From Roseimaritima ulvae (lineage in GTDB: Bacteria; Planctomycetota; Planctomycetia; Pirellulales; Pirellulaceae): a DNA stretch of 64,000 bases. Below are positions 1 through 64,000 of this stretch, one piece after another. Position 1 is the first letter of the stretch, and each line of letters starts with the position of its first letter. The notes under the pieces were generated by a model, which worked only from the letters and a program-made list of their open reading frames with translations, searched no databases and had not been told where the DNA came from. A program made the translations under genes and the position numbers. The stretch covers positions 2,542,001-2,606,000 of the forward strand of contig NZ_CP042914.1 of NCBI RefSeq assembly GCF_008065135.1, given 5' to 3'.

Positions 1-1218
1 GAATGGCTGCAGATGAACGGCATCACTAGAGATGTGAAGCAGTTCGGTTCCATCGGCATAGTGGATACTTGTGTCGCTGGCCGTCGGAAGGCTGATTCCC
101 AGACCGCCGCTGACGGCCAAGCGGCCATCATCCACCAGCAGTCCCTTGAGGTATAAACTGAAGTTCCCGAAGCGAGTCGTGGCTCCGTTGGTAATCGCAT
201 TTCCATCGACTGCATAGGCGGTGGCGGCATCGGTCGCAAATGGTGCTCGAAGTTCCAGCGAGAACAGCCCCTCCATGAAGGCGCGTTCGAATCCCGCGAC
301 GAAGCGATTGAGACTCGGCGCCCCAGCTGCGTAGGTGGTGTTGTGGACGTTGCCGTAGCGAAAGAACACGCGGTCCTGCGGAAGCACGACGCCGTTGTCG
401 GCTATCTTCGTGCGACCGACGCCCCCGCTGCTTACGTCGGCTAGCGATGTATTGAGCCGAATGATGTAGTCGTAGAAGTAGAACGCATCCAAGTCTTCGC
501 CGCCGTTAAGCGTGTCGACGCCGCCTTGGATCAACGCGCCAGAGGAACCTGTATTCAAAACCGTCGTTCCAGCAACCCCATTGCGTGTTTGAAACACGCC
601 ATCGACGGTTGCGTCGTATGAGCCTGGTGGTGGTGTCAGTAGAATAATGTCGTAGCCCATGCCGGTTCCGGCTAGCTGGGCCTGAATGTCCGTGATCGTC
701 GCCGACGTCGTCAGCGTGGCATTGTCGACGACCGCCCCCTGCAGGTTGAAAGCTGGAATGGGACTGCCGGCGCGAAACAGGGCTTGAAGTTCTTGGACGG
801 AACCAACACTACTGCTGAAGATCCCCACCGGACCAGGTTCTGTAATAGTCAGCGTATTGCCGCCTCCCGGCAGAACGGCGGGGGCATCAAGATCATCGGC
901 GACGACAATCAACCGATCCAGCGTTGCATCGCCCCGGAAACCGGCGGAATTGCCACCATAGAATCCACCGAGCATGGCGGGGGTACGCCGACGGGAATCG
1001 CAGAGCACCGAACGATCAAAATTGAGGAAGTCCTCCAGGCTGCATTCAGTGGTGCACGCGTCACAGCCCATTTGATCGCAGGCAGAAGCTTCGTCGCAAT
1101 CCGCTGCCCCATGGAGGCCGCAATCCGGTGGGCAGTCATCGCAAACCTGGGCACTGGCAGCCGTTGCCACGGTCAGCAGGAAAACAAATGCGGCGATGCA
1201 TCGGGGCGTGCGGGGCAT
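1..1218 (-). CDS. Secreted Cys-rich protein of unknown function (3' end beyond window)
   Basis: The reading frame is open from the ATG at 1216-1218 (complement) to the window edge, 406 codons, so the C-terminus is missing. AGAGG lies about 11 bases upstream of the start. Residues 1-24 form a signal peptide ending Ala-Ser-Ala-Gln. A short Cys-rich stretch follows, with nine cysteines between residues 26 and 73 in spacings such as CxxC and CxxxC. The rest is Gly/Thr/Asn-rich with no further cysteine. The last visible part (about residues 355-395) alternates polar and hydrophobic residues and contains GGLGISLPTA, a pattern often seen in outer-membrane beta-barrel strands. I do not recognise the family. 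A beta-barrel or surface protein with a disulfide-rich N-terminal plug is an inference. It lies downstream of the dockerin haloperoxidase gene on the same strand. Confidence 0.72.
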   Translation of the reverse strand, partial: MPRTPRCIAAFVFLLTVATAASAQVCDDCPPDCGLHGAADCDEASACDQMGCDACTTECSLEDFLNFDRSVLCDSRRRTPAMLGGFYGGNSAGFRGDATLDRLIVVADDLDAPAVLPGGGNTLTITEPGPVGIFSSSVGSVQELQALFRAGSPIPAFNLQGAVVDNATLTTSATITDIQAQLAGTGMGYDIILLTPPPGSYDATVDGVFQTRNGVAGTTVLNTGSSGALIQGGVDTLNGGEDLDAFYFYDYIIRLNTSLADVSSGGVGRTKIADNGVVLPQDRVFFRYGNVHNTTYAAGAPSLNRFVAGFERAFMEGLFSLELRAPFATDAATAYAVDGNAITNGATTRFGNFSLYLKGLLVDDGRLAVSGGLGISLPTASDTSIHYADGTELLHISSDAVHLQPF

Positions 1219-1366
1219 GCTGAGATACCTCTGGGTGGGAGTGTTGAGTTTCTGGAACTCTCCTCGTCAGCGGACCACCTCCCACCGTAACGCATGTAGC
1301 GATCATAGGGCTGATGCCAATTAGTTCGGCCGAGCAACCCCTACAATCGATACAAACTAACAATCC

Positions 1367-3184
1367 TCAGCTAGCCTTTGGCTGGAGCAAGCGAGTGGCA
1401 ACCCATTGCCCGACGCCGCGGCCGGATTCCAGCCCCGCCGTATTGTCAAAGTCAAAATGAATCCCGCCATAGATACGGCTGATACCGGCTTCTTCGGCGG
1501 CGTGCCAAAAGCTGGTGAAGTGGCGGGTCACGATGCGATCTTCGGCCAGCGGTTTTTGGGCCGCCGATGGACGTCGATCGATTTCGCTTGAGAAAGCAAA
1601 GTTGTCACCGAACAGCCCCGTTAACACTTCCGCTGCAGCGCCGCTAAAGGTGCTGTGCCCAGACGTATAGGTAGGAAACGGAGGCGTGGCAACCAGCGGG
1701 AGCCAGTTCTCCACCGTGACCGTGGACGCGTTACCATCGGTTTCGGCGTAGCGAATCGCGTCGATCGGACGCCAGAAGTCGTAGCCGTATTTGGCGTCCC
1801 AAGAAGCGATCCCAGCGTCGGCCAAGGCATAGTTCACTAAAGCAAAGGTACGAGCCGATTCGAGGAGCCCGAGTTGCTGCGCCGAGATCGTCTCACTGGC
1901 AATTTGATTCCAGTGTCCAGGTGGTGTGTAAGTGCCGCCGCCGTCGGCCCAAAAAATAGCGATTTCCGTTTGATCCGCCGTGCGTTCGGTACTGCTGTAA
2001 CCTCCGATCCGCATGACTTCGTCGACCGAGTCGGCGTATTGCTGCGAATCGAGCGAAGGCGGGGCAGCGGGACGAAATTGGTTGGCGGATTCGAGTGCAA
2101 AGGGCGTCACGTCCGCCCAGGCGGGAAGTAGCGGCGGCAGGAAATCGGGCGCGGTGCGCTCCCAGTCGCCCGGAGCATCGCCAGCGGTATGACTGCCAGT
2201 TGTGTCCGCGCCATCTTCCCGGCGAGCTTCCAGAAAAGCGTTGCCAATGGAGCGCCCGAAATTCAGACTGCCTGTCAAATCCGCATCCCCGAACCCACGC
2301 AGCGATTCGTGCAGCGATGCGTCCCACACCGCCAATTCATCGCTTTCGGAATAGAGCGTCGAAGCAACTTGATGAGCCGCTGCGGCGGCGGCCGCTACAG
2401 GCACAGCGTCGCTGGGCGGCGATTGGGAAGGCAAGTACGAATGGTAATCGCCAGCGAAACTATTGAGCGTATCGAACATCGCTCCATGGATCATCGCCAG
2501 GTTACGCGCCACCTGAGGCGGTGCGCTGGTCACGATACGGCCCTGATAGGGATCATCCGAAGTCGTCGACCATTCGCGAACCACGTTCAAAGCGGCGGCG
2601 TTCCAGTCCTGCAGAATATCTCCGCGGACCATCGATAGCCGCCGAATCCGTTCATAGCCCAGTGCGTTGCGAACGGAAACTTCAATTTCGTTGCGGCCAA
2701 GTTCCAAGGGCACGTCGACCGAAAACCGCCCCAGTGCATCCGCTTGCGTGGAATATTGTTCGATCGAGCCGCCTGCCGAAACCTGCAACGAGACCACTGA
2801 CAACGGGCCTGTCTGGCCAGAGACGCCCCCGGAATCTCCAACGATGACTGCGTTGCCATTGGGATCCGACTCCACCGCCACGCCAGCCGTCAGCAGCGGC
2901 GAAGGTGTGCGGCGATTCAACAGGTTGATCACCAATAAAGCGTCAAGCGGCATCACCCAGCCATCACCGTCCGTATCGAAATACGGTTCGGTGGACCCCA
3001 CCTCGCGATCTGGAAGCGCTTCCGGGCCAAACCGATTGAGTCGATTGATGACGAACAACACATCGATCGGCTCGACGATGCCAGAGTCGTCAACATCGCA
3101 AGCAAGCAATGGCGGCTGCCAAGAGGAATCCATCAGGAGACGCGGTTCAAGGTGTTCAATGGTTATCGGAATCTTCAAGACCAT
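1367..3184 (-). CDS. Dockerin-type vanadium-dependent haloperoxidase / PAP2 protein
   Basis: 605 residues. The N-terminus carries the planctomycete export/anchor motif LEPRLLM (residues 12-18). Two dockerin-like calcium repeats follow (DVDDSGIVEPIDVLFVINRL and DTDGDGWVMPLDALLVINLL, residues ~30-90), then a carboxypeptidase/Ig-like beta domain (~100-185). The C-terminal half is a vanadium haloperoxidase / PAP2 fold with the expected phosphate/vanadate-pocket motifs: Arg472-Pro473 (FWRPIDAIRY), TSGHS at 507-511 in place of PSGH, and SRIYGGIHF with Ser569, Arg570 and His576. Family members oxidise halides with peroxide or act as acid phosphatases, and sequence alone does not separate these. A dockerin on such an enzyme suggests a calcium-dependent extracellular assembly, but no cohesin is seen in the window. 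The start ATG is preceded by TAGGTAAGCG. It shares its N-terminal architecture with the RHS giant next to it. Confidence 0.85.
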   Translation of the reverse strand: MVLKIPITIEHLEPRLLMDSSWQPPLLACDVDDSGIVEPIDVLFVINRLNRFGPEALPDREVGSTEPYFDTDGDGWVMPLDALLVINLLNRRTPSPLLTAGVAVESDPNGNAVIVGDSGGVSGQTGPLSVVSLQVSAGGSIEQYSTQADALGRFSVDVPLELGRNEIEVSVRNALGYERIRRLSMVRGDILQDWNAAALNVVREWSTTSDDPYQGRIVTSAPPQVARNLAMIHGAMFDTLNSFAGDYHSYLPSQSPPSDAVPVAAAAAAAHQVASTLYSESDELAVWDASLHESLRGFGDADLTGSLNFGRSIGNAFLEARREDGADTTGSHTAGDAPGDWERTAPDFLPPLLPAWADVTPFALESANQFRPAAPPSLDSQQYADSVDEVMRIGGYSSTERTADQTEIAIFWADGGGTYTPPGHWNQIASETISAQQLGLLESARTFALVNYALADAGIASWDAKYGYDFWRPIDAIRYAETDGNASTVTVENWLPLVATPPFPTYTSGHSTFSGAAAEVLTGLFGDNFAFSSEIDRRPSAAQKPLAEDRIVTRHFTSFWHAAEEAGISRIYGGIHFDFDNTAGLESGRGVGQWVATRLLQPKAS

Positions 3185-3302
3185 CGCTTACCTACTACGG
3201 GGCAAATTGACGAGCACAGGGACGACGCTCGCAAAGTCTTCGTGTCAAATGCAATTGAAAATCGAGTTATGGAAACAATGAGTTAATCTGCGTATTTTGC
3301 TA

Positions 3303-6300
3303 TCAGTAAATATTTGTCGGTGGCGTGGATGAATAGCAAGGACCTCCGAAAGCATCGTCAATAAAGTGGGGGATGACGTCAATGAAGAAATGACCTGCGA
3401 TGCCTCCCAAGTTGTAAGATCCGTCATCATTGTACGGTTGACTGTAATCAAAGGTTCCTTGATACGGGCCGCTGTTGAGAAGGTTCCCGTTTTTGTCATA
3501 TGTGCATTGTGAGCCCGCGTGTTCGCCCGTCCCACGGTACGTGTCGAATCCTCCATGAAGGGATGGCTTTCCTTCGTAGTTCCATTGATTTCCACTCGAG
3601 TCAATATGGCGTTCACCGTCCTGTGTGCAACTTCCAACCGGTTGTTCACTGGGGCAGCGATTGTTCTGGTTTCGATCGCAATGCCAAGATGGATCTTGGT
3701 ATACAGGATCAGACGGTCCTGGGGCGTTCGCCGTACTTGGCCACAGAAGCACTACGCCGCCAATGATAATGGGTATAAGTGGAATATGCCCAGAAGGATC
3801 GGTGTAGGTAATTGGCAGGTTCATCGCGTACATGTAGTTGTTAGTCCACGCGAACGGAACATCGTAAGAATCTTCAGACACGAAGCGTCCGATGCTGGAA
3901 TCGTAAGTTCTCGATCTGAAATACGTGAGGTCGATCTCGGGATCGTATTCTCTGCCAGTGAAGCCGTATCTTGATGAAATTCCGGCGTCGGATTGACTGA
4001 CCCGGGAACCAAATTCCGTGAAAATTAAATGATTCAAAACAGCCCCGCTTTGCTGAGAAGCAACGTCTCTTATTGTTCCCAAGTGGTCCGCCAGAAGCCA
4101 AGTAGCCGGTTCCGAGGTAGATTCCTGAGCGATGACTCTGTCGATGGCGTTTCCGTGCAAGTACCTGACGGTATTAGACGATTGCTCTGGATCGGTGAAA
4201 TCCAGCAGCACATTCTGTCTGTCGTAGACGAAAACGACATTGTTCGTCGTAGTTCCCCTGTTAACCACCTTCTGTATTCTGCGATTACCACTATCGAAAA
4301 TGAAATGTACGGACTGCGATGCTATTCCAGCTTCAGTATAGTCATCAACCGCCACCAACCTGTTCCTATGGTCCCATTCAAATTCGCGATAATCTCCCGT
4401 CGCGATTTCCGTCCGGCGGGTCATGTTGCCTTCGTTGTCGTACTCGTAGTTGTATGTGCCGTCGGAAAGCAAGCGGTTGGCGGGGCCGGTTTCGTAGCCG
4501 CTGCCATGTAAGCTGGATTCAACTCGGTTGCCGTTGGCATCGTACTGATAAAACTCGTCGGCGAAGGCTGCATCGACATTTTCCGCCGAGATCAGTTGGT
4601 CGCGGTCGTCGTATTCGTAGTTGGTGACTCCGTCGACGTCGGTGATTCGTGTGATCCGGCTGGCGACGTCGTATTCGTAGTCGTAAAACGCGACGCTGCT
4701 GCCACCACTGTTCTGGTGATCAATACGCGTTAAACGGTTCTGTTCGTCGTAACTGTAGTCGGTACCGATCACGAGTTGGCTTCCGGCCAGGTCGCGATAG
4801 CGGTCGATGGCCGAGTACTGGCCCAGCGCGTTGTAGGTGAAGTCAACGCGTTTGTCGCTGACCTCGTTGCCTGACTGGCCGAGTACGATCAGTCGGTCCA
4901 GGGCATCGTACAAATAGGTCGTGGTGGCTCCCGCCGCTCCGTCGATTGTATCGGCGACGGTCAACACATTGCTGTTGTCGTCGTAGCCGTACGCAAGGAT
5001 GACGTTTGGCGCATCCGGCGTGCCCGCATTGTCGACGGTTTTGACGCGATTGCGTGCATCATAGGTGTATGCGAGCGCGCTGAATGCATCGGCTACCGAT
5101 AGCAGGTTGCCCGCGGCATCGTAGCTGTAATCGATCGCGTTGACGATCTCTTCGTTTTCACCAACCCATTCTTCTTTGACCAGTCGGTTGATGTCGTCGT
5201 AGCTGTACTTGGTGACTCGACCGTTGCGGTCGGTCTTTTGGATCAGATTGTCAGCAGCATCGTAGGCGTACAGGATCGAGTTCCCCAGCGGATCGACTTC
5301 TTCGATCAATCGACTGCGAGCGTCGTATCGGAACCTCGTGATGTTGCCGACCGGATCGGTGACCACCGATAGGTTGTTGTCCGCGTCGTAGCCGAACTTG
5401 GTCACGCCGCCATCGGGGTCGATCATCTCAATGCGGCGATTGCGTCCATCGTAAGCGTACGAGGTGGTGTTGCCATTCGGATCGGTCAGTGATTCCAGGT
5501 TACCGACCGGATCGTAGGTGTACGTGGTGACGGGCGCTGGCAAGGGTCCGTCACCGTCCGGATCGGGGCCGATCGATTCGATCAAGCGGTTCAGGTCATC
5601 AAAAACGCTGCTGGAGACTTGACCGTTGGCGTCGATGCTGGACTGGACATTCCCAGCCGCGTCGTAGACAAACGTGGTGATCGGGGATGTCAGCGGACCG
5701 GTGCCATCGGGATCCGCTTCGATGGTTTTTGTCAAACGATTGAGGGCGTCGTACTCAAACTCGGTGCGATTGCCATTGCCATCGATTGTTGCCGTTTGGT
5801 TCCCGGCTTCATCGTACTCATACGCCATTGTGGCCTCGTCCGGCGTACCGAGGGCATAGGTAACGCTCGACAATCGTCCGAATGAGTCATAGTCATAATC
5901 TGTAACGCGACCGAGCGGATCGGTCACGGTGTCGATCAAGCCGTAGGTGGTATAGGTGAACTGCGTGACCAGATCGTCGGTTTCGCCGTTCTCAGGCGTG
6001 TCGAGCTCGCCGACAACGCGGCGGTTGGAGATGATATTCCCCGTACTGGGATCCAGATCGGTCAGCGTCTCCCGCCCAAGTTCATCCACTGTTCGAGTGA
6101 GCTGATTGAACTGCTGGTCATATTCAAATTGCCGAGAAGCGCGTTGCACTTCCCCACCACGAACCTCAAAGCGATAGCGTCCCGGAATCGATGACGTACG
6201 ACTCTGGTTGACTAGGCCCGTGACCAAGTTGTCATCCAAGAATCCGCCATCCACATCCGAGCCTTCTAATTCGAAGAACACGTCCACACCGTTAGAGTAG

Positions 6301-9300
6301 CCAGCCCGGGCGCTCGACCCACCTAAACCATTCGTTCCTCCACTCGCGTCTCCTGTTTCCCAATTAATCGTCCCATAGTTCATCTCAAAGTCGAACGCAC
6401 CCGGTTCGACATCCGAGCGATCGACTAAGACCAGCTGAAAGCTATTGGTCTTATCTATTCCCGAACTGTAGTACCCTACATTCGTCCAATTGACGGCGAA
6501 TGCTGGGCGACCGAGCAAGGTGCCGGTTCCATGACTTACTTCCCCCGTTCCCCTTGTATCAATATCTGCAAAGAAGGGAGCAATGATGATCCGCTGTGAA
6601 CTCAGGAGCGAGAAGGGCGTGTACGTTGAGAGTGAAGTATCGAAGGTGATGTTTCCATTGTTGTTGACATACACGGTCCGATCGCTGTTACCGAAGAAAT
6701 TTAGATCAAACCCAACATCCACGACCCCTGAAGAGCCGTCGTCATTGGGAGCAAGCGTCGACAGGTCAAAGCCCTCTGTTGGTCTTATGGCGGTTTGGTT
6801 GCCAAGGTCGTAAGGGAGGCTGATGACGGGCGCTCCACTTCCGACCAGGATGTCCTCGACGATCGCCGTGGTGTTTCCTCGGCTGTCGTTGGTCAGGTCC
6901 GTCGTATATCCACGCGCGTCGTTGCTTTTGGAAACCAGGTTGTCAGAATTTCGCGTCACCGTGCCCAAGGAACCTGCCGAATCGACACCGCCAACAAATT
7001 GCCCCTGTTTATCAAGTATGCGCTGGACGACGTTTCCGTTGCTATCAACAAATTGTGATCGGATCTGCAGAATCTCCGATACCGACGGTGGATTGAACGG
7101 GTCGGTCGTCTGCTCAACCGGGCGGAGTACCTGGGTTTGCACCGGGTCATACATCAGCTCGCTGCCATCGGCACGCAGCGACTTCGTGGCCCGTCCGGCG
7201 TAGTCGTAGAAAACGCGTTCGGTGAACCCGCGTTTGTCCGTTTCGGAGACGATGCGATGGCCTCCGTCGTAGGACCATTGTTTTGACGAATTGTCTGGAT
7301 CGGTGACCTTGATCAGATTTCCGTTGCCGTCGTATTCCAGCAGCGTTGTGCGGTCAGCCGGGTCGGTGATCGAGGTGATCCGCCCGTCGGTGGCGGTAAA
7401 GACCGTCGACAAACCGGTGGGATCCAAAACTTGCGAGATGATTCCGTCGGTGTAGCTGTAGCTCCAGATGTTACCGTTGCGATCGGTCTTCGATGCGATT
7501 TGATGGTCTGCGTTGAACGTGTAGACCGTCTGGTCGGGCATCGTCTGAATAAACGTGCCATCGGCTTGTTTGACCAAGTCCGTGAAATTTCCTGGAGGTG
7601 CGACGTGAGCTTCTCCCGCAGTTTCGGGGGCGCCGAAGTACAGTTCCGAGCCACCGCCATCGATCCACAACACCGAACCGTCTGCGTTTTCAACCAATTC
7701 GATCAAGCCATAAAGTCCCCAGCCAGCGCCGAAGGGGCTCTCAATCGTGTTGACGACGCTCAGCTCTTTGGTCTGCGTTGTGAGCGTACCGGCGAAGTCT
7801 TGGCCATCAAATTGCAGCGGTCCCGAGGTGAGTTCATAGGTGTACCGTCCGGAGTCCATTTCCGTAAAGTCCGCTTGCAGCGCGACCCGCCCGGTCCCCG
7901 TGACGTCCAGATCCCAGAAGTGTTCACCGCCTTGCAGGCCGCCGTACTCATCGCCCTCATACCCAGGCATCTGGAACTCAAAATCGTCCTTGCTGAACGA
8001 GAGCGAAGCGACCAGACGCTGATTGTCTCGGGGAACAAGGTTTGAATATTTCACATGCAAGATAGGACGAGGGTCAGCGCGTTGCGAATCGTAGTGCAGC
8101 GCAAAGCCCTGCGACTGCCCCATGGACTGGTAGGACACGAACGCGTGATCGTCCAGCACGGCACCCGAATGCGACTCCACCTCGAAGTTGCCATCGCTCG
8201 CCTTGCACTCGTCGCAATCATTGTCCTCGTCGCCGTCGTCATCGGGTTCCGGTTCGGGATCGGGAGGGGTTGGGAAATGCCAACTGCTGTTGCGGATACC
8301 GCCCGAGATGGTTTCGATGATCGAGCCGCCTGGGGCGCTTGCATCGGCGACGACTTGCATATCACCAACATCATCGAACTCGCCGGTGACCGGATTAATG
8401 GACCACAAATCGAGTACCGTTCCGATGTCGTAGCCAGCCGTGTTGGGGAAGGTCAGCGGTGCGGGGGTCGTAAAGACCATCTCTCCTGGCTGGATCGTCA
8501 ACACCAGGTCGGGGCGGAGATTGTCCGGCAGGGCCGCCGGTGTCAGATCTGCCGGCACTTCCGTGATGCTCATTACCCCATCGAACAGTGTGGATTGCTG
8601 ATTCATCAACGTGCCCGCTTGCACCATCACGCTGGCGCCCGGGATTGCCGCGGTCGTCACCATCGTGTCCTGTACCGGATTGATGGGAACACCGTTGGCC
8701 ACGTCCAGTTTGGGTAGATAAATCGGGCGGCGAATGACGTTGTTGATGCCCTCAAATACTTCGCGTTCGAGCACCAATGGAAGCCGTTCGGCGATATAGG
8801 GATACACGTCGGGTCCAGCGTAGGTCTCGCCGCGGATCTTAAGCGTGTCGGACACGAGTGGACCGTTCCCCAAGTCCAGCATGAATCGCCCTTGAGCGTC
8901 GGTCAGCCCCTGAACGTTTCCAATTTCCACATCCATGCCCTCCAGCGGCGTGCCATCCACGTCGAGGACTTGACCACTGACGCGAGTGGTCGTTTCAGTG
9001 TCTTCAGTTACCGTCAGATCGACCGTCCGACGAGACTCGAGAACTCCATCGGTAGCGACCAGGTCAAACGAATAATGCCCCACATCATCCGGTCCGGGAA
9101 GAAACTCAAGGATGCCGTTGAGCGTCCCCGGAGGCAAGTCGCCTGAAACGTCCAACGTATAGGTGACCCGATCCCCATTGGGGTCCTGCTTCGGCAAGTC
9201 GATCGTCACGACACCGCCGGCGACGACCGAAATCGGCGCGATTTCCGGAAGGATGGGAGCCTGATTCGGTCCCGCCGCCAAAACGGTCCCGATCGGCGAG

Positions 9301-11189
9301 ATCAGCAGTTGGTCCGGGTTATTTAAAGTGACACGCACCGGGGCCGAAGTTGTGCCGCTAACCAATCCACCGGAGGGAATGGCATCCTCAAAATTCACAT
9401 ACGGCAGCGTGGAATCTAGCATTCCAGTTGCATTACTAACCGTTACGCCAGACGGTAAGTTTCCGAACGTCAGAACAACCTGCCGTGAGACGGATTCGCC
9501 GGAATTCATCAAAGCAAGATCCGCAGCGTAGGTTCCATTGGTCGAATCAAAGTGAACATTATCCACCAGGACTTCGATTTCTGGGGCGGCGGTGTAGGAA
9601 GTCGCGTCGACGGGAGTTGCAGATGGATTGGTTCCCAAAGAAAGATCCGCGAATGCAGGCCGATTCAGCGCGTTGGGATCCGTGACATTGGCAAAGTCCG
9701 TAATCCGGACGCTGGTGCCCTCGTCTTGATCTCCGTTGAGCAACTGGAAACGGAGGCGACCGTCGGACAGCGTATCTAGCCGCGAGACGTCGATGGTAAC
9801 CAAATCACCGTCGAAGCGAACCACTCCCGGCACGTAGTCCGCACCGTCTTCGCTTAATGAAAAGATCGACGTTCCCTGTTCACCCCGGTCTAACAGCGTC
9901 ATCTGTGGGGCAGCAGGATCGACTACATAAACCGCCAAGGTATCCTTGAATAAGGAATCCTGGTCGGTCCGGTCGAACGTTGGCTCGACGCGAAAACTAA
10001 CGGTTCGAGTGCCTTCTGCCTGCCCCAATTCGATGTCGACATTTTGTTGCGACGCGAATTGGTTGGTTTCGCTCAATGTGAACGTCGTCGCGGGATTGAC
10101 TTCCGCAACACTTATCGTAAAGGCTTCCAGGTCAAACAGGCCTGTCGAATCCGTGGCACGGACGACGACGTTGTGTACTCCAGGACCTTGTGACTCCTGG
10201 GGCGTCCATGTAATCCGACCCGTGTTTTCGTCGATCTGCATGCCGTCAGGAGACTGGTCCAGCGAGAACGTCAGTGAATCGTTGGGTAGATCGGCGTCCG
10301 TTGCTTGAACGTCAAAAACGAACTCGACCAGCTCATCGACGGATTGGCTGGAGATACCCGCTATGACTGGTTCGGCATCTCCCGATTGCGGCGTTCCGAT
10401 CTGCACATCGACCAGCACGTCATCGTAACCGCGATCGCCAACGCCGCCCCATGGCGAACTCGTGACGTGTTCTTCCCAGCCGATGCGATGCCGGAAAGTG
10501 CCGGTCTGCTGCACCCGCATGTGATCTTCGGGGGTGCCGTTGTCGCTCGTTTCTTGCAACACGTAGACCCCCACCATGGAGCCCGCCGGCATAGTGACTT
10601 CGTTGGTATCGCGAGGAACATCCTGGCGCGAGAACAGCACGCGGCGTTCTGCCTGCGCGAAGACCTCTTGCGAATAGAACGGCGAACTTGGCAACACGCC
10701 GTTCACTTCACCTTGCGGCCCATCCATGATGAACAGGCCGATTTCATTGAACTCTTCGCGGACGATATTGATTTGGCTGGATAGCTCAACGATCTGCGAG
10801 CTGTCGCCCGGAAGACTCGCAAAGACAACGCTGATAAAGCCCGCTGGTGCCGGTTCGGATTCCCCCTGGACCCGAGGGGTGGACAAGTCATTCCCACGGT
10901 TCAGCTGGTTGATCACGCGGAGGGCGTCGATCGGCTCTACCGCGCCGTCCCCATTGGTATCCAAGTAGCGCGCAAGCTGGTGCGGCCTTTCGCCCAACGT
11001 TCGGCTGCCGTCGCGATTCAAATCGTTGACGACGAGCAGCACGTCGTACGGCGATATGGCCATATCGTTGTCGACGTCGGTCGGACGCACGGGATTCTGC
11101 CAATCCGAGGCCAGCATCAGACGGTTTTCAAGCCGCTCCAAACGCCTGTTTCTAGATCGAGCCCGACGGTGGTTTCGTTGCGATTTCAA
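3303..11189 (-). CDS. Giant RHS/YD-repeat surface protein with dockerin, nidogen-like domain and variable C-terminal tip
   Basis: 2628 residues. The start codon is TTG at 11187-11189, supported by AGGAG eight bases upstream. Order: basic N-terminus with LENRLML (~21-27); two dockerin-like repeats (DVDNDMAISPYDVLLVVNDL, DTNGDGAVEPIDALRVINQL; ~38-97); an uncharacterised planctomycete beta domain (~110-265); putative-Ig/cadherin-like domains (~280-370, ~690-730); a carboxypeptidase-regulatory-like domain (~735-775); an acidic Pro/Glu/Asp linker with CDEC (~990); a first YD-repeat block (~1240-1330); a nidogen-like (NIDO) domain (~1460-1655, with FADIDTRG); a long YD block (~1675-2300); and the RHS core (LADHLGTIRDV ~2366, YGFTGREYDPEIDLTYFRSR ~2407). 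A hydrophobic segment (IPLIPIIIGGVVLLW) precedes a ~140-residue tip with five cysteines. RHS cores normally cap a shell that encloses a toxic or adhesive C-terminal domain. No immunity gene is evident downstream. Confidence 0.9.
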   Translation of the reverse strand: MKSQRNHRRARSRNRRLERLENRLMLASDWQNPVRPTDVDNDMAISPYDVLLVVNDLNRDGSRTLGERPHQLARYLDTNGDGAVEPIDALRVINQLNRGNDLSTPRVQGESEPAPAGFISVVFASLPGDSSQIVELSSQINIVREEFNEIGLFIMDGPQGEVNGVLPSSPFYSQEVFAQAERRVLFSRQDVPRDTNEVTMPAGSMVGVYVLQETSDNGTPEDHMRVQQTGTFRHRIGWEEHVTSSPWGGVGDRGYDDVLVDVQIGTPQSGDAEPVIAGISSQSVDELVEFVFDVQATDADLPNDSLTFSLDQSPDGMQIDENTGRITWTPQESQGPGVHNVVVRATDSTGLFDLEAFTISVAEVNPATTFTLSETNQFASQQNVDIELGQAEGTRTVSFRVEPTFDRTDQDSLFKDTLAVYVVDPAAPQMTLLDRGEQGTSIFSLSEDGADYVPGVVRFDGDLVTIDVSRLDTLSDGRLRFQLLNGDQDEGTSVRITDFANVTDPNALNRPAFADLSLGTNPSATPVDATSYTAAPEIEVLVDNVHFDSTNGTYAADLALMNSGESVSRQVVLTFGNLPSGVTVSNATGMLDSTLPYVNFEDAIPSGGLVSGTTSAPVRVTLNNPDQLLISPIGTVLAAGPNQAPILPEIAPISVVAGGVVTIDLPKQDPNGDRVTYTLDVSGDLPPGTLNGILEFLPGPDDVGHYSFDLVATDGVLESRRTVDLTVTEDTETTTRVSGQVLDVDGTPLEGMDVEIGNVQGLTDAQGRFMLDLGNGPLVSDTLKIRGETYAGPDVYPYIAERLPLVLEREVFEGINNVIRRPIYLPKLDVANGVPINPVQDTMVTTAAIPGASVMVQAGTLMNQQSTLFDGVMSITEVPADLTPAALPDNLRPDLVLTIQPGEMVFTTPAPLTFPNTAGYDIGTVLDLWSINPVTGEFDDVGDMQVVADASAPGGSIIETISGGIRNSSWHFPTPPDPEPEPDDDGDEDNDCDECKASDGNFEVESHSGAVLDDHAFVSYQSMGQSQGFALHYDSQRADPRPILHVKYSNLVPRDNQRLVASLSFSKDDFEFQMPGYEGDEYGGLQGGEHFWDLDVTGTGRVALQADFTEMDSGRYTYELTSGPLQFDGQDFAGTLTTQTKELSVVNTIESPFGAGWGLYGLIELVENADGSVLWIDGGGSELYFGAPETAGEAHVAPPGNFTDLVKQADGTFIQTMPDQTVYTFNADHQIASKTDRNGNIWSYSYTDGIISQVLDPTGLSTVFTATDGRITSITDPADRTTLLEYDGNGNLIKVTDPDNSSKQWSYDGGHRIVSETDKRGFTERVFYDYAGRATKSLRADGSELMYDPVQTQVLRPVEQTTDPFNPPSVSEILQIRSQFVDSNGNVVQRILDKQGQFVGGVDSAGSLGTVTRNSDNLVSKSNDARGYTTDLTNDSRGNTTAIVEDILVGSGAPVISLPYDLGNQTAIRPTEGFDLSTLAPNDDGSSGVVDVGFDLNFFGNSDRTVYVNNNGNITFDTSLSTYTPFSLLSSQRIIIAPFFADIDTRGTGEVSHGTGTLLGRPAFAVNWTNVGYYSSGIDKTNSFQLVLVDRSDVEPGAFDFEMNYGTINWETGDASGGTNGLGGSSARAGYSNGVDVFFELEGSDVDGGFLDDNLVTGLVNQSRTSSIPGRYRFEVRGGEVQRASRQFEYDQQFNQLTRTVDELGRETLTDLDPSTGNIISNRRVVGELDTPENGETDDLVTQFTYTTYGLIDTVTDPLGRVTDYDYDSFGRLSSVTYALGTPDEATMAYEYDEAGNQTATIDGNGNRTEFEYDALNRLTKTIEADPDGTGPLTSPITTFVYDAAGNVQSSIDANGQVSSSVFDDLNRLIESIGPDPDGDGPLPAPVTTYTYDPVGNLESLTDPNGNTTSYAYDGRNRRIEMIDPDGGVTKFGYDADNNLSVVTDPVGNITRFRYDARSRLIEEVDPLGNSILYAYDAADNLIQKTDRNGRVTKYSYDDINRLVKEEWVGENEEIVNAIDYSYDAAGNLLSVADAFSALAYTYDARNRVKTVDNAGTPDAPNVILAYGYDDNSNVLTVADTIDGAAGATTTYLYDALDRLIVLGQSGNEVSDKRVDFTYNALGQYSAIDRYRDLAGSQLVIGTDYSYDEQNRLTRIDHQNSGGSSVAFYDYEYDVASRITRITDVDGVTNYEYDDRDQLISAENVDAAFADEFYQYDANGNRVESSLHGSGYETGPANRLLSDGTYNYEYDNEGNMTRRTEIATGDYREFEWDHRNRLVAVDDYTEAGIASQSVHFIFDSGNRRIQKVVNRGTTTNNVVFVYDRQNVLLDFTDPEQSSNTVRYLHGNAIDRVIAQESTSEPATWLLADHLGTIRDVASQQSGAVLNHLIFTEFGSRVSQSDAGISSRYGFTGREYDPEIDLTYFRSRTYDSSIGRFVSEDSYDVPFAWTNNYMYAMNLPITYTDPSGHIPLIPIIIGGVVLLWPSTANAPGPSDPVYQDPSWHCDRNQNNRCPSEQPVGSCTQDGERHIDSSGNQWNYEGKPSLHGGFDTYRGTGEHAGSQCTYDKNGNLLNSGPYQGTFDYSQPYNDDGSYNLGGIAGHFFIDVIPHFIDDAFGGPCYSSTPPTNIY

Positions 11190-11571
11190 GATGCTTGCTC
11201 CTCTTTGACCTGCTTGCCTGACAGTTCAACTACACCGATTGCACCGATTATAGCCATCCTGCAGGCGGGTGTGGGCACCCTGCCGCAAGGCCTTTTCCGG
11301 CACGCGATTCCGTCTCGGTGAACCCTCCGGAAAATCGCGGCGACGCATCCTCTGTCACCGCCATTTTCCAGACTTGGAGCAAAGTTTGGGTGTAGAATCA
11401 TGGCTGCAATGCCGCGCGACACGATCAGGGGAGTCTGCGATCGAGACGTTTTTAAATTACGTTGGACGCTTGCTCGTTCGTTGAATCCACCGCGTTCGCT
11501 TCGCCCGCTTGGACCATCGAGCCGCCCGTCACTGCGCTTAAATAGCGAGCCCCGAATGTCTTACCGAGAGG
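11190..11571. other. Divergent intergenic region
   Basis: This lies between the RHS giant (minus) and the MacB-core gene (plus). It holds the RHS ribosome binding site (AGGAG on the complement, 11198-11202) and a candidate -10 box (separate entry). Small open frames here on both strands have no recognisable family or supported start, and I do not call them genes. Confidence 0.5.
11247..11252 (-). promoter_or_regulatory. Candidate -10 box for the RHS giant
   Basis: A perfect TATAAT on the complement strand, 58 bases upstream of the TTG start. The positions 16-18 bases further upstream do not resemble TTGACA, so the call rests on the -10 box only. Confidence 0.35.
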
Positions 11572-12345
11572 GTGTGGAAACTCGTGCTTTGTCATCGTTC
11601 GTTTCAACCGTTCCGCGATAGCCGACGTCGCCAAGCGTGGGCTTCAATGCTGCTGTGCTTTGCGGTCTGCTCCTGTTGGGGACATGCCCGCACAGGGTAC
11701 AGCCAGGAATACGACGGGAACCGTATCCTGCTCACCACCATTCAGCCGCCTGATCGTTCCGCGACCAATGCGGCTCGGTTTGGGCTCACCCGAAACGATT
11801 TTGCCGCACTTACCCAGCAGTTGACCGCGGTGCGGTATGTGGTGCCGGTACGAGAGGTGCAGCGAGACGCCCGTGTGAGCAATCGCGTGCGAACCATTCA
11901 ATTGCTGGGGACTCATCCCGAGTACGCATCGGTGCATCGGCTGAAAACGATCCGCGGTCGCTTTTTGAACGCCGCGGATGTCAAACGTGCTCGTAATGTC
12001 GTGGTACTTGGCTCGCGTTTGGCCGCTCGGCTGTTTCCAGGCGAAGATCCCATTGGCCGAAACGTTCGAGTGGACCGCAACTACTATTTGGTTCTGGGAA
12101 TCGTGGATACGTCCGAGCCGCTGGCTTACATTCCGCTCACGACGATGAAGGGACGAATGGGAGACCGCGACATCACGCGGTCAGTTGGTCAATTTGAGAT
12201 CCGTCATTTTGAGCTCAGTCGAATTGAAATTATTCCTCAAGATGCCGCCGACACGCCGCAACTGACCGAGATCGCAACACAGATACTACAAGCTTTACAC
12301 GAGGATGACGGATCGTTCCGCCTTTCCGTTTCTCAACACGAATGA
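11572..12345 (+). CDS. Stand-alone MacB-type periplasmic core domain protein
   Basis: 257 residues from the GTG at 11572. The only in-frame ATG (11647) would give a protein beginning MLLCFAVCSCWGHA, and neither start has a well-spaced Shine-Dalgarno, so the start is uncertain. An N-terminal hydrophobic export signal is followed by a MacB periplasmic core (MacB_PCD): residues ~55-170 include LTRNDFAALTQQ, IRGRFLNAADV and VLGSRLAARLFPGEDPIGR, all typical of the extracytoplasmic loop of MacB/FtsX-family permeases. The protein stops where the three C-terminal transmembrane helices should begin, and no ATPase gene is adjacent. It may serve as a partner subunit for the adaptor encoded 11 bases downstream, or be what remains of a MacB permease. 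The small spacing suggests one transcript. Function as an intact efflux component is not supported. Confidence 0.7.
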   Translation: MWKLVLCHRSFQPFRDSRRRQAWASMLLCFAVCSCWGHARTGYSQEYDGNRILLTTIQPPDRSATNAARFGLTRNDFAALTQQLTAVRYVVPVREVQRDARVSNRVRTIQLLGTHPEYASVHRLKTIRGRFLNAADVKRARNVVVLGSRLAARLFPGEDPIGRNVRVDRNYYLVLGIVDTSEPLAYIPLTTMKGRMGDRDITRSVGQFEIRHFELSRIEIIPQDAADTPQLTEIATQILQALHEDDGSFRLSVSQHE

Positions 12346-12355
12346 TGGAAGTCCG

Positions 12356-13603
12356 ATGCGCTTGCATATGTTCCGCCCAGTAGTCTTAGCTCTACTAACG
12401 CTGTTTGCCATGTCAGCGACTACGTTGGCTCAATCGCCGCTGCAGCAGCAGGGCAACGGATCGTTCCGCGGTTTGAGCGACGCCGAGCGACAACTGATTC
12501 AGCGGCTCGTGTCTCACACGGTTCGTGAGGCCGGCGTTGTGGAGAGTTCGGAATCTGAAGCCATCCGTTGCCTGGCCGTGGGCGAATCGGTCGTGCTGTC
12601 GGTCGTCCCGGAAGGCACTCGTGTGAAGAAGGGAGATCTACTGGTGGAGCTTGACGATTCAGTTCTCAAGCAAAAGCTGTTGGAGCAGCAGCTGGAAGTC
12701 GCACAGTCCGAGGTGGCCGTCAAAGCCGCGCAGACCAAAGTGGCACAGGTTACCGAACGTGCGAATGGTTTGCTGCCCTTCGCAAAACTACAGCTGGAGG
12801 TCGCTGAAAAAGCTCGGGACCGATATTTGAGCGAAGACGGAGCGTACCAGCTGGAGCTCACCAAAGCCGATCGTCAAATATCGACAGCCAAACATCGCTT
12901 GCAGGCCCTTGAAAGCATGCGTCAGCGGCGTACCAACCGCGACGAGTTGACGTGGGAGATCGAAGATGCGAAATCAGCCGTCCAGCAGGCGGAGGCTGCC
13001 AAAAAACTGTTGACCATGCACGTCCGCGAACACCAGGAATTGGTGCTGAATTTGGACATCCGCAAAGCACAGGCGGAACTGCTACAAATCCAACTTGAAT
13101 TTGATAGTACGCTTCAGGCGGCGATGGCCGACTTGAAGACCAAGCAGCGAGCTCACGACCTGGAACGGGAGCGATTAAGCGATCTCGAACAACAGGTGCA
13201 GCATTGCCGCATCTTGGCGGCGCAGGACGGTGTCGTCGTATACATGCAGAATCCAGGTCGGCGATCCCAGACGCTCGAGCCTGGTGCGGTGGTACGCGAG
13301 CGACAAACGCTGATGCAGTTGCCTGATCTGGAAAAACTACACGTCGACGTCAGTGTGCATGAATCACAGATCGAGAGAATCCAGGTAGGACAAGCCGTCA
13401 CGCTGCAGTTTGATGCTCTCCCCGGTGTCGATGTGCCGGGAAAAGTGGCTGTGATCGATCGCGTCCCCAAGCCCACAACGTGGTTGGCACAGGACGTCGT
13501 GCAGTACAACGTACGCGTTAGCATGGACGATCCGCCAGGCAATCTAAAGTTAGGCATGTCGGCGTTAGCCGAAATCCAAGTCGTTCCGCATTCACCGAAC
13601 TGA
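12356..13603 (+). CDS. HlyD/MacA-type periplasmic adaptor (membrane fusion protein)
   Basis: 415 residues. I chose the ATG at 12356 (GGAAG five bases upstream, directly followed by a signal peptide ending TTLAQS) over the upstream GTG/ATG-type frame extension that would overlap the preceding gene by 41 bases. Order: signal peptide (1-27); first half of a lipoyl/biotinyl-like domain (~75-105, VPEGTRVKKGDLLVELDDS); a long alpha-helical coiled-coil hairpin (~105-285) rich in Glu, Gln, Ala and Arg; second lipoyl half (~290-315, AAQDGVVVYMQN); beta-barrel domain (~330-410). Such adaptors bridge an inner-membrane transporter to an outer-membrane channel. Here the only neighbour is a MacB core lacking helices, so the transport partner is unknown. 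Its last ~110 bases recur in decayed form beyond the repeat array. Confidence 0.85.
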   Translation: MRLHMFRPVVLALLTLFAMSATTLAQSPLQQQGNGSFRGLSDAERQLIQRLVSHTVREAGVVESSESEAIRCLAVGESVVLSVVPEGTRVKKGDLLVELDDSVLKQKLLEQQLEVAQSEVAVKAAQTKVAQVTERANGLLPFAKLQLEVAEKARDRYLSEDGAYQLELTKADRQISTAKHRLQALESMRQRRTNRDELTWEIEDAKSAVQQAEAAKKLLTMHVREHQELVLNLDIRKAQAELLQIQLEFDSTLQAAMADLKTKQRAHDLERERLSDLEQQVQHCRILAAQDGVVVYMQNPGRRSQTLEPGAVVRERQTLMQLPDLEKLHVDVSVHESQIERIQVGQAVTLQFDALPGVDVPGKVAVIDRVPKPTTWLAQDVVQYNVRVSMDDPPGNLKLGMSALAEIQVVPHSPN

Positions 13604-14682
13604 TTCTCACCACGCGACGCACCCAACCTTTCGCTGCGAATGCAACCGCGGGGCGGACCACGCCTGCGCCTACGGCTGACTCGTTTAACCCGTAGCCGCA
13701 GGCGCCGGCGCCGGGCGGCCGCGGATGATTGTCTCACCACGCGACGCACCTAACCTTTCGCTGCGAATGCAACCGCGGGGCGGACCACGCCTGCGCCTAC
13801 GGCTGACTCGTTTGACCCGTAGCCGCAGGCGCCGGCGCCGGGCGGCCGCGGATGATTGTCTCACCATCCGACGCACCCAACCTTTCGCTGCGAATGCAAA
13901 CGCGGGGCGGAACTCGCCTGCGCCTACGGCTGACTCGTTTAACCCGTAGCCGCAGGCGCCGGCGTCGGGCGGTCGCGGATGGTTGTCTCACCATCCGACG
14001 CACCCAACCTTTCGCTGCGAATGCAAACGCGGGGCGGAACTCGCCTGCGCCTACGGCTGACTCGTTTAACCCGTAGCCGCAGGCGCCGGCGCCGGGCGGC
14101 CGCGGATGATTGTCTCACCACGCGACGCACCCAACCTTTCGCTGCGAATGCAACCGCGGGGCGGAACTCGCCTGCGCCTACGAAGCCTGTCTTATCGAAT
14201 GGTTTTGGGGCACGTTGGGAGGCTTCTCCGGCTGCGGGTTAAACGAGTCGGCCGCCGGCGCCGGGCGGCCGCGGATGATTGTCTCACCACGCGACGCACC
14301 TAACCTTTCGCTGCGAATGCAACCGCGGGGCGGAACTCGCCTGCGCCTACGGCTGACTCGTTTAACCCGTAGCCGCAGGCGCCGGCGCCGGGCGGCCGCG
14401 GATGATTGTCTCACCACGCGACGCACCCAACCTTTCGCTGCGAATGCAACCGCGGGGCGGAACTCGCCTGCGCCTACGGCTGACTCGTTTAACCCGTAGC
14501 CGCAGGCGCCGGCGCCGGGCGGCCGCGGATGATTGTCTCACCACGCGACGCACCCAACCTTTCGCTGCGAATGCAACCGCGGGGCGGACCACGCCTGCGC
14601 CTACGAAGCCTGTCTTATCGAATGGTTTTGGGGCACGTTGGGAGGCTTCTGCGGCTGCGGGTTAAACGAGTCAGCCGCAGGC
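13602..14682. repeat. Array of about eight ~127-bp GC-rich tandem repeats
   Basis: Units begin near 13602, 13725, 13852, 13979, 14106, 14275, 14402 and 14529. Most are 127 bp and differ by a few substitutions (for example CACGCGAC versus CATCCGAC). Each unit contains an inverted repeat: CGCCTGCGCCTACGG pairs with CCGTAGCCGCAGGCG (14 of 15) around the loop CTGACTCGTTTAACC. In the units starting at 14106 and 14529 the right end is replaced by a ~46-base insertion with the loop region in inverted orientation. The array starts at the adaptor stop codon. Open frames on both strands through it are periodicity artefacts. The origin is unknown. Confidence 0.9.
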
Positions 14683-14798
14683 ATCGTTGTGCAGTACAAT
14701 GTGGGCTTTACCACGGGCGCTCCGCCACTCAAGCAAATATAGACACATGTCGGCGGTAACCGGAATTCACGTCGTTCCTCACTCACCCTCATAATTCT
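14683..14798 (+). pseudogene. Decayed second copy of the 3' end of the adaptor gene
   Basis: This stretch aligns with the last ~115 bases of the adaptor gene at 13489-13602. GTGCAGTACAA, CATGTCGGCG and GTCGTTCC are shared in the same order and spacing. The translation starts IVVQYNV (adaptor: DVVQYNV), keeps a Pro-Pro, then hits an in-frame TAG where the adaptor continues for another 15-20 residues. Beyond that point the frame is shifted. The copy lies exactly at the far side of the repeat array, so the array sits between an intact and a dead copy of the same 3' end. Confidence 0.75.
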
Positions 14799-14812
14799 TT
14801 GAGAACTACACC

Positions 14813-16276
14813 ATGCTGAACTGGAATCTTCGAAAAATCTTCGGCACCTTTGCCTCCTGTCTGGTCCTGGCGATGTTCATCGAGCAAGGCTTTGCGGACG
14901 AGGCCGGCAAAGTGTTTCGCGCCGGGGCGGCGACCAGCAATATCACTCCTCCGCTGGGCGAAATGATTGTCGGCAACTGGCAGCCGATTCCGGCCACCAA
15001 CGTGCATGACGAATTACACGCTCGCTGCCTGGTCTTGGACGATGGCGACACGCAATTGGCAATCGTGCTGTGCGACAACGTGGGCATTCCCCGAGAAGTC
15101 TTTGATCTGGCCAAGCAACAGATTCAGGATGCCACGGATATCCCAAAGTCGCATCTGCTGTTAGCCGCCACGCATACGCATTCCGCGACCACGGCTCGCG
15201 GCAAAAGCAAGATGATTCAAGATGAAGCATTGACGGCCTATCAAACCTTTTTGGCTCAGCGGATTTCCGATGGCGTGCGGCGAGCGTTGGCACAACTCGA
15301 ACCGGCAAAAATCGGCTGGGGAAGTGCCCAAGAGCCTTCGGAAGTTTTCAATCGTCGCTGGTTCGTGGACGACCCGGCGCTATTGTCCAATCCCTTCGGC
15401 GGCGTCGATCGAGTGCGTATGAACCCGCCGCGTGGTCATAAGTCCCTCAATCGTCCGGCCGGACCCACGGATCCCGAGATCAGTTTCCTGTCGGTGCAAA
15501 GTACCGAAGGACGGCCGATCGCGCTGCTGGCTAACTACTCGTTGCACTACGTCGGCGGCGTTCGCCCGGGCGACGTTTCGGCCGACTACTTCGGCTACTT
15601 TGCCCGCTTCATCGAACAAAAGCTGAACGCTCGTGACCAGTTCCCGCCCTTTGTTGGCATCCTCTCCAATGGCACCAGTGGCGATGTGAACAACATCAAC
15701 TTCACCGATGCCAAACCACATCGCTACGGACGCTACGAAAAGATGGCCGAAGTTGCCGAAAAGGTGGCTAGCCGTGTTTATGAAGCTCATCAACAAATCG
15801 AATTCCACGACTGGGTGGACCTGGACGCCGCAGCCACGGATCTGGAACTGAAGACGCGAAAACCCACCGAGGAAATGCGAGCTCATTTCGCCGCGCTGGA
15901 CGAGGAGTCGTCGGACACGAAACGCCAAGGCCGCGAAGCGATCTATGCCAAGCGGGTCGCAAACCTGGACAAAGCCCCTGACACGGTCGATGTGCCGCTG
16001 CAGGTATTAAAGATCGGCGACCTGGGAATCGCGGCGATCCCCTTCGAAACGTTCACCGAAACAGGCCTGGAAATCAAAGCCAAAGGTCCGCTGGGAAAAA
16101 CCTTTACGATTGAATTGGCCAATGGTTCCTACGGCTACCTGCCCACGCCCGAACAACACCGATTGGGCGGCTACGAAACCTGGATGGGCACCAATAACGT
16201 TCAGTTGGATGCTTCGGAAAAGATCGTCGACACGCTGATGGAGTTGTTCGAAAGCCTACAGCAGCCGGCTCAATAA
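14813..16276 (+). CDS. Neutral/alkaline non-lysosomal ceramidase-type hydrolase
   Basis: 487 residues. A signal peptide (1-29, ending GFAD) is followed by the N-terminal catalytic domain of the neutral/alkaline ceramidase family. The family hydrolyses the amide bond of ceramide using a zinc ion. The conserved block AATHTHSA provides His121 and His123 as metal ligands. Further family blocks are AGAATSNITPPLG (38-49), LSNGTSGDVNNI (~283) and YGYLPTPEQHRLGGYETW (~440). The protein is shorter than full ceramidases (about 650-750 residues) because the C-terminal Ig-like domain is absent, which is usual for planctomycete homologues. Real substrates may be other N-acyl lipids. The same domain recurs at the N-terminus of the fusion protein at 25054. 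An isomerase/epimerase gene follows on the same strand beyond a hairpin. Confidence 0.85.
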   Translation: MLNWNLRKIFGTFASCLVLAMFIEQGFADEAGKVFRAGAATSNITPPLGEMIVGNWQPIPATNVHDELHARCLVLDDGDTQLAIVLCDNVGIPREVFDLAKQQIQDATDIPKSHLLLAATHTHSATTARGKSKMIQDEALTAYQTFLAQRISDGVRRALAQLEPAKIGWGSAQEPSEVFNRRWFVDDPALLSNPFGGVDRVRMNPPRGHKSLNRPAGPTDPEISFLSVQSTEGRPIALLANYSLHYVGGVRPGDVSADYFGYFARFIEQKLNARDQFPPFVGILSNGTSGDVNNINFTDAKPHRYGRYEKMAEVAEKVASRVYEAHQQIEFHDWVDLDAAATDLELKTRKPTEEMRAHFAALDEESSDTKRQGREAIYAKRVANLDKAPDTVDVPLQVLKIGDLGIAAIPFETFTETGLEIKAKGPLGKTFTIELANGSYGYLPTPEQHRLGGYETWMGTNNVQLDASEKIVDTLMELFESLQQPAQ

Positions 16277-16324
16277 GTATTCGACTAGCAGACCAATCTT
16301 CTACCTCTTCGACAAGGGTAGTCG

Positions 16325-16413
16325 GTAGGCCGGAACAAGCCGTGCGCCGTTCCGGCATGGGCAATCAAACGGCAACGCCTTGCCGGAACGGCGCACGGCT
16401 TGTTCCGGCCTAC
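16325..16413. repeat. Perfect 33-bp inverted repeat (hairpin element)
   Basis: The arms 16325-16357 and 16381-16413 are exact reverse complements over all 33 bases, separated by 23 bases. Each arm starts GTAGGCCGGAACAAGC and contains its own shorter inverted repeat (GCCGGAA and TTCCGGC). It lies between two same-strand genes and could act as a transcript-end or mRNA-processing hairpin. It has no open reading frame and no T-run. Confidence 0.9.
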
Positions 16414-16453
16414 ATTGCTTCCGTCCCTTCCCACCAACTATCCAACCACCAAC

Positions 16454-17380
16454 ATGCTCACTCCATCGATTTCTCGTCGTCAGTTCTGCGCCATCGGCGC
16501 CGCGGCCGCCGCTGCTGGCAGCTTGCAACCCAGCACCGTCAGTGCGGAAGACGCCTCATCCTTTCAGCTCAAATACCTGCTGGGCTCGTGCATGTACGGC
16601 TATCAGTACGTCGGCGAAATTTTTCCGGAGGTTCGCAAGACGGGGGCGACGGCGATCGATATCTGGCCCAAAGTCCACGGCAATCAACGCGAGCAGTTGG
16701 CGGATTTGGGTGAGCAAAAGTTTGCCGCGATGATGGCAGAGCATGACATCACGCTGGGTTGCATCACGCAGTACAAGCTGGGCCCGTTCGGGTTGCAGGA
16801 CGAGATGCGTGTGGCGAATCGGCTGGGCTGCCAGACGATGGTCACCGGTGGCAAGGGGCCGGTGGGACTGAAGGGACAGGAATTGAAGTCAGCGGTTGCG
16901 GCGTTTATTGAAAAGATGAAACCGCATCTCGCGGTCGCCGAACAGATGGGCGTGACGATCGCCATCGAGAACCACGCCAACAACTTGATCGATTCGGCGG
17001 ATTCGTTGAAATGGCTAGCGGAATTGAGCCCGTCAAAACATTTGGGCATCGCCTTGGCGCCGTATCATCTGCCACAGGACGAGCAATTGCTGAGTGACTT
17101 GATTAACACGCTGGGCGATTCGATTGCCGTCTTCTACGCTTGGCAACATGGCATGGGCTGTCACAAGAAATTGCCCAAGCAACAAGAACTGTTGCAGATG
17201 CCCGGCCGCGGCGACCTGAACTTCGGACCACTAGTGTCCGCGCTCAAACAGATCAACTACAAGGGTTGGACGGAAATCTTCATGCATCCCGTTCCTCGTG
17301 GCGTTCCCATTCTGGAGACGGCTGCTGAAGTCACCGCCGAAATCAACCGCAGTCGCCGCTATTTGGATGCCATGTTATGA
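16454..17380 (+). CDS. Exported sugar phosphate isomerase/epimerase-like TIM-barrel protein
   Basis: 308 residues from the ATG at 16454. An upstream in-frame start at 16400 lies inside the hairpin-flanking sequence and would bury the signal. The N-terminus is a Tat-type signal with Ser-Arg-Arg-Gln-Phe-Cys (residues 6-11) and an Ala-rich core ending TVSAED. The mature part is a xylose-isomerase-like TIM barrel. Recognisable elements are TAIDIWPK, a Glu metal-ligand segment TIAIENHANN, and a C-terminal block with KGWTEIFMHPVPRG. Family members interconvert ketoses and aldoses or their phosphates. Export through Tat would fit a metal cofactor loaded in the cytoplasm. Its last 22 bases overlap the convergent gene at 17359. 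Substrate unknown. Confidence 0.8.
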   Translation: MLTPSISRRQFCAIGAAAAAAGSLQPSTVSAEDASSFQLKYLLGSCMYGYQYVGEIFPEVRKTGATAIDIWPKVHGNQREQLADLGEQKFAAMMAEHDITLGCITQYKLGPFGLQDEMRVANRLGCQTMVTGGKGPVGLKGQELKSAVAAFIEKMKPHLAVAEQMGVTIAIENHANNLIDSADSLKWLAELSPSKHLGIALAPYHLPQDEQLLSDLINTLGDSIAVFYAWQHGMGCHKKLPKQQELLQMPGRGDLNFGPLVSALKQINYKGWTEIFMHPVPRGVPILETAAEVTAEINRSRRYLDAML

Positions 17381-18618
17381 CCGCCACTTTGTTTGCGATC
17401 GTCGGGGTAGGCGGCGGGGTTGTGTTGTGGATTGTCTACCACTGAGTGGGGGAACGGGCTCGACCTGGCGAGCCGTCGGCGGGCCGCGTGAAAATCCTCC
17501 AGGCTGGCGAAGCAGTGTCGCGGCAACACTACGTACAGATTCATATTGCCGGCCAGACGCAACCAGAGGGCCTGCTCGTTGCCGCCCCCGCTGACAAAAC
17601 AATTCCAATACGAACAGCCCTGTTTCAAGGCGTTCTGAACCGTGATCCCCTGGTCATCGATCCAACCGGTCATGTTGATCAATGGCTGTCGCCCATCGGA
17701 CAAGGGCTTCAGGCCTACCAGGTAAGCCCGAAAGATACGGTAGCTCAAGATTCCCAAAAACACCAACGCCACCACCGCGAAGAAGGCATCGACGTAGATG
17801 GCTACCAGGATGGGCACGGTGATAAAAAACACGACCAGTAGCGCGAAGCGAATCCGCAGCGAGCGATGTTGGGCGGCCAACGGTGTAGGGCGAATATCCG
17901 CGGCCGTTAATACTCCGGAGAAATGAATCGCATCGTCGCTGGGCGAGCCCACCATGGATGGTCCGGGCGGCCGCAATTTTCGTTCATCGACCACACCCAC
18001 CGGAACTCGCGGGTTCTTACCCGCATAGAACAAAAAGATCTGCTGGGCCGTGACCGGATCCTCGAAGAATCGCATCGGCAAAATCAAAGTGGTAACGCCG
18101 TGCGGATCAAACTGCAAAACCAACTCGTCGGCACGACAATCGATTTGCGTCAGCGAAGTCAGCGGAAGCCAGGCGATTCCACGCTCGCTGTGAAGCGTCA
18201 GATCCGTCGTACTAAGCGTCCCCTGAACTTGTCCCAATGCGAAGGGGTGTTTTTTCAGGAAGGCGATGGCGGGGAACAACCGGCTGCGGAGTTGAAAAAG
18301 GACCAACAGCCAAGCCGGCGCCAACAGCGCCCCCAACCAAGCCAAGGTCGCAATCCCTTCACCGCCCCCTAGGGCTCCCACCGAGTTCAGCAAGATCAAA
18401 GCCAGGACCGCCAGGAGCGGCACGCTTGCGACTGCCAAAATCCCAATCGGCACGATCAGCGACTTGCGATCACGTAGCGCAAGATTCACATCACTCCGCG
18501 TCAATTCACCGGAAAACTCCAAAGCGTGCTGCAGTTGCGGCAACGCTTTGTCGGTGAAACTGCTGACCGGCGGTTGGTAAGGGTTCTCATCAGCGGGATG
18601 GTGGGGGCCGGTGCTCAT
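17359..18618 (-). CDS. Multi-pass membrane protein, possibly with YcxB-like domains
   Basis: 419 residues, start ATG at 18616-18618. The N-terminus is Pro-rich (DENPYQPP), a common beginning of planctomycete membrane proteins. Hydrophobic helices are visible at ~53-80, ~88-110, ~253-275 and ~278-298. Between and after them are two soluble beta-rich segments (~125-205 and ~315-385). The first contains LTLHSERGIAWLPLTSL and the second GWIDDQGITVQNA and YVVLPRHCF, which resemble the YcxB-like pattern of planctomycete membrane proteins. The duplicated layout, helix pair plus beta domain twice, suggests internal duplication. The cellular role is unknown. The 3' end overlaps the convergent isomerase gene by 22 bases. 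Confidence 0.7.
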   Translation of the reverse strand: MSTGPHHPADENPYQPPVSSFTDKALPQLQHALEFSGELTRSDVNLALRDRKSLIVPIGILAVASVPLLAVLALILLNSVGALGGGEGIATLAWLGALLAPAWLLVLFQLRSRLFPAIAFLKKHPFALGQVQGTLSTTDLTLHSERGIAWLPLTSLTQIDCRADELVLQFDPHGVTTLILPMRFFEDPVTAQQIFLFYAGKNPRVPVGVVDERKLRPPGPSMVGSPSDDAIHFSGVLTAADIRPTPLAAQHRSLRIRFALLVVFFITVPILVAIYVDAFFAVVALVFLGILSYRIFRAYLVGLKPLSDGRQPLINMTGWIDDQGITVQNALKQGCSYWNCFVSGGGNEQALWLRLAGNMNLYVVLPRHCFASLEDFHAARRRLARSSPFPHSVVDNPQHNPAAYPDDRKQSGGHNMASK

Positions 18619-18651
18619 GGTAACTCAATCGTTCGCGCTGATGAATCGACA

Positions 18652-21600
18652 CTACGGCGTCCAGTTCTCCATGCTCAGCACCTCACCGGTTTCGATCTCG
18701 GCCGGGTCCACCACGGCGTGCTTGACGCGTTGGCGTTTCCAGGTGTAGGTCATGTGGACCAAGCCGTCATCGGTTTGGATGATGGCGGGATAGCTGAACT
18801 CACCCTTGGTTTCCTGTTCCAGGATCCCCACTTTGTGCCATTTCAGACCGTCTTCGGAAATCGCTAGGTTCAGCATCCCGCGTCGTCCCCAGCCGGTTTT
18901 TCCGCTGCCCAGGTGATTGTAGATCATCAGGTGACGACCGTCGGCCAGCGTAACGACTTCGATTCCCGAGTTGGGGTTCGGCAAGCCGATGGCTTCCAGC
19001 TTGGACCAGGTTTGGCCTTGGTCTGACGAAAAACTGCTGACAATGACGCTTTCTTTGGTGCGGCATAGGACCTGTAATTTTCCGTCGGCGTGTTGCAGGA
19101 AGGTCGGTTGAATCGCGTTGTACTCTTCGCCCGTGTTGATCGGCCCAACCCGCTTCCAGGTACCGCTGGGCTGGCCGTCGACCAGCTCCGTGGATTCGAA
19201 GTGGATGGTCCAACCGTCGTATTCGGTGGAGGAACCGGACAGCAGCGTCTTGCCGTCGTCCAGCAGGATCGGTTTGCAACGCACCGGGCCATCGATGCCT
19301 TCGGGCAAGCGACGTCGCTGGCGGAACGATCGCCCACCGTCGTAACTGACCATCATTTCGCCCCACCACGTGCTGGGACTGGGGCCGACTTTGAAGAACA
19401 GCAACGTAGGGCCGTTACCGGGTGTTTGATACAGCACTGGATTCCAGCAAGGGTATCGCAGTCCGTCGTGTTGAACGCCATCGGCCACTTGCTTGGGCGA
19501 CGACCAACGCGAACCATCGTGGTAGCTCGTCCAGATCCCCACGTCCGGTTTGCCTTCGCGGCTGCCACCGAACCAGGCGGCGACCAGGCCGCGATTGGTT
19601 TCGCAAATCGTCGAAGCGTGGCACTGCGGAAAGCTGGCCTTGGTATAGATGAATTCGTCGCTGACGAAACCGGGGAATTTGGCTTCCGGCACCGGCTTGG
19701 GGGCGGCGGCGACCAGCTGCTCGCCGCTGTATTCGATGCAATCGTCGTGGTCGATGAAATACAGGCGGCCGTTTTCCGCACCTACGATCAGGTCCGGTTT
19801 GCCATCGTTATTAAAGTCACAGGCGGCGGGGCTGGAGGTGTGTCCGGCGACGTTGCGTTTGGCCAGATTGCCGATCTTTTTCATCACGACTTTGCCATCC
19901 CGATCTTCACAGTTGCGATACCAGGTGGCGTTCTCCGAGTTGACCAACAGGTCCAGCCGCGAATCGCCATCCCAGTCGACGACTTCCAATTTAACCCGTC
20001 CCGAGCTGCCGCACGATCTGGTATTCAATTGCAAAGGCCGATTGTTTTCGTCGACGAAGATTCGCTGTGCCTGTCGTCCGTTCGAACGCAGCGTCAAATA
20101 ACCTTCTTGGTCCAGCATCACCAGATCCAGTTTGCCATCGGCGTCGAAGTCGACGGCCAGCGGAGTGGTTCGCCACTGCGTCAGGGCATCACTGGACAGG
20201 GTTTGCCACCAGTACCATTTCGGCGGGGCTTCGGTCAGGCCCGTATCCAAAGCCGTGTCGACCAGAACACCATTGTTGTTCTGCAGCACACCGACGCGAG
20301 ACAGGATGGAGTTGTAGATCACGTCGGGATCATCGTCCCCGTCCCAGTCGGCAACCGACAGCGTGGTGTAGCCCCACTTGGCTTCGCAGGGGCCTTGGAT
20401 CGAACCGTTGCTGCCGGCCAGCACACGGAACGGCCGGGTGGTCGCTGAGTCGCTGCCGACTTGAGTCTCTAGCAGTGCCGGCCCGGACCATTTGGGCAGT
20501 CCGTTTTCGCCGGCGCCGAGATTTTCGAACCAGCCGATGTAGCCGGCTGTGTTGCCGCACAGGATATCTTCGTCGCCGTCGCCGTCCCAGTCGTAAGCAT
20601 AGGGAGTCGCCAAGGCGCCAAACTTCAGCGTGTCGGCTTGCTGCTGAAAATACTGGGGGGCCACAAAAACCGGTTGCGAGCCGCGGAAGGTTCCCGTGTT
20701 TTCCACCAATGCGACGCGTCCGTCTTCATCGCCAACGATCAAGTCCAGGTCTCCGTCGCCGTCCCAATCAAAGGCCGTGGGCGTGATCATTTGCAGGTCC
20801 ATGACCAAGGGCCGGCCTTGGTCGTCCAGCAGTTTCTGTCCCGCGCCGTAGTGGGGTTCGGTACGCGAGCCCACGTTTTCGAAATAGGTGAAACCATCCA
20901 AAAACTCTCCGCACAGCAGGTCCAGGTCTCCGTCGCCATCGAAGTCGGCAAAGTTGGGAGAGGGCCAGCCGTACACGTCGATCGGGGCCCCGGCGGCTTG
21001 AATCTTCTGGGGTGTGTCGGCGTACTTGGGTTCGGCATCGCTGCCTTCATTGGCGATCCAATACACGTTGCCGTGCAGACGCCCGTTTTGCCAACGTCCA
21101 TGGTTGTCATAAGCGTTGTCCCACACGTAGTCGGTCCAGTCGCCGGTGCCGACGACCAGATCATGGTCACCATCGCCGTCGTAGTCCACGTACCGCCACA
21201 TGTTGCCGCGGACGTGGTTCTTGTGGATGTTACTCTTGGGATAGATGCGTTTGCCCTTGCCAAAATCAAATTTACCGCTGTCGGGGTCGCGAGGGAATTC
21301 AGTGCTCGTTTGCAGGATATGAGGTTGCCCGTCGACGTAGCTGATCTGCATGTTGTGAGAGGTCTTGCCGACGCGCACACCGGGAAGAAATACCGGCATT
21401 TTGACGCTCGCATCTTGCGTCGGGTTTTCGAAGAAGTAAACCCCGTTGGAAGGTTTGTCGGGGCAGGAAACCAACAGATCCAAATCCCCGTCGCCGTCGT
21501 AGTCGATCGGCATCGGCCAAGCCCACAGACCGACGCCCAAATCCACCGACAATCCAGGATGGTTGTATCGCAGCGGTTGCAGTTTCCAATCGGATTGTTG

Positions 21601-21711
21601 AGCCCACAGGCTGGTGGCGGAGGCAAGCAGTAAACAGAGGGATACGAGGTATCGAGCAACGAACCTGGTCGCTGGCGTCATGGTTGTCATTCTTTGCGGA
21701 AGGCGTGGCAT
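18652..21711 (-). CDS. Secreted VCBS/FG-GAP propeller fused to an exo-alpha-sialidase-type domain
   Basis: 1019 residues. The ATG at 21709-21711 has AGGA six bases upstream; ATGs eight and eleven codons further in are alternatives. A signal peptide ends near residue 38 (SLWAQ). Residues ~50-650 contain many FG-GAP/VCBS calcium-binding repeats of the form YDGDGDLDLL or WDGDGDEDIL, which build beta-propellers. Residues ~660-1019 are a BNR-type sialidase propeller with GLVAAWFGGSREGKPDVGIW, an Asp box SSDQGQTW, and catalytic-site-like segments (GPVRCKPILL, NPNSGIEVVTL). Sialidases release terminal sialic acid, and planctomycete homologues often act on other sugars. The propeller may bind the substrate polymer. 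A remnant frame ends seven bases upstream. Confidence 0.88.
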   Translation of the reverse strand: MPRLPQRMTTMTPATRFVARYLVSLCLLLASATSLWAQQSDWKLQPLRYNHPGLSVDLGVGLWAWPMPIDYDGDGDLDLLVSCPDKPSNGVYFFENPTQDASVKMPVFLPGVRVGKTSHNMQISYVDGQPHILQTSTEFPRDPDSGKFDFGKGKRIYPKSNIHKNHVRGNMWRYVDYDGDGDHDLVVGTGDWTDYVWDNAYDNHGRWQNGRLHGNVYWIANEGSDAEPKYADTPQKIQAAGAPIDVYGWPSPNFADFDGDGDLDLLCGEFLDGFTYFENVGSRTEPHYGAGQKLLDDQGRPLVMDLQMITPTAFDWDGDGDLDLIVGDEDGRVALVENTGTFRGSQPVFVAPQYFQQQADTLKFGALATPYAYDWDGDGDEDILCGNTAGYIGWFENLGAGENGLPKWSGPALLETQVGSDSATTRPFRVLAGSNGSIQGPCEAKWGYTTLSVADWDGDDDPDVIYNSILSRVGVLQNNNGVLVDTALDTGLTEAPPKWYWWQTLSSDALTQWRTTPLAVDFDADGKLDLVMLDQEGYLTLRSNGRQAQRIFVDENNRPLQLNTRSCGSSGRVKLEVVDWDGDSRLDLLVNSENATWYRNCEDRDGKVVMKKIGNLAKRNVAGHTSSPAACDFNNDGKPDLIVGAENGRLYFIDHDDCIEYSGEQLVAAAPKPVPEAKFPGFVSDEFIYTKASFPQCHASTICETNRGLVAAWFGGSREGKPDVGIWTSYHDGSRWSSPKQVADGVQHDGLRYPCWNPVLYQTPGNGPTLLFFKVGPSPSTWWGEMMVSYDGGRSFRQRRRLPEGIDGPVRCKPILLDDGKTLLSGSSTEYDGWTIHFESTELVDGQPSGTWKRVGPINTGEEYNAIQPTFLQHADGKLQVLCRTKESVIVSSFSSDQGQTWSKLEAIGLPNPNSGIEVVTLADGRHLMIYNHLGSGKTGWGRRGMLNLAISEDGLKWHKVGILEQETKGEFSYPAIIQTDDGLVHMTYTWKRQRVKHAVVDPAEIETGEVLSMENWTP

Positions 21712-21718
21712 AGTGGTC

Positions 21719-21955
21719 CTAGTGAGGCTTCGGTTTCGGCGGTGGTTCGAATAGGCTGTAGATCTTCAAGACGCCGTTGTTGCTGGCATATTCATCGCGC
21801 TCTGCGTGGCGTCCGTTGGCTTGGTAGCAAGCGGATGCGAGTCGCCGATTGTTGGTCATACCGATGTACGCCAGCAGTGTACCATCGTCCGACAGCGTCA
21901 TTCGCCGCACCCCACCCACATCCGCCAAAAATTTTTCTTCCCGCGATTGCGATTC
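21719..21955 (-). pseudogene. C-terminal remnant of a WD40/propeller-like protein
   Basis: The frame is open from a TAG (21956-21958) to its own TAG at 21719-21721. It has only TTG as a possible start and no ribosome binding site. The translation reads like the end of a beta-propeller protein: VGGVRRMTLSDDGTLLAYIG, then LKIYSLFEPPPKPK. It ends seven bases before the sialidase-fusion start on the same strand, as expected of a former operon partner. It is probably a 5'-deleted gene, though a short real protein is possible. Confidence 0.45.
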
Positions 21956-22268
21956 CTAGGTTTGCGTGACGTCCAAGGTCGGCGTAGGAAACGCGATCAT
22001 GCCAACACCTCATTGATTTTGTGCAGTCGTCATGCGCGATCGGCAAGGGTTAATTGTCGTTCTTCAGCATGCTGCACGTCGATCCCAAGCGGGAGAACAC
22101 AGTAGTCATTGGTGTTGCAACCTCTTGCCAATGCGGGCGGTGGCGGGAAGGGGGGCCATGGCAGGTGTGGGGGCTGGCATGTCCCGGAGGGAAGGGCGAG
22201 TATATCGGCTGGGCGGTGACAATGCACGTATTTTGGGGGCACGACCGATGGATGGGAAACCGTGGTGA
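21956..22268. other. Intergenic region upstream of cardiolipin synthase
   Basis: 313 bases between divergent genes, with a G-rich stretch (~22135-22200) on the plus strand. I see no gene, RNA or clear promoter here. Short open frames overlap the cls start in other frames and lack family resemblance. Confidence 0.5.
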
Positions 22269-23786
22269 ATGGCTGAGTTCTTCAACAGTTCTTTTCAAAG
22301 CTGGTGGCACTGGCTTTTGCCCATCGTGGTGACGACCATGGAACTGCTCGGGCTGGCTTCCGCTTGGCATGCCGTGACCCGGGTGCGGACCAGTCAAGCC
22401 GCCGTGGCTTGGGCGGTCGGTTTGGTCGCCTTGCCAGCTTTGGTGCTGCCGATGTACTGGCTGCTGGGACGCAATAAGTTCAGCGGTTATCGCGAAGCGA
22501 TTCGCCAAGTCGAAGGTGAGCACAAACTTTCGGTTGAGGCGGTTCGACGCGAACTGCTGACGCCCCGAAACGTCGGCACGCATCGAGACGGTTCGCCGGT
22601 GGCGGTTCTGGCCGATATCCTCGATACCCCGCTGTGTACCGACAACCGCTTTCATTTGCTGATCGATGGGGAAGCATTCTTTAATGACCTGATCCAGCAG
22701 ATTTCCTCCGCACAAAAATATGTCTATGCGGAGTTCTACATCATCCGCGATGACGAGGTTGGCAACCGTTTCGCCGAAGCGTTATGTAAACAGGCACGGC
22801 ACGGCAAGACGGTGCGGCTACTGTACGACGAAGTGGGCTGCTTGAAACTTTCCAATGCCTACCTGCGGCGACTTCGTGAGGCCGGCGTGGACGTACACGC
22901 TTTTAATACGCGGCAAGGTTGGGCCAATCGTTTTCAATTGAACTTTCGCAATCACCGCAAACTATTGGTCGTCGATGGTCGGCGGGCGATCGTGGGCGGT
23001 CTGAACATCGGCGATGAGTATGCGGGCAAGGCCAAGTGGGCGCCGCGTTGGCGCGACACCGCACTACGCGTTGAGGGCACGGCGGCCAGAAAGCTGCAAG
23101 CTGTGTTTGCGGCGGATTACTATTGGGCGCAGCGGTTGGATATTCCCGAAGCTATCTGGAGTGATGTCGAGGACCGCGACGACCCGGCTTTGGATCCGGC
23201 GGACGAGCAAACCGAGACGTCGACAAGCGGTTCAGGACGCGGCCAGGCGGCGGTCTGCGCGACCGGACCATCGGATCAAAGAGAACGAGCAACTATGATG
23301 TTCGCGGCCGCCGCGCAAGAGGCTCGCGACCGTTGCTGGATCTGTACGCCCTACCTGGTCCCGGACTCGACCTGTATCAATGCCTTGTCGATGGCCAGGG
23401 CACGCGGCGTCGATGTGCGTCTGCTGATTCCCGCCTGCGCGGACCAGTGGCTGGTCTACCTGGCAGGGTTTTATTACGAACGGGTTTTTGAACAGGTGGG
23501 AATCCCGGTCTATCGATACCCCGATGGATTCCTCCACCAAAAGTGTGTCTTGGTGGACGATCAGTTGGCGCTAATCGGCTCGACCAATCTGGACAATCGT
23601 TCCTTGCACTTGAACTTCGAATTAATGGTGGCCGCCAATGAGCCGCGTTTGATCGCCGAGGTAACCGAAATGTTGGAACAAGATTTCGCACTTTCGGAGA
23701 AAATGAATCCCGGCCAGGGACGGCTATTGCCCTGGTACATCCGCATCGGCACGGTCCTGGCTCGGCTGTTTAGCCCCGTCCTGTAG
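22269..23786 (+). CDS. cls: Cardiolipin synthase (phospholipase D family)
   Basis: 505 residues. Two N-terminal transmembrane helices (~16-36 and ~44-65) are followed by two PLD domains. Both HxKxxxxD catalytic motifs are intact: His229, Lys231 and Asp236 (NHRKLLVVDG), and His423, Lys425 and Asp430 (HQKCVLVDD), each followed by the usual GG/GSxN(I/L)D element (VGGLNIGDEY, GSTNLDNRS). The enzyme condenses two phosphatidylglycerol molecules to cardiolipin and glycerol at the inner membrane. Length and layout match bacterial ClsA-type enzymes. A ~45-residue Asp/Glu/Thr/Ser-rich insertion (~290-330) separates the two domains and is probably a flexible linker. The start ATG has no strong Shine-Dalgarno. 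The gene ends directly before a tandem hairpin repeat shared with the convergent phosphoesterase. Confidence 0.92.
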   Translation: MAEFFNSSFQSWWHWLLPIVVTTMELLGLASAWHAVTRVRTSQAAVAWAVGLVALPALVLPMYWLLGRNKFSGYREAIRQVEGEHKLSVEAVRRELLTPRNVGTHRDGSPVAVLADILDTPLCTDNRFHLLIDGEAFFNDLIQQISSAQKYVYAEFYIIRDDEVGNRFAEALCKQARHGKTVRLLYDEVGCLKLSNAYLRRLREAGVDVHAFNTRQGWANRFQLNFRNHRKLLVVDGRRAIVGGLNIGDEYAGKAKWAPRWRDTALRVEGTAARKLQAVFAADYYWAQRLDIPEAIWSDVEDRDDPALDPADEQTETSTSGSGRGQAAVCATGPSDQRERATMMFAAAAQEARDRCWICTPYLVPDSTCINALSMARARGVDVRLLIPACADQWLVYLAGFYYERVFEQVGIPVYRYPDGFLHQKCVLVDDQLALIGSTNLDNRSLHLNFELMVAANEPRLIAEVTEMLEQDFALSEKMNPGQGRLLPWYIRIGTVLARLFSPVL

Positions 23787-23791
23787 CGCCC

Positions 23792-23937
23792 GTAGCCGAA
23801 CTCGCCAGAGTTTGGACTTTTTGATGCGGCGGTCCAAAGTCTGGCGACTTCGGCTACGGTTTTGGTGCGTGTAGCCGAACTCGCCAGAGTTTGGATTTTT
23901 CTGATGTGGCGGTCCAAAGTCTGGCGACTTCGGCTAC
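23792..23937. repeat. Tandem pair of hairpin repeats (TCGCCAGA family)
   Basis: Two copies, 23792-23857 and 23871-23937, period 79. Each starts GTAGCCGAACTCGCCAGAG and ends CTGGCGACTTCGGCTAC, so the outer arms pair over about 26 bases with one mismatch. Each arm also folds by itself (AACTC-GCCA-GAGTT; AAGTC-GCCA-GACTT). The pair sits between convergent genes and may end both transcripts. The second copy supplies the stop codon of the phosphoesterase gene. Confidence 0.85.
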
Positions 23938-24890
23938 GGTTTTGGTGCGGGTTGCTTGGCCGGCGCGGTTAACTCGACGGTTTCCGGTACGTCCTCCAGA
24001 GCCCAGTACTGATGCTGGAGATTGGATTCGTAAACTTTGACGATCCGGAACCCCGAGGGATCTTTTCCCAGTGGTTTGCCGACCGGGCCGGTGGTGACCA
24101 TTTCCATCTCGCCGGCGGTGCCGTAGGCGTTGCGATGGTAGTGGCCGGCGAACACCGCTCGCACGCCGGCTCGCTGAAGCTGCTCGATCAGCGGCGTGCG
24201 GCGCTGCAGAGGAATATTGAAATACTGATCCGGCTCATCAGGCTGCGACAGAAACAAAGGGTGATGCTGGAACAGCAGAATATGTTTAGCGTCTGCGTTG
24301 CGAGCGGTTTGCAATTGTTGTTCAAGCCAAGTTTGCTGGGCTGCAAGCACGTCGGCGGCGTCGGTGGGATCTTTTAACACGCTGGAATTCAGCACGATGT
24401 TAAACACGCCGCCGACCCAGAACGAAAAGTAGTCGTCGCCAAAATTTTCTTGATAGTGGGCGATGGACTCAGACGTGGGCCGATTGCCAACGTCGTGGTT
24501 GCCGCACACACAGACCAATGGAATGTCCGCATCGATCTGAGAAAAATCTTGGTGGTACTGCGCTACCTGGTCGCGATAGCGTGCCTGCTTGGGTGTGGCG
24601 TTTGTCAGGTCACCACAAACGATAACAAACCACGGCCGCAGCCGATTAATGTGCTCAACCGCTTGCTGTGTCAAAGCTGCTTCTTTTTCAAAGCCTTTGT
24701 TGCCGCTGAACATTCCGTACTGGGGGTCGGCCAGCTGCATAAAAAAGAACGGCCGCTGCCAGGTCTGTTCCTGCTGCAGGTCAAAGGCCTTGAAGGTTCG
24801 ATTCTGTGCCTGCGCAAAACGCCCGTCGGGCTCGGTGGCCGACGCGGCTACGGAAACAATCGCTAACAATAGAAGGCCAAAAAGTTTCAT
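23934..24890 (-). CDS. Exported calcineurin-like metallophosphoesterase (CPPED1/CSTP1-like)
   Basis: 318 residues from the ATG at 24888-24890, which opens a clean signal peptide (MKLFGLLLLAIVSVAASAT); a start ten codons upstream would add a polar tail before it. Metal-site motifs of the calcineurin-like fold appear in order: LADPQYG (the DxQ variant typical of CPPED1/CSTP1 relatives, replacing DxH), VIVCGDLTN, VCGNHD, LLFQHHPLF and VFAGHYHRN. Members are phosphomonoesterases or phosphodiesterases with a two-metal centre. Substrate unknown. The protein ends in a Pro/Lys tail (APAKQPAPKP), and its TAG lies inside the hairpin repeat shared with the cls side. Confidence 0.85.
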   Translation of the reverse strand: MKLFGLLLLAIVSVAASATEPDGRFAQAQNRTFKAFDLQQEQTWQRPFFFMQLADPQYGMFSGNKGFEKEAALTQQAVEHINRLRPWFVIVCGDLTNATPKQARYRDQVAQYHQDFSQIDADIPLVCVCGNHDVGNRPTSESIAHYQENFGDDYFSFWVGGVFNIVLNSSVLKDPTDAADVLAAQQTWLEQQLQTARNADAKHILLFQHHPLFLSQPDEPDQYFNIPLQRRTPLIEQLQRAGVRAVFAGHYHRNAYGTAGEMEMVTTGPVGKPLGKDPSGFRIVKVYESNLQHQYWALEDVPETVELTAPAKQPAPKP

Positions 24891-25053
24891 GTGAGATCGT
24901 ACCACAGGGATATTGTGCAAATCGAAAGGGCTGTGCCGGGCGACTAACCCGCCTCGTCATAGGTTACACTAAGCTCGGTCTGAATTCCCCGCCTGCAGTG
25001 CGTCTGTCCCGCCGCCATCCAAATCTTAACTTTCTTTGGATTCTTCAACGCTC

Positions 25054-28000
25054 ATGAAAATGCTGCTTTCCATGCTGTTGATAGGGTTGCTGTTCCCGCT
25101 CAGCTTTGCCTCTGCCGAAAACGTTTTGCGTGCCGGTGCGGCGTCCGTTGATATTTCGCCTCGCAGCTTCCCCGCCATCCGCAACGGGGGATTCCTGGAA
25201 GCCACCGGAACGGAAGTCGCCGATCCATTGCACGCGCGATGTTTAGTCCTGGCCGACGGTAAGGAAACGATCGCGATCACGATTGTTGATTCGTGTATGT
25301 TTCCCACCGACATCTGCGACGCGATCAAGTCCAGGGTCACCGAAAGAACCGGTCTGCCTGCCGATCGCATCCTGATCAGTGCCACTCACACCCATTCGGC
25401 TCCGTCGGTGATGTCGTATTGCTTGGGCACCCGTAGCGATCAAGCCTACACCGAATACGTTGTTCCACGCGTTGCGGAAGCCATCGTTACAGCGCACGAA
25501 AAATTGCAGCCGGCAAGAATCGGTTGGACGGCCGTCGACGCTGGCGAACAAACCAATTGCCGTCGCTGGATCACACGCAGCGACCGCATGGGCACGGATC
25601 CATTTGGCCAGCGAACGGTCCGAGCCATGATGCATCCCGGCTACCTGAATCCCGACTATGTCAGTCCCGCTGGTCCCATCGACCCGCAGTTGTCGTTGCT
25701 GAGCGTGGTGGCCGCCGACGACACTCCGCTGTGCTTGCTGGCCAATTTTTCGATGCACTACTTCGGCCATGGCTCCGGCTTTTCGGCCGACTACTTCGGT
25801 GAAGTTGCGGGCCTACTGGAATCCGGGATTGCCGCCACCGCGGACCAGACGCCTAGCCATTTTGTAGGCATCATGTCGCAAGGTACCAGTGGCGATCTGC
25901 ACTGGATGGACTATGGCAAACCACGTCGCCGCGTCGACCGCACGGAGTATGCGAAAACGCTGGCCGAAACCGCTTTGACGGCCTGGAAGCAAATCCAACA
26001 TCGATCCGACATCACGATCGCGATGGCCGAATCCCGAATGAAGTTGCGGCGACGAATTCCCGATGCCCGACGCCTGGCCTGGGCCCGGCCGATCAACGAG
26101 CAACGCGGCGATGCACCGCCCAAAAACCGGACGGAGGTTTACGCACAGCAGGCACAGTGGATTCATGAACATCCCGAAGCCGAGGTGGTGTTGCAAGCCC
26201 TGCGGATCGGCGACCTGGCTATCACCGCTCTGCCCAACGAAGTCTACGGAATCACCGGACTGAAATTGAAACAACAAAGCCCTCTGGTCAGCACCTTCAA
26301 CTTGGAGCTTGCCAATGGCGCCGAAGGATACATCCCACCGCCCGAACAACATCGACTGGGAGGTTATACGACTTGGCCGGCGCGTACGGCCGGGCTGGAA
26401 GTCGAAGCCGAACCGAAGATCGTCGAAAAGATTTTGACGTTGTTGGAATCCGTATCGGGAAAACCGCGACGAGTTTTGGTCGATCCACCCAGTGCGTTTT
26501 CTCTAGCCGTCATGAAAGCCCAGCCCACCGCGTACTGGCGACTGGGAGACATGGTGGTCGACCAAGCCGTCGACGCAACCGGCCAGCACCCCGCGAAGTT
26601 CGACGGAGGCGTGGCCTTGTATCTGCAGGGACCCGACCTGCAAGTCGACTCGACCACCGGCAAACAAGATTCCATCAACCGCTGTGTTTATTTTGCAGGC
26701 GGTTCGCTGCAAGCAAACGTTGCCCAGCTGCCTTCCCACTACAGTCTGTCGATGTGGTTTTGGAACGGCTTGCCCGCTGGCAGTGAAGATCCCTCGGCAG
26801 CTCTGTTTTCTCGTGGGGCGGGTGCGGCCCAGGAGTCGTTGTCAATTGTCAGCACCGATGAGGGGCTGCCGGTGCTGGCCTTCCGCAGCGGAGGCACCGC
26901 GCAAGAACACTCCGAGCAGCACGTGGGATCGACGCCGCTGGTCACCAAGGCCTGGCATCACGTGACCGTGGTTCGCGACGCCGAGGGGATAAGAATTTTT
27001 CTAGACGGCAAGGCCCGACCCGAACTGGCTACGTCGCTGCGTTCGGCCGCTCCCGCATCGGCGGAATTTTCATTTGGCAACTTCGACGGCAAACTGGACG
27101 AAATCGCCTTGTTTGCTCGCATCGTGTCGGTGGACGAGATGGTGGATATCTATCGTGCCTCGAACATGAAAGCTCCTCAGGCTCCGCCGCAACCCCTTGT
27201 CCTCGGTGAAAAGCCTTCGGACGACGGGGCTCTAAAGCGGTACGCCGAGGGAATCCAAAAATCGCAACCGGTCACTTATTGGCGACTGCACGACCGCAAC
27301 CGAAACGCTGCCCATGATGAACAGGGCGAGCACGACGGGCGGTATGAACCTCGTTCGGGTCCCCGCAAACCGGGTGCGCTGCAAGCGAATTTTTCGGGTG
27401 GTCGGATGCTGGCGAAGGTGCCGAATTTGGACCATCAATACAGCGTCGAATTTTGGTTTTGCAATCAACTTCCACACACCCACCGGCCGGTCACCGGCTA
27501 CCTGTTTACCCGCGGCCTCGACGGCGCTCATGGCGCACCCGGTGACAGTTTGGGAATCGGCGGCACTCATGCATCGTTGGGACGGTTGCTGCTATATAAC
27601 GGCAACCAACGCGGCGAATTGCTCAGCGGTAAAACCATGCTGGCAACCAATAGCTGGAACCATGTGGTGCTGACCCGCGATGCAAACCAAGTACAAGTTT
27701 TCTTGAACGGCAAACTTGAAATCGACGGCCAGCTAAACGCCACCTATCCCGACGGTTGCCCTCAAATTCAGATCGGTGGCCGCAACGACAACTTCGCTAA
27801 TTTCCAGGGCATGATCGATGAGGTCGCGGTATACGATCGCACGCTTTCGGCCGACGAAGCTCAAACACACTTCGCCATCGCCGGCACCAAACCGCTTGCC
27901 CAGACGAAAACACTTGCTCAGGCAAAAGTAGAGTCGCCGCAGGAACCCGAGCCAACCGCGTCCGCGGCATCTCTAGAAAAGATTCATATTCGCGACGGAT

Positions 28001-30801
28001 TCGAAGTCCAGTTGGTCGCCAGCGAACCGCTCATCAAGGACCCCGTCGCCATCGACTGGGGGTTGGACGGCAAACTGTGGGTCGTGGAAATGGCAGACTA
28101 CCCGCTGGGCATGGACGGAGCCGGTGAACCGGGAGGCCGCATCCGCGTCCTGGAAGACCAAGACGGTGATGGTCGTTACGATTCGTCGACGCTGTTTGCC
28201 GAGGGGCTGCGGTTTCCCAATGGGCTGTTGGTTTGGGGAAACGGCGTGTTGGTGACGGCCGCCCCCGAAATTCTGTATTTGGAAGACAGCACCGGCGATG
28301 GTAAGGCCGACATCCGACGCCGTCTGTTCAACGGATTTCTGGAGGGCAATCAGCAGTTGCGAGTCAACGGGCTGCGCTGGGGGCTCGACAACTGGGTTCA
28401 CTGCGCCAGCGGCAGCCACCATTCGGGCTACGGCAAAGGCAATCAGATCACCTCCGTGCTGACGGGACAGTCCCACCGAATCGGCAGTCGCGACTTTCGC
28501 ATCCGGCCCGATAGCGGCGACATCGAACCGCAAAGTGGCCCCTCGCAATACGGCCGCAATCGTGACGACTGGGGCAACTGGTTTGGTGTGCAAAACAGTC
28601 TGCCGCTGTGGCATTATGTGTTGGCCGATCAAGACATTCGCCGCAATCCTCATTTCGCTCCGCCCGATCCTAAACACCAAGTCGTGACGCCCAGCAACCC
28701 GCTGGTGTACCCCGCCGCACAGCTGCAGAAACGATTCCACAACTTCGACCAATCAGGGCGTTTTACATCCGCGTGCTCTGCGATCATCTATCGCGACAAC
28801 GTGCTGTTCCCGCGCGGCGAAAACCAACAGCATGCCTTCACGTGCGAACCATTTCACAATCTGGTCCAACATAACATCATCACCGACGACGGAGTCAGCT
28901 TTGACTTCCACCGCGATCCAGCAGAACCGGAGTTTGATTTCTTCGCCAGTCAAGATCGTTGGTGCCGGCCCGTGATGGCTCGCACCGGGCCCGACGGAGC
29001 GCTGTGGATCGTGGACATGTATCGCTACATGATCGAACATCCGCAATGGCTGCCACAGGCCGGAAAAGACGAACTGCGACCTTATTATCGGCTGGGTGAA
29101 AATCATGGCCGTATCTATCGTGTCGTGCCTGAGGGAAAATCGCTCACGACGCCCCCAATCGCAAACTCGACAACCGGTATGCTCGCCGCTCTGGCCAGTT
29201 CCAATGGCTGGCAGCGCGACGTGGCACAACGCTATTTCGCACACGGCAATGATGCAGCCGCCCTGCTGCAGATTGAGTCGTTGGCGACCGCGGGCGAATC
29301 GCCGGTACAGCGTTTACAAGCCCTGTGTACGCTTGATGGTATGCAGAACCTAAGCACCGATGTTTTGCAAACCGCATTGCAAGATCCGCATGCCGGCGTC
29401 CGGCGACAGGCGGTCCGGCTGGCTGCACTGCATGCCGTCGACATTCAACAGTTGCGACCGCTAGTGAAGGATCCGAGTGTTAGAGTGCGACTGCAATTGG
29501 CCGCTACGTTGGGTGCCTACGATGATCCGCTGGCCGCGCAGCTGTTAGCCCAGCTGGCGGTTGAATCAGCCGGGGACGTTTACATCCTGGCGAACGTAAT
29601 GAGCTCGCTGAATCAAGGCAACATCGCTGACGTATTGACTGCCACGATTGCGATGTCGTCCGACGAGACGGCGTCCTCGAAATCTCAACGTCGTTTGCAA
29701 CAGCAGTTGTTTGGACAGGTCGCCGCTCTCGGTGATACCACGGCCATTGGGCATGTGGTCGCCAAAATCTGCAAAGCGCCGGACGGATCGCTGCAGCCGT
29801 GGCAACTTGCCGGACTGGCGGATCTGCTGGACGGATTAACAAAACGCAAGTTTGCTTTGAATCAGCTATCCGCCGATCAACAGGATTTGATCCAGCAAGC
29901 GATCGAGCAAGCCCGTGCGGCGGTTGCCCAAACTCCCCAGCGGCTGTCACCGCAGACTGAGGCCTCACTTCGGCTGTTGTTGCGTCAGGACAAGGTCTAT
30001 GCAGACGATCTGCAGCGGTTGTCCAACTTGTTGGTGCCCCAGTCGGCGGTCGAGCTGCAATGGGCCGTCGTGGATCGCTTGGCCCTGCAGGACGATTCGC
30101 AGATCGCCGAGGTGCTGCTGGCCCCTTGGCAGTCCTACGGGCCATCGCTGCGCTCGCGCGTGCTGGATGTGCTGGCGAGTCGGACGCAGTGGAGCCGCGT
30201 GCTGCTGACCGCTGTCCAATCGCGGCGGGTATCCAGTGGCGAAGTCAGTCCATCGCTGCGAGAACGTTTGTTGGCAACCAAAGATCAAGCCCTGAAAGAC
30301 GCTTGGACCGCAGCTTTCACGGCCACGACCACGCAGAATCGCAAACTGGTTATCGAACGCTACCAAGCCGCTTTGACGTTGACCGGTGAGGTTGAACGCG
30401 GCCGCAAGGTGTTTGCAACCAGCTGTGCGGCCTGTCACAAGCTTGGCACCGTTGGCCATAACGTGGGACCCGATCTGGCTTCGATCACGGACAAACGCCC
30501 GGCAACCCTGCTGGCCAACATTCTGGATCCCAGTGCCGAAGTCGAAGCCCGTTATTTGACCTATATCGTCGTCACCGACGATGGTCGCGTTCACAACGGA
30601 TTGCTGGCAACCGAAACCGGCAGCAGCATCACGCTGTTATCCAACGACGGCAAACGCGAAACCATCTTGCGAACGGAGATTGAGGAATTGCGTGCATCAG
30701 GAAAATCATTGATGCCCGAGGGACTCGAAAAAGATCTTTCGCCGCAAGCCGTCGCCGACCTAATTGCCTGGCTAACCGCCAAACCTAAACCCAACCATTA
30801 A
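25054..30801 (+). CDS. Giant fusion: ceramidase domain, two LamG domains, PVC-type dehydrogenase propeller, HEAT repeats, cytochrome c
   Basis: 1915 residues from the ATG at 25054 (start of the signal peptide MKMLLSMLLIGLLFPLSFAS); a TTG six codons upstream is less likely. Domains: neutral-ceramidase type (~25-460, SATHTHSAPS with His112/His114, YIPPPEQHRLGGYTTW); two LamG/concanavalin-like domains (~485-700 and ~730-945, each beginning with AYWRL or TYWRL); PVC-type membrane-bound dehydrogenase beta-propeller (~978-1390, RDGFEVQLVASEP, WVVEMADYP); HEAT-like repeats (~1390-1680); and the PVC heme-binding domain with CAACH at 1791-1795 and later GRVHNGLLA. The last three modules form a standard planctomycete periplasmic quinoprotein-like unit. 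The ceramidase and LamG modules in front are unusual. There is no internal stop or frame break. A DUF1080 gene follows eight bases downstream, probably in one operon. Likely role: periplasmic binding, deacylation and oxidation of glycolipids (inference). Confidence 0.9.
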   Translation: MKMLLSMLLIGLLFPLSFASAENVLRAGAASVDISPRSFPAIRNGGFLEATGTEVADPLHARCLVLADGKETIAITIVDSCMFPTDICDAIKSRVTERTGLPADRILISATHTHSAPSVMSYCLGTRSDQAYTEYVVPRVAEAIVTAHEKLQPARIGWTAVDAGEQTNCRRWITRSDRMGTDPFGQRTVRAMMHPGYLNPDYVSPAGPIDPQLSLLSVVAADDTPLCLLANFSMHYFGHGSGFSADYFGEVAGLLESGIAATADQTPSHFVGIMSQGTSGDLHWMDYGKPRRRVDRTEYAKTLAETALTAWKQIQHRSDITIAMAESRMKLRRRIPDARRLAWARPINEQRGDAPPKNRTEVYAQQAQWIHEHPEAEVVLQALRIGDLAITALPNEVYGITGLKLKQQSPLVSTFNLELANGAEGYIPPPEQHRLGGYTTWPARTAGLEVEAEPKIVEKILTLLESVSGKPRRVLVDPPSAFSLAVMKAQPTAYWRLGDMVVDQAVDATGQHPAKFDGGVALYLQGPDLQVDSTTGKQDSINRCVYFAGGSLQANVAQLPSHYSLSMWFWNGLPAGSEDPSAALFSRGAGAAQESLSIVSTDEGLPVLAFRSGGTAQEHSEQHVGSTPLVTKAWHHVTVVRDAEGIRIFLDGKARPELATSLRSAAPASAEFSFGNFDGKLDEIALFARIVSVDEMVDIYRASNMKAPQAPPQPLVLGEKPSDDGALKRYAEGIQKSQPVTYWRLHDRNRNAAHDEQGEHDGRYEPRSGPRKPGALQANFSGGRMLAKVPNLDHQYSVEFWFCNQLPHTHRPVTGYLFTRGLDGAHGAPGDSLGIGGTHASLGRLLLYNGNQRGELLSGKTMLATNSWNHVVLTRDANQVQVFLNGKLEIDGQLNATYPDGCPQIQIGGRNDNFANFQGMIDEVAVYDRTLSADEAQTHFAIAGTKPLAQTKTLAQAKVESPQEPEPTASAASLEKIHIRDGFEVQLVASEPLIKDPVAIDWGLDGKLWVVEMADYPLGMDGAGEPGGRIRVLEDQDGDGRYDSSTLFAEGLRFPNGLLVWGNGVLVTAAPEILYLEDSTGDGKADIRRRLFNGFLEGNQQLRVNGLRWGLDNWVHCASGSHHSGYGKGNQITSVLTGQSHRIGSRDFRIRPDSGDIEPQSGPSQYGRNRDDWGNWFGVQNSLPLWHYVLADQDIRRNPHFAPPDPKHQVVTPSNPLVYPAAQLQKRFHNFDQSGRFTSACSAIIYRDNVLFPRGENQQHAFTCEPFHNLVQHNIITDDGVSFDFHRDPAEPEFDFFASQDRWCRPVMARTGPDGALWIVDMYRYMIEHPQWLPQAGKDELRPYYRLGENHGRIYRVVPEGKSLTTPPIANSTTGMLAALASSNGWQRDVAQRYFAHGNDAAALLQIESLATAGESPVQRLQALCTLDGMQNLSTDVLQTALQDPHAGVRRQAVRLAALHAVDIQQLRPLVKDPSVRVRLQLAATLGAYDDPLAAQLLAQLAVESAGDVYILANVMSSLNQGNIADVLTATIAMSSDETASSKSQRRLQQQLFGQVAALGDTTAIGHVVAKICKAPDGSLQPWQLAGLADLLDGLTKRKFALNQLSADQQDLIQQAIEQARAAVAQTPQRLSPQTEASLRLLLRQDKVYADDLQRLSNLLVPQSAVELQWAVVDRLALQDDSQIAEVLLAPWQSYGPSLRSRVLDVLASRTQWSRVLLTAVQSRRVSSGEVSPSLRERLLATKDQALKDAWTAAFTATTTQNRKLVIERYQAALTLTGEVERGRKVFATSCAACHKLGTVGHNVGPDLASITDKRPATLLANILDPSAEVEARYLTYIVVTDDGRVHNGLLATETGSSITLLSNDGKRETILRTEIEELRASGKSLMPEGLEKDLSPQAVADLIAWLTAKPKPNH

Positions 30802-30808
30802 GGACTCT

Positions 30809-32929
30809 ATGTTCCATCGTCATAACACCATGCTGAGAGAAACCATGAACCGAACGCTTCGACATCCTTCCGCAGCCCTCCTGCTTCTGCTGACATTCGT
30901 GTGGCTGGGCTCTGCAATGTCCACGGTCCACGCCGAACCGCCGCAAGGTTTCACGCCGCTGTTTAACGGCAAAGACTTGACCGGCTGGAAGGGCTTGGTG
31001 GGCAATCCCAAATCGCGTGCGGCAATGTCGCCGGAAGAACTGGCGACCGCGCAGCAAGCCGCCGACGAAAAAATGCGTGCTCACTGGTCCGTGGTCGACG
31101 GGGTGTTGCAGTTCGACGGTAAAGGCAGCAGCTTATGCACTGCGAAAGACTACGGCGATTTTGAACTGTACGTCGACTGGAAAATCCTCGAAGCCGGTGA
31201 CAGCGGCATCTATCTGCGCGGTAGTCCACAGGTGCAGATCTGGGACACCGAACATCCAGACTACTTTCGCCACGGTGCTGAAAACGGTTCCGGTTCCTTA
31301 TGGAACAACAAGAACAACCCACGGTTTCCGCTGGTCAAAGCGGACAAGCCCGTCGGTCAGTGGAACACGTTCTACATTCGCATGATCGGCGAACGGGTGA
31401 CGATTAAACTAAATGATCAGCTGGTGGCCGATAACGTGGTCATGGAAAACATCTGGGACCGCGGTATGCCGATCTATCCGCGTGGGCAGATCGAACTGCA
31501 AAACCATGGCAACACCTTGTACTTTCGCGACTTGTACATTCGCGAAATCCCGGCAGCCGAAGCCAACGAAATTCTGGCTGCCGAAGAAGCGGACGATTTT
31601 CAGAGCATCTTTAACGGACGCGATTTTGTAGGCTGGCAGGGAGCTTTAGAGAACTGCGAAATCGTCGACGGTGCGATCGTTTGGAAGTCGGGCAAGGGCG
31701 GTACGGTGTTTACCGACAAGCAATACACCGACTTCATCGCCAGGATGGAATTCAAACTTCCTCCGGGAGGCAATAACGGCATCGCCGTGCGTTATTCCGG
31801 AGAAGGCACGGCCAACCAGGGCGGCATCGAATTGCAGGTGCTGGATTCCGAGCATCCCAAATACGCCAAGCTTGATCCGCGGCAGTACCACGGTTCGGCT
31901 TACGGATTGGTGCCCGCCCACCGCGGATATCTGCGGCCCACCGGCGAGTGGAATTTCCAGCAAGTCACCATGCGTGGCTCGAAGCTGAAAGTCGAATTAA
32001 ATGGCACCACAATTTTGGATGCCGATCTATCCGAAGTGAAAGAGTCGAAGGATGGTCCGCTGAATCCGAACGCTTCACGGAAGACCGGGCACTTCGGTTT
32101 CGGTGGTCACAACGATCCGGTGGCGTTTCGCAACCTTTCGATTCGCGAACTGCCAGGCGAACCCGCTTCGCCACCGGCACGTGAGACGGCGATCAGCCCC
32201 ACTGACGGCCCGATCAAGTTGTTTAACGGATGCAACTTGGAAGGGTTTTATCCATGGCTGCGCGATACAAAGTATTCCGATCCCAAAAAGATCTTTACCG
32301 TACAAGACGGCATGTTGCACATTTCCGGCGACGGTTACGGGGGGCTGATCACCAATCGTGCGTATCGCGACTACCACTTAATCGTCGAATTCAAATGGGG
32401 CGAAAAGACGTGGGGCGACCGTGTGGATCGCGCCCGTGACTCCGGGGTGTTGGTACACGCCTGGGGACCCGACGGAGGTTTCGGAAATACCTGGATGGCC
32501 GCGATCGAAGCCCAGATCATCGAAGGCGGTGTGGGGGACATTCTGGTGCTGACCGGTTCGGATCCCGTGACCGGCCAACGGCTTCCGGTCTCTTTGACCG
32601 CGGAAATCGGTAAGGATCGTGACGGTGAAAAGGTGTGGCAGAAGGGGGCCGAGCGAATGACCTTATCGAGTGGCCGGATCAACTGGTTCGGACGCGACGA
32701 GGACTGGGCCGACAAAATTGACTTCCGCGGCAAACAGGACGTGGAGAGCCCGTTCGGGGAGTGGACGCGGTTGGAGGTCATCGCCGACGGCGGTCACTTG
32801 CTGTACAAGGTCAACGGCGTAGTCGTCAACGAAGGCTTCGAAGCCCAACCCAATTCTGGCAAACTGATTCTGCAAACCGAGCAAGCGGAAATGTACGTGC
32901 GAAAATTCGAACTAAGGCCACTAGAATAG
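30809..32929 (+). CDS. Exported triple-domain DUF1080 (3-keto-disaccharide hydrolase family) protein
   Basis: 706 residues from the ATG at 30809 (AAGGA four bases upstream). An ATG at 30845, with GAGAG upstream, gives a tidier signal peptide ending TVHA and is an equal alternative. Three consecutive DUF1080 domains are visible, each opening with a Phe-Asn-Gly-(x)-Asp/Asn segment: LFNGKDLTGWKG (~50), IFNGRDFVGWQG (~270) and LFNGCNLEGFYP (~470). The first two also carry SGIYLRGSPQVQIWD- or NGIAVRYSGEG-type blocks of the concanavalin-like fold. Members include 3-keto-glycoside hydrolases that cleave oxidised disaccharides, and many planctomycete copies are uncharacterised. Eight bases separate it from the dehydrogenase fusion upstream, consistent with an oxidation-then-hydrolysis pathway. 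Which domains are catalytic is unclear. Confidence 0.85.
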   Translation: MFHRHNTMLRETMNRTLRHPSAALLLLLTFVWLGSAMSTVHAEPPQGFTPLFNGKDLTGWKGLVGNPKSRAAMSPEELATAQQAADEKMRAHWSVVDGVLQFDGKGSSLCTAKDYGDFELYVDWKILEAGDSGIYLRGSPQVQIWDTEHPDYFRHGAENGSGSLWNNKNNPRFPLVKADKPVGQWNTFYIRMIGERVTIKLNDQLVADNVVMENIWDRGMPIYPRGQIELQNHGNTLYFRDLYIREIPAAEANEILAAEEADDFQSIFNGRDFVGWQGALENCEIVDGAIVWKSGKGGTVFTDKQYTDFIARMEFKLPPGGNNGIAVRYSGEGTANQGGIELQVLDSEHPKYAKLDPRQYHGSAYGLVPAHRGYLRPTGEWNFQQVTMRGSKLKVELNGTTILDADLSEVKESKDGPLNPNASRKTGHFGFGGHNDPVAFRNLSIRELPGEPASPPARETAISPTDGPIKLFNGCNLEGFYPWLRDTKYSDPKKIFTVQDGMLHISGDGYGGLITNRAYRDYHLIVEFKWGEKTWGDRVDRARDSGVLVHAWGPDGGFGNTWMAAIEAQIIEGGVGDILVLTGSDPVTGQRLPVSLTAEIGKDRDGEKVWQKGAERMTLSSGRINWFGRDEDWADKIDFRGKQDVESPFGEWTRLEVIADGGHLLYKVNGVVVNEGFEAQPNSGKLILQTEQAEMYVRKFELRPLE

Positions 32930-33410
32930 CCCATGGTCGTCGTTCGCTCCGCGAACGCAACGCAAGGTTGCCGTTCGCTCCGGACGTGAATTGTATTACT
33001 GACGGATTGCAATGCGAGCAAGGCCGGGCGCTGGGTGCCGGGGGCAGGCCCGGAGGGTCGGCAGAACCTCTGCCGGGGCTGTTAAGCCCCGGTAAGTGCA
33101 TCAAACCAAAACTAGAGGCCTGAAGGGCCGACACAACGACGGCCTTCGCGGCAGATTGGTAAAGATTGTGCCGGCCCTCCGGGCCTACCTGCTTCATTGA
33201 CATGATTCCGGGGGTTGGCACCCCCGGCAATGGTTGTACCGGCACTCCGTGCCTGATCCGGTTCGTAATTCACACAACCAGTCGAACGAGATTCACCACA
33301 TATCCATCTCACGTTCCCCGCGAACGCAACGCATGGTCGTCGTTCGCTCCGCGAACGCAACGCAATAATCACACCGCCACTCAGCCACTTTAAAAAACGC
33401 CCCCGCCCTT
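32930..33410. repeat. Gene-free cluster of short hairpin repeats
   Basis: About 480 bases without a gene, made largely of small perfect hairpins: CGTTCGC-TCC-GCGAACG at 32941-32957 and again at 33341-33357; CGGCAGA-ACC-TCTGCCG at 33059-33075; CCGGGGCT-GTTA-AGCCCCGG at 33073-33092; GGCCC-TCC-GGGCC at 33173-33185; CCGGGGGT-TGGC-ACCCCCGG at 33208-33227; GGCAC-TCC-GTGCC at 33241-33253. The block 32990-33059 recurs in inverted orientation near 40708-40780. Open frames in it are not genes. Confidence 0.85.
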
Positions 33411-34448
33411 TCACTTTCCCCACCCCTGCGGTAATTTCAGCGACCAGACTTCGTTGCTGAGCGGCTTGGCGTGGCCTCCTGCTACAAATACTTGATCTTT
33501 AAACACATAGGCGGAGTGTTCGTGTCGCTCTTTCCATATCACATCGCAGTTCAGCCGCGTCCATTCGCGGCCGTTTTTTGAATGCCAGACATCACCGTAA
33601 TTGGTCGAGGACTCTTTGGACCACCCACCGAGCACCCACATTTGGTCTCGGTACACGACCGAGGAAAACCATAACCGCGCGGGCCACGGTGCGGCTTCGG
33701 TTTCTTGACGCCACTCAATGCCGTCTGCCGAGCTCCAGACATCGTTGAAGGCTTGGTATTGCGGGACGTAGTTACCGCCGCCCATAACGTAGATGCGGTC
33801 GTTCAGGACAACCGCTTGGTGATAGGCCCGCGGAGCCCAGGGTGCATCGGCGGTGGCTTGTGCCCATGTTTTCCCGTCGCGCGAGGACCAGACGTCGTTT
33901 TTGAGACTGTTGTTGTCGCCGAAGTAGTAGTTTTCTGTGCCTCCGAGGATCCACATCCGACCTTTGAATTCGACAACCGCCGCGGCCAGACGTGGCGACC
34001 AACCAGCGGACATGGTTTCCTGCTTCCACTGTTCACCATCAGTACTGGACCATACCGCATTACTGGCGGAATGTCCTTCCAAACGTCCGTTGTACCATCC
34101 GCCCATAAACCACATGCGGTCAGCAAACGTCAGCGACATCGATAGATCGCTGTGCAGCCACGGTGCTTGTTTGGCGACTTGTTTCCAACTGCGACCATCC
34201 GGCGAACTCCATACGTCTCGCGGAGGTGCGGAATAAGAATCAAACCAGCCCCCAAACACCCACAGCTGGTCGTTAAACACAAGTTCTCCCTGAGAGTCGC
34301 GTGCCTGCCAGCCCGCGTCGTTGGTCACCAGTTTCCAGTTGTGGGGCTCATCCGCAACTCCCGGCGCAGCCAGTGCGAGCGTGGATAAGATCACGAGCAG
34401 TCGCAAAGCACGAATGATTTTCGCGAGTAGGTTTTGTGTCAAATGCAT
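33411..34448 (-). CDS. Secreted kelch-type beta-propeller protein
   Basis: 345 residues from the ATG at 34446-34448; a TTG ten codons upstream is less likely. The signal peptide spans about residues 1-31, with the hydrophobic core ALRLLVILSTLALAAPGVAD. The mature part is six propeller blades. Each has a kelch-like double Gly (WVFGGW, WFMGGW, WILGGT, YVMGGG, WVLGGW, VAGGH), and five have a DG-x-x-W Asp-box-like turn (DGRSW, DGEQW, DGKTW, DGIEW, NGREW). Kelch propellers bind ligands or sugars; no catalytic residues of galactose oxidase are seen. The role is unknown, perhaps substrate binding for the surrounding hydrolases. It stands alone between repeat-rich intergenic regions. Confidence 0.75.
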   Translation of the reverse strand: MHLTQNLLAKIIRALRLLVILSTLALAAPGVADEPHNWKLVTNDAGWQARDSQGELVFNDQLWVFGGWFDSYSAPPRDVWSSPDGRSWKQVAKQAPWLHSDLSMSLTFADRMWFMGGWYNGRLEGHSASNAVWSSTDGEQWKQETMSAGWSPRLAAAVVEFKGRMWILGGTENYYFGDNNSLKNDVWSSRDGKTWAQATADAPWAPRAYHQAVVLNDRIYVMGGGNYVPQYQAFNDVWSSADGIEWRQETEAAPWPARLWFSSVVYRDQMWVLGGWSKESSTNYGDVWHSKNGREWTRLNCDVIWKERHEHSAYVFKDQVFVAGGHAKPLSNEVWSLKLPQGWGK

Positions 34449-34611
34449 AGTCGTTGGTCGCTCGGGACGTGAAATCAAATATTGACGATAGATACGTTGC
34501 GAGTAGGAAGTATTTCCGTCGGGCTTGCAGGCTGTCGATTTAATGGTCGCGTTGAGACCGATGGTGCGATGAACAGCCCGTGGCGGTGGACAACGTATTC
34601 GCCGACGCCTT

Positions 34612-34629
34612 CGGCTGCGGGTTAAACGA
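34612..34629 (+). repeat. Solo copy of the GGTTAAACGA motif
   Basis: The sequence TCGGCTGCGGGTTAAACGA, just downstream of the DUF1080 gene, matches the inverted segment seen twice in the 127-bp array (near 14231 and 14651, GGCTGCGGGTTAAACGAGT). It is a dispersed repeat core away from the array. Confidence 0.6.
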
Positions 34630-34646
34630 CTAAATCGACGTCCTGA

Positions 34647-35408
34647 TCACTCCGCAGACGCGGACGCGGACGCGGCCAGGATCTGCTTGGCTTCCTGTTC
34701 ATCGATATTGCGAACAAAGATATTCCGCCATCGAATTTCACCACCGTGGGTTTGCAACATGATCGGCCCTTTGGCGGGCAGCGGCTGTTTGCGATCCCAA
34801 AAATTTTCCATCACCGCTCCGTCGACGACCAATTGGTCGTTCAGCCAAACCCAAGTCCGGTCGCCGATCTGACGGATGCGAAAATGATTCCACTCGCCAA
34901 ATGGTTTGTCCGCCAAAACCAATGGGTGGCGACCCGCTTTGCCAGGCGAATTGTTAAACAGACCTCCGGAGCCGAGGTGAGGTTTTCGCGTCGGGCGTTT
35001 GGGATTGTAGACCTGATTCCAGTCCCAGATTTGGACCTGTGGTGTGCCTCGGAGATAGATTCCACTATCAGCTTTGGCGACCGTTTTGTAGTCGATCAGG
35101 AATTCGATGTCGCCGAACTCTTCCTCCGTGGTTGCGTACGGTCCGTGCCCATCGTTAACCAGTTCGCCATTGTCGACCCGCCAATGCTGAGCGAATTCGT
35201 CACGCTGTTTCTGCAGATTGGCGGCTTTCTTTTCACCGCTCAGTTTCGCCGCGGCGTGTGGATTCAGTCCGTACCAGCCGGTTAGGTCTTGCCCGTTAAA
35301 CAACGCGCGAAAACCTTCGGGTGGTTTGGGATCGGCCGTCTTGCCTTCGTTAGGCGTCAGCGCGGCGGTGAGGATGACAACGGCAAGGCAAGCGGAAAAA
35401 CGAAGCAT
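34647..35408 (-). CDS. Exported single-domain DUF1080 (3-keto-disaccharide hydrolase family) protein
   Basis: 253 residues from the ATG at 35406-35408, the start of a signal peptide (MLRFSACLAVVILTAAL). The open frame continues 56 codons upstream into the divergent promoter region and is not translated there in my reading. One DUF1080 domain covers residues ~35-245, with RALFNGQDLTGWYGL, DIEFLIDYKTVAKADSGIYL, RGTPQVQIWD and WNHFRIRQIGDRTWVWLND. It most resembles the first domain of the three-domain protein at 30809. The C-terminus is a short Ala/Ser run (AASASASAE). It is divergently transcribed from the GH67N-like gene across 136 bases. Confidence 0.85.
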   Translation of the reverse strand: MLRFSACLAVVILTAALTPNEGKTADPKPPEGFRALFNGQDLTGWYGLNPHAAAKLSGEKKAANLQKQRDEFAQHWRVDNGELVNDGHGPYATTEEEFGDIEFLIDYKTVAKADSGIYLRGTPQVQIWDWNQVYNPKRPTRKPHLGSGGLFNNSPGKAGRHPLVLADKPFGEWNHFRIRQIGDRTWVWLNDQLVVDGAVMENFWDRKQPLPAKGPIMLQTHGGEIRWRNIFVRNIDEQEAKQILAASASASAE

Positions 35409-35544
35409 GGGGTTGGTCTCGGAGAGGCGGGGATTGGGCAGGGAGCAACCTGCGAGGAAAGGAATTGGCTGGCAGGGCAAGGGACCCTGGCTTACAAATA
35501 TAGCTGCATTAAAAACCGATGTTACAATTGAGGATGTACCGAAT

Positions 35545-36363
35545 ATGCCAATCGCATTACGAAGGCTGTGGGGCATCGCCGTCGTGGCGATCCTGTTTGC
35601 GCTACAGTCATCGCAGCAGGTCCAGGCGCAAGGTGAGGTTTTGTTAGCATCCGCGGGCCGAGCAACGATGCCGGTGGTTGTTCAAGAGAACGCTGACGCG
35701 CAGGTGTTGGAAGCGGCGGGAGAGTTGGCCGAGGTATTGGGACGCATCAGCGGCGCGGTATTTGGCGTAGAAACCAGCCGGGACGATTCCGTGAAACGAG
35801 GCATTGTGGTCGGCTTGGCATCGGAACTGAAGAATCTTCCTTTCGAAATCACGTTTTCCGCAGACGCGGGGCATCCCGATCAGTACCTATTGCGGACTGG
35901 CGACCAAGCGGTGTACCTGTTGGGCACGACGCCGGAGGCCGTCCAGTGCGCGGTCTGGGATCTCTTGCATCGCTTGGAATGGAACGACGGGAGTGACAAG
36001 ACGCGAGTCGTGTTGCCGGCCGAGCTGCGGTTGACGATTCGTTCCAGCCTGGAGAACCCAATGCGACTAGGCGGACGCTGGGATCTGTATTTCTACGTGC
36101 CACGCGGGACGAAAGTTGTCGGTGGCTATACCGACTCCACGCGTGGCAAACTGCTCGACGCACAAAACCAGGTCGTGTTCGACTTTGGCACCATGGAGGC
36201 GGCGGGGTACTTCAGCGTGCCGGTCGCGGAAGGGCAAGATCGCGCATTGTGGAAGTTTTCCGATTCACGTGGACGGCGGATGTTGATGACCGTTCCGCCG
36301 TACCTGGCTACCGGTGTCGAAAACCTGTTACTGCCGCGGGAAGTTGTCGAGTCCGATCAATAA
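35545..36363 (+). CDS. GH67N/GH20b-like N-terminal domain protein, probably an internally deleted glycosidase-like protein
   Basis: 272 residues from the ATG at 35545, beginning a signal peptide (RLWGIAVVAILFALQSSQQVQAQ). The frame extends upstream, but that part is antisense to the DUF1080 leader. Residues ~28-145 resemble the alpha-glucuronidase/GH20b-type N-terminal domain that precedes DUF4838 or GH67 catalytic domains (AAGELAEVLGRISGAVFGV, YLLGTTPEAVQCAVWDLLHRL). Instead of the expected catalytic domain, residues ~165-272 continue directly into a short beta domain (LYFYVPRGTKVVGGY, AAGYFSVPVAEGQD, MLMTVPPYLATG), which in family members I know of lies at the far C-terminus. The central catalytic part therefore appears to be missing. 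The frame is intact, so a shortened binding protein may still be made. Confidence 0.65.
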   Translation: MPIALRRLWGIAVVAILFALQSSQQVQAQGEVLLASAGRATMPVVVQENADAQVLEAAGELAEVLGRISGAVFGVETSRDDSVKRGIVVGLASELKNLPFEITFSADAGHPDQYLLRTGDQAVYLLGTTPEAVQCAVWDLLHRLEWNDGSDKTRVVLPAELRLTIRSSLENPMRLGGRWDLYFYVPRGTKVVGGYTDSTRGKLLDAQNQVVFDFGTMEAAGYFSVPVAEGQDRALWKFSDSRGRRMLMTVPPYLATGVENLLLPREVVESDQ

Positions 36364-36374
36364 CCCGAACGCAC

Positions 36375-37673
36375 TTACCACAGCGGCAAGCGGTTGGGTT
36401 TGGACCAGCGGATGCGAGCCAGTAACACGTCGCCCTTGTAGCCGCCGCGTGGCATCCATTCCCCAACCGTCACCCAGGCTTCATCGGGACTGGCATGGGT
36501 AACGTGGAAATTGCCCATGATGGCCACGTTGTTGGGATCGTTGACGCCGTCTCCCACCAGCGGCAGGACCACGCGTTCGCTGGATTTGATTAAACAACGC
36601 TTGGCCGTGTCGACTTGGGCCACCCACAGCGGGGAACGCCATCGCATCACGTTCTTGTTACTTGCGTCTTTTCGCGTGTAAACCAGAAACAGTCCATCGC
36701 TATGAGTCAGCCAGTGTTGTTGTGTTGTCGACATGCCCAGCGGCGTGCCGTCCTCCCAAGTCCAGGCCTGTTTGTCGTCCCAGTTCAGCCCGTCGTCGCT
36801 GACGCTGACGTAACCGCGATTGTCTTCCGCTCGCATCGTCATCCAAAACGTGTCGCCAAACTGCGTCACGCTGGGTTCCAGTAAACCGCGGCCTTTGGGG
36901 TTATGGAGTGCCGGGCCCACTTCTTTGATTTTTAACTGCTGACCGTCAAAGCTGGCCTGCACCCCGGCCACCATCCGGTTGCTCGCCTGGGGGCCAAAGG
37001 TAAAGGACATCTGCACGTCGCCGTCGGGCGTTACGACTCGCTGCCCGCAATTATTGGTATAGATAAACGCACCACGTGGATCGTCCCAATTCATGATTTT
37101 ACGGTCGGACCATTCGCCGTCGGAGTTGCGAGTGACGTACACCGGGTAGCGAGCGAGCTGTTCTTTGCGAGCGAAGTGGGCGCCCTTGTAGAACACCACG
37201 TGTCCCAGTGCCAGCACCGAATCGGTTTGCGGATGGTACTGGGGAACGACATCACAGACGCCGGCTTTCAACCCATCGCTGCGGCCGGCAACGGGATCAC
37301 GTCCCAGGCCGGCAATCGGCTGCGGTTCGCTCCAAGTTTTTCCTAAGTCCGTCGATTGCGACCAATGGACCGGGCCAAAGTAATCCGATCCTCCGATGAC
37401 TTGCAGCGTCATCAAGGCCACCGGTTTGCCATCGGGACCCGGCATCATGCAAACGCGGGGATGGAACCAGGTTTGGCTGTTCCCGTCCCGATTCCGCCAA
37501 AGCGTTTGTTTCGAAATCGAATCGATCAACTGCGGCGGCTGCTCGGCGATGGCGTTGGTGGTGAGGGTGCTGGTGGCTATTGCGCAGATTAAGCACAGCA
37601 GAGTCAGATAACGTTTGAACCGACTCGCTGCACAACGCCATTTCGTGGTTGAATTAACATGTTTCGCAGGCAT
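36375..37673 (-). CDS. Exported sialidase-like (BNR) glycosidase
   Basis: 432 residues from the ATG at 37671-37673; the frame extends upstream into the phosphoesterase gene but that part is antisense noise. The N-terminus is basic, with a hydrophobic core LTLLCLICAIATSTLTTNA, then a six-bladed sialidase-like propeller. One clear Asp box (STDLGKTW, ~119) and a degenerate one (VSDDGLNWDD) are seen, plus RVCMMPGPDGKPVALMTLQV and GLLEPSVTQFGDTFWMTMR. The full catalytic Arg triad cannot be placed from sequence alone, so the substrate may not be sialic acid. It is separated by only 11 bases from the convergent GH67N-like gene and follows a hairpin repeat that lies just upstream of its start. Confidence 0.75.
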   Translation of the reverse strand: MPAKHVNSTTKWRCAASRFKRYLTLLCLICAIATSTLTTNAIAEQPPQLIDSISKQTLWRNRDGNSQTWFHPRVCMMPGPDGKPVALMTLQVIGGSDYFGPVHWSQSTDLGKTWSEPQPIAGLGRDPVAGRSDGLKAGVCDVVPQYHPQTDSVLALGHVVFYKGAHFARKEQLARYPVYVTRNSDGEWSDRKIMNWDDPRGAFIYTNNCGQRVVTPDGDVQMSFTFGPQASNRMVAGVQASFDGQQLKIKEVGPALHNPKGRGLLEPSVTQFGDTFWMTMRAEDNRGYVSVSDDGLNWDDKQAWTWEDGTPLGMSTTQQHWLTHSDGLFLVYTRKDASNKNVMRWRSPLWVAQVDTAKRCLIKSSERVVLPLVGDGVNDPNNVAIMGNFHVTHASPDEAWVTVGEWMPRGGYKGDVLLARIRWSKPNRLPLW

Positions 37674-37676
37674 TTT

Positions 37677-37738
37677 GTAGCTACCTTCGCCAGAAGGTGG
37701 ACGCATAATGATTTCCACGCTCTGGCGAGCGTCGCTAC
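37677..37738. repeat. Hairpin repeat (TCGCCAGA family)
   Basis: Arms GTAGCTACCTTCGCCAGAAG and CTGGCGAGCGTCGCTAC. The left arm folds as CCTTC-GCCA-GAAGG and the right, on the complement, as CGCTC-GCCA-GAGCG. It lies three bases upstream of the sialidase-like start, so it is probably part of its 5' leader. Confidence 0.8.
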
Positions 37739-37765
37739 GAAAAAGTGGTGCTGTCCAACTTGACA

Positions 37766-39049
37766 TTAGGCGGGGCTCCATTGTTGTTGATGCAAGACGT
37801 TGCCCTTCAGATCGACGATGCGAATGTCCATGGACTGCTTCGCCGCTGTCTGTTCCGCGTCGATGATCGTCAGTGTGGCGGATGCCGGCGCCGGGCCACC
37901 GCCGACAAATTGTGGTATCGGCATTTCCGGTGTGGCGGGATCCAGTCGATCGCGGTGCATATGTCCTGACAGGATCGCCCGGCAGTTGGCTTGCTGCAAC
38001 AGCGGCAGCCACAGCTTGGCTCCGAACCCGCTGTAGTAGGCATAGCCATCGAGCGTGGTGCCATCGTTGTGGCCGGGCAGGCCGCGGAGCGGAATGTGGC
38101 AGGCGGCAATGTTAAATGGAGCGTCTTGAACCTCGGGGCGTTGAATGGTTTCCTGCAGCCAACGGGCCTGTCGCTGGCGGTAGGGTTGGTAGGAGGCGGT
38201 GCCGGCAAACACCGGGTGATGATCCGGTTTGTCTTCGCCCGTGTCGAGGGTCAGCAGTGCCACAGGACCGCAGCGCAAGGCTTGGTTGTAGGGCAGTTCC
38301 GTCGATTCCGGGCAGCCCACAAAACTTTTGATGACCTCACGAGCTCGGCTGCCGCGGACGTCATGGTTGCCATTGCTGAATACCAACGGTCGCGTGCCGG
38401 CCCACGACTTCGTCAAATCCTTGGCGGGGTTCAGCAGGATTTGTTCCGGTGAATCGGAGTCGTCGAAGTCGTTGCAACTATCGCCGTTCCAGATCAGTAA
38501 ATCCGGGTCCAGCTTTTCAATTTCGGTATGCAGGGCGAGGATGGTTTCCAGGTTCTCGTGCGTGTCATTAATACTGACGATGCGAACGCGGTCGGTGGTG
38601 GGATTGGGTAAACGCAGTGCATAGGTGTCGGTCGCCTGCGGTTCGCCACGCGTCAACGAATACGCATTTTTGTAGCTCAGCGGTTGCACAACCACGCGAT
38701 AGAAGATCGGCCGATCGGACGGCAGCGGATCGGGATGTTGGACGCGGACATGCAACACGCGATCATCGGCGCTGATCAAGCCGTGGTGGCTGGCCACTGC
38801 GGTGTGTGTTAATTGGTCGACGGTAAAGCCATATTCGATCCAAGCGGTGGAGAGCCCGCCCACGGCAATGCTCACGCCAAAGCTGTCGGCTCGCGGATTC
38901 TGCACCACTGGCGGGCTGCGGATGAGATCATCGGGGGAGGCGTCTTGCGATTCCGCTTCGGCCGCTTGAGCGTCCGCTTGGGGACGGAGCGTCGACAACG
39001 CCACCGCAGCGACGGGGATGCTGCCAATGAATCGGCGTCGGTTGATCAT
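37766..39049 (-). CDS. Tat-exported calcineurin-like metallophosphoesterase with N-terminal FN3-like domain
   Basis: 427 residues. The Tat signal is NRRRFIG (residues 3-9) and the leader ends ADAQA. A fibronectin-III-like domain follows (~50-140), as in purple acid phosphatases. The phosphoesterase domain (~145-380) has its two-metal motifs in order: ISINDTHEN-like (Asp-x-His; here SINDTHEN), IWNGDSCND, FSNGNHD, ACHIPLRG and LSGHMHRD. All canonical ligands seem present, unlike the DxQ variant of the protein at 23934. Likely a periplasmic phosphatase or phosphodiesterase; Tat export suits a metal loaded in the cytoplasm. A 204-base divergent intergenic region separates it from the pyrophosphatase-like gene, and both may supply phosphate. 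Confidence 0.85.
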   Translation of the reverse strand: MINRRRFIGSIPVAAVALSTLRPQADAQAAEAESQDASPDDLIRSPPVVQNPRADSFGVSIAVGGLSTAWIEYGFTVDQLTHTAVASHHGLISADDRVLHVRVQHPDPLPSDRPIFYRVVVQPLSYKNAYSLTRGEPQATDTYALRLPNPTTDRVRIVSINDTHENLETILALHTEIEKLDPDLLIWNGDSCNDFDDSDSPEQILLNPAKDLTKSWAGTRPLVFSNGNHDVRGSRAREVIKSFVGCPESTELPYNQALRCGPVALLTLDTGEDKPDHHPVFAGTASYQPYRQRQARWLQETIQRPEVQDAPFNIAACHIPLRGLPGHNDGTTLDGYAYYSGFGAKLWLPLLQQANCRAILSGHMHRDRLDPATPEMPIPQFVGGGPAPASATLTIIDAEQTAAKQSMDIRIVDLKGNVLHQQQWSPA

Positions 39050-39253
39050 GGAGACCTCAACAAGAGCTGGTGGGATAGGGCTGGTGGGAGATTGTGAAGT
39101 TATGGCGTATCGCTGCGTTGTTGGGCGATTTGCGGTGCTCTACACTCTACGATTCCTCGAATGGACATCCAAGGTACCGATACACCGATCGCGGGACCCG
39201 GTCCGTACAATAATAATTATTGAGTTCCCTCGTTATTGGATAGAAGTGGTTTT

Positions 39254-40663
39254 ATGAAAAACTTGAACCGTTGGAGGGGGCAGCTGAGTGCTGTTTTGGG
39301 GCTGCTAGGTTGTCTGGCTCTGTTCGGTTTACCCCTCGCGTCCGTCCACGCCGCCTCGCCACAGCGGCATGTCGTGATCGTTTCGATAGACGGACTGGCC
39401 GCATATTTGGTCGACGATCCCAAGGTGCCGTTGCCGACGATACGAAAACTTGCCCGCCAAGGCAGCATTGTCGACGGCGGTATGACGGTTTCGAATCCTT
39501 CGGTGACTTGGCCGAATCATACAACCCTTGTTACGGGCGTGCGTCCAGAGAAACACGGCGTGCTGGCCAACGGCGTGTTGGTCCGCGGTGCCGTGGGGAT
39601 GCCCACGGTGATTGATTCGCATCGCGATCAGAGCGATCTGGTGCGGGTGCCCACGATCGTTGATGCGGCACACGCGGCAGGGCTTTCCACCGCAGAGGTG
39701 AACTGGCCGTGCACCCGCGGTTCGAAATCTCTGGATGATCAATTTCCCGACGTTCCCAATGCGGTCCAGTACACCACGCCAAGGCTGCGACGTGAACTGA
39801 TCGAACTAGGACTCTTGGACGATGAAACGCATGCCTCGTTTAATAAGAACAGCGTCGTGTCACGCGATCACATTTGGACCGAGGCGGCTTGTCATCTGAT
39901 CCGTGAGCGACAACCCAATTTGTTGCTGGTACATCTGTTGAATGTCGACTACATGCATCACAAACGGGGACCCCAGACATCGGCTGGTTATACGGCCAAC
40001 GCCTACGCGGACATGTGTCTGGCGCGGATCCTGGCGGCTTTGGACGACGCCGGCATTCGTGAGCAGACGACTTTGATCGTCGTTTCCGATCACGGTTTCA
40101 TCTCGACGCCCAAAGCGATTCGTCCCAACGTGGTGTTACGGCAAGCCGGATTGCTGACGGTGGATGCCGGCAAGCTGTCCGAAGCTCGAGTGCATGTGGT
40201 ACCGGAAGGCGGCATCGGACTGGTTTACTGCACACGCCCCGGTGAAGCGGCGGTCGACGCGGAGAAGTTTAAGGAGATGTTTAAGGGGCAAGAAGGCGTT
40301 GCCGATGTGTTGTTACCCAACCAATACGATCAAGTTGGGTTGCAGCATCCGCGAGAGTACCGTCAGTCGCCCGATGCGATCCTGGTAGCGGCCGAGGGGT
40401 ATTCGGTATCCGGATCGGTCAACGGGGACACGCTGGTGGCGTCGAACACCGAAGCCGGAACGTCGATCGGGTCGCACGGTTTTCTTTCCAGCCTGCCCAA
40501 GATGAAGGCGATGTGCATTTTGTCGGGTGCCGGCATTCGCCAGGGCGGTCATTTGGAGACGATCGAAAACATCGATGTCGCACCGACCGTGGCCATGTTG
40601 TTGGGTCTGGACTACCCCAACGTCGATGGGAAACCATTGTCGGCTGCCCTGCTGAACGAGTAG
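39254..40663 (+). CDS. Exported alkaline phosphatase superfamily protein (ectonucleotide pyrophosphatase/phosphodiesterase-like)
   Basis: 469 residues from the ATG at 39254; a TTG six codons upstream is possible. Signal peptide 1-34 (LGLLGCLALFGLPLASVHAA). The type-I phosphodiesterase/nucleotide pyrophosphatase fold is shown by Asp46 (VSIDGLAA), the nucleophile Thr85 in NPSVTWPNHTTLVTG, LLLVHLLNVDYMHHKRGP (Asp and His ligands), VVSDHGFIS (Asp-His), and a final GSHGFLSSLPKM His ligand. The family cleaves phosphodiester or pyrophosphate bonds using two zinc ions. The substrate could be nucleotides or phospholipid head groups. It is divergent from the Tat phosphoesterase, and both being exported suggests phosphate scavenging. 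Confidence 0.87.
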   Translation: MKNLNRWRGQLSAVLGLLGCLALFGLPLASVHAASPQRHVVIVSIDGLAAYLVDDPKVPLPTIRKLARQGSIVDGGMTVSNPSVTWPNHTTLVTGVRPEKHGVLANGVLVRGAVGMPTVIDSHRDQSDLVRVPTIVDAAHAAGLSTAEVNWPCTRGSKSLDDQFPDVPNAVQYTTPRLRRELIELGLLDDETHASFNKNSVVSRDHIWTEAACHLIRERQPNLLLVHLLNVDYMHHKRGPQTSAGYTANAYADMCLARILAALDDAGIREQTTLIVVSDHGFISTPKAIRPNVVLRQAGLLTVDAGKLSEARVHVVPEGGIGLVYCTRPGEAAVDAEKFKEMFKGQEGVADVLLPNQYDQVGLQHPREYRQSPDAILVAAEGYSVSGSVNGDTLVASNTEAGTSIGSHGFLSSLPKMKAMCILSGAGIRQGGHLETIENIDVAPTVAMLLGLDYPNVDGKPLSAALLNE

Positions 40664-40671
40664 CAAGCCGC

Positions 40672-40790
40672 CGCGAATCTCGCAGCTACGCTCGCCAGAG
40701 CGTGGGAGACCCTCCGGGCCTCATTCCGGCCGCCAGGTCACGGCTTTGTTTGCATTGCAATCTGTCAGTAATACATTTCACATCCCGGGC
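40672..40790. repeat. Composite repeat: solo TCGCCAGA arm plus an inverted copy of the 33-kb block
   Basis: 40682-40706 is a single arm of the TCGCCAGA family (CGCTC-GCCA-GAGCG). Next come GACCCTCCGGGCC at 40708-40720 and GCATTGCAATCTGTCAGTAA at 40752-40771. Read on the opposite strand, the same two blocks occur in the same order and spacing at 33059-32990. Confidence 0.75.
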
Positions 40791-40817
40791 GAGGGTGAAG
40801 TGCCGCCTGCTCACGAT

Positions 40818-41552
40818 TCAGTCCGCCTTTCGATCAGTCATTTCGTACGCTTCGATTTCATGCCAAATTCGTTTTGCGTGTTCTTCGTCTAGTTCTCCTC
40901 GTTCCGTTGCGGCTTTCAGTTTCGGCGCGAGTTGATATTGTTTGATGAATTGCCATTTACGCGAAGCATCTTGCCCGCTCAATTTGTTGGATTCAATCGC
41001 CTGCTTGAGTTTGGTGCGAACGGATTCGATCCACTGGAGAATTTCTTCCGCGTTTGCTTCCCTGTGTTCATTTGAAGAGCCTGCATGTGCGACTCGATTT
41101 GCCAAACCGATAAGGAAATCGATCTGCTTTGCGGACAGGGAAAGCTCCTCGTGGAGATGACGTTCCATCGCTTCTGGCATGTCAAAGTCATGATCCGAGG
41201 CTTGCATCCTCTGCACGATTCGCAAGAGGGCTCCCATTGCGTGGTGCAGGTTTTCTCCATGGATGCCTTGCTGTTCGAGGGCATGCCGAGCATGATCCGC
41301 CTTCGTCTCGTCCACCCCGTACCGCTCAAACTGTTCGAGCATCTCGCGCATCGGGTGGTCGTCGTTGCGACGATGATGAGTGACCACGCGAAGAGCGTGG
41401 AGCATCACCTGAGCCTGTTCGAGTGAAAGTTCGCCATCGGCAACGATCTCTCCCAACCGACGCTCAATGGTTTCGAAATCCTGGGCATCGCACGCGGTGG
41501 GGAGGCAAGCAAGAAACAGTGACACACCGAAGAAATGAATGGTTTTTAACAT
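40818..41552 (-). CDS. Secreted His/Glu-rich helical protein of unknown function
   Basis: 244 residues. The signal peptide is MLKTIHFFGVSLFLACLPTACDA. The rest is almost entirely predicted helix, rich in Glu, His, Gln and Ala, with His clusters (VTHHRRNDDH, HGENLHHAM) and pairs of helices containing similar segments such as IVADGELSLEQAQVML and ERGELDEEHAKRIWHE. This suggests short helical repeats like those of planctomycete metal-stress or cytochrome-associated proteins. No known domain is recognised. His-rich surfaces could bind metals, but that is a guess. It is 74 bases downstream of the YVTN/cytochrome gene on the same strand and may be co-transcribed. Confidence 0.65.
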   Translation of the reverse strand: MLKTIHFFGVSLFLACLPTACDAQDFETIERRLGEIVADGELSLEQAQVMLHALRVVTHHRRNDDHPMREMLEQFERYGVDETKADHARHALEQQGIHGENLHHAMGALLRIVQRMQASDHDFDMPEAMERHLHEELSLSAKQIDFLIGLANRVAHAGSSNEHREANAEEILQWIESVRTKLKQAIESNKLSGQDASRKWQFIKQYQLAPKLKAATERGELDEEHAKRIWHEIEAYEMTDRKAD

Positions 41553-41626
41553 GTGGTTTGGCCGTGGGGGGGAGGGGGAGGAGCAAACGCTTTTTAAACA
41601 GAGCCTAGAAGGCTGTCAGGCAAATA

Positions 41627-44600
41627 CTATCGGTCAGTGCTCGTGGCTTGTTGATGATCTCGCAACAATTCCGCAATCATTGGGCGATCCTGTTGCATAC
41701 GTTGAAGATCGATTTCTATGTCGACCAAGTTGCCAACGAAGCGGTATACGTCTTCGAGCGATTCGTTCCATGGTGAGGAGACGACATCCATGGGCTGTTC
41801 GCCGCGATTGCTTCGTGTCTCCGTCGACGCTCCGTGTTGGAGCAACAACTTGACAACTTCGGTGTGACACAGGAACGCGGCGATGTGCAGAGGAGCATTG
41901 CCGTCGCGATTGGTCGCGTCGACGTCCGCACCCTGTTGGATTAGATACCTTGCTATCGGCAGGTTGCCGTGCAAAGCGGCGGTAACTAGAGGTGTTGAAC
42001 CCGTTTCCGTTTGGCGATCGTTCAGGTCGGCACCGCGGTCGATCAAACGCTCTAGACGAGCCAGGTCGTTATCAGCGATTGCGTCCGCGACAAGGCCTTG
42101 CAAACCGATATGGGGTTCATCGATCTCCGTCTGCAGAGCCACCGCAGCGTCGGCATCCGCGACGACGTGAAAGATGAAATCATTGCTAAACATGCCCGCT
42201 GTGTTTTGGACTTGCAACAAATGCATCCCCTCCTTCGGTAGCGTCGGGAAATGGATCTCCAGTTGCTCGTCTTCGATCTGAAGCGTCGCGGGAACACGGC
42301 GTCCATCAACGATCACATTGGCATCGGGCTGAATATGCCGGCCGCTGATGACCATACGATGACTGCCTTGGTACAAGATGGGAAACTGCTGCCGCCCGCG
42401 TTGTTGTTCGATAGGACCACGTGTCCACAGCGCTGGTTGCGGGTGTTCGACATCGGCACGGACGCCGTGTCGAGCGGTAAAGGTTCCCACAAATTTGCCC
42501 TGAGCCGCACCCTCGATCAGTTCGTCGCGAGAGAACACCATGTTCGGTTTTTGCCTGCTCACATAGTGCGTGCCGTCGTAGCTAAGCGAGATCGGTTGGG
42601 GGCTATCTTTACCGATCAGGACGGCTTGGCCATCAAGCACAACGGCCTGTTCTCTAGACGCTAGCTCTAACGCGTTCAACAAATCAATCGAAACGGGGTC
42701 ATTTACCGTGTTTTGGTTCAGTGTTACTTGGCGTGCAAAGGAGCCCGAAAATCCGGTGCTGCCTTCGAGTACCATTTCCCAGACCGGATCAAATCGGGAT
42801 CTGCCCGCCCAGGAGAACTGCCAAATACTTCGCTCGTCTTGTCCCTGTTCAGCGACTCGTCGGTAAAAATCGAACTCAATGATATTCAAGCGTCCTTGAG
42901 GCAGGATCAAGAAACGATCATAAGCACCTCGCCACGTCGGCGCGTCCATGCCTGTCCCTGGTGTGTTGGTGCTAACCAAGAACGGCATGCGATGGCAATT
43001 GCCACACACGTTGGGCCGGAGTTTTTCGTCATGGTCACCGTCGATGTGAAACAGCTTGAACCCGTCGAGGGCTCGCTGCGAAACCACATTGGTGTAGGCT
43101 CGCCGTTGCGATGGCGGATACGGCACGCTCAACAAAAACGTGGCCATGTCATCGCGCTGTGCGGACGTCAACGCTCCCGCTTTGCCTTCGTCATTCATCT
43201 GCTTGTCGCCGACAAGTGACATCGTTCCAGCGATCCCGCCGTCGATCAAGTGACGTGTGCTGCTGGTCGGATCATGAGCGTCGCTATTGGGTGGCACGGA
43301 ACCGTGAATACTGGCGCTGTTGTTGCCACCATACGGATCGCCCGGAACTCCATCCCAGTGAAACGGAGCGGTGTCACGCAGTCCGCGGATCGGCATCGTG
43401 CTGCGTGGCATGATTTGATCGCCCCCACTGACGATCGGCGTTTTCAAAACCCACAGTAGTTGATCGGTATGGCCGTCCGGGTGACAGCTTGCGCAGGAAA
43501 ACGTCGCCGTGGTGGATGCCGAGGCTGACTCAAAGGCCATTCGTCCGCGTTTGACCGTGGGGTGAGTTGGGTCGAATAAGTCGAGCGTGGAAACAACACT
43601 CGGGTTACTTGTGTCGCGGAGATCGACCAGGGACACCGAGTTCGATACGGCGTTGTAGACCCATGCTTGTGACAGGGATCCATCAGCTTCGTTTTCCAAG
43701 GCGATTCCACGCGGGACCGCACCCACGTCGACCGACCCCAAGACGTCGCCATTGTGGGCGTCCAGCGTGAAAACCTTATCGGACGCCGCGGCGGAAGCCA
43801 CCAGCACCTGATCATCCGGACTGACTGCAATCGCAAACGGCGTCGCCAGGGCGTCTTCCGGTTTCGGATGCAGCGGCGGTAACGGTTCCAGATCGAAAAA
43901 GCTGGGCTGGGCTTCGTTCGAGGCAAATTGAACCCGCGTGATTCGATTCAGAAACGCGCGATTTTCTAACTCTGCAAGCCCGTGCTTTTTCGTGCCGCTG
44001 CGACCGTTGGCGTCATTGCGAGCATCCGTTTGAGCAATAAAGACGGTGCCTTCGGAATCCACGGCCATGCCATACAGCAGCGTGCCGAGCGAATCGACCG
44101 TATCGATCAACTCGTCCGTATCGGTGTCAAACACAAATAGATCCCGATCGGGAACCTCGGGATGCTTGACAATGTCGACAACATGTCCCAACGACAAGAC
44201 GTTGTTGTGAAGGACTGAGTGCTCCCATGCATCAAACGTCACCAGATCGCCATCAAACGGTTTTCGACCACCTGAAAGTTGAGTCTGGTTGTTTGATTCA
44301 AACGGGATCACGTACAGTCGGTTTCCCTGAACGGAAATGGCTCGGGGGTCTTGGGCCGCGATTTTCAATCGCTTCACTACCTCGTGCGTGGCAACATCCA
44401 CAACGGCGATCGTATTTTCCGAAGACAAAGCGATGTACGCTTTTGCGTTACTCGCAAAGGCGATCCCAACGGGCTCATCAAAACGTGTCGACTTGGTCGC
44501 TTCGTCGATCGCTTGCACGGTTGCGATCACGCGCAAGAAGGTGGAACTGTCGGAATTGGTGTCGATCACGCTGACGGAATCAGAAATGTGATTCGAGACC

Positions 44601-44932
44601 CAAAGCTCTTGTTGATCTGGACGCACCGCCAAGCTCACTGGATCGATGCCCACGGGAATCCTGGCAATAACCTGCCGTGTTGCGACGTCGATCACATCCA
44701 CCGTGTCGGCGGGCGTGTTCGCAACAAACACATTCCCCTGGCAAATCACAATCGGCTTGGAATGCGGACTTAGGAACGTCGGGTATCCAACGTCAGGAAC
44801 GTCCGCCACGGCGACCGCAACTGAGGCGGACTTTGAATCCTCTTTTGCGAAGCTACGACCCTCGCTGTAGACCACGCAAGCCAATACTGCTGCAAACGAA
44901 ACCGCAACGGATACTACTGCAATCCCACGCAT
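41627..44932 (-). CDS. Exported YVTN beta-propeller / di-heme cytochrome c / ankyrin-repeat protein
   Basis: 1101 residues from the ATG at 44930-44932, opening the signal MRGIAVVSVAVSFAAVLA; upstream in-frame codons are polar and less likely. Residues ~50-440 are a seven-bladed YVTN/NHL-type propeller (repeats like VDVIDVATRQVIARIPVGID, VSVIDTNSD, IAVVDVATHEVVKRL). Residues ~460-720 resemble cytochrome c / di-heme peroxidase-like modules with two heme sites, CASCH at 480-484 and CGNCH at 643-647. Beta-sandwich segments (~720-930) follow, and the C-terminus (~960-1060) carries ankyrin repeats (GSTPLVTAALHGNLPIARYL, GNAPLHIAAFLCHTEVVKLL). Ankyrins are normally cytoplasmic interaction modules, so their presence on an exported heme protein is unusual. 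A periplasmic electron-transfer or peroxidase role is inferred. Confidence 0.82.
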   Translation of the reverse strand: MRGIAVVSVAVSFAAVLACVVYSEGRSFAKEDSKSASVAVAVADVPDVGYPTFLSPHSKPIVICQGNVFVANTPADTVDVIDVATRQVIARIPVGIDPVSLAVRPDQQELWVSNHISDSVSVIDTNSDSSTFLRVIATVQAIDEATKSTRFDEPVGIAFASNAKAYIALSSENTIAVVDVATHEVVKRLKIAAQDPRAISVQGNRLYVIPFESNNQTQLSGGRKPFDGDLVTFDAWEHSVLHNNVLSLGHVVDIVKHPEVPDRDLFVFDTDTDELIDTVDSLGTLLYGMAVDSEGTVFIAQTDARNDANGRSGTKKHGLAELENRAFLNRITRVQFASNEAQPSFFDLEPLPPLHPKPEDALATPFAIAVSPDDQVLVASAAASDKVFTLDAHNGDVLGSVDVGAVPRGIALENEADGSLSQAWVYNAVSNSVSLVDLRDTSNPSVVSTLDLFDPTHPTVKRGRMAFESASASTTATFSCASCHPDGHTDQLLWVLKTPIVSGGDQIMPRSTMPIRGLRDTAPFHWDGVPGDPYGGNNSASIHGSVPPNSDAHDPTSSTRHLIDGGIAGTMSLVGDKQMNDEGKAGALTSAQRDDMATFLLSVPYPPSQRRAYTNVVSQRALDGFKLFHIDGDHDEKLRPNVCGNCHRMPFLVSTNTPGTGMDAPTWRGAYDRFLILPQGRLNIIEFDFYRRVAEQGQDERSIWQFSWAGRSRFDPVWEMVLEGSTGFSGSFARQVTLNQNTVNDPVSIDLLNALELASREQAVVLDGQAVLIGKDSPQPISLSYDGTHYVSRQKPNMVFSRDELIEGAAQGKFVGTFTARHGVRADVEHPQPALWTRGPIEQQRGRQQFPILYQGSHRMVISGRHIQPDANVIVDGRRVPATLQIEDEQLEIHFPTLPKEGMHLLQVQNTAGMFSNDFIFHVVADADAAVALQTEIDEPHIGLQGLVADAIADNDLARLERLIDRGADLNDRQTETGSTPLVTAALHGNLPIARYLIQQGADVDATNRDGNAPLHIAAFLCHTEVVKLLLQHGASTETRSNRGEQPMDVVSSPWNESLEDVYRFVGNLVDIEIDLQRMQQDRPMIAELLRDHQQATSTDR

Positions 44933-45178
44933 CGCAACCTCCCCTCGATCCCAACTAATGACGATCGCCTCTAAGGCCCTTCCGCGACAGCCTAGCGGAT
45001 CAAAAGCAAAACTCTGTTGCGATTGCGTATCCAAATGTAACAGCAGTGAATGCCGCCCCAAATGAAAACTCAGCGATCGATCTTCAAGCGAACCCGACTG
45101 GAGAAGGGGAACCTTGGAGGGGCAAGAGACGGTTCAGGGATTCCGAACGGGTGAAGATCTCTAAGCGAAGTAGAGAAG

Positions 45179-45251
45179 TGGAGTTGAAGGGATTTGAACC
45201 CTCGACCTCTGCATTGCGAACGCAGCGCTCTCCCAGCTGAGCTACAACCCC
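45179..45251 (-). tRNA. tRNA-Ala (CGC)
   Basis: 73 bases on the complement. The acceptor stem GGGGTTG/CAACTCC includes the G3-U70 wobble that identifies alanine tRNAs. The D stem GCTC/GAGC, the anticodon stem CTGCG/TGCAG with loop TTCGCAA (anticodon CGC) and the T loop TTCAAAT are all present. CCA is not encoded. Confidence 0.95.
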
Positions 45252-45345
45252 ATGAGGATCTACCTCCCCTAGGATAGCTCACATCTCCGACGAAGTGAAA
45301 GAGCAGCGTGGAAAACGATCCGCCGGGACGACAGCCTGCCGCCTT

Positions 45346-46014
45346 CTAACCGGCCGGCGAGCCCAGCACGCCGGCGTCGTTGGCTTTCCAGAGCTGGCCG
45401 CTGTCGACGTCCAGGGCCGTTAACCAGCCGCCTCCGTAACAGTAGGTGTCGATGCAGACTAAATGGCCCAGGTCCAGGATTTCGCCATCTTTATTCGCCG
45501 TGTGCCCCACCACGGCGACTTTGCCCGAAGTGTGCGGGTCGGGGACACCGTCGCGGAGCGAATGCCAGCGCAGCATTTGTGTTGATTGCTGGTCGAGCGG
45601 CAGACCAGGGTCGTAGGCCGCGTGGGTGAACAGATGTGTCGGCGTTTCGTGGTAGTCCCGTAGCGAATCAAAAAATTGGTGATGCGATTCCGGGATCACG
45701 TCCAGATCTCCGCAAAAACCGTAGCTATCCAGGGTGTCCACGCCTCCGTAGCGCAGCCAGCTGGTGTATTGGGTTTGCCCCCCCAAGACCGATAGCATCA
45801 TTTCTTCGTGGTTGCCGCACAGCGGTACCAGATGGCAGGTTTGGCTGAGCGAAATCAGCCGCTCGATCACGCCTCGCGAGTCCGGCCCGCGATCGACATA
45901 GTCCCCGAGGGTGATGATTGTGTCTTCGGAAGAGGGGGTGATGGCGTCGAGCAGGGTTTCCAGGGCGACGCGGCAGCCGTGGATGTCCCCAATCGCGATG
46001 GTCCGTCCAGGCAT
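45346..46014 (-). CDS. PPP-family phosphatase (ApaH/PrpA-like)
   Basis: 222 residues. Contains the full signature of phosphoprotein-phosphatase/diadenosine-tetraphosphatase metal sites: GDIHG (Asp10, His12), GDYVDRGPDS (~37-46), LCGNHEEMM (~65), and FTHAAYDPG with VGHTANKDG toward the C-terminus. The length fits the small bacterial PrpA/PrpB-type Ser/Thr phosphatases or ApaH-like Np4N hydrolases, and the sequence does not separate them. It is cytoplasmic, with no signal. It is divergent from the VWA protein across a 294-base region, and tRNA-Ala lies 95 bases downstream on the same strand. Confidence 0.85.
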   Translation of the reverse strand: MPGRTIAIGDIHGCRVALETLLDAITPSSEDTIITLGDYVDRGPDSRGVIERLISLSQTCHLVPLCGNHEEMMLSVLGGQTQYTSWLRYGGVDTLDSYGFCGDLDVIPESHHQFFDSLRDYHETPTHLFTHAAYDPGLPLDQQSTQMLRWHSLRDGVPDPHTSGKVAVVGHTANKDGEILDLGHLVCIDTYCYGGGWLTALDVDSGQLWKANDAGVLGSPAG

Positions 46015-46308
46015 TGGTTGTCGTTATAATAAGAGTAAGCGTATTGGTGCCCCGGTGCGCACAGATGTTCATGTGCGACCCGTGGATTTGTAAGGGTACT
46101 TCCGTGCTTCGCAAGCGTTCAAAAGGTTGGACGCGCGACAAAACCATTGAAATTTTGCGGTGAATCGGCCACACTGTCCAGTTGGGGCAACACTACGACC
46201 GTGGATTTCACCGCTTGTCGGGACGCTGTTTTAGCGGCTCGATCAGCCATGGAATACGGTTCGTGCTCGCGAAACTTTTACGGTCATCGCCTCCTCCGAG
46301 TCACTCGC

Positions 46309-48396
46309 ATGTCAATAGATAGCATTCCCTCCTCCGGCACGATCCCCACTTCGGTCGTGGTCCCCGATCAGGAAGAGTTGATGAGTATGGGAGAGGAGTA
46401 CGAGGACGACGAATATTACGAGGAAGAAGACGAGGGCTGGTTCAACGATGAATCGGTGGCCTTCGTTGCCAGTTTGTTGACGCACATGGCCATTCTGTTG
46501 GCCTTGGCTTTGGTTCCCGTGTTGGTGGATGAAAAGCCCCCGGCCGTGGTGCTGGTCAGTCCTCCGCCGGAGTACGAGCGGGAGACGATGGAGGTCATCG
46601 AAGACCTGGCCTACAGTGAAATCCCGCAGACCAAAATCGGCGCGAACGCGACCGCGCAAAGCGAGATGGCGGAAGCCTCAGCCGAGATGTTCGCCGAGGT
46701 CGCCGAGATCCCGCAGCCGGTGGACGTGCGGACCAGTGAAATCGCCACGATCAATATCAATGAGATGTTTGTCCAGGCGGTCGCCCCGGTCGATCGCTTG
46801 AAAGAACAGAAAGGCAAGACCGGCGTCGGCGCCCTGGGCGCGTCCGGTGCGGTGGATCGCTTGACCTGGGAAATCCTGCAATCGATGGAAGAACGCCCCA
46901 CGCTGGTGGTGTGGTTGTTCGACAAAAGCGGTTCGCTGCATCGCCAACGTCGCGAAATCCGCGATCGCTTTGACCGTATTTACGAAGAACTGCAAATCGT
47001 TGAGAAGAGCGGTAGTGAGGCTTTCAAACGAGATAACCCCCACGACCATCAGTTGTTGACCAGCATTATCGGTTTTGGCAAGTCGGTTGAGTTGTTGACC
47101 GAAGAGCCCACGGCGGATCTGCAGGTGATCAAAGACACGGTCGACAACATCGAAGTCGATTCGTCGGGGGTGGAGCAGGTTTTCTCGGCCGTGTACCTGG
47201 CCGCTAAGGAATACAAGTCGATGCGTCGGCACCGCGTCGGTTTCGGGGCTCAGCGAAACGTGATGCTGGTAGTGGTGACCGATGAGCGGGGTGACGATTA
47301 CCAAACCGGTTTGGAGCCCACCGTCGATATTTGTCGTCAGTACGGCATGCCGGTGTACGTGATCGGGGTTCCCGCCCCCTTCGGGCGTGACACCACCTAC
47401 GTCAAATATGTTGACCCGGACCCCAAATACGACCAGTCGCCTCAGTGGGCTGAAGTCGATCAAGGACCGGAAACGTTGATGCCCGAGCGGGTGAAGATCG
47501 GATTTACTGGCAATTACGGCGAAGAGCCCGTGATGGACAGCGGTTTTGGGCCGTATGCCTTGACCCGACTGTGCTACGAGACGGGCGGCATCTATTTCAC
47601 CGTGCACCCCAACCGCAACGTCAATCGGCGGGTGCGTGGCAAAGAGATCGAAGCCTTTTCGGCGAACCTGGAGTACTTTTTCGATCCCGTGAAAATGGCT
47701 CCGTACCGCCCGGATTACGTTTCCCCCGGCGATTATATGCGGATGGTCAAAGAAAGCCCGATGCGTCAGGCTTTGATCAACGCCGCCAAGATGCCTGGTG
47801 TGGAGGGCTTGGAAAAACCGCAAACCCGATTTGTTAAACGCAGCGAAGCGGGGTTTGTCGGTGATTTGAGTGCCGCCCAGCAGGACGCCGCCAAGCTGGA
47901 GCCGCGGCTGAACGCGATGGCCAATGTGTTGCTGTTGGGCGAGTCGGCTCGCGACGACGAAACCAGTCCCCGTTGGAAGGCCGGTTACGACTTGGCTCTG
48001 GGGCGTGTGCTGGCCCTGAAGGTGCGGACCGAGACCTACAATGCGATGCTGGCCAAGGCAAAGCGAGGCATTACTTTCGAGGATGAAAAGAACAATACCT
48101 GGCAGCTGGAGCCGGCCGCCGAGATCAGTGTCGGCAGTAAATGGGAACGCGAAGCGAAAAAAGCCACGGAATTACTGGAGCGAGTGGTCGAAGAACACGA
48201 TGGAACTCCCTGGGCAGTGTTGGCTCGCGAAGAGTTGGCCACGCCCATCGGCTGGAAGTGGACAGAGGAGTACACCGATCTGAATCCGCCTCGGCCGCAG
48301 AACAACAACAATAATAACAACAACAATAACACTCCCCGGGACGACAAAAAACGGATGCTCAAAAAAGCACCCAAGCGTCCCCTGCCCAAGTTGTAG
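46309..48396 (+). CDS. Membrane-anchored VWA-domain protein with poly-Asn C-terminus
   Basis: 695 residues from the ATG at 46309. The frame extends upstream to 46147, but the extension has no ribosome binding site and would lie in the divergent promoter region. The N-terminus is acidic (EEYEDDEYYEEEDEG), then one transmembrane helix (~50-74, FVASLLTHMAILLALALVPV), then a Glu/Pro-rich linker. The VWA domain (~195-430) has an intact MIDAS start, DKSGS (Asp205, Ser207, Ser209), and later DERGDDY. The following ~200 residues are helical. The tail is a run of ten Asn then a Lys/Arg/Pro-rich end (KKAPKRPLPKL). VWA proteins bind metal-dependent partners. The partner here is unknown, but similar planctomycete genes lie near TonB/ExbD-type systems, which are not in the window. 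Confidence 0.82.
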   Translation: MSIDSIPSSGTIPTSVVVPDQEELMSMGEEYEDDEYYEEEDEGWFNDESVAFVASLLTHMAILLALALVPVLVDEKPPAVVLVSPPPEYERETMEVIEDLAYSEIPQTKIGANATAQSEMAEASAEMFAEVAEIPQPVDVRTSEIATININEMFVQAVAPVDRLKEQKGKTGVGALGASGAVDRLTWEILQSMEERPTLVVWLFDKSGSLHRQRREIRDRFDRIYEELQIVEKSGSEAFKRDNPHDHQLLTSIIGFGKSVELLTEEPTADLQVIKDTVDNIEVDSSGVEQVFSAVYLAAKEYKSMRRHRVGFGAQRNVMLVVVTDERGDDYQTGLEPTVDICRQYGMPVYVIGVPAPFGRDTTYVKYVDPDPKYDQSPQWAEVDQGPETLMPERVKIGFTGNYGEEPVMDSGFGPYALTRLCYETGGIYFTVHPNRNVNRRVRGKEIEAFSANLEYFFDPVKMAPYRPDYVSPGDYMRMVKESPMRQALINAAKMPGVEGLEKPQTRFVKRSEAGFVGDLSAAQQDAAKLEPRLNAMANVLLLGESARDDETSPRWKAGYDLALGRVLALKVRTETYNAMLAKAKRGITFEDEKNNTWQLEPAAEISVGSKWEREAKKATELLERVVEEHDGTPWAVLAREELATPIGWKWTEEYTDLNPPRPQNNNNNNNNNNTPRDDKKRMLKKAPKRPLPKL

Positions 48397-48467
48397 TGCG
48401 TCAGGCACTGCAAAACGCTTGTTTTGAGTTACTTTGCGAACCTTGCAGTTAATCCTGTGGAAGCCAC

Positions 48468-48495
48468 TTGCAGGCTCGCGAAGGATTTCTATAAT
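48468..48495 (+). promoter_or_regulatory. Sigma70-type promoter for tRNA-Gly and trigger factor
   Basis: TTGCAG (48468-48473), a 16-base spacer, then a perfect TATAAT (48490-48495). Transcription would begin about 90 bases upstream of tRNA-Gly and could continue into tig. Confidence 0.55.
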
Positions 48496-48589
48496 TTCGG
48501 CTCATCAAGCGAATTCTTAATCACAGAGAACGTGCCGAGGGGCCAACGCTTTAACCGGTAACCGCCAGTTCGCTGGCCAAGCCACCTAA

Positions 48590-48662
48590 GCGGCTGTAGC
48601 TCAGTTGGTAGAGCACAACGTTGCCAACGTTGTTGTCGTGGGTTCGAATCCCATCAGCCGCT
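48590..48662 (+). tRNA. tRNA-Gly (GCC)
   Basis: 73 bases. Acceptor stem GCGGCTG/CAGCCGC with discriminator T, D stem GCTC/GAGC, anticodon stem CAACG/CGTTG with loop TTGCCAA (anticodon GCC), T arm with GTTCGAATC. CCA is not encoded. It is 64 bases upstream of trigger factor. Confidence 0.96.
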
Positions 48663-48726
48663 CTTTCCGCCCTCCGGTCCACGTTCTCTTCTGCTTTTTA
48701 GACCCACGCACAGGCGAATATTCAGG

Positions 48727-50226
48727 ATGTCCACTACGGATTTACCAGACGGCACCCCATCGACTGAAGAGACTGCGGTACCGCTCAAATTGGATATGAA
48801 GGTGGAAAGCCCTCAGGCTTGCCTCCGCCACGTGGTGGTCACGATTCCTCGCGAGGAAATCGAGCGTTACCTGAAGAAGGAATACGACGAATTGGTTCCC
48901 GAGGCTCAGGTGCCCGGGTTCCGTGCCGGTCGCGCCCCGCGAAAATTGGTCGAAAAGCAGTTCAAGGATCGCGTCGAAGATCGCGTCAAAGGTGCCTTGC
49001 TGATGGATAGCCTCAGCCAGATCACCGATGATGCCGAGTTCTCGGCTATCAGCGAGCCCGAGTTTGATTACGAATCGATTGATTTGCCCGAAGATGGCGA
49101 TTTTCGCTTCGAGTTTTCGGTCGAAGTTCGGCCTGAGTTCGAAACGCCGGAAATCAAGGGCTTGAAGCTGAACCGTCCGGTTGAAGAAATCAGCGAAGAC
49201 GACGTCACCGCCGCCTTGGACGGTTTGCTGCGACGCTACGGCAGCGACGAGGCGACCGACGAGCCCGCTCAGTTGGACGACAAGTTGCTGATCACGGCAA
49301 CCTTCAAGCAGGATGGTCGTGTGTTGTCCGAAATGGACGAAGAACGCGTCGATCTGAAGCCCGCGTTGACCTTCTCGGATTCTCGCTGCGATAGCTTCGG
49401 CGAATTGATGGTCGGCGTCAAAGAAGGTGAATCTCGCACCGGCAAAGTTGTCATCGGCGAAGGCGTCGATGACGAAGAAATGCGAGGCAAAGAAGTCGAC
49501 GCCACGTTCAACGTGGTTGAAGTCGTTCGCTATACGAAGCCCGAATTGACGCCTCAGTTCCTGCTGGAATTGGGCGATTTTGAATCCCAGGACGAGTTGC
49601 GTGACTTTGTCCGCAGCTCGCTGGAGCGTCAGGCAGAATTCCGTCAACAACAAGCCTTGCGAAAGCAAGTCACGGAATTGTTGGCAGGGTCGGCCGACTT
49701 CGACCTTCCGCCGGAATTGGTGAAACGCCAAACCCGCCGCGAACTGGAACGCAAGATTCTGGAATTCCGCCGCAGCGGTTTCAGCGAAGATCAGATCCGC
49801 AGCTTCGTCAACGCGATCCGGCAGAACGCTCAAGATTCCACCGAAGCTGCTCTGCGTGAGCACTTCATTCTGGAACAGATCGCCGAAGAGCAAGAAATCG
49901 AAGCGGACGAGTCGGATTACGACGAAGAAATCGAACTGATCGCCGAACAGAGTGATCAACCGACCCGCCGCGTGCGTGCTCGACTGGAAAAATCCGGCCA
50001 GATGGACGCCCTGCGAAATCAGATCATCGAACGCAAGGTCATTGAATTGGTCACCGAGCAGGCGGAGATCACCGAAGAAGCGGTGAGCCGCGATGACCAG
50101 GGCAGCGACAACGAGTTCGCGATCTATCACAACGTGATCCGCGCCAAAGACGCGTCGGCGATTCCTGAAGCCAAATACGACGATTCGGCAGCTCCTGACG
50201 CCGATGCCGCGAAAGAGAAAGACTGA
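48727..50226 (+). CDS. tig: Trigger factor (ribosome-associated peptidyl-prolyl isomerase chaperone)
   Basis: 499 residues. The ribosome-binding signature VPGFRAGRAPRKLVEKQF (~63-80) matches the conserved trigger factor motif. Residues ~25-150 are the ribosome-docking domain; ~180-265 correspond to the FKBP-type PPIase region (degenerate here, with EGESRTGKVVIGEGVDDEE); ~270-480 are the helical C-terminal chaperone domain. Trigger factor binds ribosomal protein L23 and shields nascent chains. It is slightly longer than the E. coli protein (432 residues) because of an acidic N-terminal leader and an acidic Asp/Ala tail (AAPDADAAKEKD). In many bacteria tig sits upstream of clpP; here clpP does not follow. 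Confidence 0.92.
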   Translation: MSTTDLPDGTPSTEETAVPLKLDMKVESPQACLRHVVVTIPREEIERYLKKEYDELVPEAQVPGFRAGRAPRKLVEKQFKDRVEDRVKGALLMDSLSQITDDAEFSAISEPEFDYESIDLPEDGDFRFEFSVEVRPEFETPEIKGLKLNRPVEEISEDDVTAALDGLLRRYGSDEATDEPAQLDDKLLITATFKQDGRVLSEMDEERVDLKPALTFSDSRCDSFGELMVGVKEGESRTGKVVIGEGVDDEEMRGKEVDATFNVVEVVRYTKPELTPQFLLELGDFESQDELRDFVRSSLERQAEFRQQQALRKQVTELLAGSADFDLPPELVKRQTRRELERKILEFRRSGFSEDQIRSFVNAIRQNAQDSTEAALREHFILEQIAEEQEIEADESDYDEEIELIAEQSDQPTRRVRARLEKSGQMDALRNQIIERKVIELVTEQAEITEEAVSRDDQGSDNEFAIYHNVIRAKDASAIPEAKYDDSAAPDADAAKEKD

Positions 50227-50255
50227 TTCGCCGGTTCGTTTACTCCGCCTGTGTC

Positions 50256-50633
50256 TTGATCACAGGCGGGCTGTTTATCGCCGCGGGAATCAGCCAGTTG
50301 GTCCGGCCCGCGGCTTATCTAAGTGTCGTGCCACCGTATCTGCCTTTCCCCTTGGCCCTGATCTATGGCACGGGCGTGCTGAAGGCACTGGGCGGACTGG
50401 GTTTGCTGGTTCCGCGGACGCGACGACCCGTCGGCTGGACTCTGGTGCTTCTGCTAGTTGCCGTTTTTCCCGCCAACGTGCACATGGCCTTGAACCCTCA
50501 GCAGTTTGGGGATGTCCCGCCGGCATTGTTGATCGCCAGGCTGCCGCTGCAGTTGGTATTCATCGCCTGGGTTTATTGGCTGGCGATCCGGAACCGTGGG
50601 CTAACGCCCCGCCGATCAGCCGCATCGCGCTAG
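50256..50633 (+). CDS. DoxX-like small membrane protein
   Basis: 125 residues from the TTG at 50256. The open frame reaches further upstream with no ATG, GTG or TTG. A CTG at 50223, overlapping the tig stop as CTGA, would add LIRRFVYSACV and give a more natural first helix, so the true start may be there. Four hydrophobic helices are visible (~1-18, ~28-48, ~57-77, ~90-112), with a DoxX-like pattern (GLFIAAGISQLVRP, GTGVLKALGGLGLLVP, NVHMAL). DoxX-family proteins are small membrane proteins, some linked to thiosulfate or redox metabolism. The function here is unknown. It is probably translationally coupled to tig, and its stop is 27 bases from the convergent cydB. Confidence 0.7.
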   Translation: MITGGLFIAAGISQLVRPAAYLSVVPPYLPFPLALIYGTGVLKALGGLGLLVPRTRRPVGWTLVLLLVAVFPANVHMALNPQQFGDVPPALLIARLPLQLVFIAWVYWLAIRNRGLTPRRSAASR

Positions 50634-50659
50634 CGACCGGGGCCCGCGTGCATCGTCCG

Positions 50660-51691
50660 CTAGTAACTCGATGCGTCCAGTTTGACCTTCCCGTGGAAGA
50701 TCCAGTACACGACGACCGTGTAGCTGATAACGCACGGCATGCCGATCACCGCGAACGCCAACATGATCTCCAAGCACAGCTTGCTGCTGCGGGCTGTTTC
50801 CAGGGTGATGGAGTACGCCGGATCGATCGTGGACCGCATCAGGTTGGGAAAAATGGCCACGCTGAACAGGCAGGCAAAGGCCACGATCACCATCGTTGAA
50901 GTGAAGAACGCGTAGCCCGGCCGGCCCAGGTGCATGGCACGGGGAATGTTCATCACCGCCAACACGTTTAGAACCGGAACGACCCACAGCCAGGGGAATT
51001 GTTGTAGGCTGTCCAAGGCGTGGGGAGCTTGCTGCCAGGTCAATGCGGTCACGATCACGTACAAGCCGGCAAAGCAGTAGAACAAGGGCATGATCAGCCG
51101 TCGTACCTGCGATTGCAGGTCCGCTTCCGTTTTCAGGTACAGATAGATCGCTCCGTGCAACGCGAACAGCGTTACGGTAAGCCCGCCCACCAACAGCGGA
51201 TACCAATGCAGCTGAGATAAGAGGCTGCCCTCGTAGTGGTGGTTTGGTCCCAGTTGCATGCCGCGGAGGATATTGCCTGCGGCGACCCCCAGTAGCAGTG
51301 CTGCGGTCAGCGATGACAGGAAGAAACTGAAGTCCCAGAGCTTTCGCCAGCGAGGCGAATAAACCTTGGAGCGGAATTCCAGACTGACCGCGCGGCCGAT
51401 CAGGCATAAAAGCAGCAGATGGAAGGCTTCGTAGAAGCTGCTAAATACGGTGGCGTAGGCGACCGGGAAGGCAGCAAACAGGGCGCCACCAAAGGTCACC
51501 AGCCAGACCTCGTTGCCGTCCCACAGCGGACCGATCGAATTCATCACCAGACGCCGCTGTGTATCGTCGCGAGCGACAAACAGGTGCAGGATGCCGACGC
51601 CCAGATCAAAGCCGTCCAGGATCGCGTAGCCGCAGATCAGGATGCCCAGCAACAGGAACCAAATCAGGGTTAACGTGTCGTAGCTGATCAT
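50660..51691 (-). CDS. cydB: Cytochrome bd ubiquinol oxidase subunit II
   Basis: 343 residues with about nine transmembrane helices. The N-terminus is typical of CydB (LTLIWFLLLGILICGYAILDGFDLGVGIL), followed by the conserved GPLWDGNEVWLVTFGGALFA block at ~53-72, FSSFYEAFHLLLLCLIGRAVSLEFR, and the final helices ITLETARSSKLCLEIMLAFA. It is the second subunit of the high-affinity quinol oxidase, which reduces oxygen to water at low oxygen tension without pumping protons. Its ATG overlaps the cydA stop by four bases (ATGA), so the two are translationally coupled. The small CydX subunit is not seen downstream. Confidence 0.94.
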   Translation of the reverse strand: MISYDTLTLIWFLLLGILICGYAILDGFDLGVGILHLFVARDDTQRRLVMNSIGPLWDGNEVWLVTFGGALFAAFPVAYATVFSSFYEAFHLLLLCLIGRAVSLEFRSKVYSPRWRKLWDFSFFLSSLTAALLLGVAAGNILRGMQLGPNHHYEGSLLSQLHWYPLLVGGLTVTLFALHGAIYLYLKTEADLQSQVRRLIMPLFYCFAGLYVIVTALTWQQAPHALDSLQQFPWLWVVPVLNVLAVMNIPRAMHLGRPGYAFFTSTMVIVAFACLFSVAIFPNLMRSTIDPAYSITLETARSSKLCLEIMLAFAVIGMPCVISYTVVVYWIFHGKVKLDASSY

Positions 51692-53154
51692 TTTTCGTCC
51701 TCCAGCAGCGAACCACCGTGGCTTTTACTGCTGTGCGAAATCTTTTCCAGCAGCGACTCGTGGTGTTGACGTTTATGTTCACGCAGTTCTTCGACCGACT
51801 CCGGGCCGTGTTTGATTTTTGCGTTCAGCACGTAGATCCAAACCGCGAATAGCAGGGAATAGATCACGCCGAACATGATGATGGAGCTGAGTACTTGCTG
51901 GGCGGTGACCGATTCGCTCAACCCCTCGCTGGTTCGCAATCCCATCATCGCCACGCCGTCTTGAACCGAAGGGTGTACGATCCAGGGTTGCCGTCCCACT
52001 TCGGCCGTGATCCAACCGGCTTGGTTGGCTGTCATCGCCAACACGGGGGACAGCATCAGCAACCACAGCAGCCAACGTTTCTGCGCCAGTGTGCCACGCC
52101 ACCAATACCAGCAGCCAATGGCCGCGATGCCGATCAGCGCCGTGCCGATGCCCACCATCAGGTGAAACGTTTGGAACGGGAGCCATACCGGAGGGCGATT
52201 TTCGGGCGGGATCTGGTCGAGTCCTGGGACCGGGGTGTGAAGGTCGCCGTAGACCATCGCGCTGAGCAGACGTGGGACCTGCACGCCGCCGTGCACCGTT
52301 TGGTTTTCTGAGTCCGGCCAGCCGAACAGATAAAGTCCGGTGGGGCCATCATCGGAATGGAAATGAGCTTCCATGGCGGCCAATTTAGCCGGTTGAGTAT
52401 GCACCAGTTTTTGCGCCGAATCGTGACCGCTCAGTGCGGCCAACAGCGTGAGCAGCAGCGATGAGGGCAGGGAGATTCGCAGGCACCGTCGGGCCACGTC
52501 ATGATGCCGGTTGCTGTAGAGGTAGTAGGCGGAAACCGAAGCGACAAAAAAGGCCCCCAGGACCAACGCGCCCAGCAGCGTGTGCGTTAGCCGGTCGACC
52601 GAGGAAGGGTTGAAAACCATCTGCCAGAAATCGGTGACTTCGGCGCGGGGTTCGCGTTGGCCCTGCACGTCGTGCCAGACAATGTGGTAGCCGGCTGGGG
52701 TCTGCTGCCAGCTGTTGGCCACAACAATCCACACGGCGCTAAACACCGATCCCAGGAACACCATGGCGGTGCTGAACAGGTGCATCTTGGGGGAGACGCG
52801 ATCCCAGCCAAAGACCAGCACCGCTAAAAATCCGCTTTCCAAAAAAAACGCAAAGATGCCTTCGGCTGCTAGGGCCGAGCCAAACACGTCTCCGACAAAG
52901 CGTGAGTAGGCCGCCCAGTTGGTGCCAAATTCGAACTCCATCACGATGCCCGTCGCCACGCCCATGCCAAAGTTGACGGCGAACACCCGTGTCCAAAACC
53001 GCGCGGCGGCTTCCCAGGCCGGTTCCTTGGTGCGATTGTAGGCCAGCTCGCAGAGAAACAGCTGCAGCCCCAAACCAATCGACAGCGGGGGAAACAGGTA
53101 GTGAAACATGATCGTTCCAGCAAACTGTAGCCGACTGAGCAGCTCGACATCCAT
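51688..53154 (-). CDS. cydA: Cytochrome bd ubiquinol oxidase subunit I
   Basis: 488 residues. It carries the heme ligands and quinol-site motifs of CydA: His18 ([14 protein letters not shown]) and His191 (RLTHTLLGA) as heme ligands, Glu98 and Glu106 ([12 protein letters not shown]) in the proton/heme-d path, and the signature GRQPW in the C-terminal third ([15 protein letters not shown]). The quinol-binding loop (~255-320) is short, as in the CIO-type or S-class. The protein ends with a charged Lys/His/Ser tail. First gene of cydAB. The 156-base divergent region upstream separates it from the PLP decarboxylase gene. I see no clear FNR or ArcA box. Confidence 0.94.
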
Positions 53155-53310
53155 CCTGTTGGACCCTCGCGTGGGAGACCGTGGTCGGGGATCCGCCGCA
53201 AGCTAGCCGCGCGACGGCTTGTTACCATTCCTACCATGCTCGCGGGCTTTAGCCTACCATTCCAGCAATGTTTTACGCGGGGTGCGTCACTGTGACGGGG
53301 AGTGAGTGTT

Positions 53311-54912
53311 ATGGATCGAGAAAAATACGACGCGTTGGTCGATACCTTCTTTAAATGGGACCAGAAGGCCATCGTTTCCATCTTTGAGGAACTGCTGAGC
53401 GCAGCGGAGGCCGAGGATGGGCATCGGGCGCTGCGGCCGATGTCGCAGAACTACGAAACCGCACAGGCCAATCCCGAAATTCACATCCTGCCGGGTAACC
53501 TAAAAGACGCTCGCGATGCCATCTTCCCGTACTTCTGGGGAACCGACAGTTGGAACAGCCCCTTGCACCTGGAAAACGTCCGCGGACCCGCCAACCACGC
53601 TTCGCTGATCGGCGCGGTCGCTTGCCTGTTGAAGAATCCGAACCTGTGTACCGACCGTTACAGCCAACGGTCCAATGAACTGGAGGTCAAAGCGATCACG
53701 GCGTTGGCAAACCTGATTTTCTACCACACCGATGATCCCTGGGGAGTGTTCACGATCGGCGGCACGATCTCCAATTTGTACGGCGCCAAAATCGGCATCG
53801 AAAAAGTCATCCCCGGCGCGATGCAAAAAGGCCTAGGTGGTCAACGCGTGGTGGGGATCTGTTCGCAGGCCAGTCATTATTCCAACCAAACGGTGGCCGG
53901 CTGGGTGGGGATCGGGACCGAGCAGTTGGAGTCGATACCGACCGACCAGGATCTGGCCATGCGGACCGATCGGCTGGCCGAACGGATCGAGTCGCTGTAT
54001 CGCGAAGGAACTAAAGTCGCCTATGTGGTGGCCACCTTTGGGACAACCGATGGCTTTGGGCTGGATGACATTCAAGCCATCCGCGAGATCATCGATCGTC
54101 TGGCCTCGCAATACGATCAGCCAACCCCTCAGTTGCACGTCGACGCGGCCGTTGGTTGGGCGTTGACGTTTTTGACCGAATATTCGGGCCAGCGGAATAC
54201 ATTGGAATTCTCTGATGAATTGTTGGGCATCGTCCGTCGGGTGCAGCAGCACTGCGCGGGGCTGCAGTATGCCGACAGCGTGACGATCGACTTTCACAAA
54301 TTGGGCCGGGGACACTATCCCTCCAGCGCCTTTATCGTGAATCGTCGCGCCGACCTGAAGTTCTTGGCTCGCTCGGTTTCCGACACTCCGTATTTTGCCG
54401 AAGCCGACGCTCGCCGCGACCCGGCTCTGTTTACGCTGGAATGCTCACGGCCGGCGATTGGGCCGTACAGCGTGATGGCGTCACTGAATGCGATCGGGCT
54501 GGAGGGCTGGCGAATGTTGATCGCTCGCAGCCTGGAGTTGGCCGAGAAGCTCAAACAGGGGCTGGAACAATTGGATTATTGCCGGGTACTGAACCGCAAC
54601 ACGCCCGGCCCCAGCGTCAATTGGTGGGTGTTGCCCAAGGGACGCAACGCCGAGGAGATTTTCCAGCAACTGGTGGCCGGAGAGTTGAGCGAGGACCAGC
54701 GGAACCGTTATTTCAGTGAGATTCGGCGGTTGCTGGACAAACGCGAGAAGATGATGGACCCCACGCTTGATGCTCGGCTGGGGCTAACCACTGACTACGG
54801 CTTCCGGCCCGGCGGCGTCGAGGTGCCGGCCTGGAAAGCCGTGTTCTTTAACCCTGCAACCGACGATGCGATCGTCGAGCGGATTATTTATGGCTTGGAA
54901 GAGCTGACCTAG
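53311..54912 (+). CDS. PLP-dependent group II amino acid decarboxylase-like enzyme
   Basis: 533 residues from the ATG at 53311 (GGGGAG nine bases upstream); a GTG three codons earlier is possible. Group-II decarboxylase fold: an N-terminal segment ~75-130, cofactor contacts (HVDAAVGWAL supplies the Asp that holds the pyridine nitrogen; SQASHYSNQ stacks on the ring), and the Schiff-base lysine Lys330 in TIDFHKLGRGHYPSS. The set resembles tyrosine, glutamate or aspartate decarboxylases and related aminotransferase-like proteins, so the substrate cannot be assigned. Cytoplasmic. It is convergent with the TPR gene, the two stop codons overlapping by three bases, and divergent from cydAB. Decarboxylation might help acid tolerance at low oxygen, but that is speculation. 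Confidence 0.82.
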   Translation: MDREKYDALVDTFFKWDQKAIVSIFEELLSAAEAEDGHRALRPMSQNYETAQANPEIHILPGNLKDARDAIFPYFWGTDSWNSPLHLENVRGPANHASLIGAVACLLKNPNLCTDRYSQRSNELEVKAITALANLIFYHTDDPWGVFTIGGTISNLYGAKIGIEKVIPGAMQKGLGGQRVVGICSQASHYSNQTVAGWVGIGTEQLESIPTDQDLAMRTDRLAERIESLYREGTKVAYVVATFGTTDGFGLDDIQAIREIIDRLASQYDQPTPQLHVDAAVGWALTFLTEYSGQRNTLEFSDELLGIVRRVQQHCAGLQYADSVTIDFHKLGRGHYPSSAFIVNRRADLKFLARSVSDTPYFAEADARRDPALFTLECSRPAIGPYSVMASLNAIGLEGWRMLIARSLELAEKLKQGLEQLDYCRVLNRNTPGPSVNWWVLPKGRNAEEIFQQLVAGELSEDQRNRYFSEIRRLLDKREKMMDPTLDARLGLTTDYGFRPGGVEVPAWKAVFFNPATDDAIVERIIYGLEELT

Positions 54913-55241
54913 CCCTCCATCATGCGGGCCTTCGCCATGGCGTCTTCAGCCAGCTGGATGTAACGCTGCTCCTGCGTTCCCGCCCAAGCTCGCTGGTAGG
55001 TAACGCTGAGCGCCGTAAAGTTGAAGGCGTCGTTGGGTTCCAGTTCGCAAGCCTTCTCGCCATGCGCGATGGCTTCGGCATGCTGGCCGGTCTTGGTGTA
55101 GACCCGTGCCAGTGCCAGGTGCGCTAACACGTACGATTCGTCTTGCTCCACGATCTTCTTCAGGCCGTCGATCGCTTGTTCGTATTGTTCCGCATCGATC
55201 AGCTTTTCGACTTCGCTGTAAGCGGCGTGGATGTCCGACAT
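54909..55241 (-). CDS. Small TPR-repeat protein
   Basis: 110 residues, cytoplasmic. Three tetratricopeptide repeats fit the pattern, for example AYSEVEKLIDAEQYEQAIDG, LAHLALARVYTKTGQHAEAI and FTALSVTYQRAWAGTQEQRY. TPRs mediate protein-protein contacts; the partner is not evident. The ATG at 55239-55241 is 24 bases from a hairpin-repeat cluster that lies between it and ppdK. Its 3' end overlaps the convergent decarboxylase stop. The role is unknown. Confidence 0.8.
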   Translation of the reverse strand: MSDIHAAYSEVEKLIDAEQYEQAIDGLKKIVEQDESYVLAHLALARVYTKTGQHAEAIAHGEKACELEPNDAFNFTALSVTYQRAWAGTQEQRYIQLAEDAMAKARMMEG

Positions 55242-55264
55242 GTTTTGATTCAGAATCGAGTAAG

Positions 55265-55437
55265 GTAGCTACCGTCGTCAAGACGGTGAAAATTTCATTC
55301 GTTTCGCCGCCCACGCTCTGGCGAGCGTAGCTACGTTGCTCGTAGCTACCGTCGCCAGACGGTGGGCAATGCGTTTTGGTTCTGCCGTCCACGCTCTGGC
55401 GAGCGTAGCTACGTTGCTACGCTGCCAGACGATGGGG
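55265..55437. repeat. Two and a half hairpin repeats (TCGCCAGA family)
   Basis: Copies at 55265-55334 and 55342-55412, and a degraded partial copy at 55417-55437. Left arms fold as CCGTC-GTCAA-GACGG and CCGTC-GCCA-GACGG. Right arms, on the complement, fold as CGCTC-GCCA-GAGCG. The outer arms begin and end with GTAGCTAC. It lies between ppdK and the TPR gene. Confidence 0.85.
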
Positions 55438-55444
55438 CATTACT

Positions 55445-58105
<2,661 letters not shown>

Positions 58106-58319
58106 GTTGTCCTCAAGTTATGGGAAGTTGTACCGCCGACAAGGGAGAGATCGTAGCCAAAAGGTACCGGCAGTTTGGCACGAATGTAGAAAGCGACACC
58201 CAAAACGTCAATGATGCGCAAGCCCGCAGGCGATGGATTAGGCAGGATTTCACGGCCCTAGGACGTTTTGTAGGGCAGCAGGACGCGAGAAGCGAGGTGG
58301 GCAGGCGGCGGCTGAGGCG

Positions 58320-58424
58320 AATCAGAAATCAGAAATCAGAAATCTGAAATCTGAAATCTGAAATCTGAAATCTGAAATCTGAAATCTCAAATCTCAAATC
58401 TCAAATCTCAAATCTCAAATCTCC
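58320..58424 (+). repeat. Heptanucleotide microsatellite in three variant blocks
   Basis: Fifteen copies of a 7-bp unit: three of AATCAGA, six of AATCTGA, five of AATCTCA and a final AATCTCC. Neighbouring blocks differ by one or two bases, and variants are grouped rather than mixed. It lies upstream of ppdK (read from the minus strand), inside its leader or promoter region. Confidence 0.95.
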
Positions 58425-58445
58425 GTGTCTCAGCGTCGGTTCACA

Positions 58446-58481
58446 AAAAAAGACTCGCCCCTGAGCAAGGGCGAGTCTTTG
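58446..58481 (-). terminator. Rho-independent terminator after tRNA-Leu
   Basis: The hairpin GACTCGCCC (58453-58461) pairs with GGGCGAGTC (58470-58478), extended by three A-T pairs, with the loop CTGAGCAA. Read on the minus strand it is followed by seven T. It ends the rplY-pth-rpsF-ssb-rplI-tRNA-Leu transcription unit before ppdK. Confidence 0.88.
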
Positions 58482-58493
58482 CTGATGTTCAGT

Positions 58494-58575
58494 AGGGCCG
58501 ACAGGAATCGAACCTGCACTCCCGAGGGAACTAGATCCTAAATCTAGCGCGTCTGCCAGTTCCGCCACGGCCCCG
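58494..58575 (-). tRNA. tRNA-Leu (TAG anticodon)
   Basis: 82 bases on the complement, with the long variable arm of a class II tRNA (TTCCCTCGGGAG region). Acceptor stem GGGGCCG with CGGCCCT (one G-U), anticodon stem CTAGA/TCTAG with loop TTTAGGA (anticodon TAG), T loop TTCGATT. CCA is not encoded. It lies 42 bases after rplI, so it is probably co-transcribed with the ribosomal operon. Confidence 0.94.
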
Positions 58576-58617
58576 TGATCGCGATCGCGAAATCGCTATC
58601 GCGTGATTGTGAGCCGG

Positions 58618-59157
58618 TTAGCGGGTGGCGGCTTGCTCTTCGGCGCTGACCGTGGGCACGACCCAGACCTTCAGTTCCGCATCGACTTCGGCGTGCAGGT
58701 GGATCTTGACGGTGTACAGTCCCAGCTCTTTCAGTGGGCCTTGCAGGCGGATCTGATCCTGCGGCACGGAGATGCCAACGGCTTTGAGACCTTCGGCGAT
58801 GTCGTGGGCACCGACGCTGCCGTACAGCAGGCCTTCGTCGTTGGCGTTGGCTTCGATGGTGATCGACTGGCGGCTGATTTCGGCAGCTCGCGAGCGGTAT
58901 TCGACCAGTTTTTCGAGTTCCAGCTGACGCAGTTTTTCACGGTGCTTTTCCACCATGCGTTTGTGGTGTTCGGTGGCCACCGTCGCCATGCCTTGGGGCA
59001 ACAGGTAGTTGTTGGCGTAGCCAGGTTTGACTTCGACGATATCGCCCTGCTTGCCAAGGTGTTCGATGTTGTGGATCAGGAGCAAGCGGATTCCGCCGTT
59101 TTCGCCCTTGGGCAGGGGTTTGAAGGCGTTGTTGTGACGGTTTTTGGTTTTGGGCAT
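58618..59157 (-). CDS. rplI: 50S ribosomal protein L9
   Basis: 179 residues from the ATG at 59155-59157 (GAGG nine bases upstream). The open frame extends further upstream, but the extension overlaps the intergenic gap to ssb and is unlike any L9. The L9 signature appears as GDIVEVKPGYANNYLLPQGMA (given in part: VKPGYANNYLLPQGMA, ~43-58). The N-terminal RNA-binding domain is preceded by about 20 extra basic residues, longer than most L9. The C-terminal domain contains GLLYGSVGAHDIAEGL and the ending VVPTVSAEEQAATR. It is the last protein gene of the rplY-pth-rpsF-ssb-rplI operon. Confidence 0.94.
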   Translation of the reverse strand: MPKTKNRHNNAFKPLPKGENGGIRLLLIHNIEHLGKQGDIVEVKPGYANNYLLPQGMATVATEHHKRMVEKHREKLRQLELEKLVEYRSRAAEISRQSITIEANANDEGLLYGSVGAHDIAEGLKAVGISVPQDQIRLQGPLKELGLYTVKIHLHAEVDAELKVWVVPTVSAEEQAATR

Positions 59158-59221
59158 GGTTCCGAACCTCGGGGTCGGCCGGGGGCCGAGATAGCTTGTG
59201 AAGGAGATGTGTATGGGGGAA

Positions 59222-59713
59222 TTAAAATGGGATGTCGGGGTCGTTGTACCCCTGGCCACCGCCGGTCGGTTGAGCTTCGCGATTTCCCGGAGGCGAATCA
59301 TAGCCGCCGCTGGTGCCGCCGCTGTAGCCGCCACTGGAGGATTTGCCGCTGGAGGGTCCGCCGCTGGAGGGTCCGCCGCTTTCGTTGCGTCCGCCTAGCA
59401 TTTGCATACGGTCGCAGACGACGCGAAGCTTGGATTTTTTCTGGCCATCCGCTTCCCAGGTATCCAGTTTCAGTCGACCTTCGACCAGGATCGGCGAGCC
59501 CTTGCCGAGGTATTCGCTGGCGACTTCCGCCGTGCGGCCCCACAGGGTCACGTCCACGAAGGTCACTTCATCTACCCATTCGCCGGACGCCGTTTTACGC
59601 CGATCGTTGACAGCGATACCAGCATCGGTAACCGCGGTCCCGCCAGGGGTGTGTCGCAGTTCGATATCGCGTGTCAGGTTGCCGACCAGGATGACGCGGT
59701 TATAGCTGGCCAT
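59222..59713 (-). CDS. ssb: Single-stranded DNA-binding protein
   Basis: 163 residues. An OB-fold (~1-105) with [60 protein letters not shown] and the strand [13 protein letters not shown] Gly/Ser-rich disordered linker (~110-155) follows, then the conserved acidic tip DPDIPF that docks replication and repair partners. A GAGGA nine bases upstream supports the start. SSB coats single-stranded DNA in replication and recombination. The gene lies between rpsF and rplI. Confidence 0.95.
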
Positions 59714-59800
59714 GACGGATCGTCCTCGGGAACGGGGAAAGGCAAACGGTTGGAGCCTAGCCGCGTTTGCGGGCCAGGATCACAAGGTGGGCGTTGGTTT

Positions 59801-60247
59801 CTACTCAGCGGCGGAAGCGGCCGGTTCAGTCGATTCGCTCGAGGCTGCATCGCCTTCGGCAGCGGCATCGCCATCTTCGGTTTCATCACCAGCGCGGTAT
59901 TCGCCGCGAGCGTTGGCCAGCATCGGTTCGACCAATCGCGGATCGATCCGTAGGGTCATTTCGCGAATGATACCTTCGTGCAGGGTGAATGCGCGATCCA
60001 GTTCGGTCAGACGACTGCCTTCGGCTTCGAAGTACAGCAACCAGTAGGTGCCCTTTTGGTGGCCGTCCATGGGATAAGCCAGGCGTTGCTCCATCCACAG
60101 GCGGCTAGCCAAGACGGTGCCGTCGATGGCTTCTACCAAGCCGTTCAGGGCCGCTGCCACGCCACCGGGGTCACGGGCGTATTTGTTGCTGTCCAGGATC
60201 AACAGCGTTTCGTAAACGTTCTTTGCCACGGCGGCCTGTGCCTCCAT
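59801..60247 (-). CDS. rpsF: 30S ribosomal protein S6
   Basis: 148 residues from the ATG at 60245-60247 (MEAQAAVAKNVYETLLILDS). The open frame runs further upstream into the pth-rpsF gap and lacks family resemblance there. The S6 fold is recognisable by VYETLLILD (~10-18), WMEQRLAYPMDGHQKGTYWL (~56) and MTLRIDPRLVEPML. The C-terminus carries an Asp/Glu/Ala-rich extension of ~40 residues, longer than typical S6. S6 sits in the 30S platform with S18; no S18 gene follows here. Second in the order pth-rpsF-ssb-rplI. Confidence 0.9.
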   Translation of the reverse strand: MEAQAAVAKNVYETLLILDSNKYARDPGGVAAALNGLVEAIDGTVLASRLWMEQRLAYPMDGHQKGTYWLLYFEAEGSRLTELDRAFTLHEGIIREMTLRIDPRLVEPMLANARGEYRAGDETEDGDAAAEGDAASSESTEPAASAAE

Positions 60248-60330
60248 CGGGAATGTAAAAATGAGTACTGTGAGTGTATTGCTCGGTCGAGTCTGCTTGG
60301 TTTGGCGTCGGGACGCCGCTGGGGTGCCGG

Positions 60331-60906
60331 TTAGTTGGAGTTTGCACTCGCGTTGTAGCGATTCATGCAAAACTCGGTCCCGTGTTGCACCCAGTCCGCG
60401 GCCGCCAGGGCCGCTTGCTGGATCGCGTCTTCGATCGTGGGTAGTTCGCTGGGCTTGAATTTGCCGAGGACATAGTCCGGAACGGCCCAGCCGGGCGGGG
60501 CCGGGTCGATGCCGATTCGCAGCCTGGGGAACTGGTCGGTTCCCAGGTGGCGGATGATATCCGCCAGTCCTTTCTGTCCTCCTGCCGAGCCCTTCGCACG
60601 GATGCGAAGTCGTCCCAGCGACAGATTCAAGTCATCACAAACGACCAGGATGTCGGTCGCGTTCAGTTTATAAAAATCAACGGCCTTGCGTACGCTTTGG
60701 CCACTGGCATTCATGTAGGTCATGGGGCACAGCAGGCCGACTTTGGTGCCGTCGACCGAGCCCTCGACCAGTTCGCCCTCGAACCGCGTGCGGGGCGTGT
60801 CGCCACCGACCATGTTTGTCAGTTGCTGTGCGACCGCAAAGCCGACGTTGTGTCGGGTTTGCTGGTAGCGACGGCCGGGGTTGCCCAGCCCAATCACTAA
60901 TTTCAT
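60331..60906 (-). CDS. pth: Peptidyl-tRNA hydrolase
   Basis: 191 residues. The N-terminal motif VIGLGNPGRRYQQTRHNVGF provides the catalytic Asn9 and His19. The segment LVVCDDLNLSLGRLRIRAKG contains the Asp that activates His and the substrate groove, and GGQKGLADIIRHLGTDQFPR is a conserved Pth block. The enzyme releases tRNA from peptidyl-tRNAs that drop off ribosomes. ATG with GGAAAG about five bases upstream. It lies between rplY and rpsF in the operon. Confidence 0.95.
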   Translation of the reverse strand: MKLVIGLGNPGRRYQQTRHNVGFAVAQQLTNMVGGDTPRTRFEGELVEGSVDGTKVGLLCPMTYMNASGQSVRKAVDFYKLNATDILVVCDDLNLSLGRLRIRAKGSAGGQKGLADIIRHLGTDQFPRLRIGIDPAPPGWAVPDYVLGKFKPSELPTIEDAIQQAALAAADWVQHGTEFCMNRYNASANSN

Positions 60907-60942
60907 CGTGCTTTCCAGTCTTCGCTAGCCAGCGACCGAAGA

Positions 60943-61569
60943 CTATTCGGCAGCGGAGTCCTCTCCGTCTTCCTTCTTGCCGATCAGTTCCGGTTCGCTG
61001 TCGCCCTCTCCGCCTTCGGTTTCCACCTGCTCGCGGGGCACTTCGACGTGAGCGATCACGGTTTCCGGATCGGTAACCAGTTCCGCATCGTCCGGCAATT
61101 CCAGGGCCGAAGCCACGGCGTGCTGGTCGATTTGCAGGTCGGAGACGTTCAGGCCCACGAATTCGGGAATGCTGCCGGCCGGGCAGCGGATTTCCACTTC
61201 GTGAACGTTTTCGATCAGGACTCCGCCTTCGCGGGTTCCCGGTGCCTCGCCGTGAACTCGCACCGAGACGGCGACTTCCACCTGTTCTTTAAGGTTAACC
61301 CTCAGCAGGTCCAGGTGCAGAATTTCCATGCCCAAGGCGTCCCATTGGACGTCATTGACCATGGCCGTATCGGCCACCGAGCCCTGCAGTTCGACCGCGC
61401 GGCCGTGGTGGCGGATCAACGCATCCACTTCGCTGCGGGCAATCGAGAGATGTTCGTTGGGTTGACCGTGACCGTACAAAACGGCCGGAACCCGGCCATT
61501 ACGGCGGACTCGCGCGGTCGCAGACGAACCCATTTGTTCGCGTTTTTCGACGTGTAGAACCTCAGCCAT
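60943..61569 (-). CDS. rplY: 50S ribosomal protein L25 / general stress protein Ctc
   Basis: 208 residues. The 5S-rRNA-binding N-terminal domain (~1-95) carries GSSATARVRRNGRVPAVLYG and is followed by the C-terminal TL5/Ctc-type domain (~100-185) with LRVNLKEQVEVAVSVRVHG and ENVHEVEIRCPAGSIPEFVG. The tail is acidic (EGGEGDSEPELIG then Glu/Asp-rich). The length fits the Ctc/TL5 type rather than the short E. coli L25. It is the first gene of the ribosomal operon; a candidate promoter lies about 140 bases upstream. Confidence 0.93.
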   Translation of the reverse strand: MAEVLHVEKREQMGSSATARVRRNGRVPAVLYGHGQPNEHLSIARSEVDALIRHHGRAVELQGSVADTAMVNDVQWDALGMEILHLDLLRVNLKEQVEVAVSVRVHGEAPGTREGGVLIENVHEVEIRCPAGSIPEFVGLNVSDLQIDQHAVASALELPDDAELVTDPETVIAHVEVPREQVETEGGEGDSEPELIGKKEDGEDSAAE

Positions 61570-61710
61570 CGTCTGTTAATTTCCTTCGACTGTCCAAATT
61601 CCAAGCATGGTCGCCAACACGCGGCACGGTCGCCGCACCGTGGGTGCAGCCCGAAAACGCCTCGCTGGCGGTGGGGTGTATTGAGTTTATTTCGCTATGG
61701 AAAACGGGCT

Positions 61711-61738
61711 AGTATGCCAGTATTCGACGCCCTTGCAA
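61711..61738 (-). promoter_or_regulatory. Candidate sigma70-type promoter for the rplY operon
   Basis: On the complement: TTGCAA (61733-61738), a 16-base spacer, CATACT (61711-61716). It would give a leader of about 135 bases before rplY. The -10 box differs from TATAAT at two positions. Confidence 0.45.
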
Positions 61739-61816
61739 GCCCAACCACGCCGTCTGATGCGAAACGGCCTGATTCTGCGGGCGGATCTAGTGTAATAATG
61801 GCCATTCACAGTCGCT

Positions 61817-61844
61817 TTGACTTCGATTTATTTGGTTTTATTAG
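61817..61844 (+). promoter_or_regulatory. Possible promoter just before the proline dehydrogenase gene
   Basis: TTGACT (61817-61822), a 16-base spacer, TATTAG (61839-61844). A transcript from here would start only a few bases before the ATG at 61856 and be nearly leaderless. Weak call. Confidence 0.3.
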
Positions 61845-61855
61845 GTAACGATTGG

Positions 61856-64000
61856 ATGGCCGGATCCTCCTCACCCCTGTCTCTGGACGCCTTGCTGCAG
61901 CCCATTCGCGACAATGCTAGCGATTTTTCCGATGATACGGCCGCCGCCGTCGACATCGCGCAGCGGTTGCTCCACCGCTCGCGACAATTATTAACGCCCG
62001 AAGAGCGGGCACAGCAGGCCGAGCTGGATCGGATGATCACCCATGTGGAGGACAAAGCGACCTTGGTGGCGATGACCGATCAGGCCTTCCGCACCCGCAC
62101 ACCGGCTCGCGTTGCCGATCAGTTGACGCATATTTTGGACCTCCAGGGGGTGCCACGGTTTTTCAGCCCGCTCGACCGCACCTTGCTCCGCGGCTTTCAA
62201 TCCTTTGGCAGTTATCTGCCGGGCGTTTCGATCCCGCTGGTCAAAGAAAAAATGCGGCGGGAAACGGCCAACGTGATTTTGCCGGCCGAACAGGAGATGC
62301 TGGTCGAACACCTGAAAATGCGACATGCCGAAGGCGTCCGCATGAATGTCAACTTTTTGGGTGAAGCCCTGCTGGGGGAACAGGAGGCCCGGCGGCGTTT
62401 AAAGGTCTACCTGGACGCCCTGGCGGACCCGGACATCGAGTGCATCTCGGTAAAAATTTCCACGATCTATTCGCAGCTCTCGCCGCTCGCCCGGCGGCAT
62501 TCGGTCGATGTGGTCGCCGACCGTATGGAACTGCTGTACCGGACGGCCGCCCGCCATCGGTACCGTCGCCCCGATGGCACGCTGACTTCCAAATTTGTTT
62601 ATCTGGATATGGAGGAATATCGCGACCTGCAGTTGACGGCCAGTGTCCTCCGGTCGGCCTTGGATCGACCGGACTTGGATGACGTCCGCGCCGGCATCGC
62701 CCTGCAGGCCTACGTACCCGATTCCTACGAAGTGCTCGAGGAGTTGTTGGAGTGGGCCCGCCACCGCGTCGCCGCCGGAGCTCAACCGCTGACCGTCCGC
62801 GTCGTCAAAGGGGCGAACATGGAGATGGAGCGGGTGGAAGCGTCGCTGGGCGGATGGCCCCAGGCACCTTACACCAACAAACGCGACACCGACGCCAACT
62901 ACAAACGCATGCTGCGGTTGCTGATGAAGCCCGAAAACTCCGCCGCCGTGAATCTGGGCGTGGCGTCTCACAACCTGTTTGATATCTCCTTGGCATTGCT
63001 GTGGGCCGACCGCGCGGGCGTGCTGTCGAACGTGCAATTCGAAATGCTCGAAGGCATGGCCAACCACCAACGGCGGGCTCTGTTCGAAGCGGCTGGCGAG
63101 ATGTTGCTATACGCACCTGCTTGCCGCAAAGAAGATTTTATCAACGCCATCGGATACTTGATTCGTCGCTTGGACGAAAACACCGGCCAGGAAAACTTTT
63201 TGCGTCACACTTTCCGGTTACAGTCCGATACACCGGAGTGGGAACAGTTGGCCGACGGATTCCGGGAATCGATGCAGTGTATCGATTCGGTATCGGTGTC
63301 ACCGCGGCGAACGCAGGACCGCAACCAACCGCCCGCGCAGCCCGACGTTGGCGATGATTGGAAAACGTTTTTAAACGAACCCGATACGGATTGGTGCCTG
63401 CCGCACAACGGCGATTGGGCGCAGCAAACGCTCGACCGTTGGCAGGCGAAGTCCGGCGAGCAGGCCACCGAAGTCCCGCTGATGATCGGGGATGGGACGG
63501 TCGACGGCGGAGGACGCAATCAGCGCGAGTCCTGCGATCCCTCGCGGCCGGGCGTGGTCGTTTGCCGGTACCTGGAAGCTCAAGCGGAAGACATCGCAGC
63601 AGCGGTACAGATCGCCGCGGATGATCCCAGCGGTTGGCGAAGCACCTCGCCGCAGCACCGCCGCGAGTTGCTCCGCGCCGCGGCGCAGATCATGCGACAA
63701 CGCCGCGGCGACTTGATCGGCGCGGCCGTGGCCGACGGTGGCAAGACGGTCATGGAAGCCGATCCCGAAGTCAGTGAAGCGATCGACTTTACCGAGTTCT
63801 ATCCGTTGACCGCGGCGCGTTTTCAAACGGACTCCGAGGCGTCGGCGAGCAAGGAACTCTCGCGTCCCCGCGGAGTGGTGGCGGTGATCAGTCCTTGGAA
63901 TTTTCCTATCGCGATTCCCTGCGGAGGCGTGGTGGCGGCCTTGGCAGCCGGCAACACGGTGCTGTTGAAGCCGGCCAGCGATACGGTGTTGCCGGCTTAC
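61856..64000 (+). CDS. putA: Bifunctional proline dehydrogenase / L-glutamate gamma-semialdehyde dehydrogenase (3' end beyond window)
   Basis: 715 codons are visible from the ATG at 61856 (AGG about nine bases upstream). The C-terminal part is outside. An N-terminal helical arm (~1-110) precedes the FAD-dependent proline dehydrogenase barrel (~120-440), with VRMNVNFLGEALLGEQEARR, SVKISTIYSQLSPLARR, VYLDMEEYRDLQLTASVL, LRVVKGANMEMERV-like (VVKGANMEMERV) and ENTGQENFLRHTF. From ~510 the aldehyde dehydrogenase domain begins, with ending motif SPWNFPIAIPCGGVVAALAAGNTV (cut to SPWNFPIAIPCGG here). PutA oxidises proline to glutamate, with electrons to the quinone pool and NAD+. No DNA-binding ribbon-helix-helix domain is present at the N-terminus, so it is not the autoregulatory form of PutA. 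Confidence 0.92.
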   Translation, partial: MAGSSSPLSLDALLQPIRDNASDFSDDTAAAVDIAQRLLHRSRQLLTPEERAQQAELDRMITHVEDKATLVAMTDQAFRTRTPARVADQLTHILDLQGVPRFFSPLDRTLLRGFQSFGSYLPGVSIPLVKEKMRRETANVILPAEQEMLVEHLKMRHAEGVRMNVNFLGEALLGEQEARRRLKVYLDALADPDIECISVKISTIYSQLSPLARRHSVDVVADRMELLYRTAARHRYRRPDGTLTSKFVYLDMEEYRDLQLTASVLRSALDRPDLDDVRAGIALQAYVPDSYEVLEELLEWARHRVAAGAQPLTVRVVKGANMEMERVEASLGGWPQAPYTNKRDTDANYKRMLRLLMKPENSAAVNLGVASHNLFDISLALLWADRAGVLSNVQFEMLEGMANHQRRALFEAAGEMLLYAPACRKEDFINAIGYLIRRLDENTGQENFLRHTFRLQSDTPEWEQLADGFRESMQCIDSVSVSPRRTQDRNQPPAQPDVGDDWKTFLNEPDTDWCLPHNGDWAQQTLDRWQAKSGEQATEVPLMIGDGTVDGGGRNQRESCDPSRPGVVVCRYLEAQAEDIAAAVQIAADDPSGWRSTSPQHRRELLRAAAQIMRQRRGDLIGAAVADGGKTVMEADPEVSEAIDFTEFYPLTAARFQTDSEASASKELSRPRGVVAVISPWNFPIAIPCGGVVAALAAGNTVLLKPASDTVLPAY

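What the first reader, a model, noticed from the sequence alone, without database searches (positions are those of the whole stretch)
25054..30801. Ceramidase fused to LamG domains, a PVC dehydrogenase, HEAT repeats and cytochrome c
One uninterrupted 1915-residue frame joins a neutral-ceramidase-type hydrolase (His112/His114) and two LamG-like domains to a full planctomycete dehydrogenase/heme unit ending with CAACH (1791-1795). Dehydrogenase-HEAT-heme units are common in the phylum, but the ceramidase-plus-LamG front is not one I know. It would bind, deacylate and oxidise a lipid-linked sugar in one periplasmic protein. A DUF1080 (3-keto-sugar hydrolase family) gene follows eight bases downstream, which fits an oxidise-then-cleave pathway.
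Basis: partly seen in the sequence, partly recalled or inferred. Interest (0 to 1): 0.8.

Follow-up and report, generated by a model that had tools for sequence, protein, structure and literature searches.

The report
Ceramidase-like, lectin-like, sugar-oxidase-like heme protein
A very long secreted protein of a planctomycete joins a ceramidase-like zinc hydrolase, lectin-like domains and a sugar-active propeller with its own heme; the join is real and recurs in its class, and it suggests that these bacterial "ceramidases" may really strip acyl groups from sugars.

Summary
In detail: one intact 1915-codon frame (25054-30801, +) carries a neutral-ceramidase-fold domain, two LamG-like domains, DUF7133/TIGR02604, HEAT repeats and a CAACH heme domain. 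Ceramidase-like and DUF7133 units are also joined without LamG, joined in reverse, or sit side by side, more often than chance (4 of 15 loci in three genomes picked blind, 0.27 expected). Zn-site residues are invariant (44 of 44) and the heme has CxxCH and a distal-Met candidate (37 of 37). A verrucomicrobial relative of the propeller-HEAT-heme unit, purified by others, releases glucose from lactose. Best reading: a periplasmic deacylase coupled to a heme-linked sugar-processing unit for acylated glycans; substrate unknown.

The parts
25054..25119 (+). signal peptide (hydrophobic N-terminus, residues 1-22, likely cleaved after ASA)
   Evidence: sequence; no signal predictor was run
25126..26463 (+). 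neutral-ceramidase-fold domain, residues about 25-470
   Evidence: Pfam PF04734 55-282; AF2 model pLDDT 88.9, pTM 0.92; Foldseek: the four matches with probability 1.00 are neutral ceramidases, E 9e-26 to 2e-24, TMq 0.69-0.72; all others 0.28 or less
25387..25395 (+). His112-Thr-His114, aligned to His97/His99 of P. aeruginosa ceramidase
   Evidence: 44 of 44
26239..26241 (+). Glu396, aligned to Glu411 of P. aeruginosa ceramidase
   Evidence: 44 of 44
26521..27228 (+). first LamG-like domain, residues about 490-725 (bounds approximate)
   Evidence: Laminin_G_2 match 579-676; Laminin_G_3 has two stretches, only the better one printed with coordinates
27256..27888 (+). second LamG-like domain, residues about 735-945 (bounds approximate)
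   Evidence: Laminin_G_3 793-935
27964..29133 (+). DUF7133 / TIGR02604 beta-propeller, residues 971-1360
   Evidence: model; GSDH profile match 98.1 percent, E 8.7e-14; Foldseek PQQ glucose/aldose dehydrogenases among the hits
28357..28359 (+). Leu1102, at the place of the GSDH catalytic His
29170..30363 (+). HEAT-repeat solenoid, residues about 1373-1770
   Evidence: HEAT_2 1437-1509, helical repeats in the model
30385..30780 (+). c-type heme domain TIGR02603, residues 1778-1909
   Evidence: 30 percent identity to Kustd1711 diheme cytochrome in the structural match; sequence match E 1.2e-16
30424..30438 (+). CAACH heme attachment motif, residues 1791-1795
   Evidence: C, C and H 37 of 37
30712..30714 (+). 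Met1887, distal heme ligand candidate, aligned to Met292 of Kustd1711
   Evidence: alignment (position counted); 37 of 37
30809..32929 (+). neighbouring gene: three 3-keto-disaccharide hydrolase (PF06439, DUF1080) stretches; part of the locus, not a conserved partner

Best explanation
A secreted, probably periplasmic enzyme for acylated glycans. SHOWN by sequence and models: a hydrolase domain of neutral-ceramidase fold with its Zn-site residues, one or two LamG-like domains, a GSDH-like propeller, a HEAT solenoid and a c-type heme domain with CxxCH and a Met-ligand candidate, in one chain. INFERRED: the LamG domains hold a glycan; the Zn domain removes an acyl group (amide or ester; an N-acyl amino sugar is the simplest substrate by analogy with the amide-cleaving neutral ceramidases); the exposed sugar is then processed by the propeller, with electrons passed to the built-in heme if the step is an oxidation. 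Joining the steps in one chain hands the product on directly. The exact propeller chemistry (oxidation, or oxidation-assisted glycoside cleavage) and the substrate are unknown.
For: 29 of 29 fetched long frames, plus L008-L011, keep order and frame (chosen for their long frames). Zn-site columns H112, H114, H235, E396, Y426 invariant in 44 of 44, and the same five kept in 18 of 18 diverged ceramidase-family domains checked. The two units find each other repeatedly: 9 of 38 ceramidase-family loci lie within 4.5 kb of a DUF7133 match in 5 genomes (0.94 expected, 0 of 20000 shifts); in three of these picked without sight of fusions, 4 of 15 (0.27 expected, 8 of 50000). The has-ceramidase label needs 5 changes on the DUF7133 tree, at least 4 forced by starred branches. 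Other fronts on the same unit include a GDSL esterase (L123, L125), ThuA (L119, L038) and a polysaccharide deacetylase match just under cut-off (L111, 22.8 bits against 23.1). Lac161_ORF7, a verrucomicrobial TIGR02604-HEAT-CxxCH protein, released glucose from lactose when purified (Km 1.8 mM; PMC5342196, section 15 and passages). Met1887 aligns to Kustd1711 Met292.
Against: No substrate evidence for this ceramidase subfamily at all. The catalytic His of soluble glucose dehydrogenase is lost (Leu 31 of 31, Met 3 of 3), so the propeller may not oxidise as that enzyme does. The propeller-HEAT-heme model's top Foldseek rows by E-value are nuclear-pore composites at TM 0.16, and a non-redox propeller, luciferin-regenerating enzyme, scores like the sugar dehydrogenases. 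No conserved sugar-gene neighbour (67 flanking ORFs: sulfatase 4, DUF1080 3). PF04734-type fronts also occur alone or with LamG only (L012-L015), so the activities are separable. FG-GAP fronts (L122, L047) are not acyl hydrolases.
Confidence: 0.45

Rival explanations
1. One reading: a true ceramidase-type lipid amidase joined to a dehydrogenase, acting on a lipid-linked sugar (glycosphingolipid-like).
For: Only neutral ceramidases match the fold with confidence, and they are the two significant profile matches; Zn-site residues kept.
Against: 18 bits against 1200 on the neutral ceramidase equivalog model; no C-terminal ceramidase domain in the Pfam table; 14-15 percent identity in the structural matches; 3 to 16 family loci per genome in five genomes, odd for a ceramide enzyme in hosts not known (recalled) for ceramide.
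Confidence: 0.1
2. The propeller is not a dehydrogenase but a glycosidase (as Lac161_ORF7 was reported), and the heme serves another role; the chain is a deacylase-glycosidase.
For: Lac161_ORF7, overexpressed in E. coli, released glucose from lactose, and the main text holds neither 'cofactor' nor 'NAD'; whether that protein carried heme is not said in what I saw. The GSDH His is absent here.
Against: CxxCH and Met are 37 of 37, hard to explain without electron transfer; oxidation-then-cleavage would also release glucose; whether Lac161_ORF7 belongs to DUF7133 proper was not tested, its sequence was not at hand.
Confidence: 0.2
3. Two independent activities tethered at one place, each serving its own substrate, with the HEAT/LamG parts as anchors; no shared pathway.
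For: Ceramidase-like domains occur alone or with LamG in many genomes; the space between front and propeller fits one LamG in 17 of 34 fusions and two in the other 17 (boundaries).
Against: Repeated pairing and adjacency beyond chance.
Confidence: 0.15
4. Frame or assembly artefact at the LamG junctions.
For: None found; reads were not available.
Against: The same order in one frame in 33 other genes, incl. a complete chromosome (L008, CP036432.1); no N, even GC3.
Confidence: 0.01

Closest known systems
Neutral ceramidase (PDB 2zws, 2zxc, 4wgk; PF04734)
   Same: fold and Zn-site residues
   Different: 14-15 percent identity in the structural matches, far below the equivalog cut-off, no C-terminal ceramidase domain, followed by LamG and a redox-type unit
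PVC propeller-HEAT-heme proteins (TIGR02604/TIGR02603, DUF7133); Lac161_ORF7 (PMC5342196) is the one member for which I found a reported activity
   Same: domain order propeller-HEAT-CxxCH, over both NCBIfam cut-offs
   Different: carries a Zn-hydrolase and LamG front; GSDH-type His replaced by Leu, whereas relatives such as L111, L025 (other fronts) and L118 (none) have His; Leu is also seen in DHs without a fused front (L121, L127, L131, L134)
Soluble PQQ glucose/aldose dehydrogenase (GSDH; PDB 8re0, 5min, 1c9u, 3das) and family AA12
   Same: propeller homology: hhalign 98.1 percent, E 8.7e-14; Foldseek E 7e-5 to 2e-3
   Different: catalytic His absent; AA12 also lacks it in over 25 percent of sequences, often with Leu (PMC6881810, passages)
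Kustd1711 diheme cytochrome (PDB 7zs0)
   Same: C-terminal heme domain, 30 percent identity, Met292 matched by Met1887
   Different: one heme domain here, in a multi-enzyme chain

Membership tests
Neutral ceramidase | catalytic-domain fold | tested here: met
   Foldseek 2zws E 8.6e-26, TMq 0.70
Neutral ceramidase | Zn ligands and substrate residues (His97, His99, Arg160, His204, Glu411 of the P. aeruginosa enzyme; roles recalled, numbers counted from the printed alignment) | tested here: met
   aligned to H112, H114, R170, H235, E396 (R170 placed with less certainty); H112, H114, H235, E396 44 of 44, R170 invariant
Neutral ceramidase | fourth Zn ligand Tyr448 (recalled) | tested here: inconclusive
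   Y426 is 44 of 44, but no alignment reached that residue
Neutral ceramidase | equivalog score NF041649 of 1200 bits or more | tested here: not met
   18 bits
Neutral ceramidase | C-terminal immunoglobulin-like ceramidase domain | tested here: not met
   no such family in the Pfam table at E 0.01; LamG follows instead
Neutral ceramidase | cleaves ceramide | not testable with these tools
   needs an enzyme assay
PVC heme-binding CxxCH protein (TIGR02604/TIGR02603, DUF7133) | scores over cut-offs and carries CxxCH | tested here: met
   253.6 over 122.2 and 124.6 over 68.15 bits; DUF7133 496.7 over 27
Soluble PQQ glucose dehydrogenase | general base His144 (PMC6881810) | tested here: not met
   Leu1102 at that column (hhalign); His in 90 percent or more of 19 GSDH rows, which were picked by their GPDG motif
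Soluble PQQ glucose dehydrogenase | Arg228/Asn229 pair at PQQ | tested here: inconclusive
   R1168-N1169 lies near; R in 45 and N in 30 of 65 rows, but hhalign left a gap there
Soluble PQQ glucose dehydrogenase | host makes PQQ | tested here: inconclusive
   PqqE over cut-off in 0 of 20 genomes (weak matches under it in 20 of 20 and in all 14 controls), PqqC match in 0 of 20, but no control genome was over cut-off for either
LamG/ConA-like lectin | profile match over cut-off | tested here: met
   Laminin_G_3, two stretches, 109.7 bits over 27.6; ligand not testable
3-ketoglycoside pathway with DUF1080 | dehydrogenase-type and DUF1080 genes conserved together | tested here: not met
   DUF1080 among the nearest flanking ORFs of 3 of 34 fusions, this one included

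The most novel reading that the evidence does not exclude
The large planctomycetal 'ceramidase' family is a hidden family of Zn-dependent glycan deacylases, and in this fusion deacylation is wired to an atypical (His-less) propeller and its own heme, making a one-chain 'deacylate, oxidise and cleave' glycan enzyme of a kind not described.
Probability: 0.2. Interest if true: 0.75.

Novelty: new variant of a known kind. Interest (0 to 1): 0.5.

Why it matters
The planctomycete genomes searched carry several genes of ceramidase type and many of the 'membrane-bound dehydrogenase' type with no known function; their repeated joining says that the two work together. That turns two vague annotations into one test: give the fusion or its separate halves acylated glycans and watch acyl release and heme reduction. 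It also warns that the name ceramidase is probably wrong for this subfamily.

Tried and rejected
Artefact: rejected on 33 relatives. Operon logic with DUF1080: rejected as a rule; the flanking ORFs there are the nearest of the largest non-overlapping frames, one per side, not curated genes, and some will be spurious; L086 has a DUF1080 gene further off. A split DH next to the unfused ceramidase-LamG gene of L012 was looked for and not found within its 17 kb; likewise no ceramidase-like gene near the unfused DH of L133/L134. Ser279 as a catalytic Ser: not supported, the column varies in diverged copies. Tyr448 equivalence by a C-terminal profile gave no useful alignment. PQQ dependence left open. 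Trees are quick ones with SH-aLRT only, and long branches meet (L124 with L102-L104), so a separate fusion of L102-L104 rests on both trees agreeing, not on bootstraps; the label changes counted may be losses as well as gains; a single origin of the main fusion has support 47 only, and unfused L127 and L134 fall in the same 33-row clade. Rows that were fragments or duplicates of longer fetches were left out of the trees; of the 49 front domains listed, A1 used 43 plus the window (two fragments, L016 and L017, and four diverged ones, L107-L110, were left out), and of 37 DH units A2 used 36 plus the window (L110 left out). The five-genome test used one distance (4.5 kb between centres; one G201 pair is just inside it) and coordinates typed; G000 and G024 were known to hold fusions beforehand. 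Literature: ten searches. PMC5342196 was read in section 15 and passages; PMC9007349, PMC6881810 and PMC6881789 in passages only; all other papers as listings. Two ceramidase structure papers, by DOIs that I recalled, were not held.

Full report
THE OBSERVATION. The frame 25054-30801 (+) is open over 1915 codons without N. Pfam and NCBIfam give Ceramidase_alk, two Laminin_G_3 stretches, DUF7133 with TIGR02604, HEAT_2, and TIGR02603 with Cytochrom_C, in that order. CAACH is at 1791-1795 and the HTH pair at 112/114. A gene with three 3keto-disac_hyd (DUF1080) stretches starts 7 bases after the stop. The window is bases 2542001-2606000 of a single 8.2 Mb contig; its nearest named relatives are Stieleria and Rhodopirellula-type strains.

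NOT AN ARTEFACT. One scan of named genomes gave ten relatives of the front domain. Four (L008-L011, among them a complete chromosome) have the whole architecture at 75-78 percent identity in the front and 82-83 percent in the propeller; four (L012-L015) have front plus LamG without the propeller unit; L016 and L017 are cut by contig ends. In a search of 397 genomes of the class, 278 have a front-domain relative at E 1e-40, and the listed open frames are mostly about 520 aa (alone), 700-1100 aa (with LamG where checked) or 1380-1966 aa; by my count 38 listed rows from 37 genomes, the window's own included, are of the last kind, one of them with a stop inside the match. This is a lower bound, because the list was cut and at most four candidates per genome were scored. 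I fetched the loci of 27 of the 36 other genomes, and two more: 29 of 29 carry front, LamG, DUF7133, HEAT and heme in one frame; nine genomes were not looked at. With L008-L011 and the window there are 34 verified fusions. By domain boundaries 17 of 34 have room for two LamG domains and 17 for one; the closest relative, L078 (85 percent), has room for one.

THE FRONT DOMAIN. A profile of 44 front domains finds, among solved proteins, the two neutral ceramidases (E 3e-11 and 1e-10) and one chance-level row. The AF2 model (pLDDT 88.9, pTM 0.92) matches only neutral ceramidases with confidence. Counting from the printed alignments, H112, H114, H235 and E396, and with less certainty R170, fall on His97, His99, His204, Glu411 and Arg160 of the P. 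aeruginosa enzyme; their roles as Zn ligands and substrate residues are recalled, the papers were not held. H112, H114, H235, E396 and Y426 are 44 of 44. In 18 diverged relatives, including LamG-less fusions and lone genes, the H, H, H, E and Y columns are kept in 18 and R in 16. So this looks like a working zinc hydrolase of ceramidase fold; but the equivalog model gives 18 bits against 1200, so calling it a ceramidase is not warranted.

THE PROPELLER AND HEME. The model of residues 967-1915 (pLDDT 87.4) gives mixed Foldseek rows: first nuclear-pore composites at TM 0.16, then Kustd1711 for the heme domain, then importin-like solenoids for HEAT, and for the propeller soluble PQQ glucose dehydrogenase (8re0, 5min, 1c9u), aldose sugar dehydrogenase (3das) and the non-redox luciferin-regenerating enzyme (5d9b) at E 7e-5 to 2e-3. 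hhalign of 65 DUF7133-type rows against GSDH rows gives 98.1 percent, E 8.7e-14, over 305 columns. The GSDH general-base His falls on Leu1102. This column is Leu in 31 of 31 of the main fusion clade, Met in 3 of 3 of L102-L104, Ala in 4 and His in 3 of 7 fusions without LamG between front and propeller, and His in the reversed fusion L126. Among the 23 rows without a fused front it is His in ten (QH 5, EH 3, HH 2; L111 and L022 are one gene) and Leu in four (L121, L127, L131, L134). In the PQQ family AA12 the same His is missing in over 25 percent of sequences, often as Leu (PMC6881810, passages), so loss does not exclude oxidation but makes the textbook mechanism unlikely. PQQ biosynthesis gave no answer (nothing over cut-off, and no control over cut-off either). 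CxxCH and Met1887 are 37 of 37; Met1887 aligns with Met292 of Kustd1711, which its depositors mutated.

THE TWO UNITS FIND EACH OTHER. Beyond the main form I saw: front-DH without LamG (L107 in this very genome, L108, L109, L129 by Pfam; L029, L030 by profile only), LamG-front-DH (L110), DH-front in reverse order (L126), a front from the LamG clade on a different DH (L102-L104), and adjacent separate genes (L120 in this genome, whose ceramidase match is under the Pfam cut-off; L131). On the DH tree the has-ceramidase label needs 5 changes, at least 4 forced by starred branches; on the front tree the DH-linked label needs 7; changes may be gains or losses. In five genomes 9 of 38 ceramidase-family loci lie within 4.5 kb of a DUF7133 match (0.94 expected; 0 of 20000 shifts); restricted to the three genomes whose fusions I had not seen, 4 of 15 (0.27 expected; 8 of 50000).

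OTHER FRONTS. The same unit carries GDSL esterase (L123, L125), ThuA (L119, L038), FG-GAP (L122, L047) or, just under cut-off and with FG-GAP, polysaccharide deacetylase (L111) ahead of the propeller. Acyl-removing and sugar-related partners thus recur, though not without exception, and I sampled only some of them. This genome alone has 33 DUF7133 matches, some of them two pieces of one gene.

WHAT IT DOES. The one experiment on a relative that I found: Lac161_ORF7, verrucomicrobial, TIGR02604-HEAT-CxxCH, purified, released glucose from lactose with Km 1.8 mM (PMC5342196, section 15 and passages). DUF1080 proteins are proposed 3'-ketolactose hydrolases (PMC9007349, passages). I therefore hold that the fusion deacylates and then oxidises or cleaves a glycan. 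The steps after the domain assignments are inference. The DUF1080 gene next door fits, but DUF1080 flanks only 3 of 34 fusions, so it is no proof.

KNOWN OR NOT. No paper describing the architecture came up in the searches for ceramidase with planctomycet- (3 papers, unrelated by title), TIGR02604 (1, PMC5342196), ceramidase with PF04734 (3), planctomycet-/heme-binding/3-keto (1), DUF7133 (0), non-lysosomal ceramidase with bacteri- (10, unrelated by title), and any three of six terms (1, the lipocone paper PMC12419801, not opened) (listings only except PMC5342196). The library lacks most subscription papers, so older domain surveys of planctomycetes may mention it.

VERDICT. Observation confirmed; interpretation partly supported; a widespread new variant of known kinds, with a clear test. 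Interest 0.5.

Noticed in passing
window 14813-16276 (+) and 16400-17380 (+): A second, lone ceramidase-family gene (PF04734, 49 bits) is followed after about 120 bases by a xylose-isomerase-like TIM-barrel gene (PF01261), again a sugar context.
   Followed up: partly
L120 5421-7157 (-) and 2602-5430 (-), same genome: A diverged ceramidase-like gene (under the Pfam cut-off) directly upstream of a separate DUF7133-HEAT-heme gene on the same strand: the split form of the fusion.
   Followed up: partly
L126 67-4938 (-): DUF7133-HEAT-heme with the ceramidase-like domain at the C-terminus, the reverse order.
   Followed up: partly
L119, L122, L123, L125 (same genome as the window): Other DUF7133 proteins of this genome carry ThuA, FG-GAP or GDSL-esterase fronts; the genome has 33 DUF7133 matches.
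   Followed up: partly
window 18652-21711 (-): 1019-aa protein with FG-GAP repeats and a BNR_2 sialidase-like domain; frames that cluster loosely with it occur in 14 of the loci, but the clustering may chain.
   Followed up: no
window 3303-11189 (-): 2628-aa protein with dockerin, NIDO, Ig-like and nine RHS-repeat stretches; a second dockerin protein with PAP2 lies at 1367-3184 (-).
   Followed up: no
window 41627-45061 (-): 1144-aa protein with weak beta-propeller matches and C-terminal ankyrin repeats.
   Followed up: no
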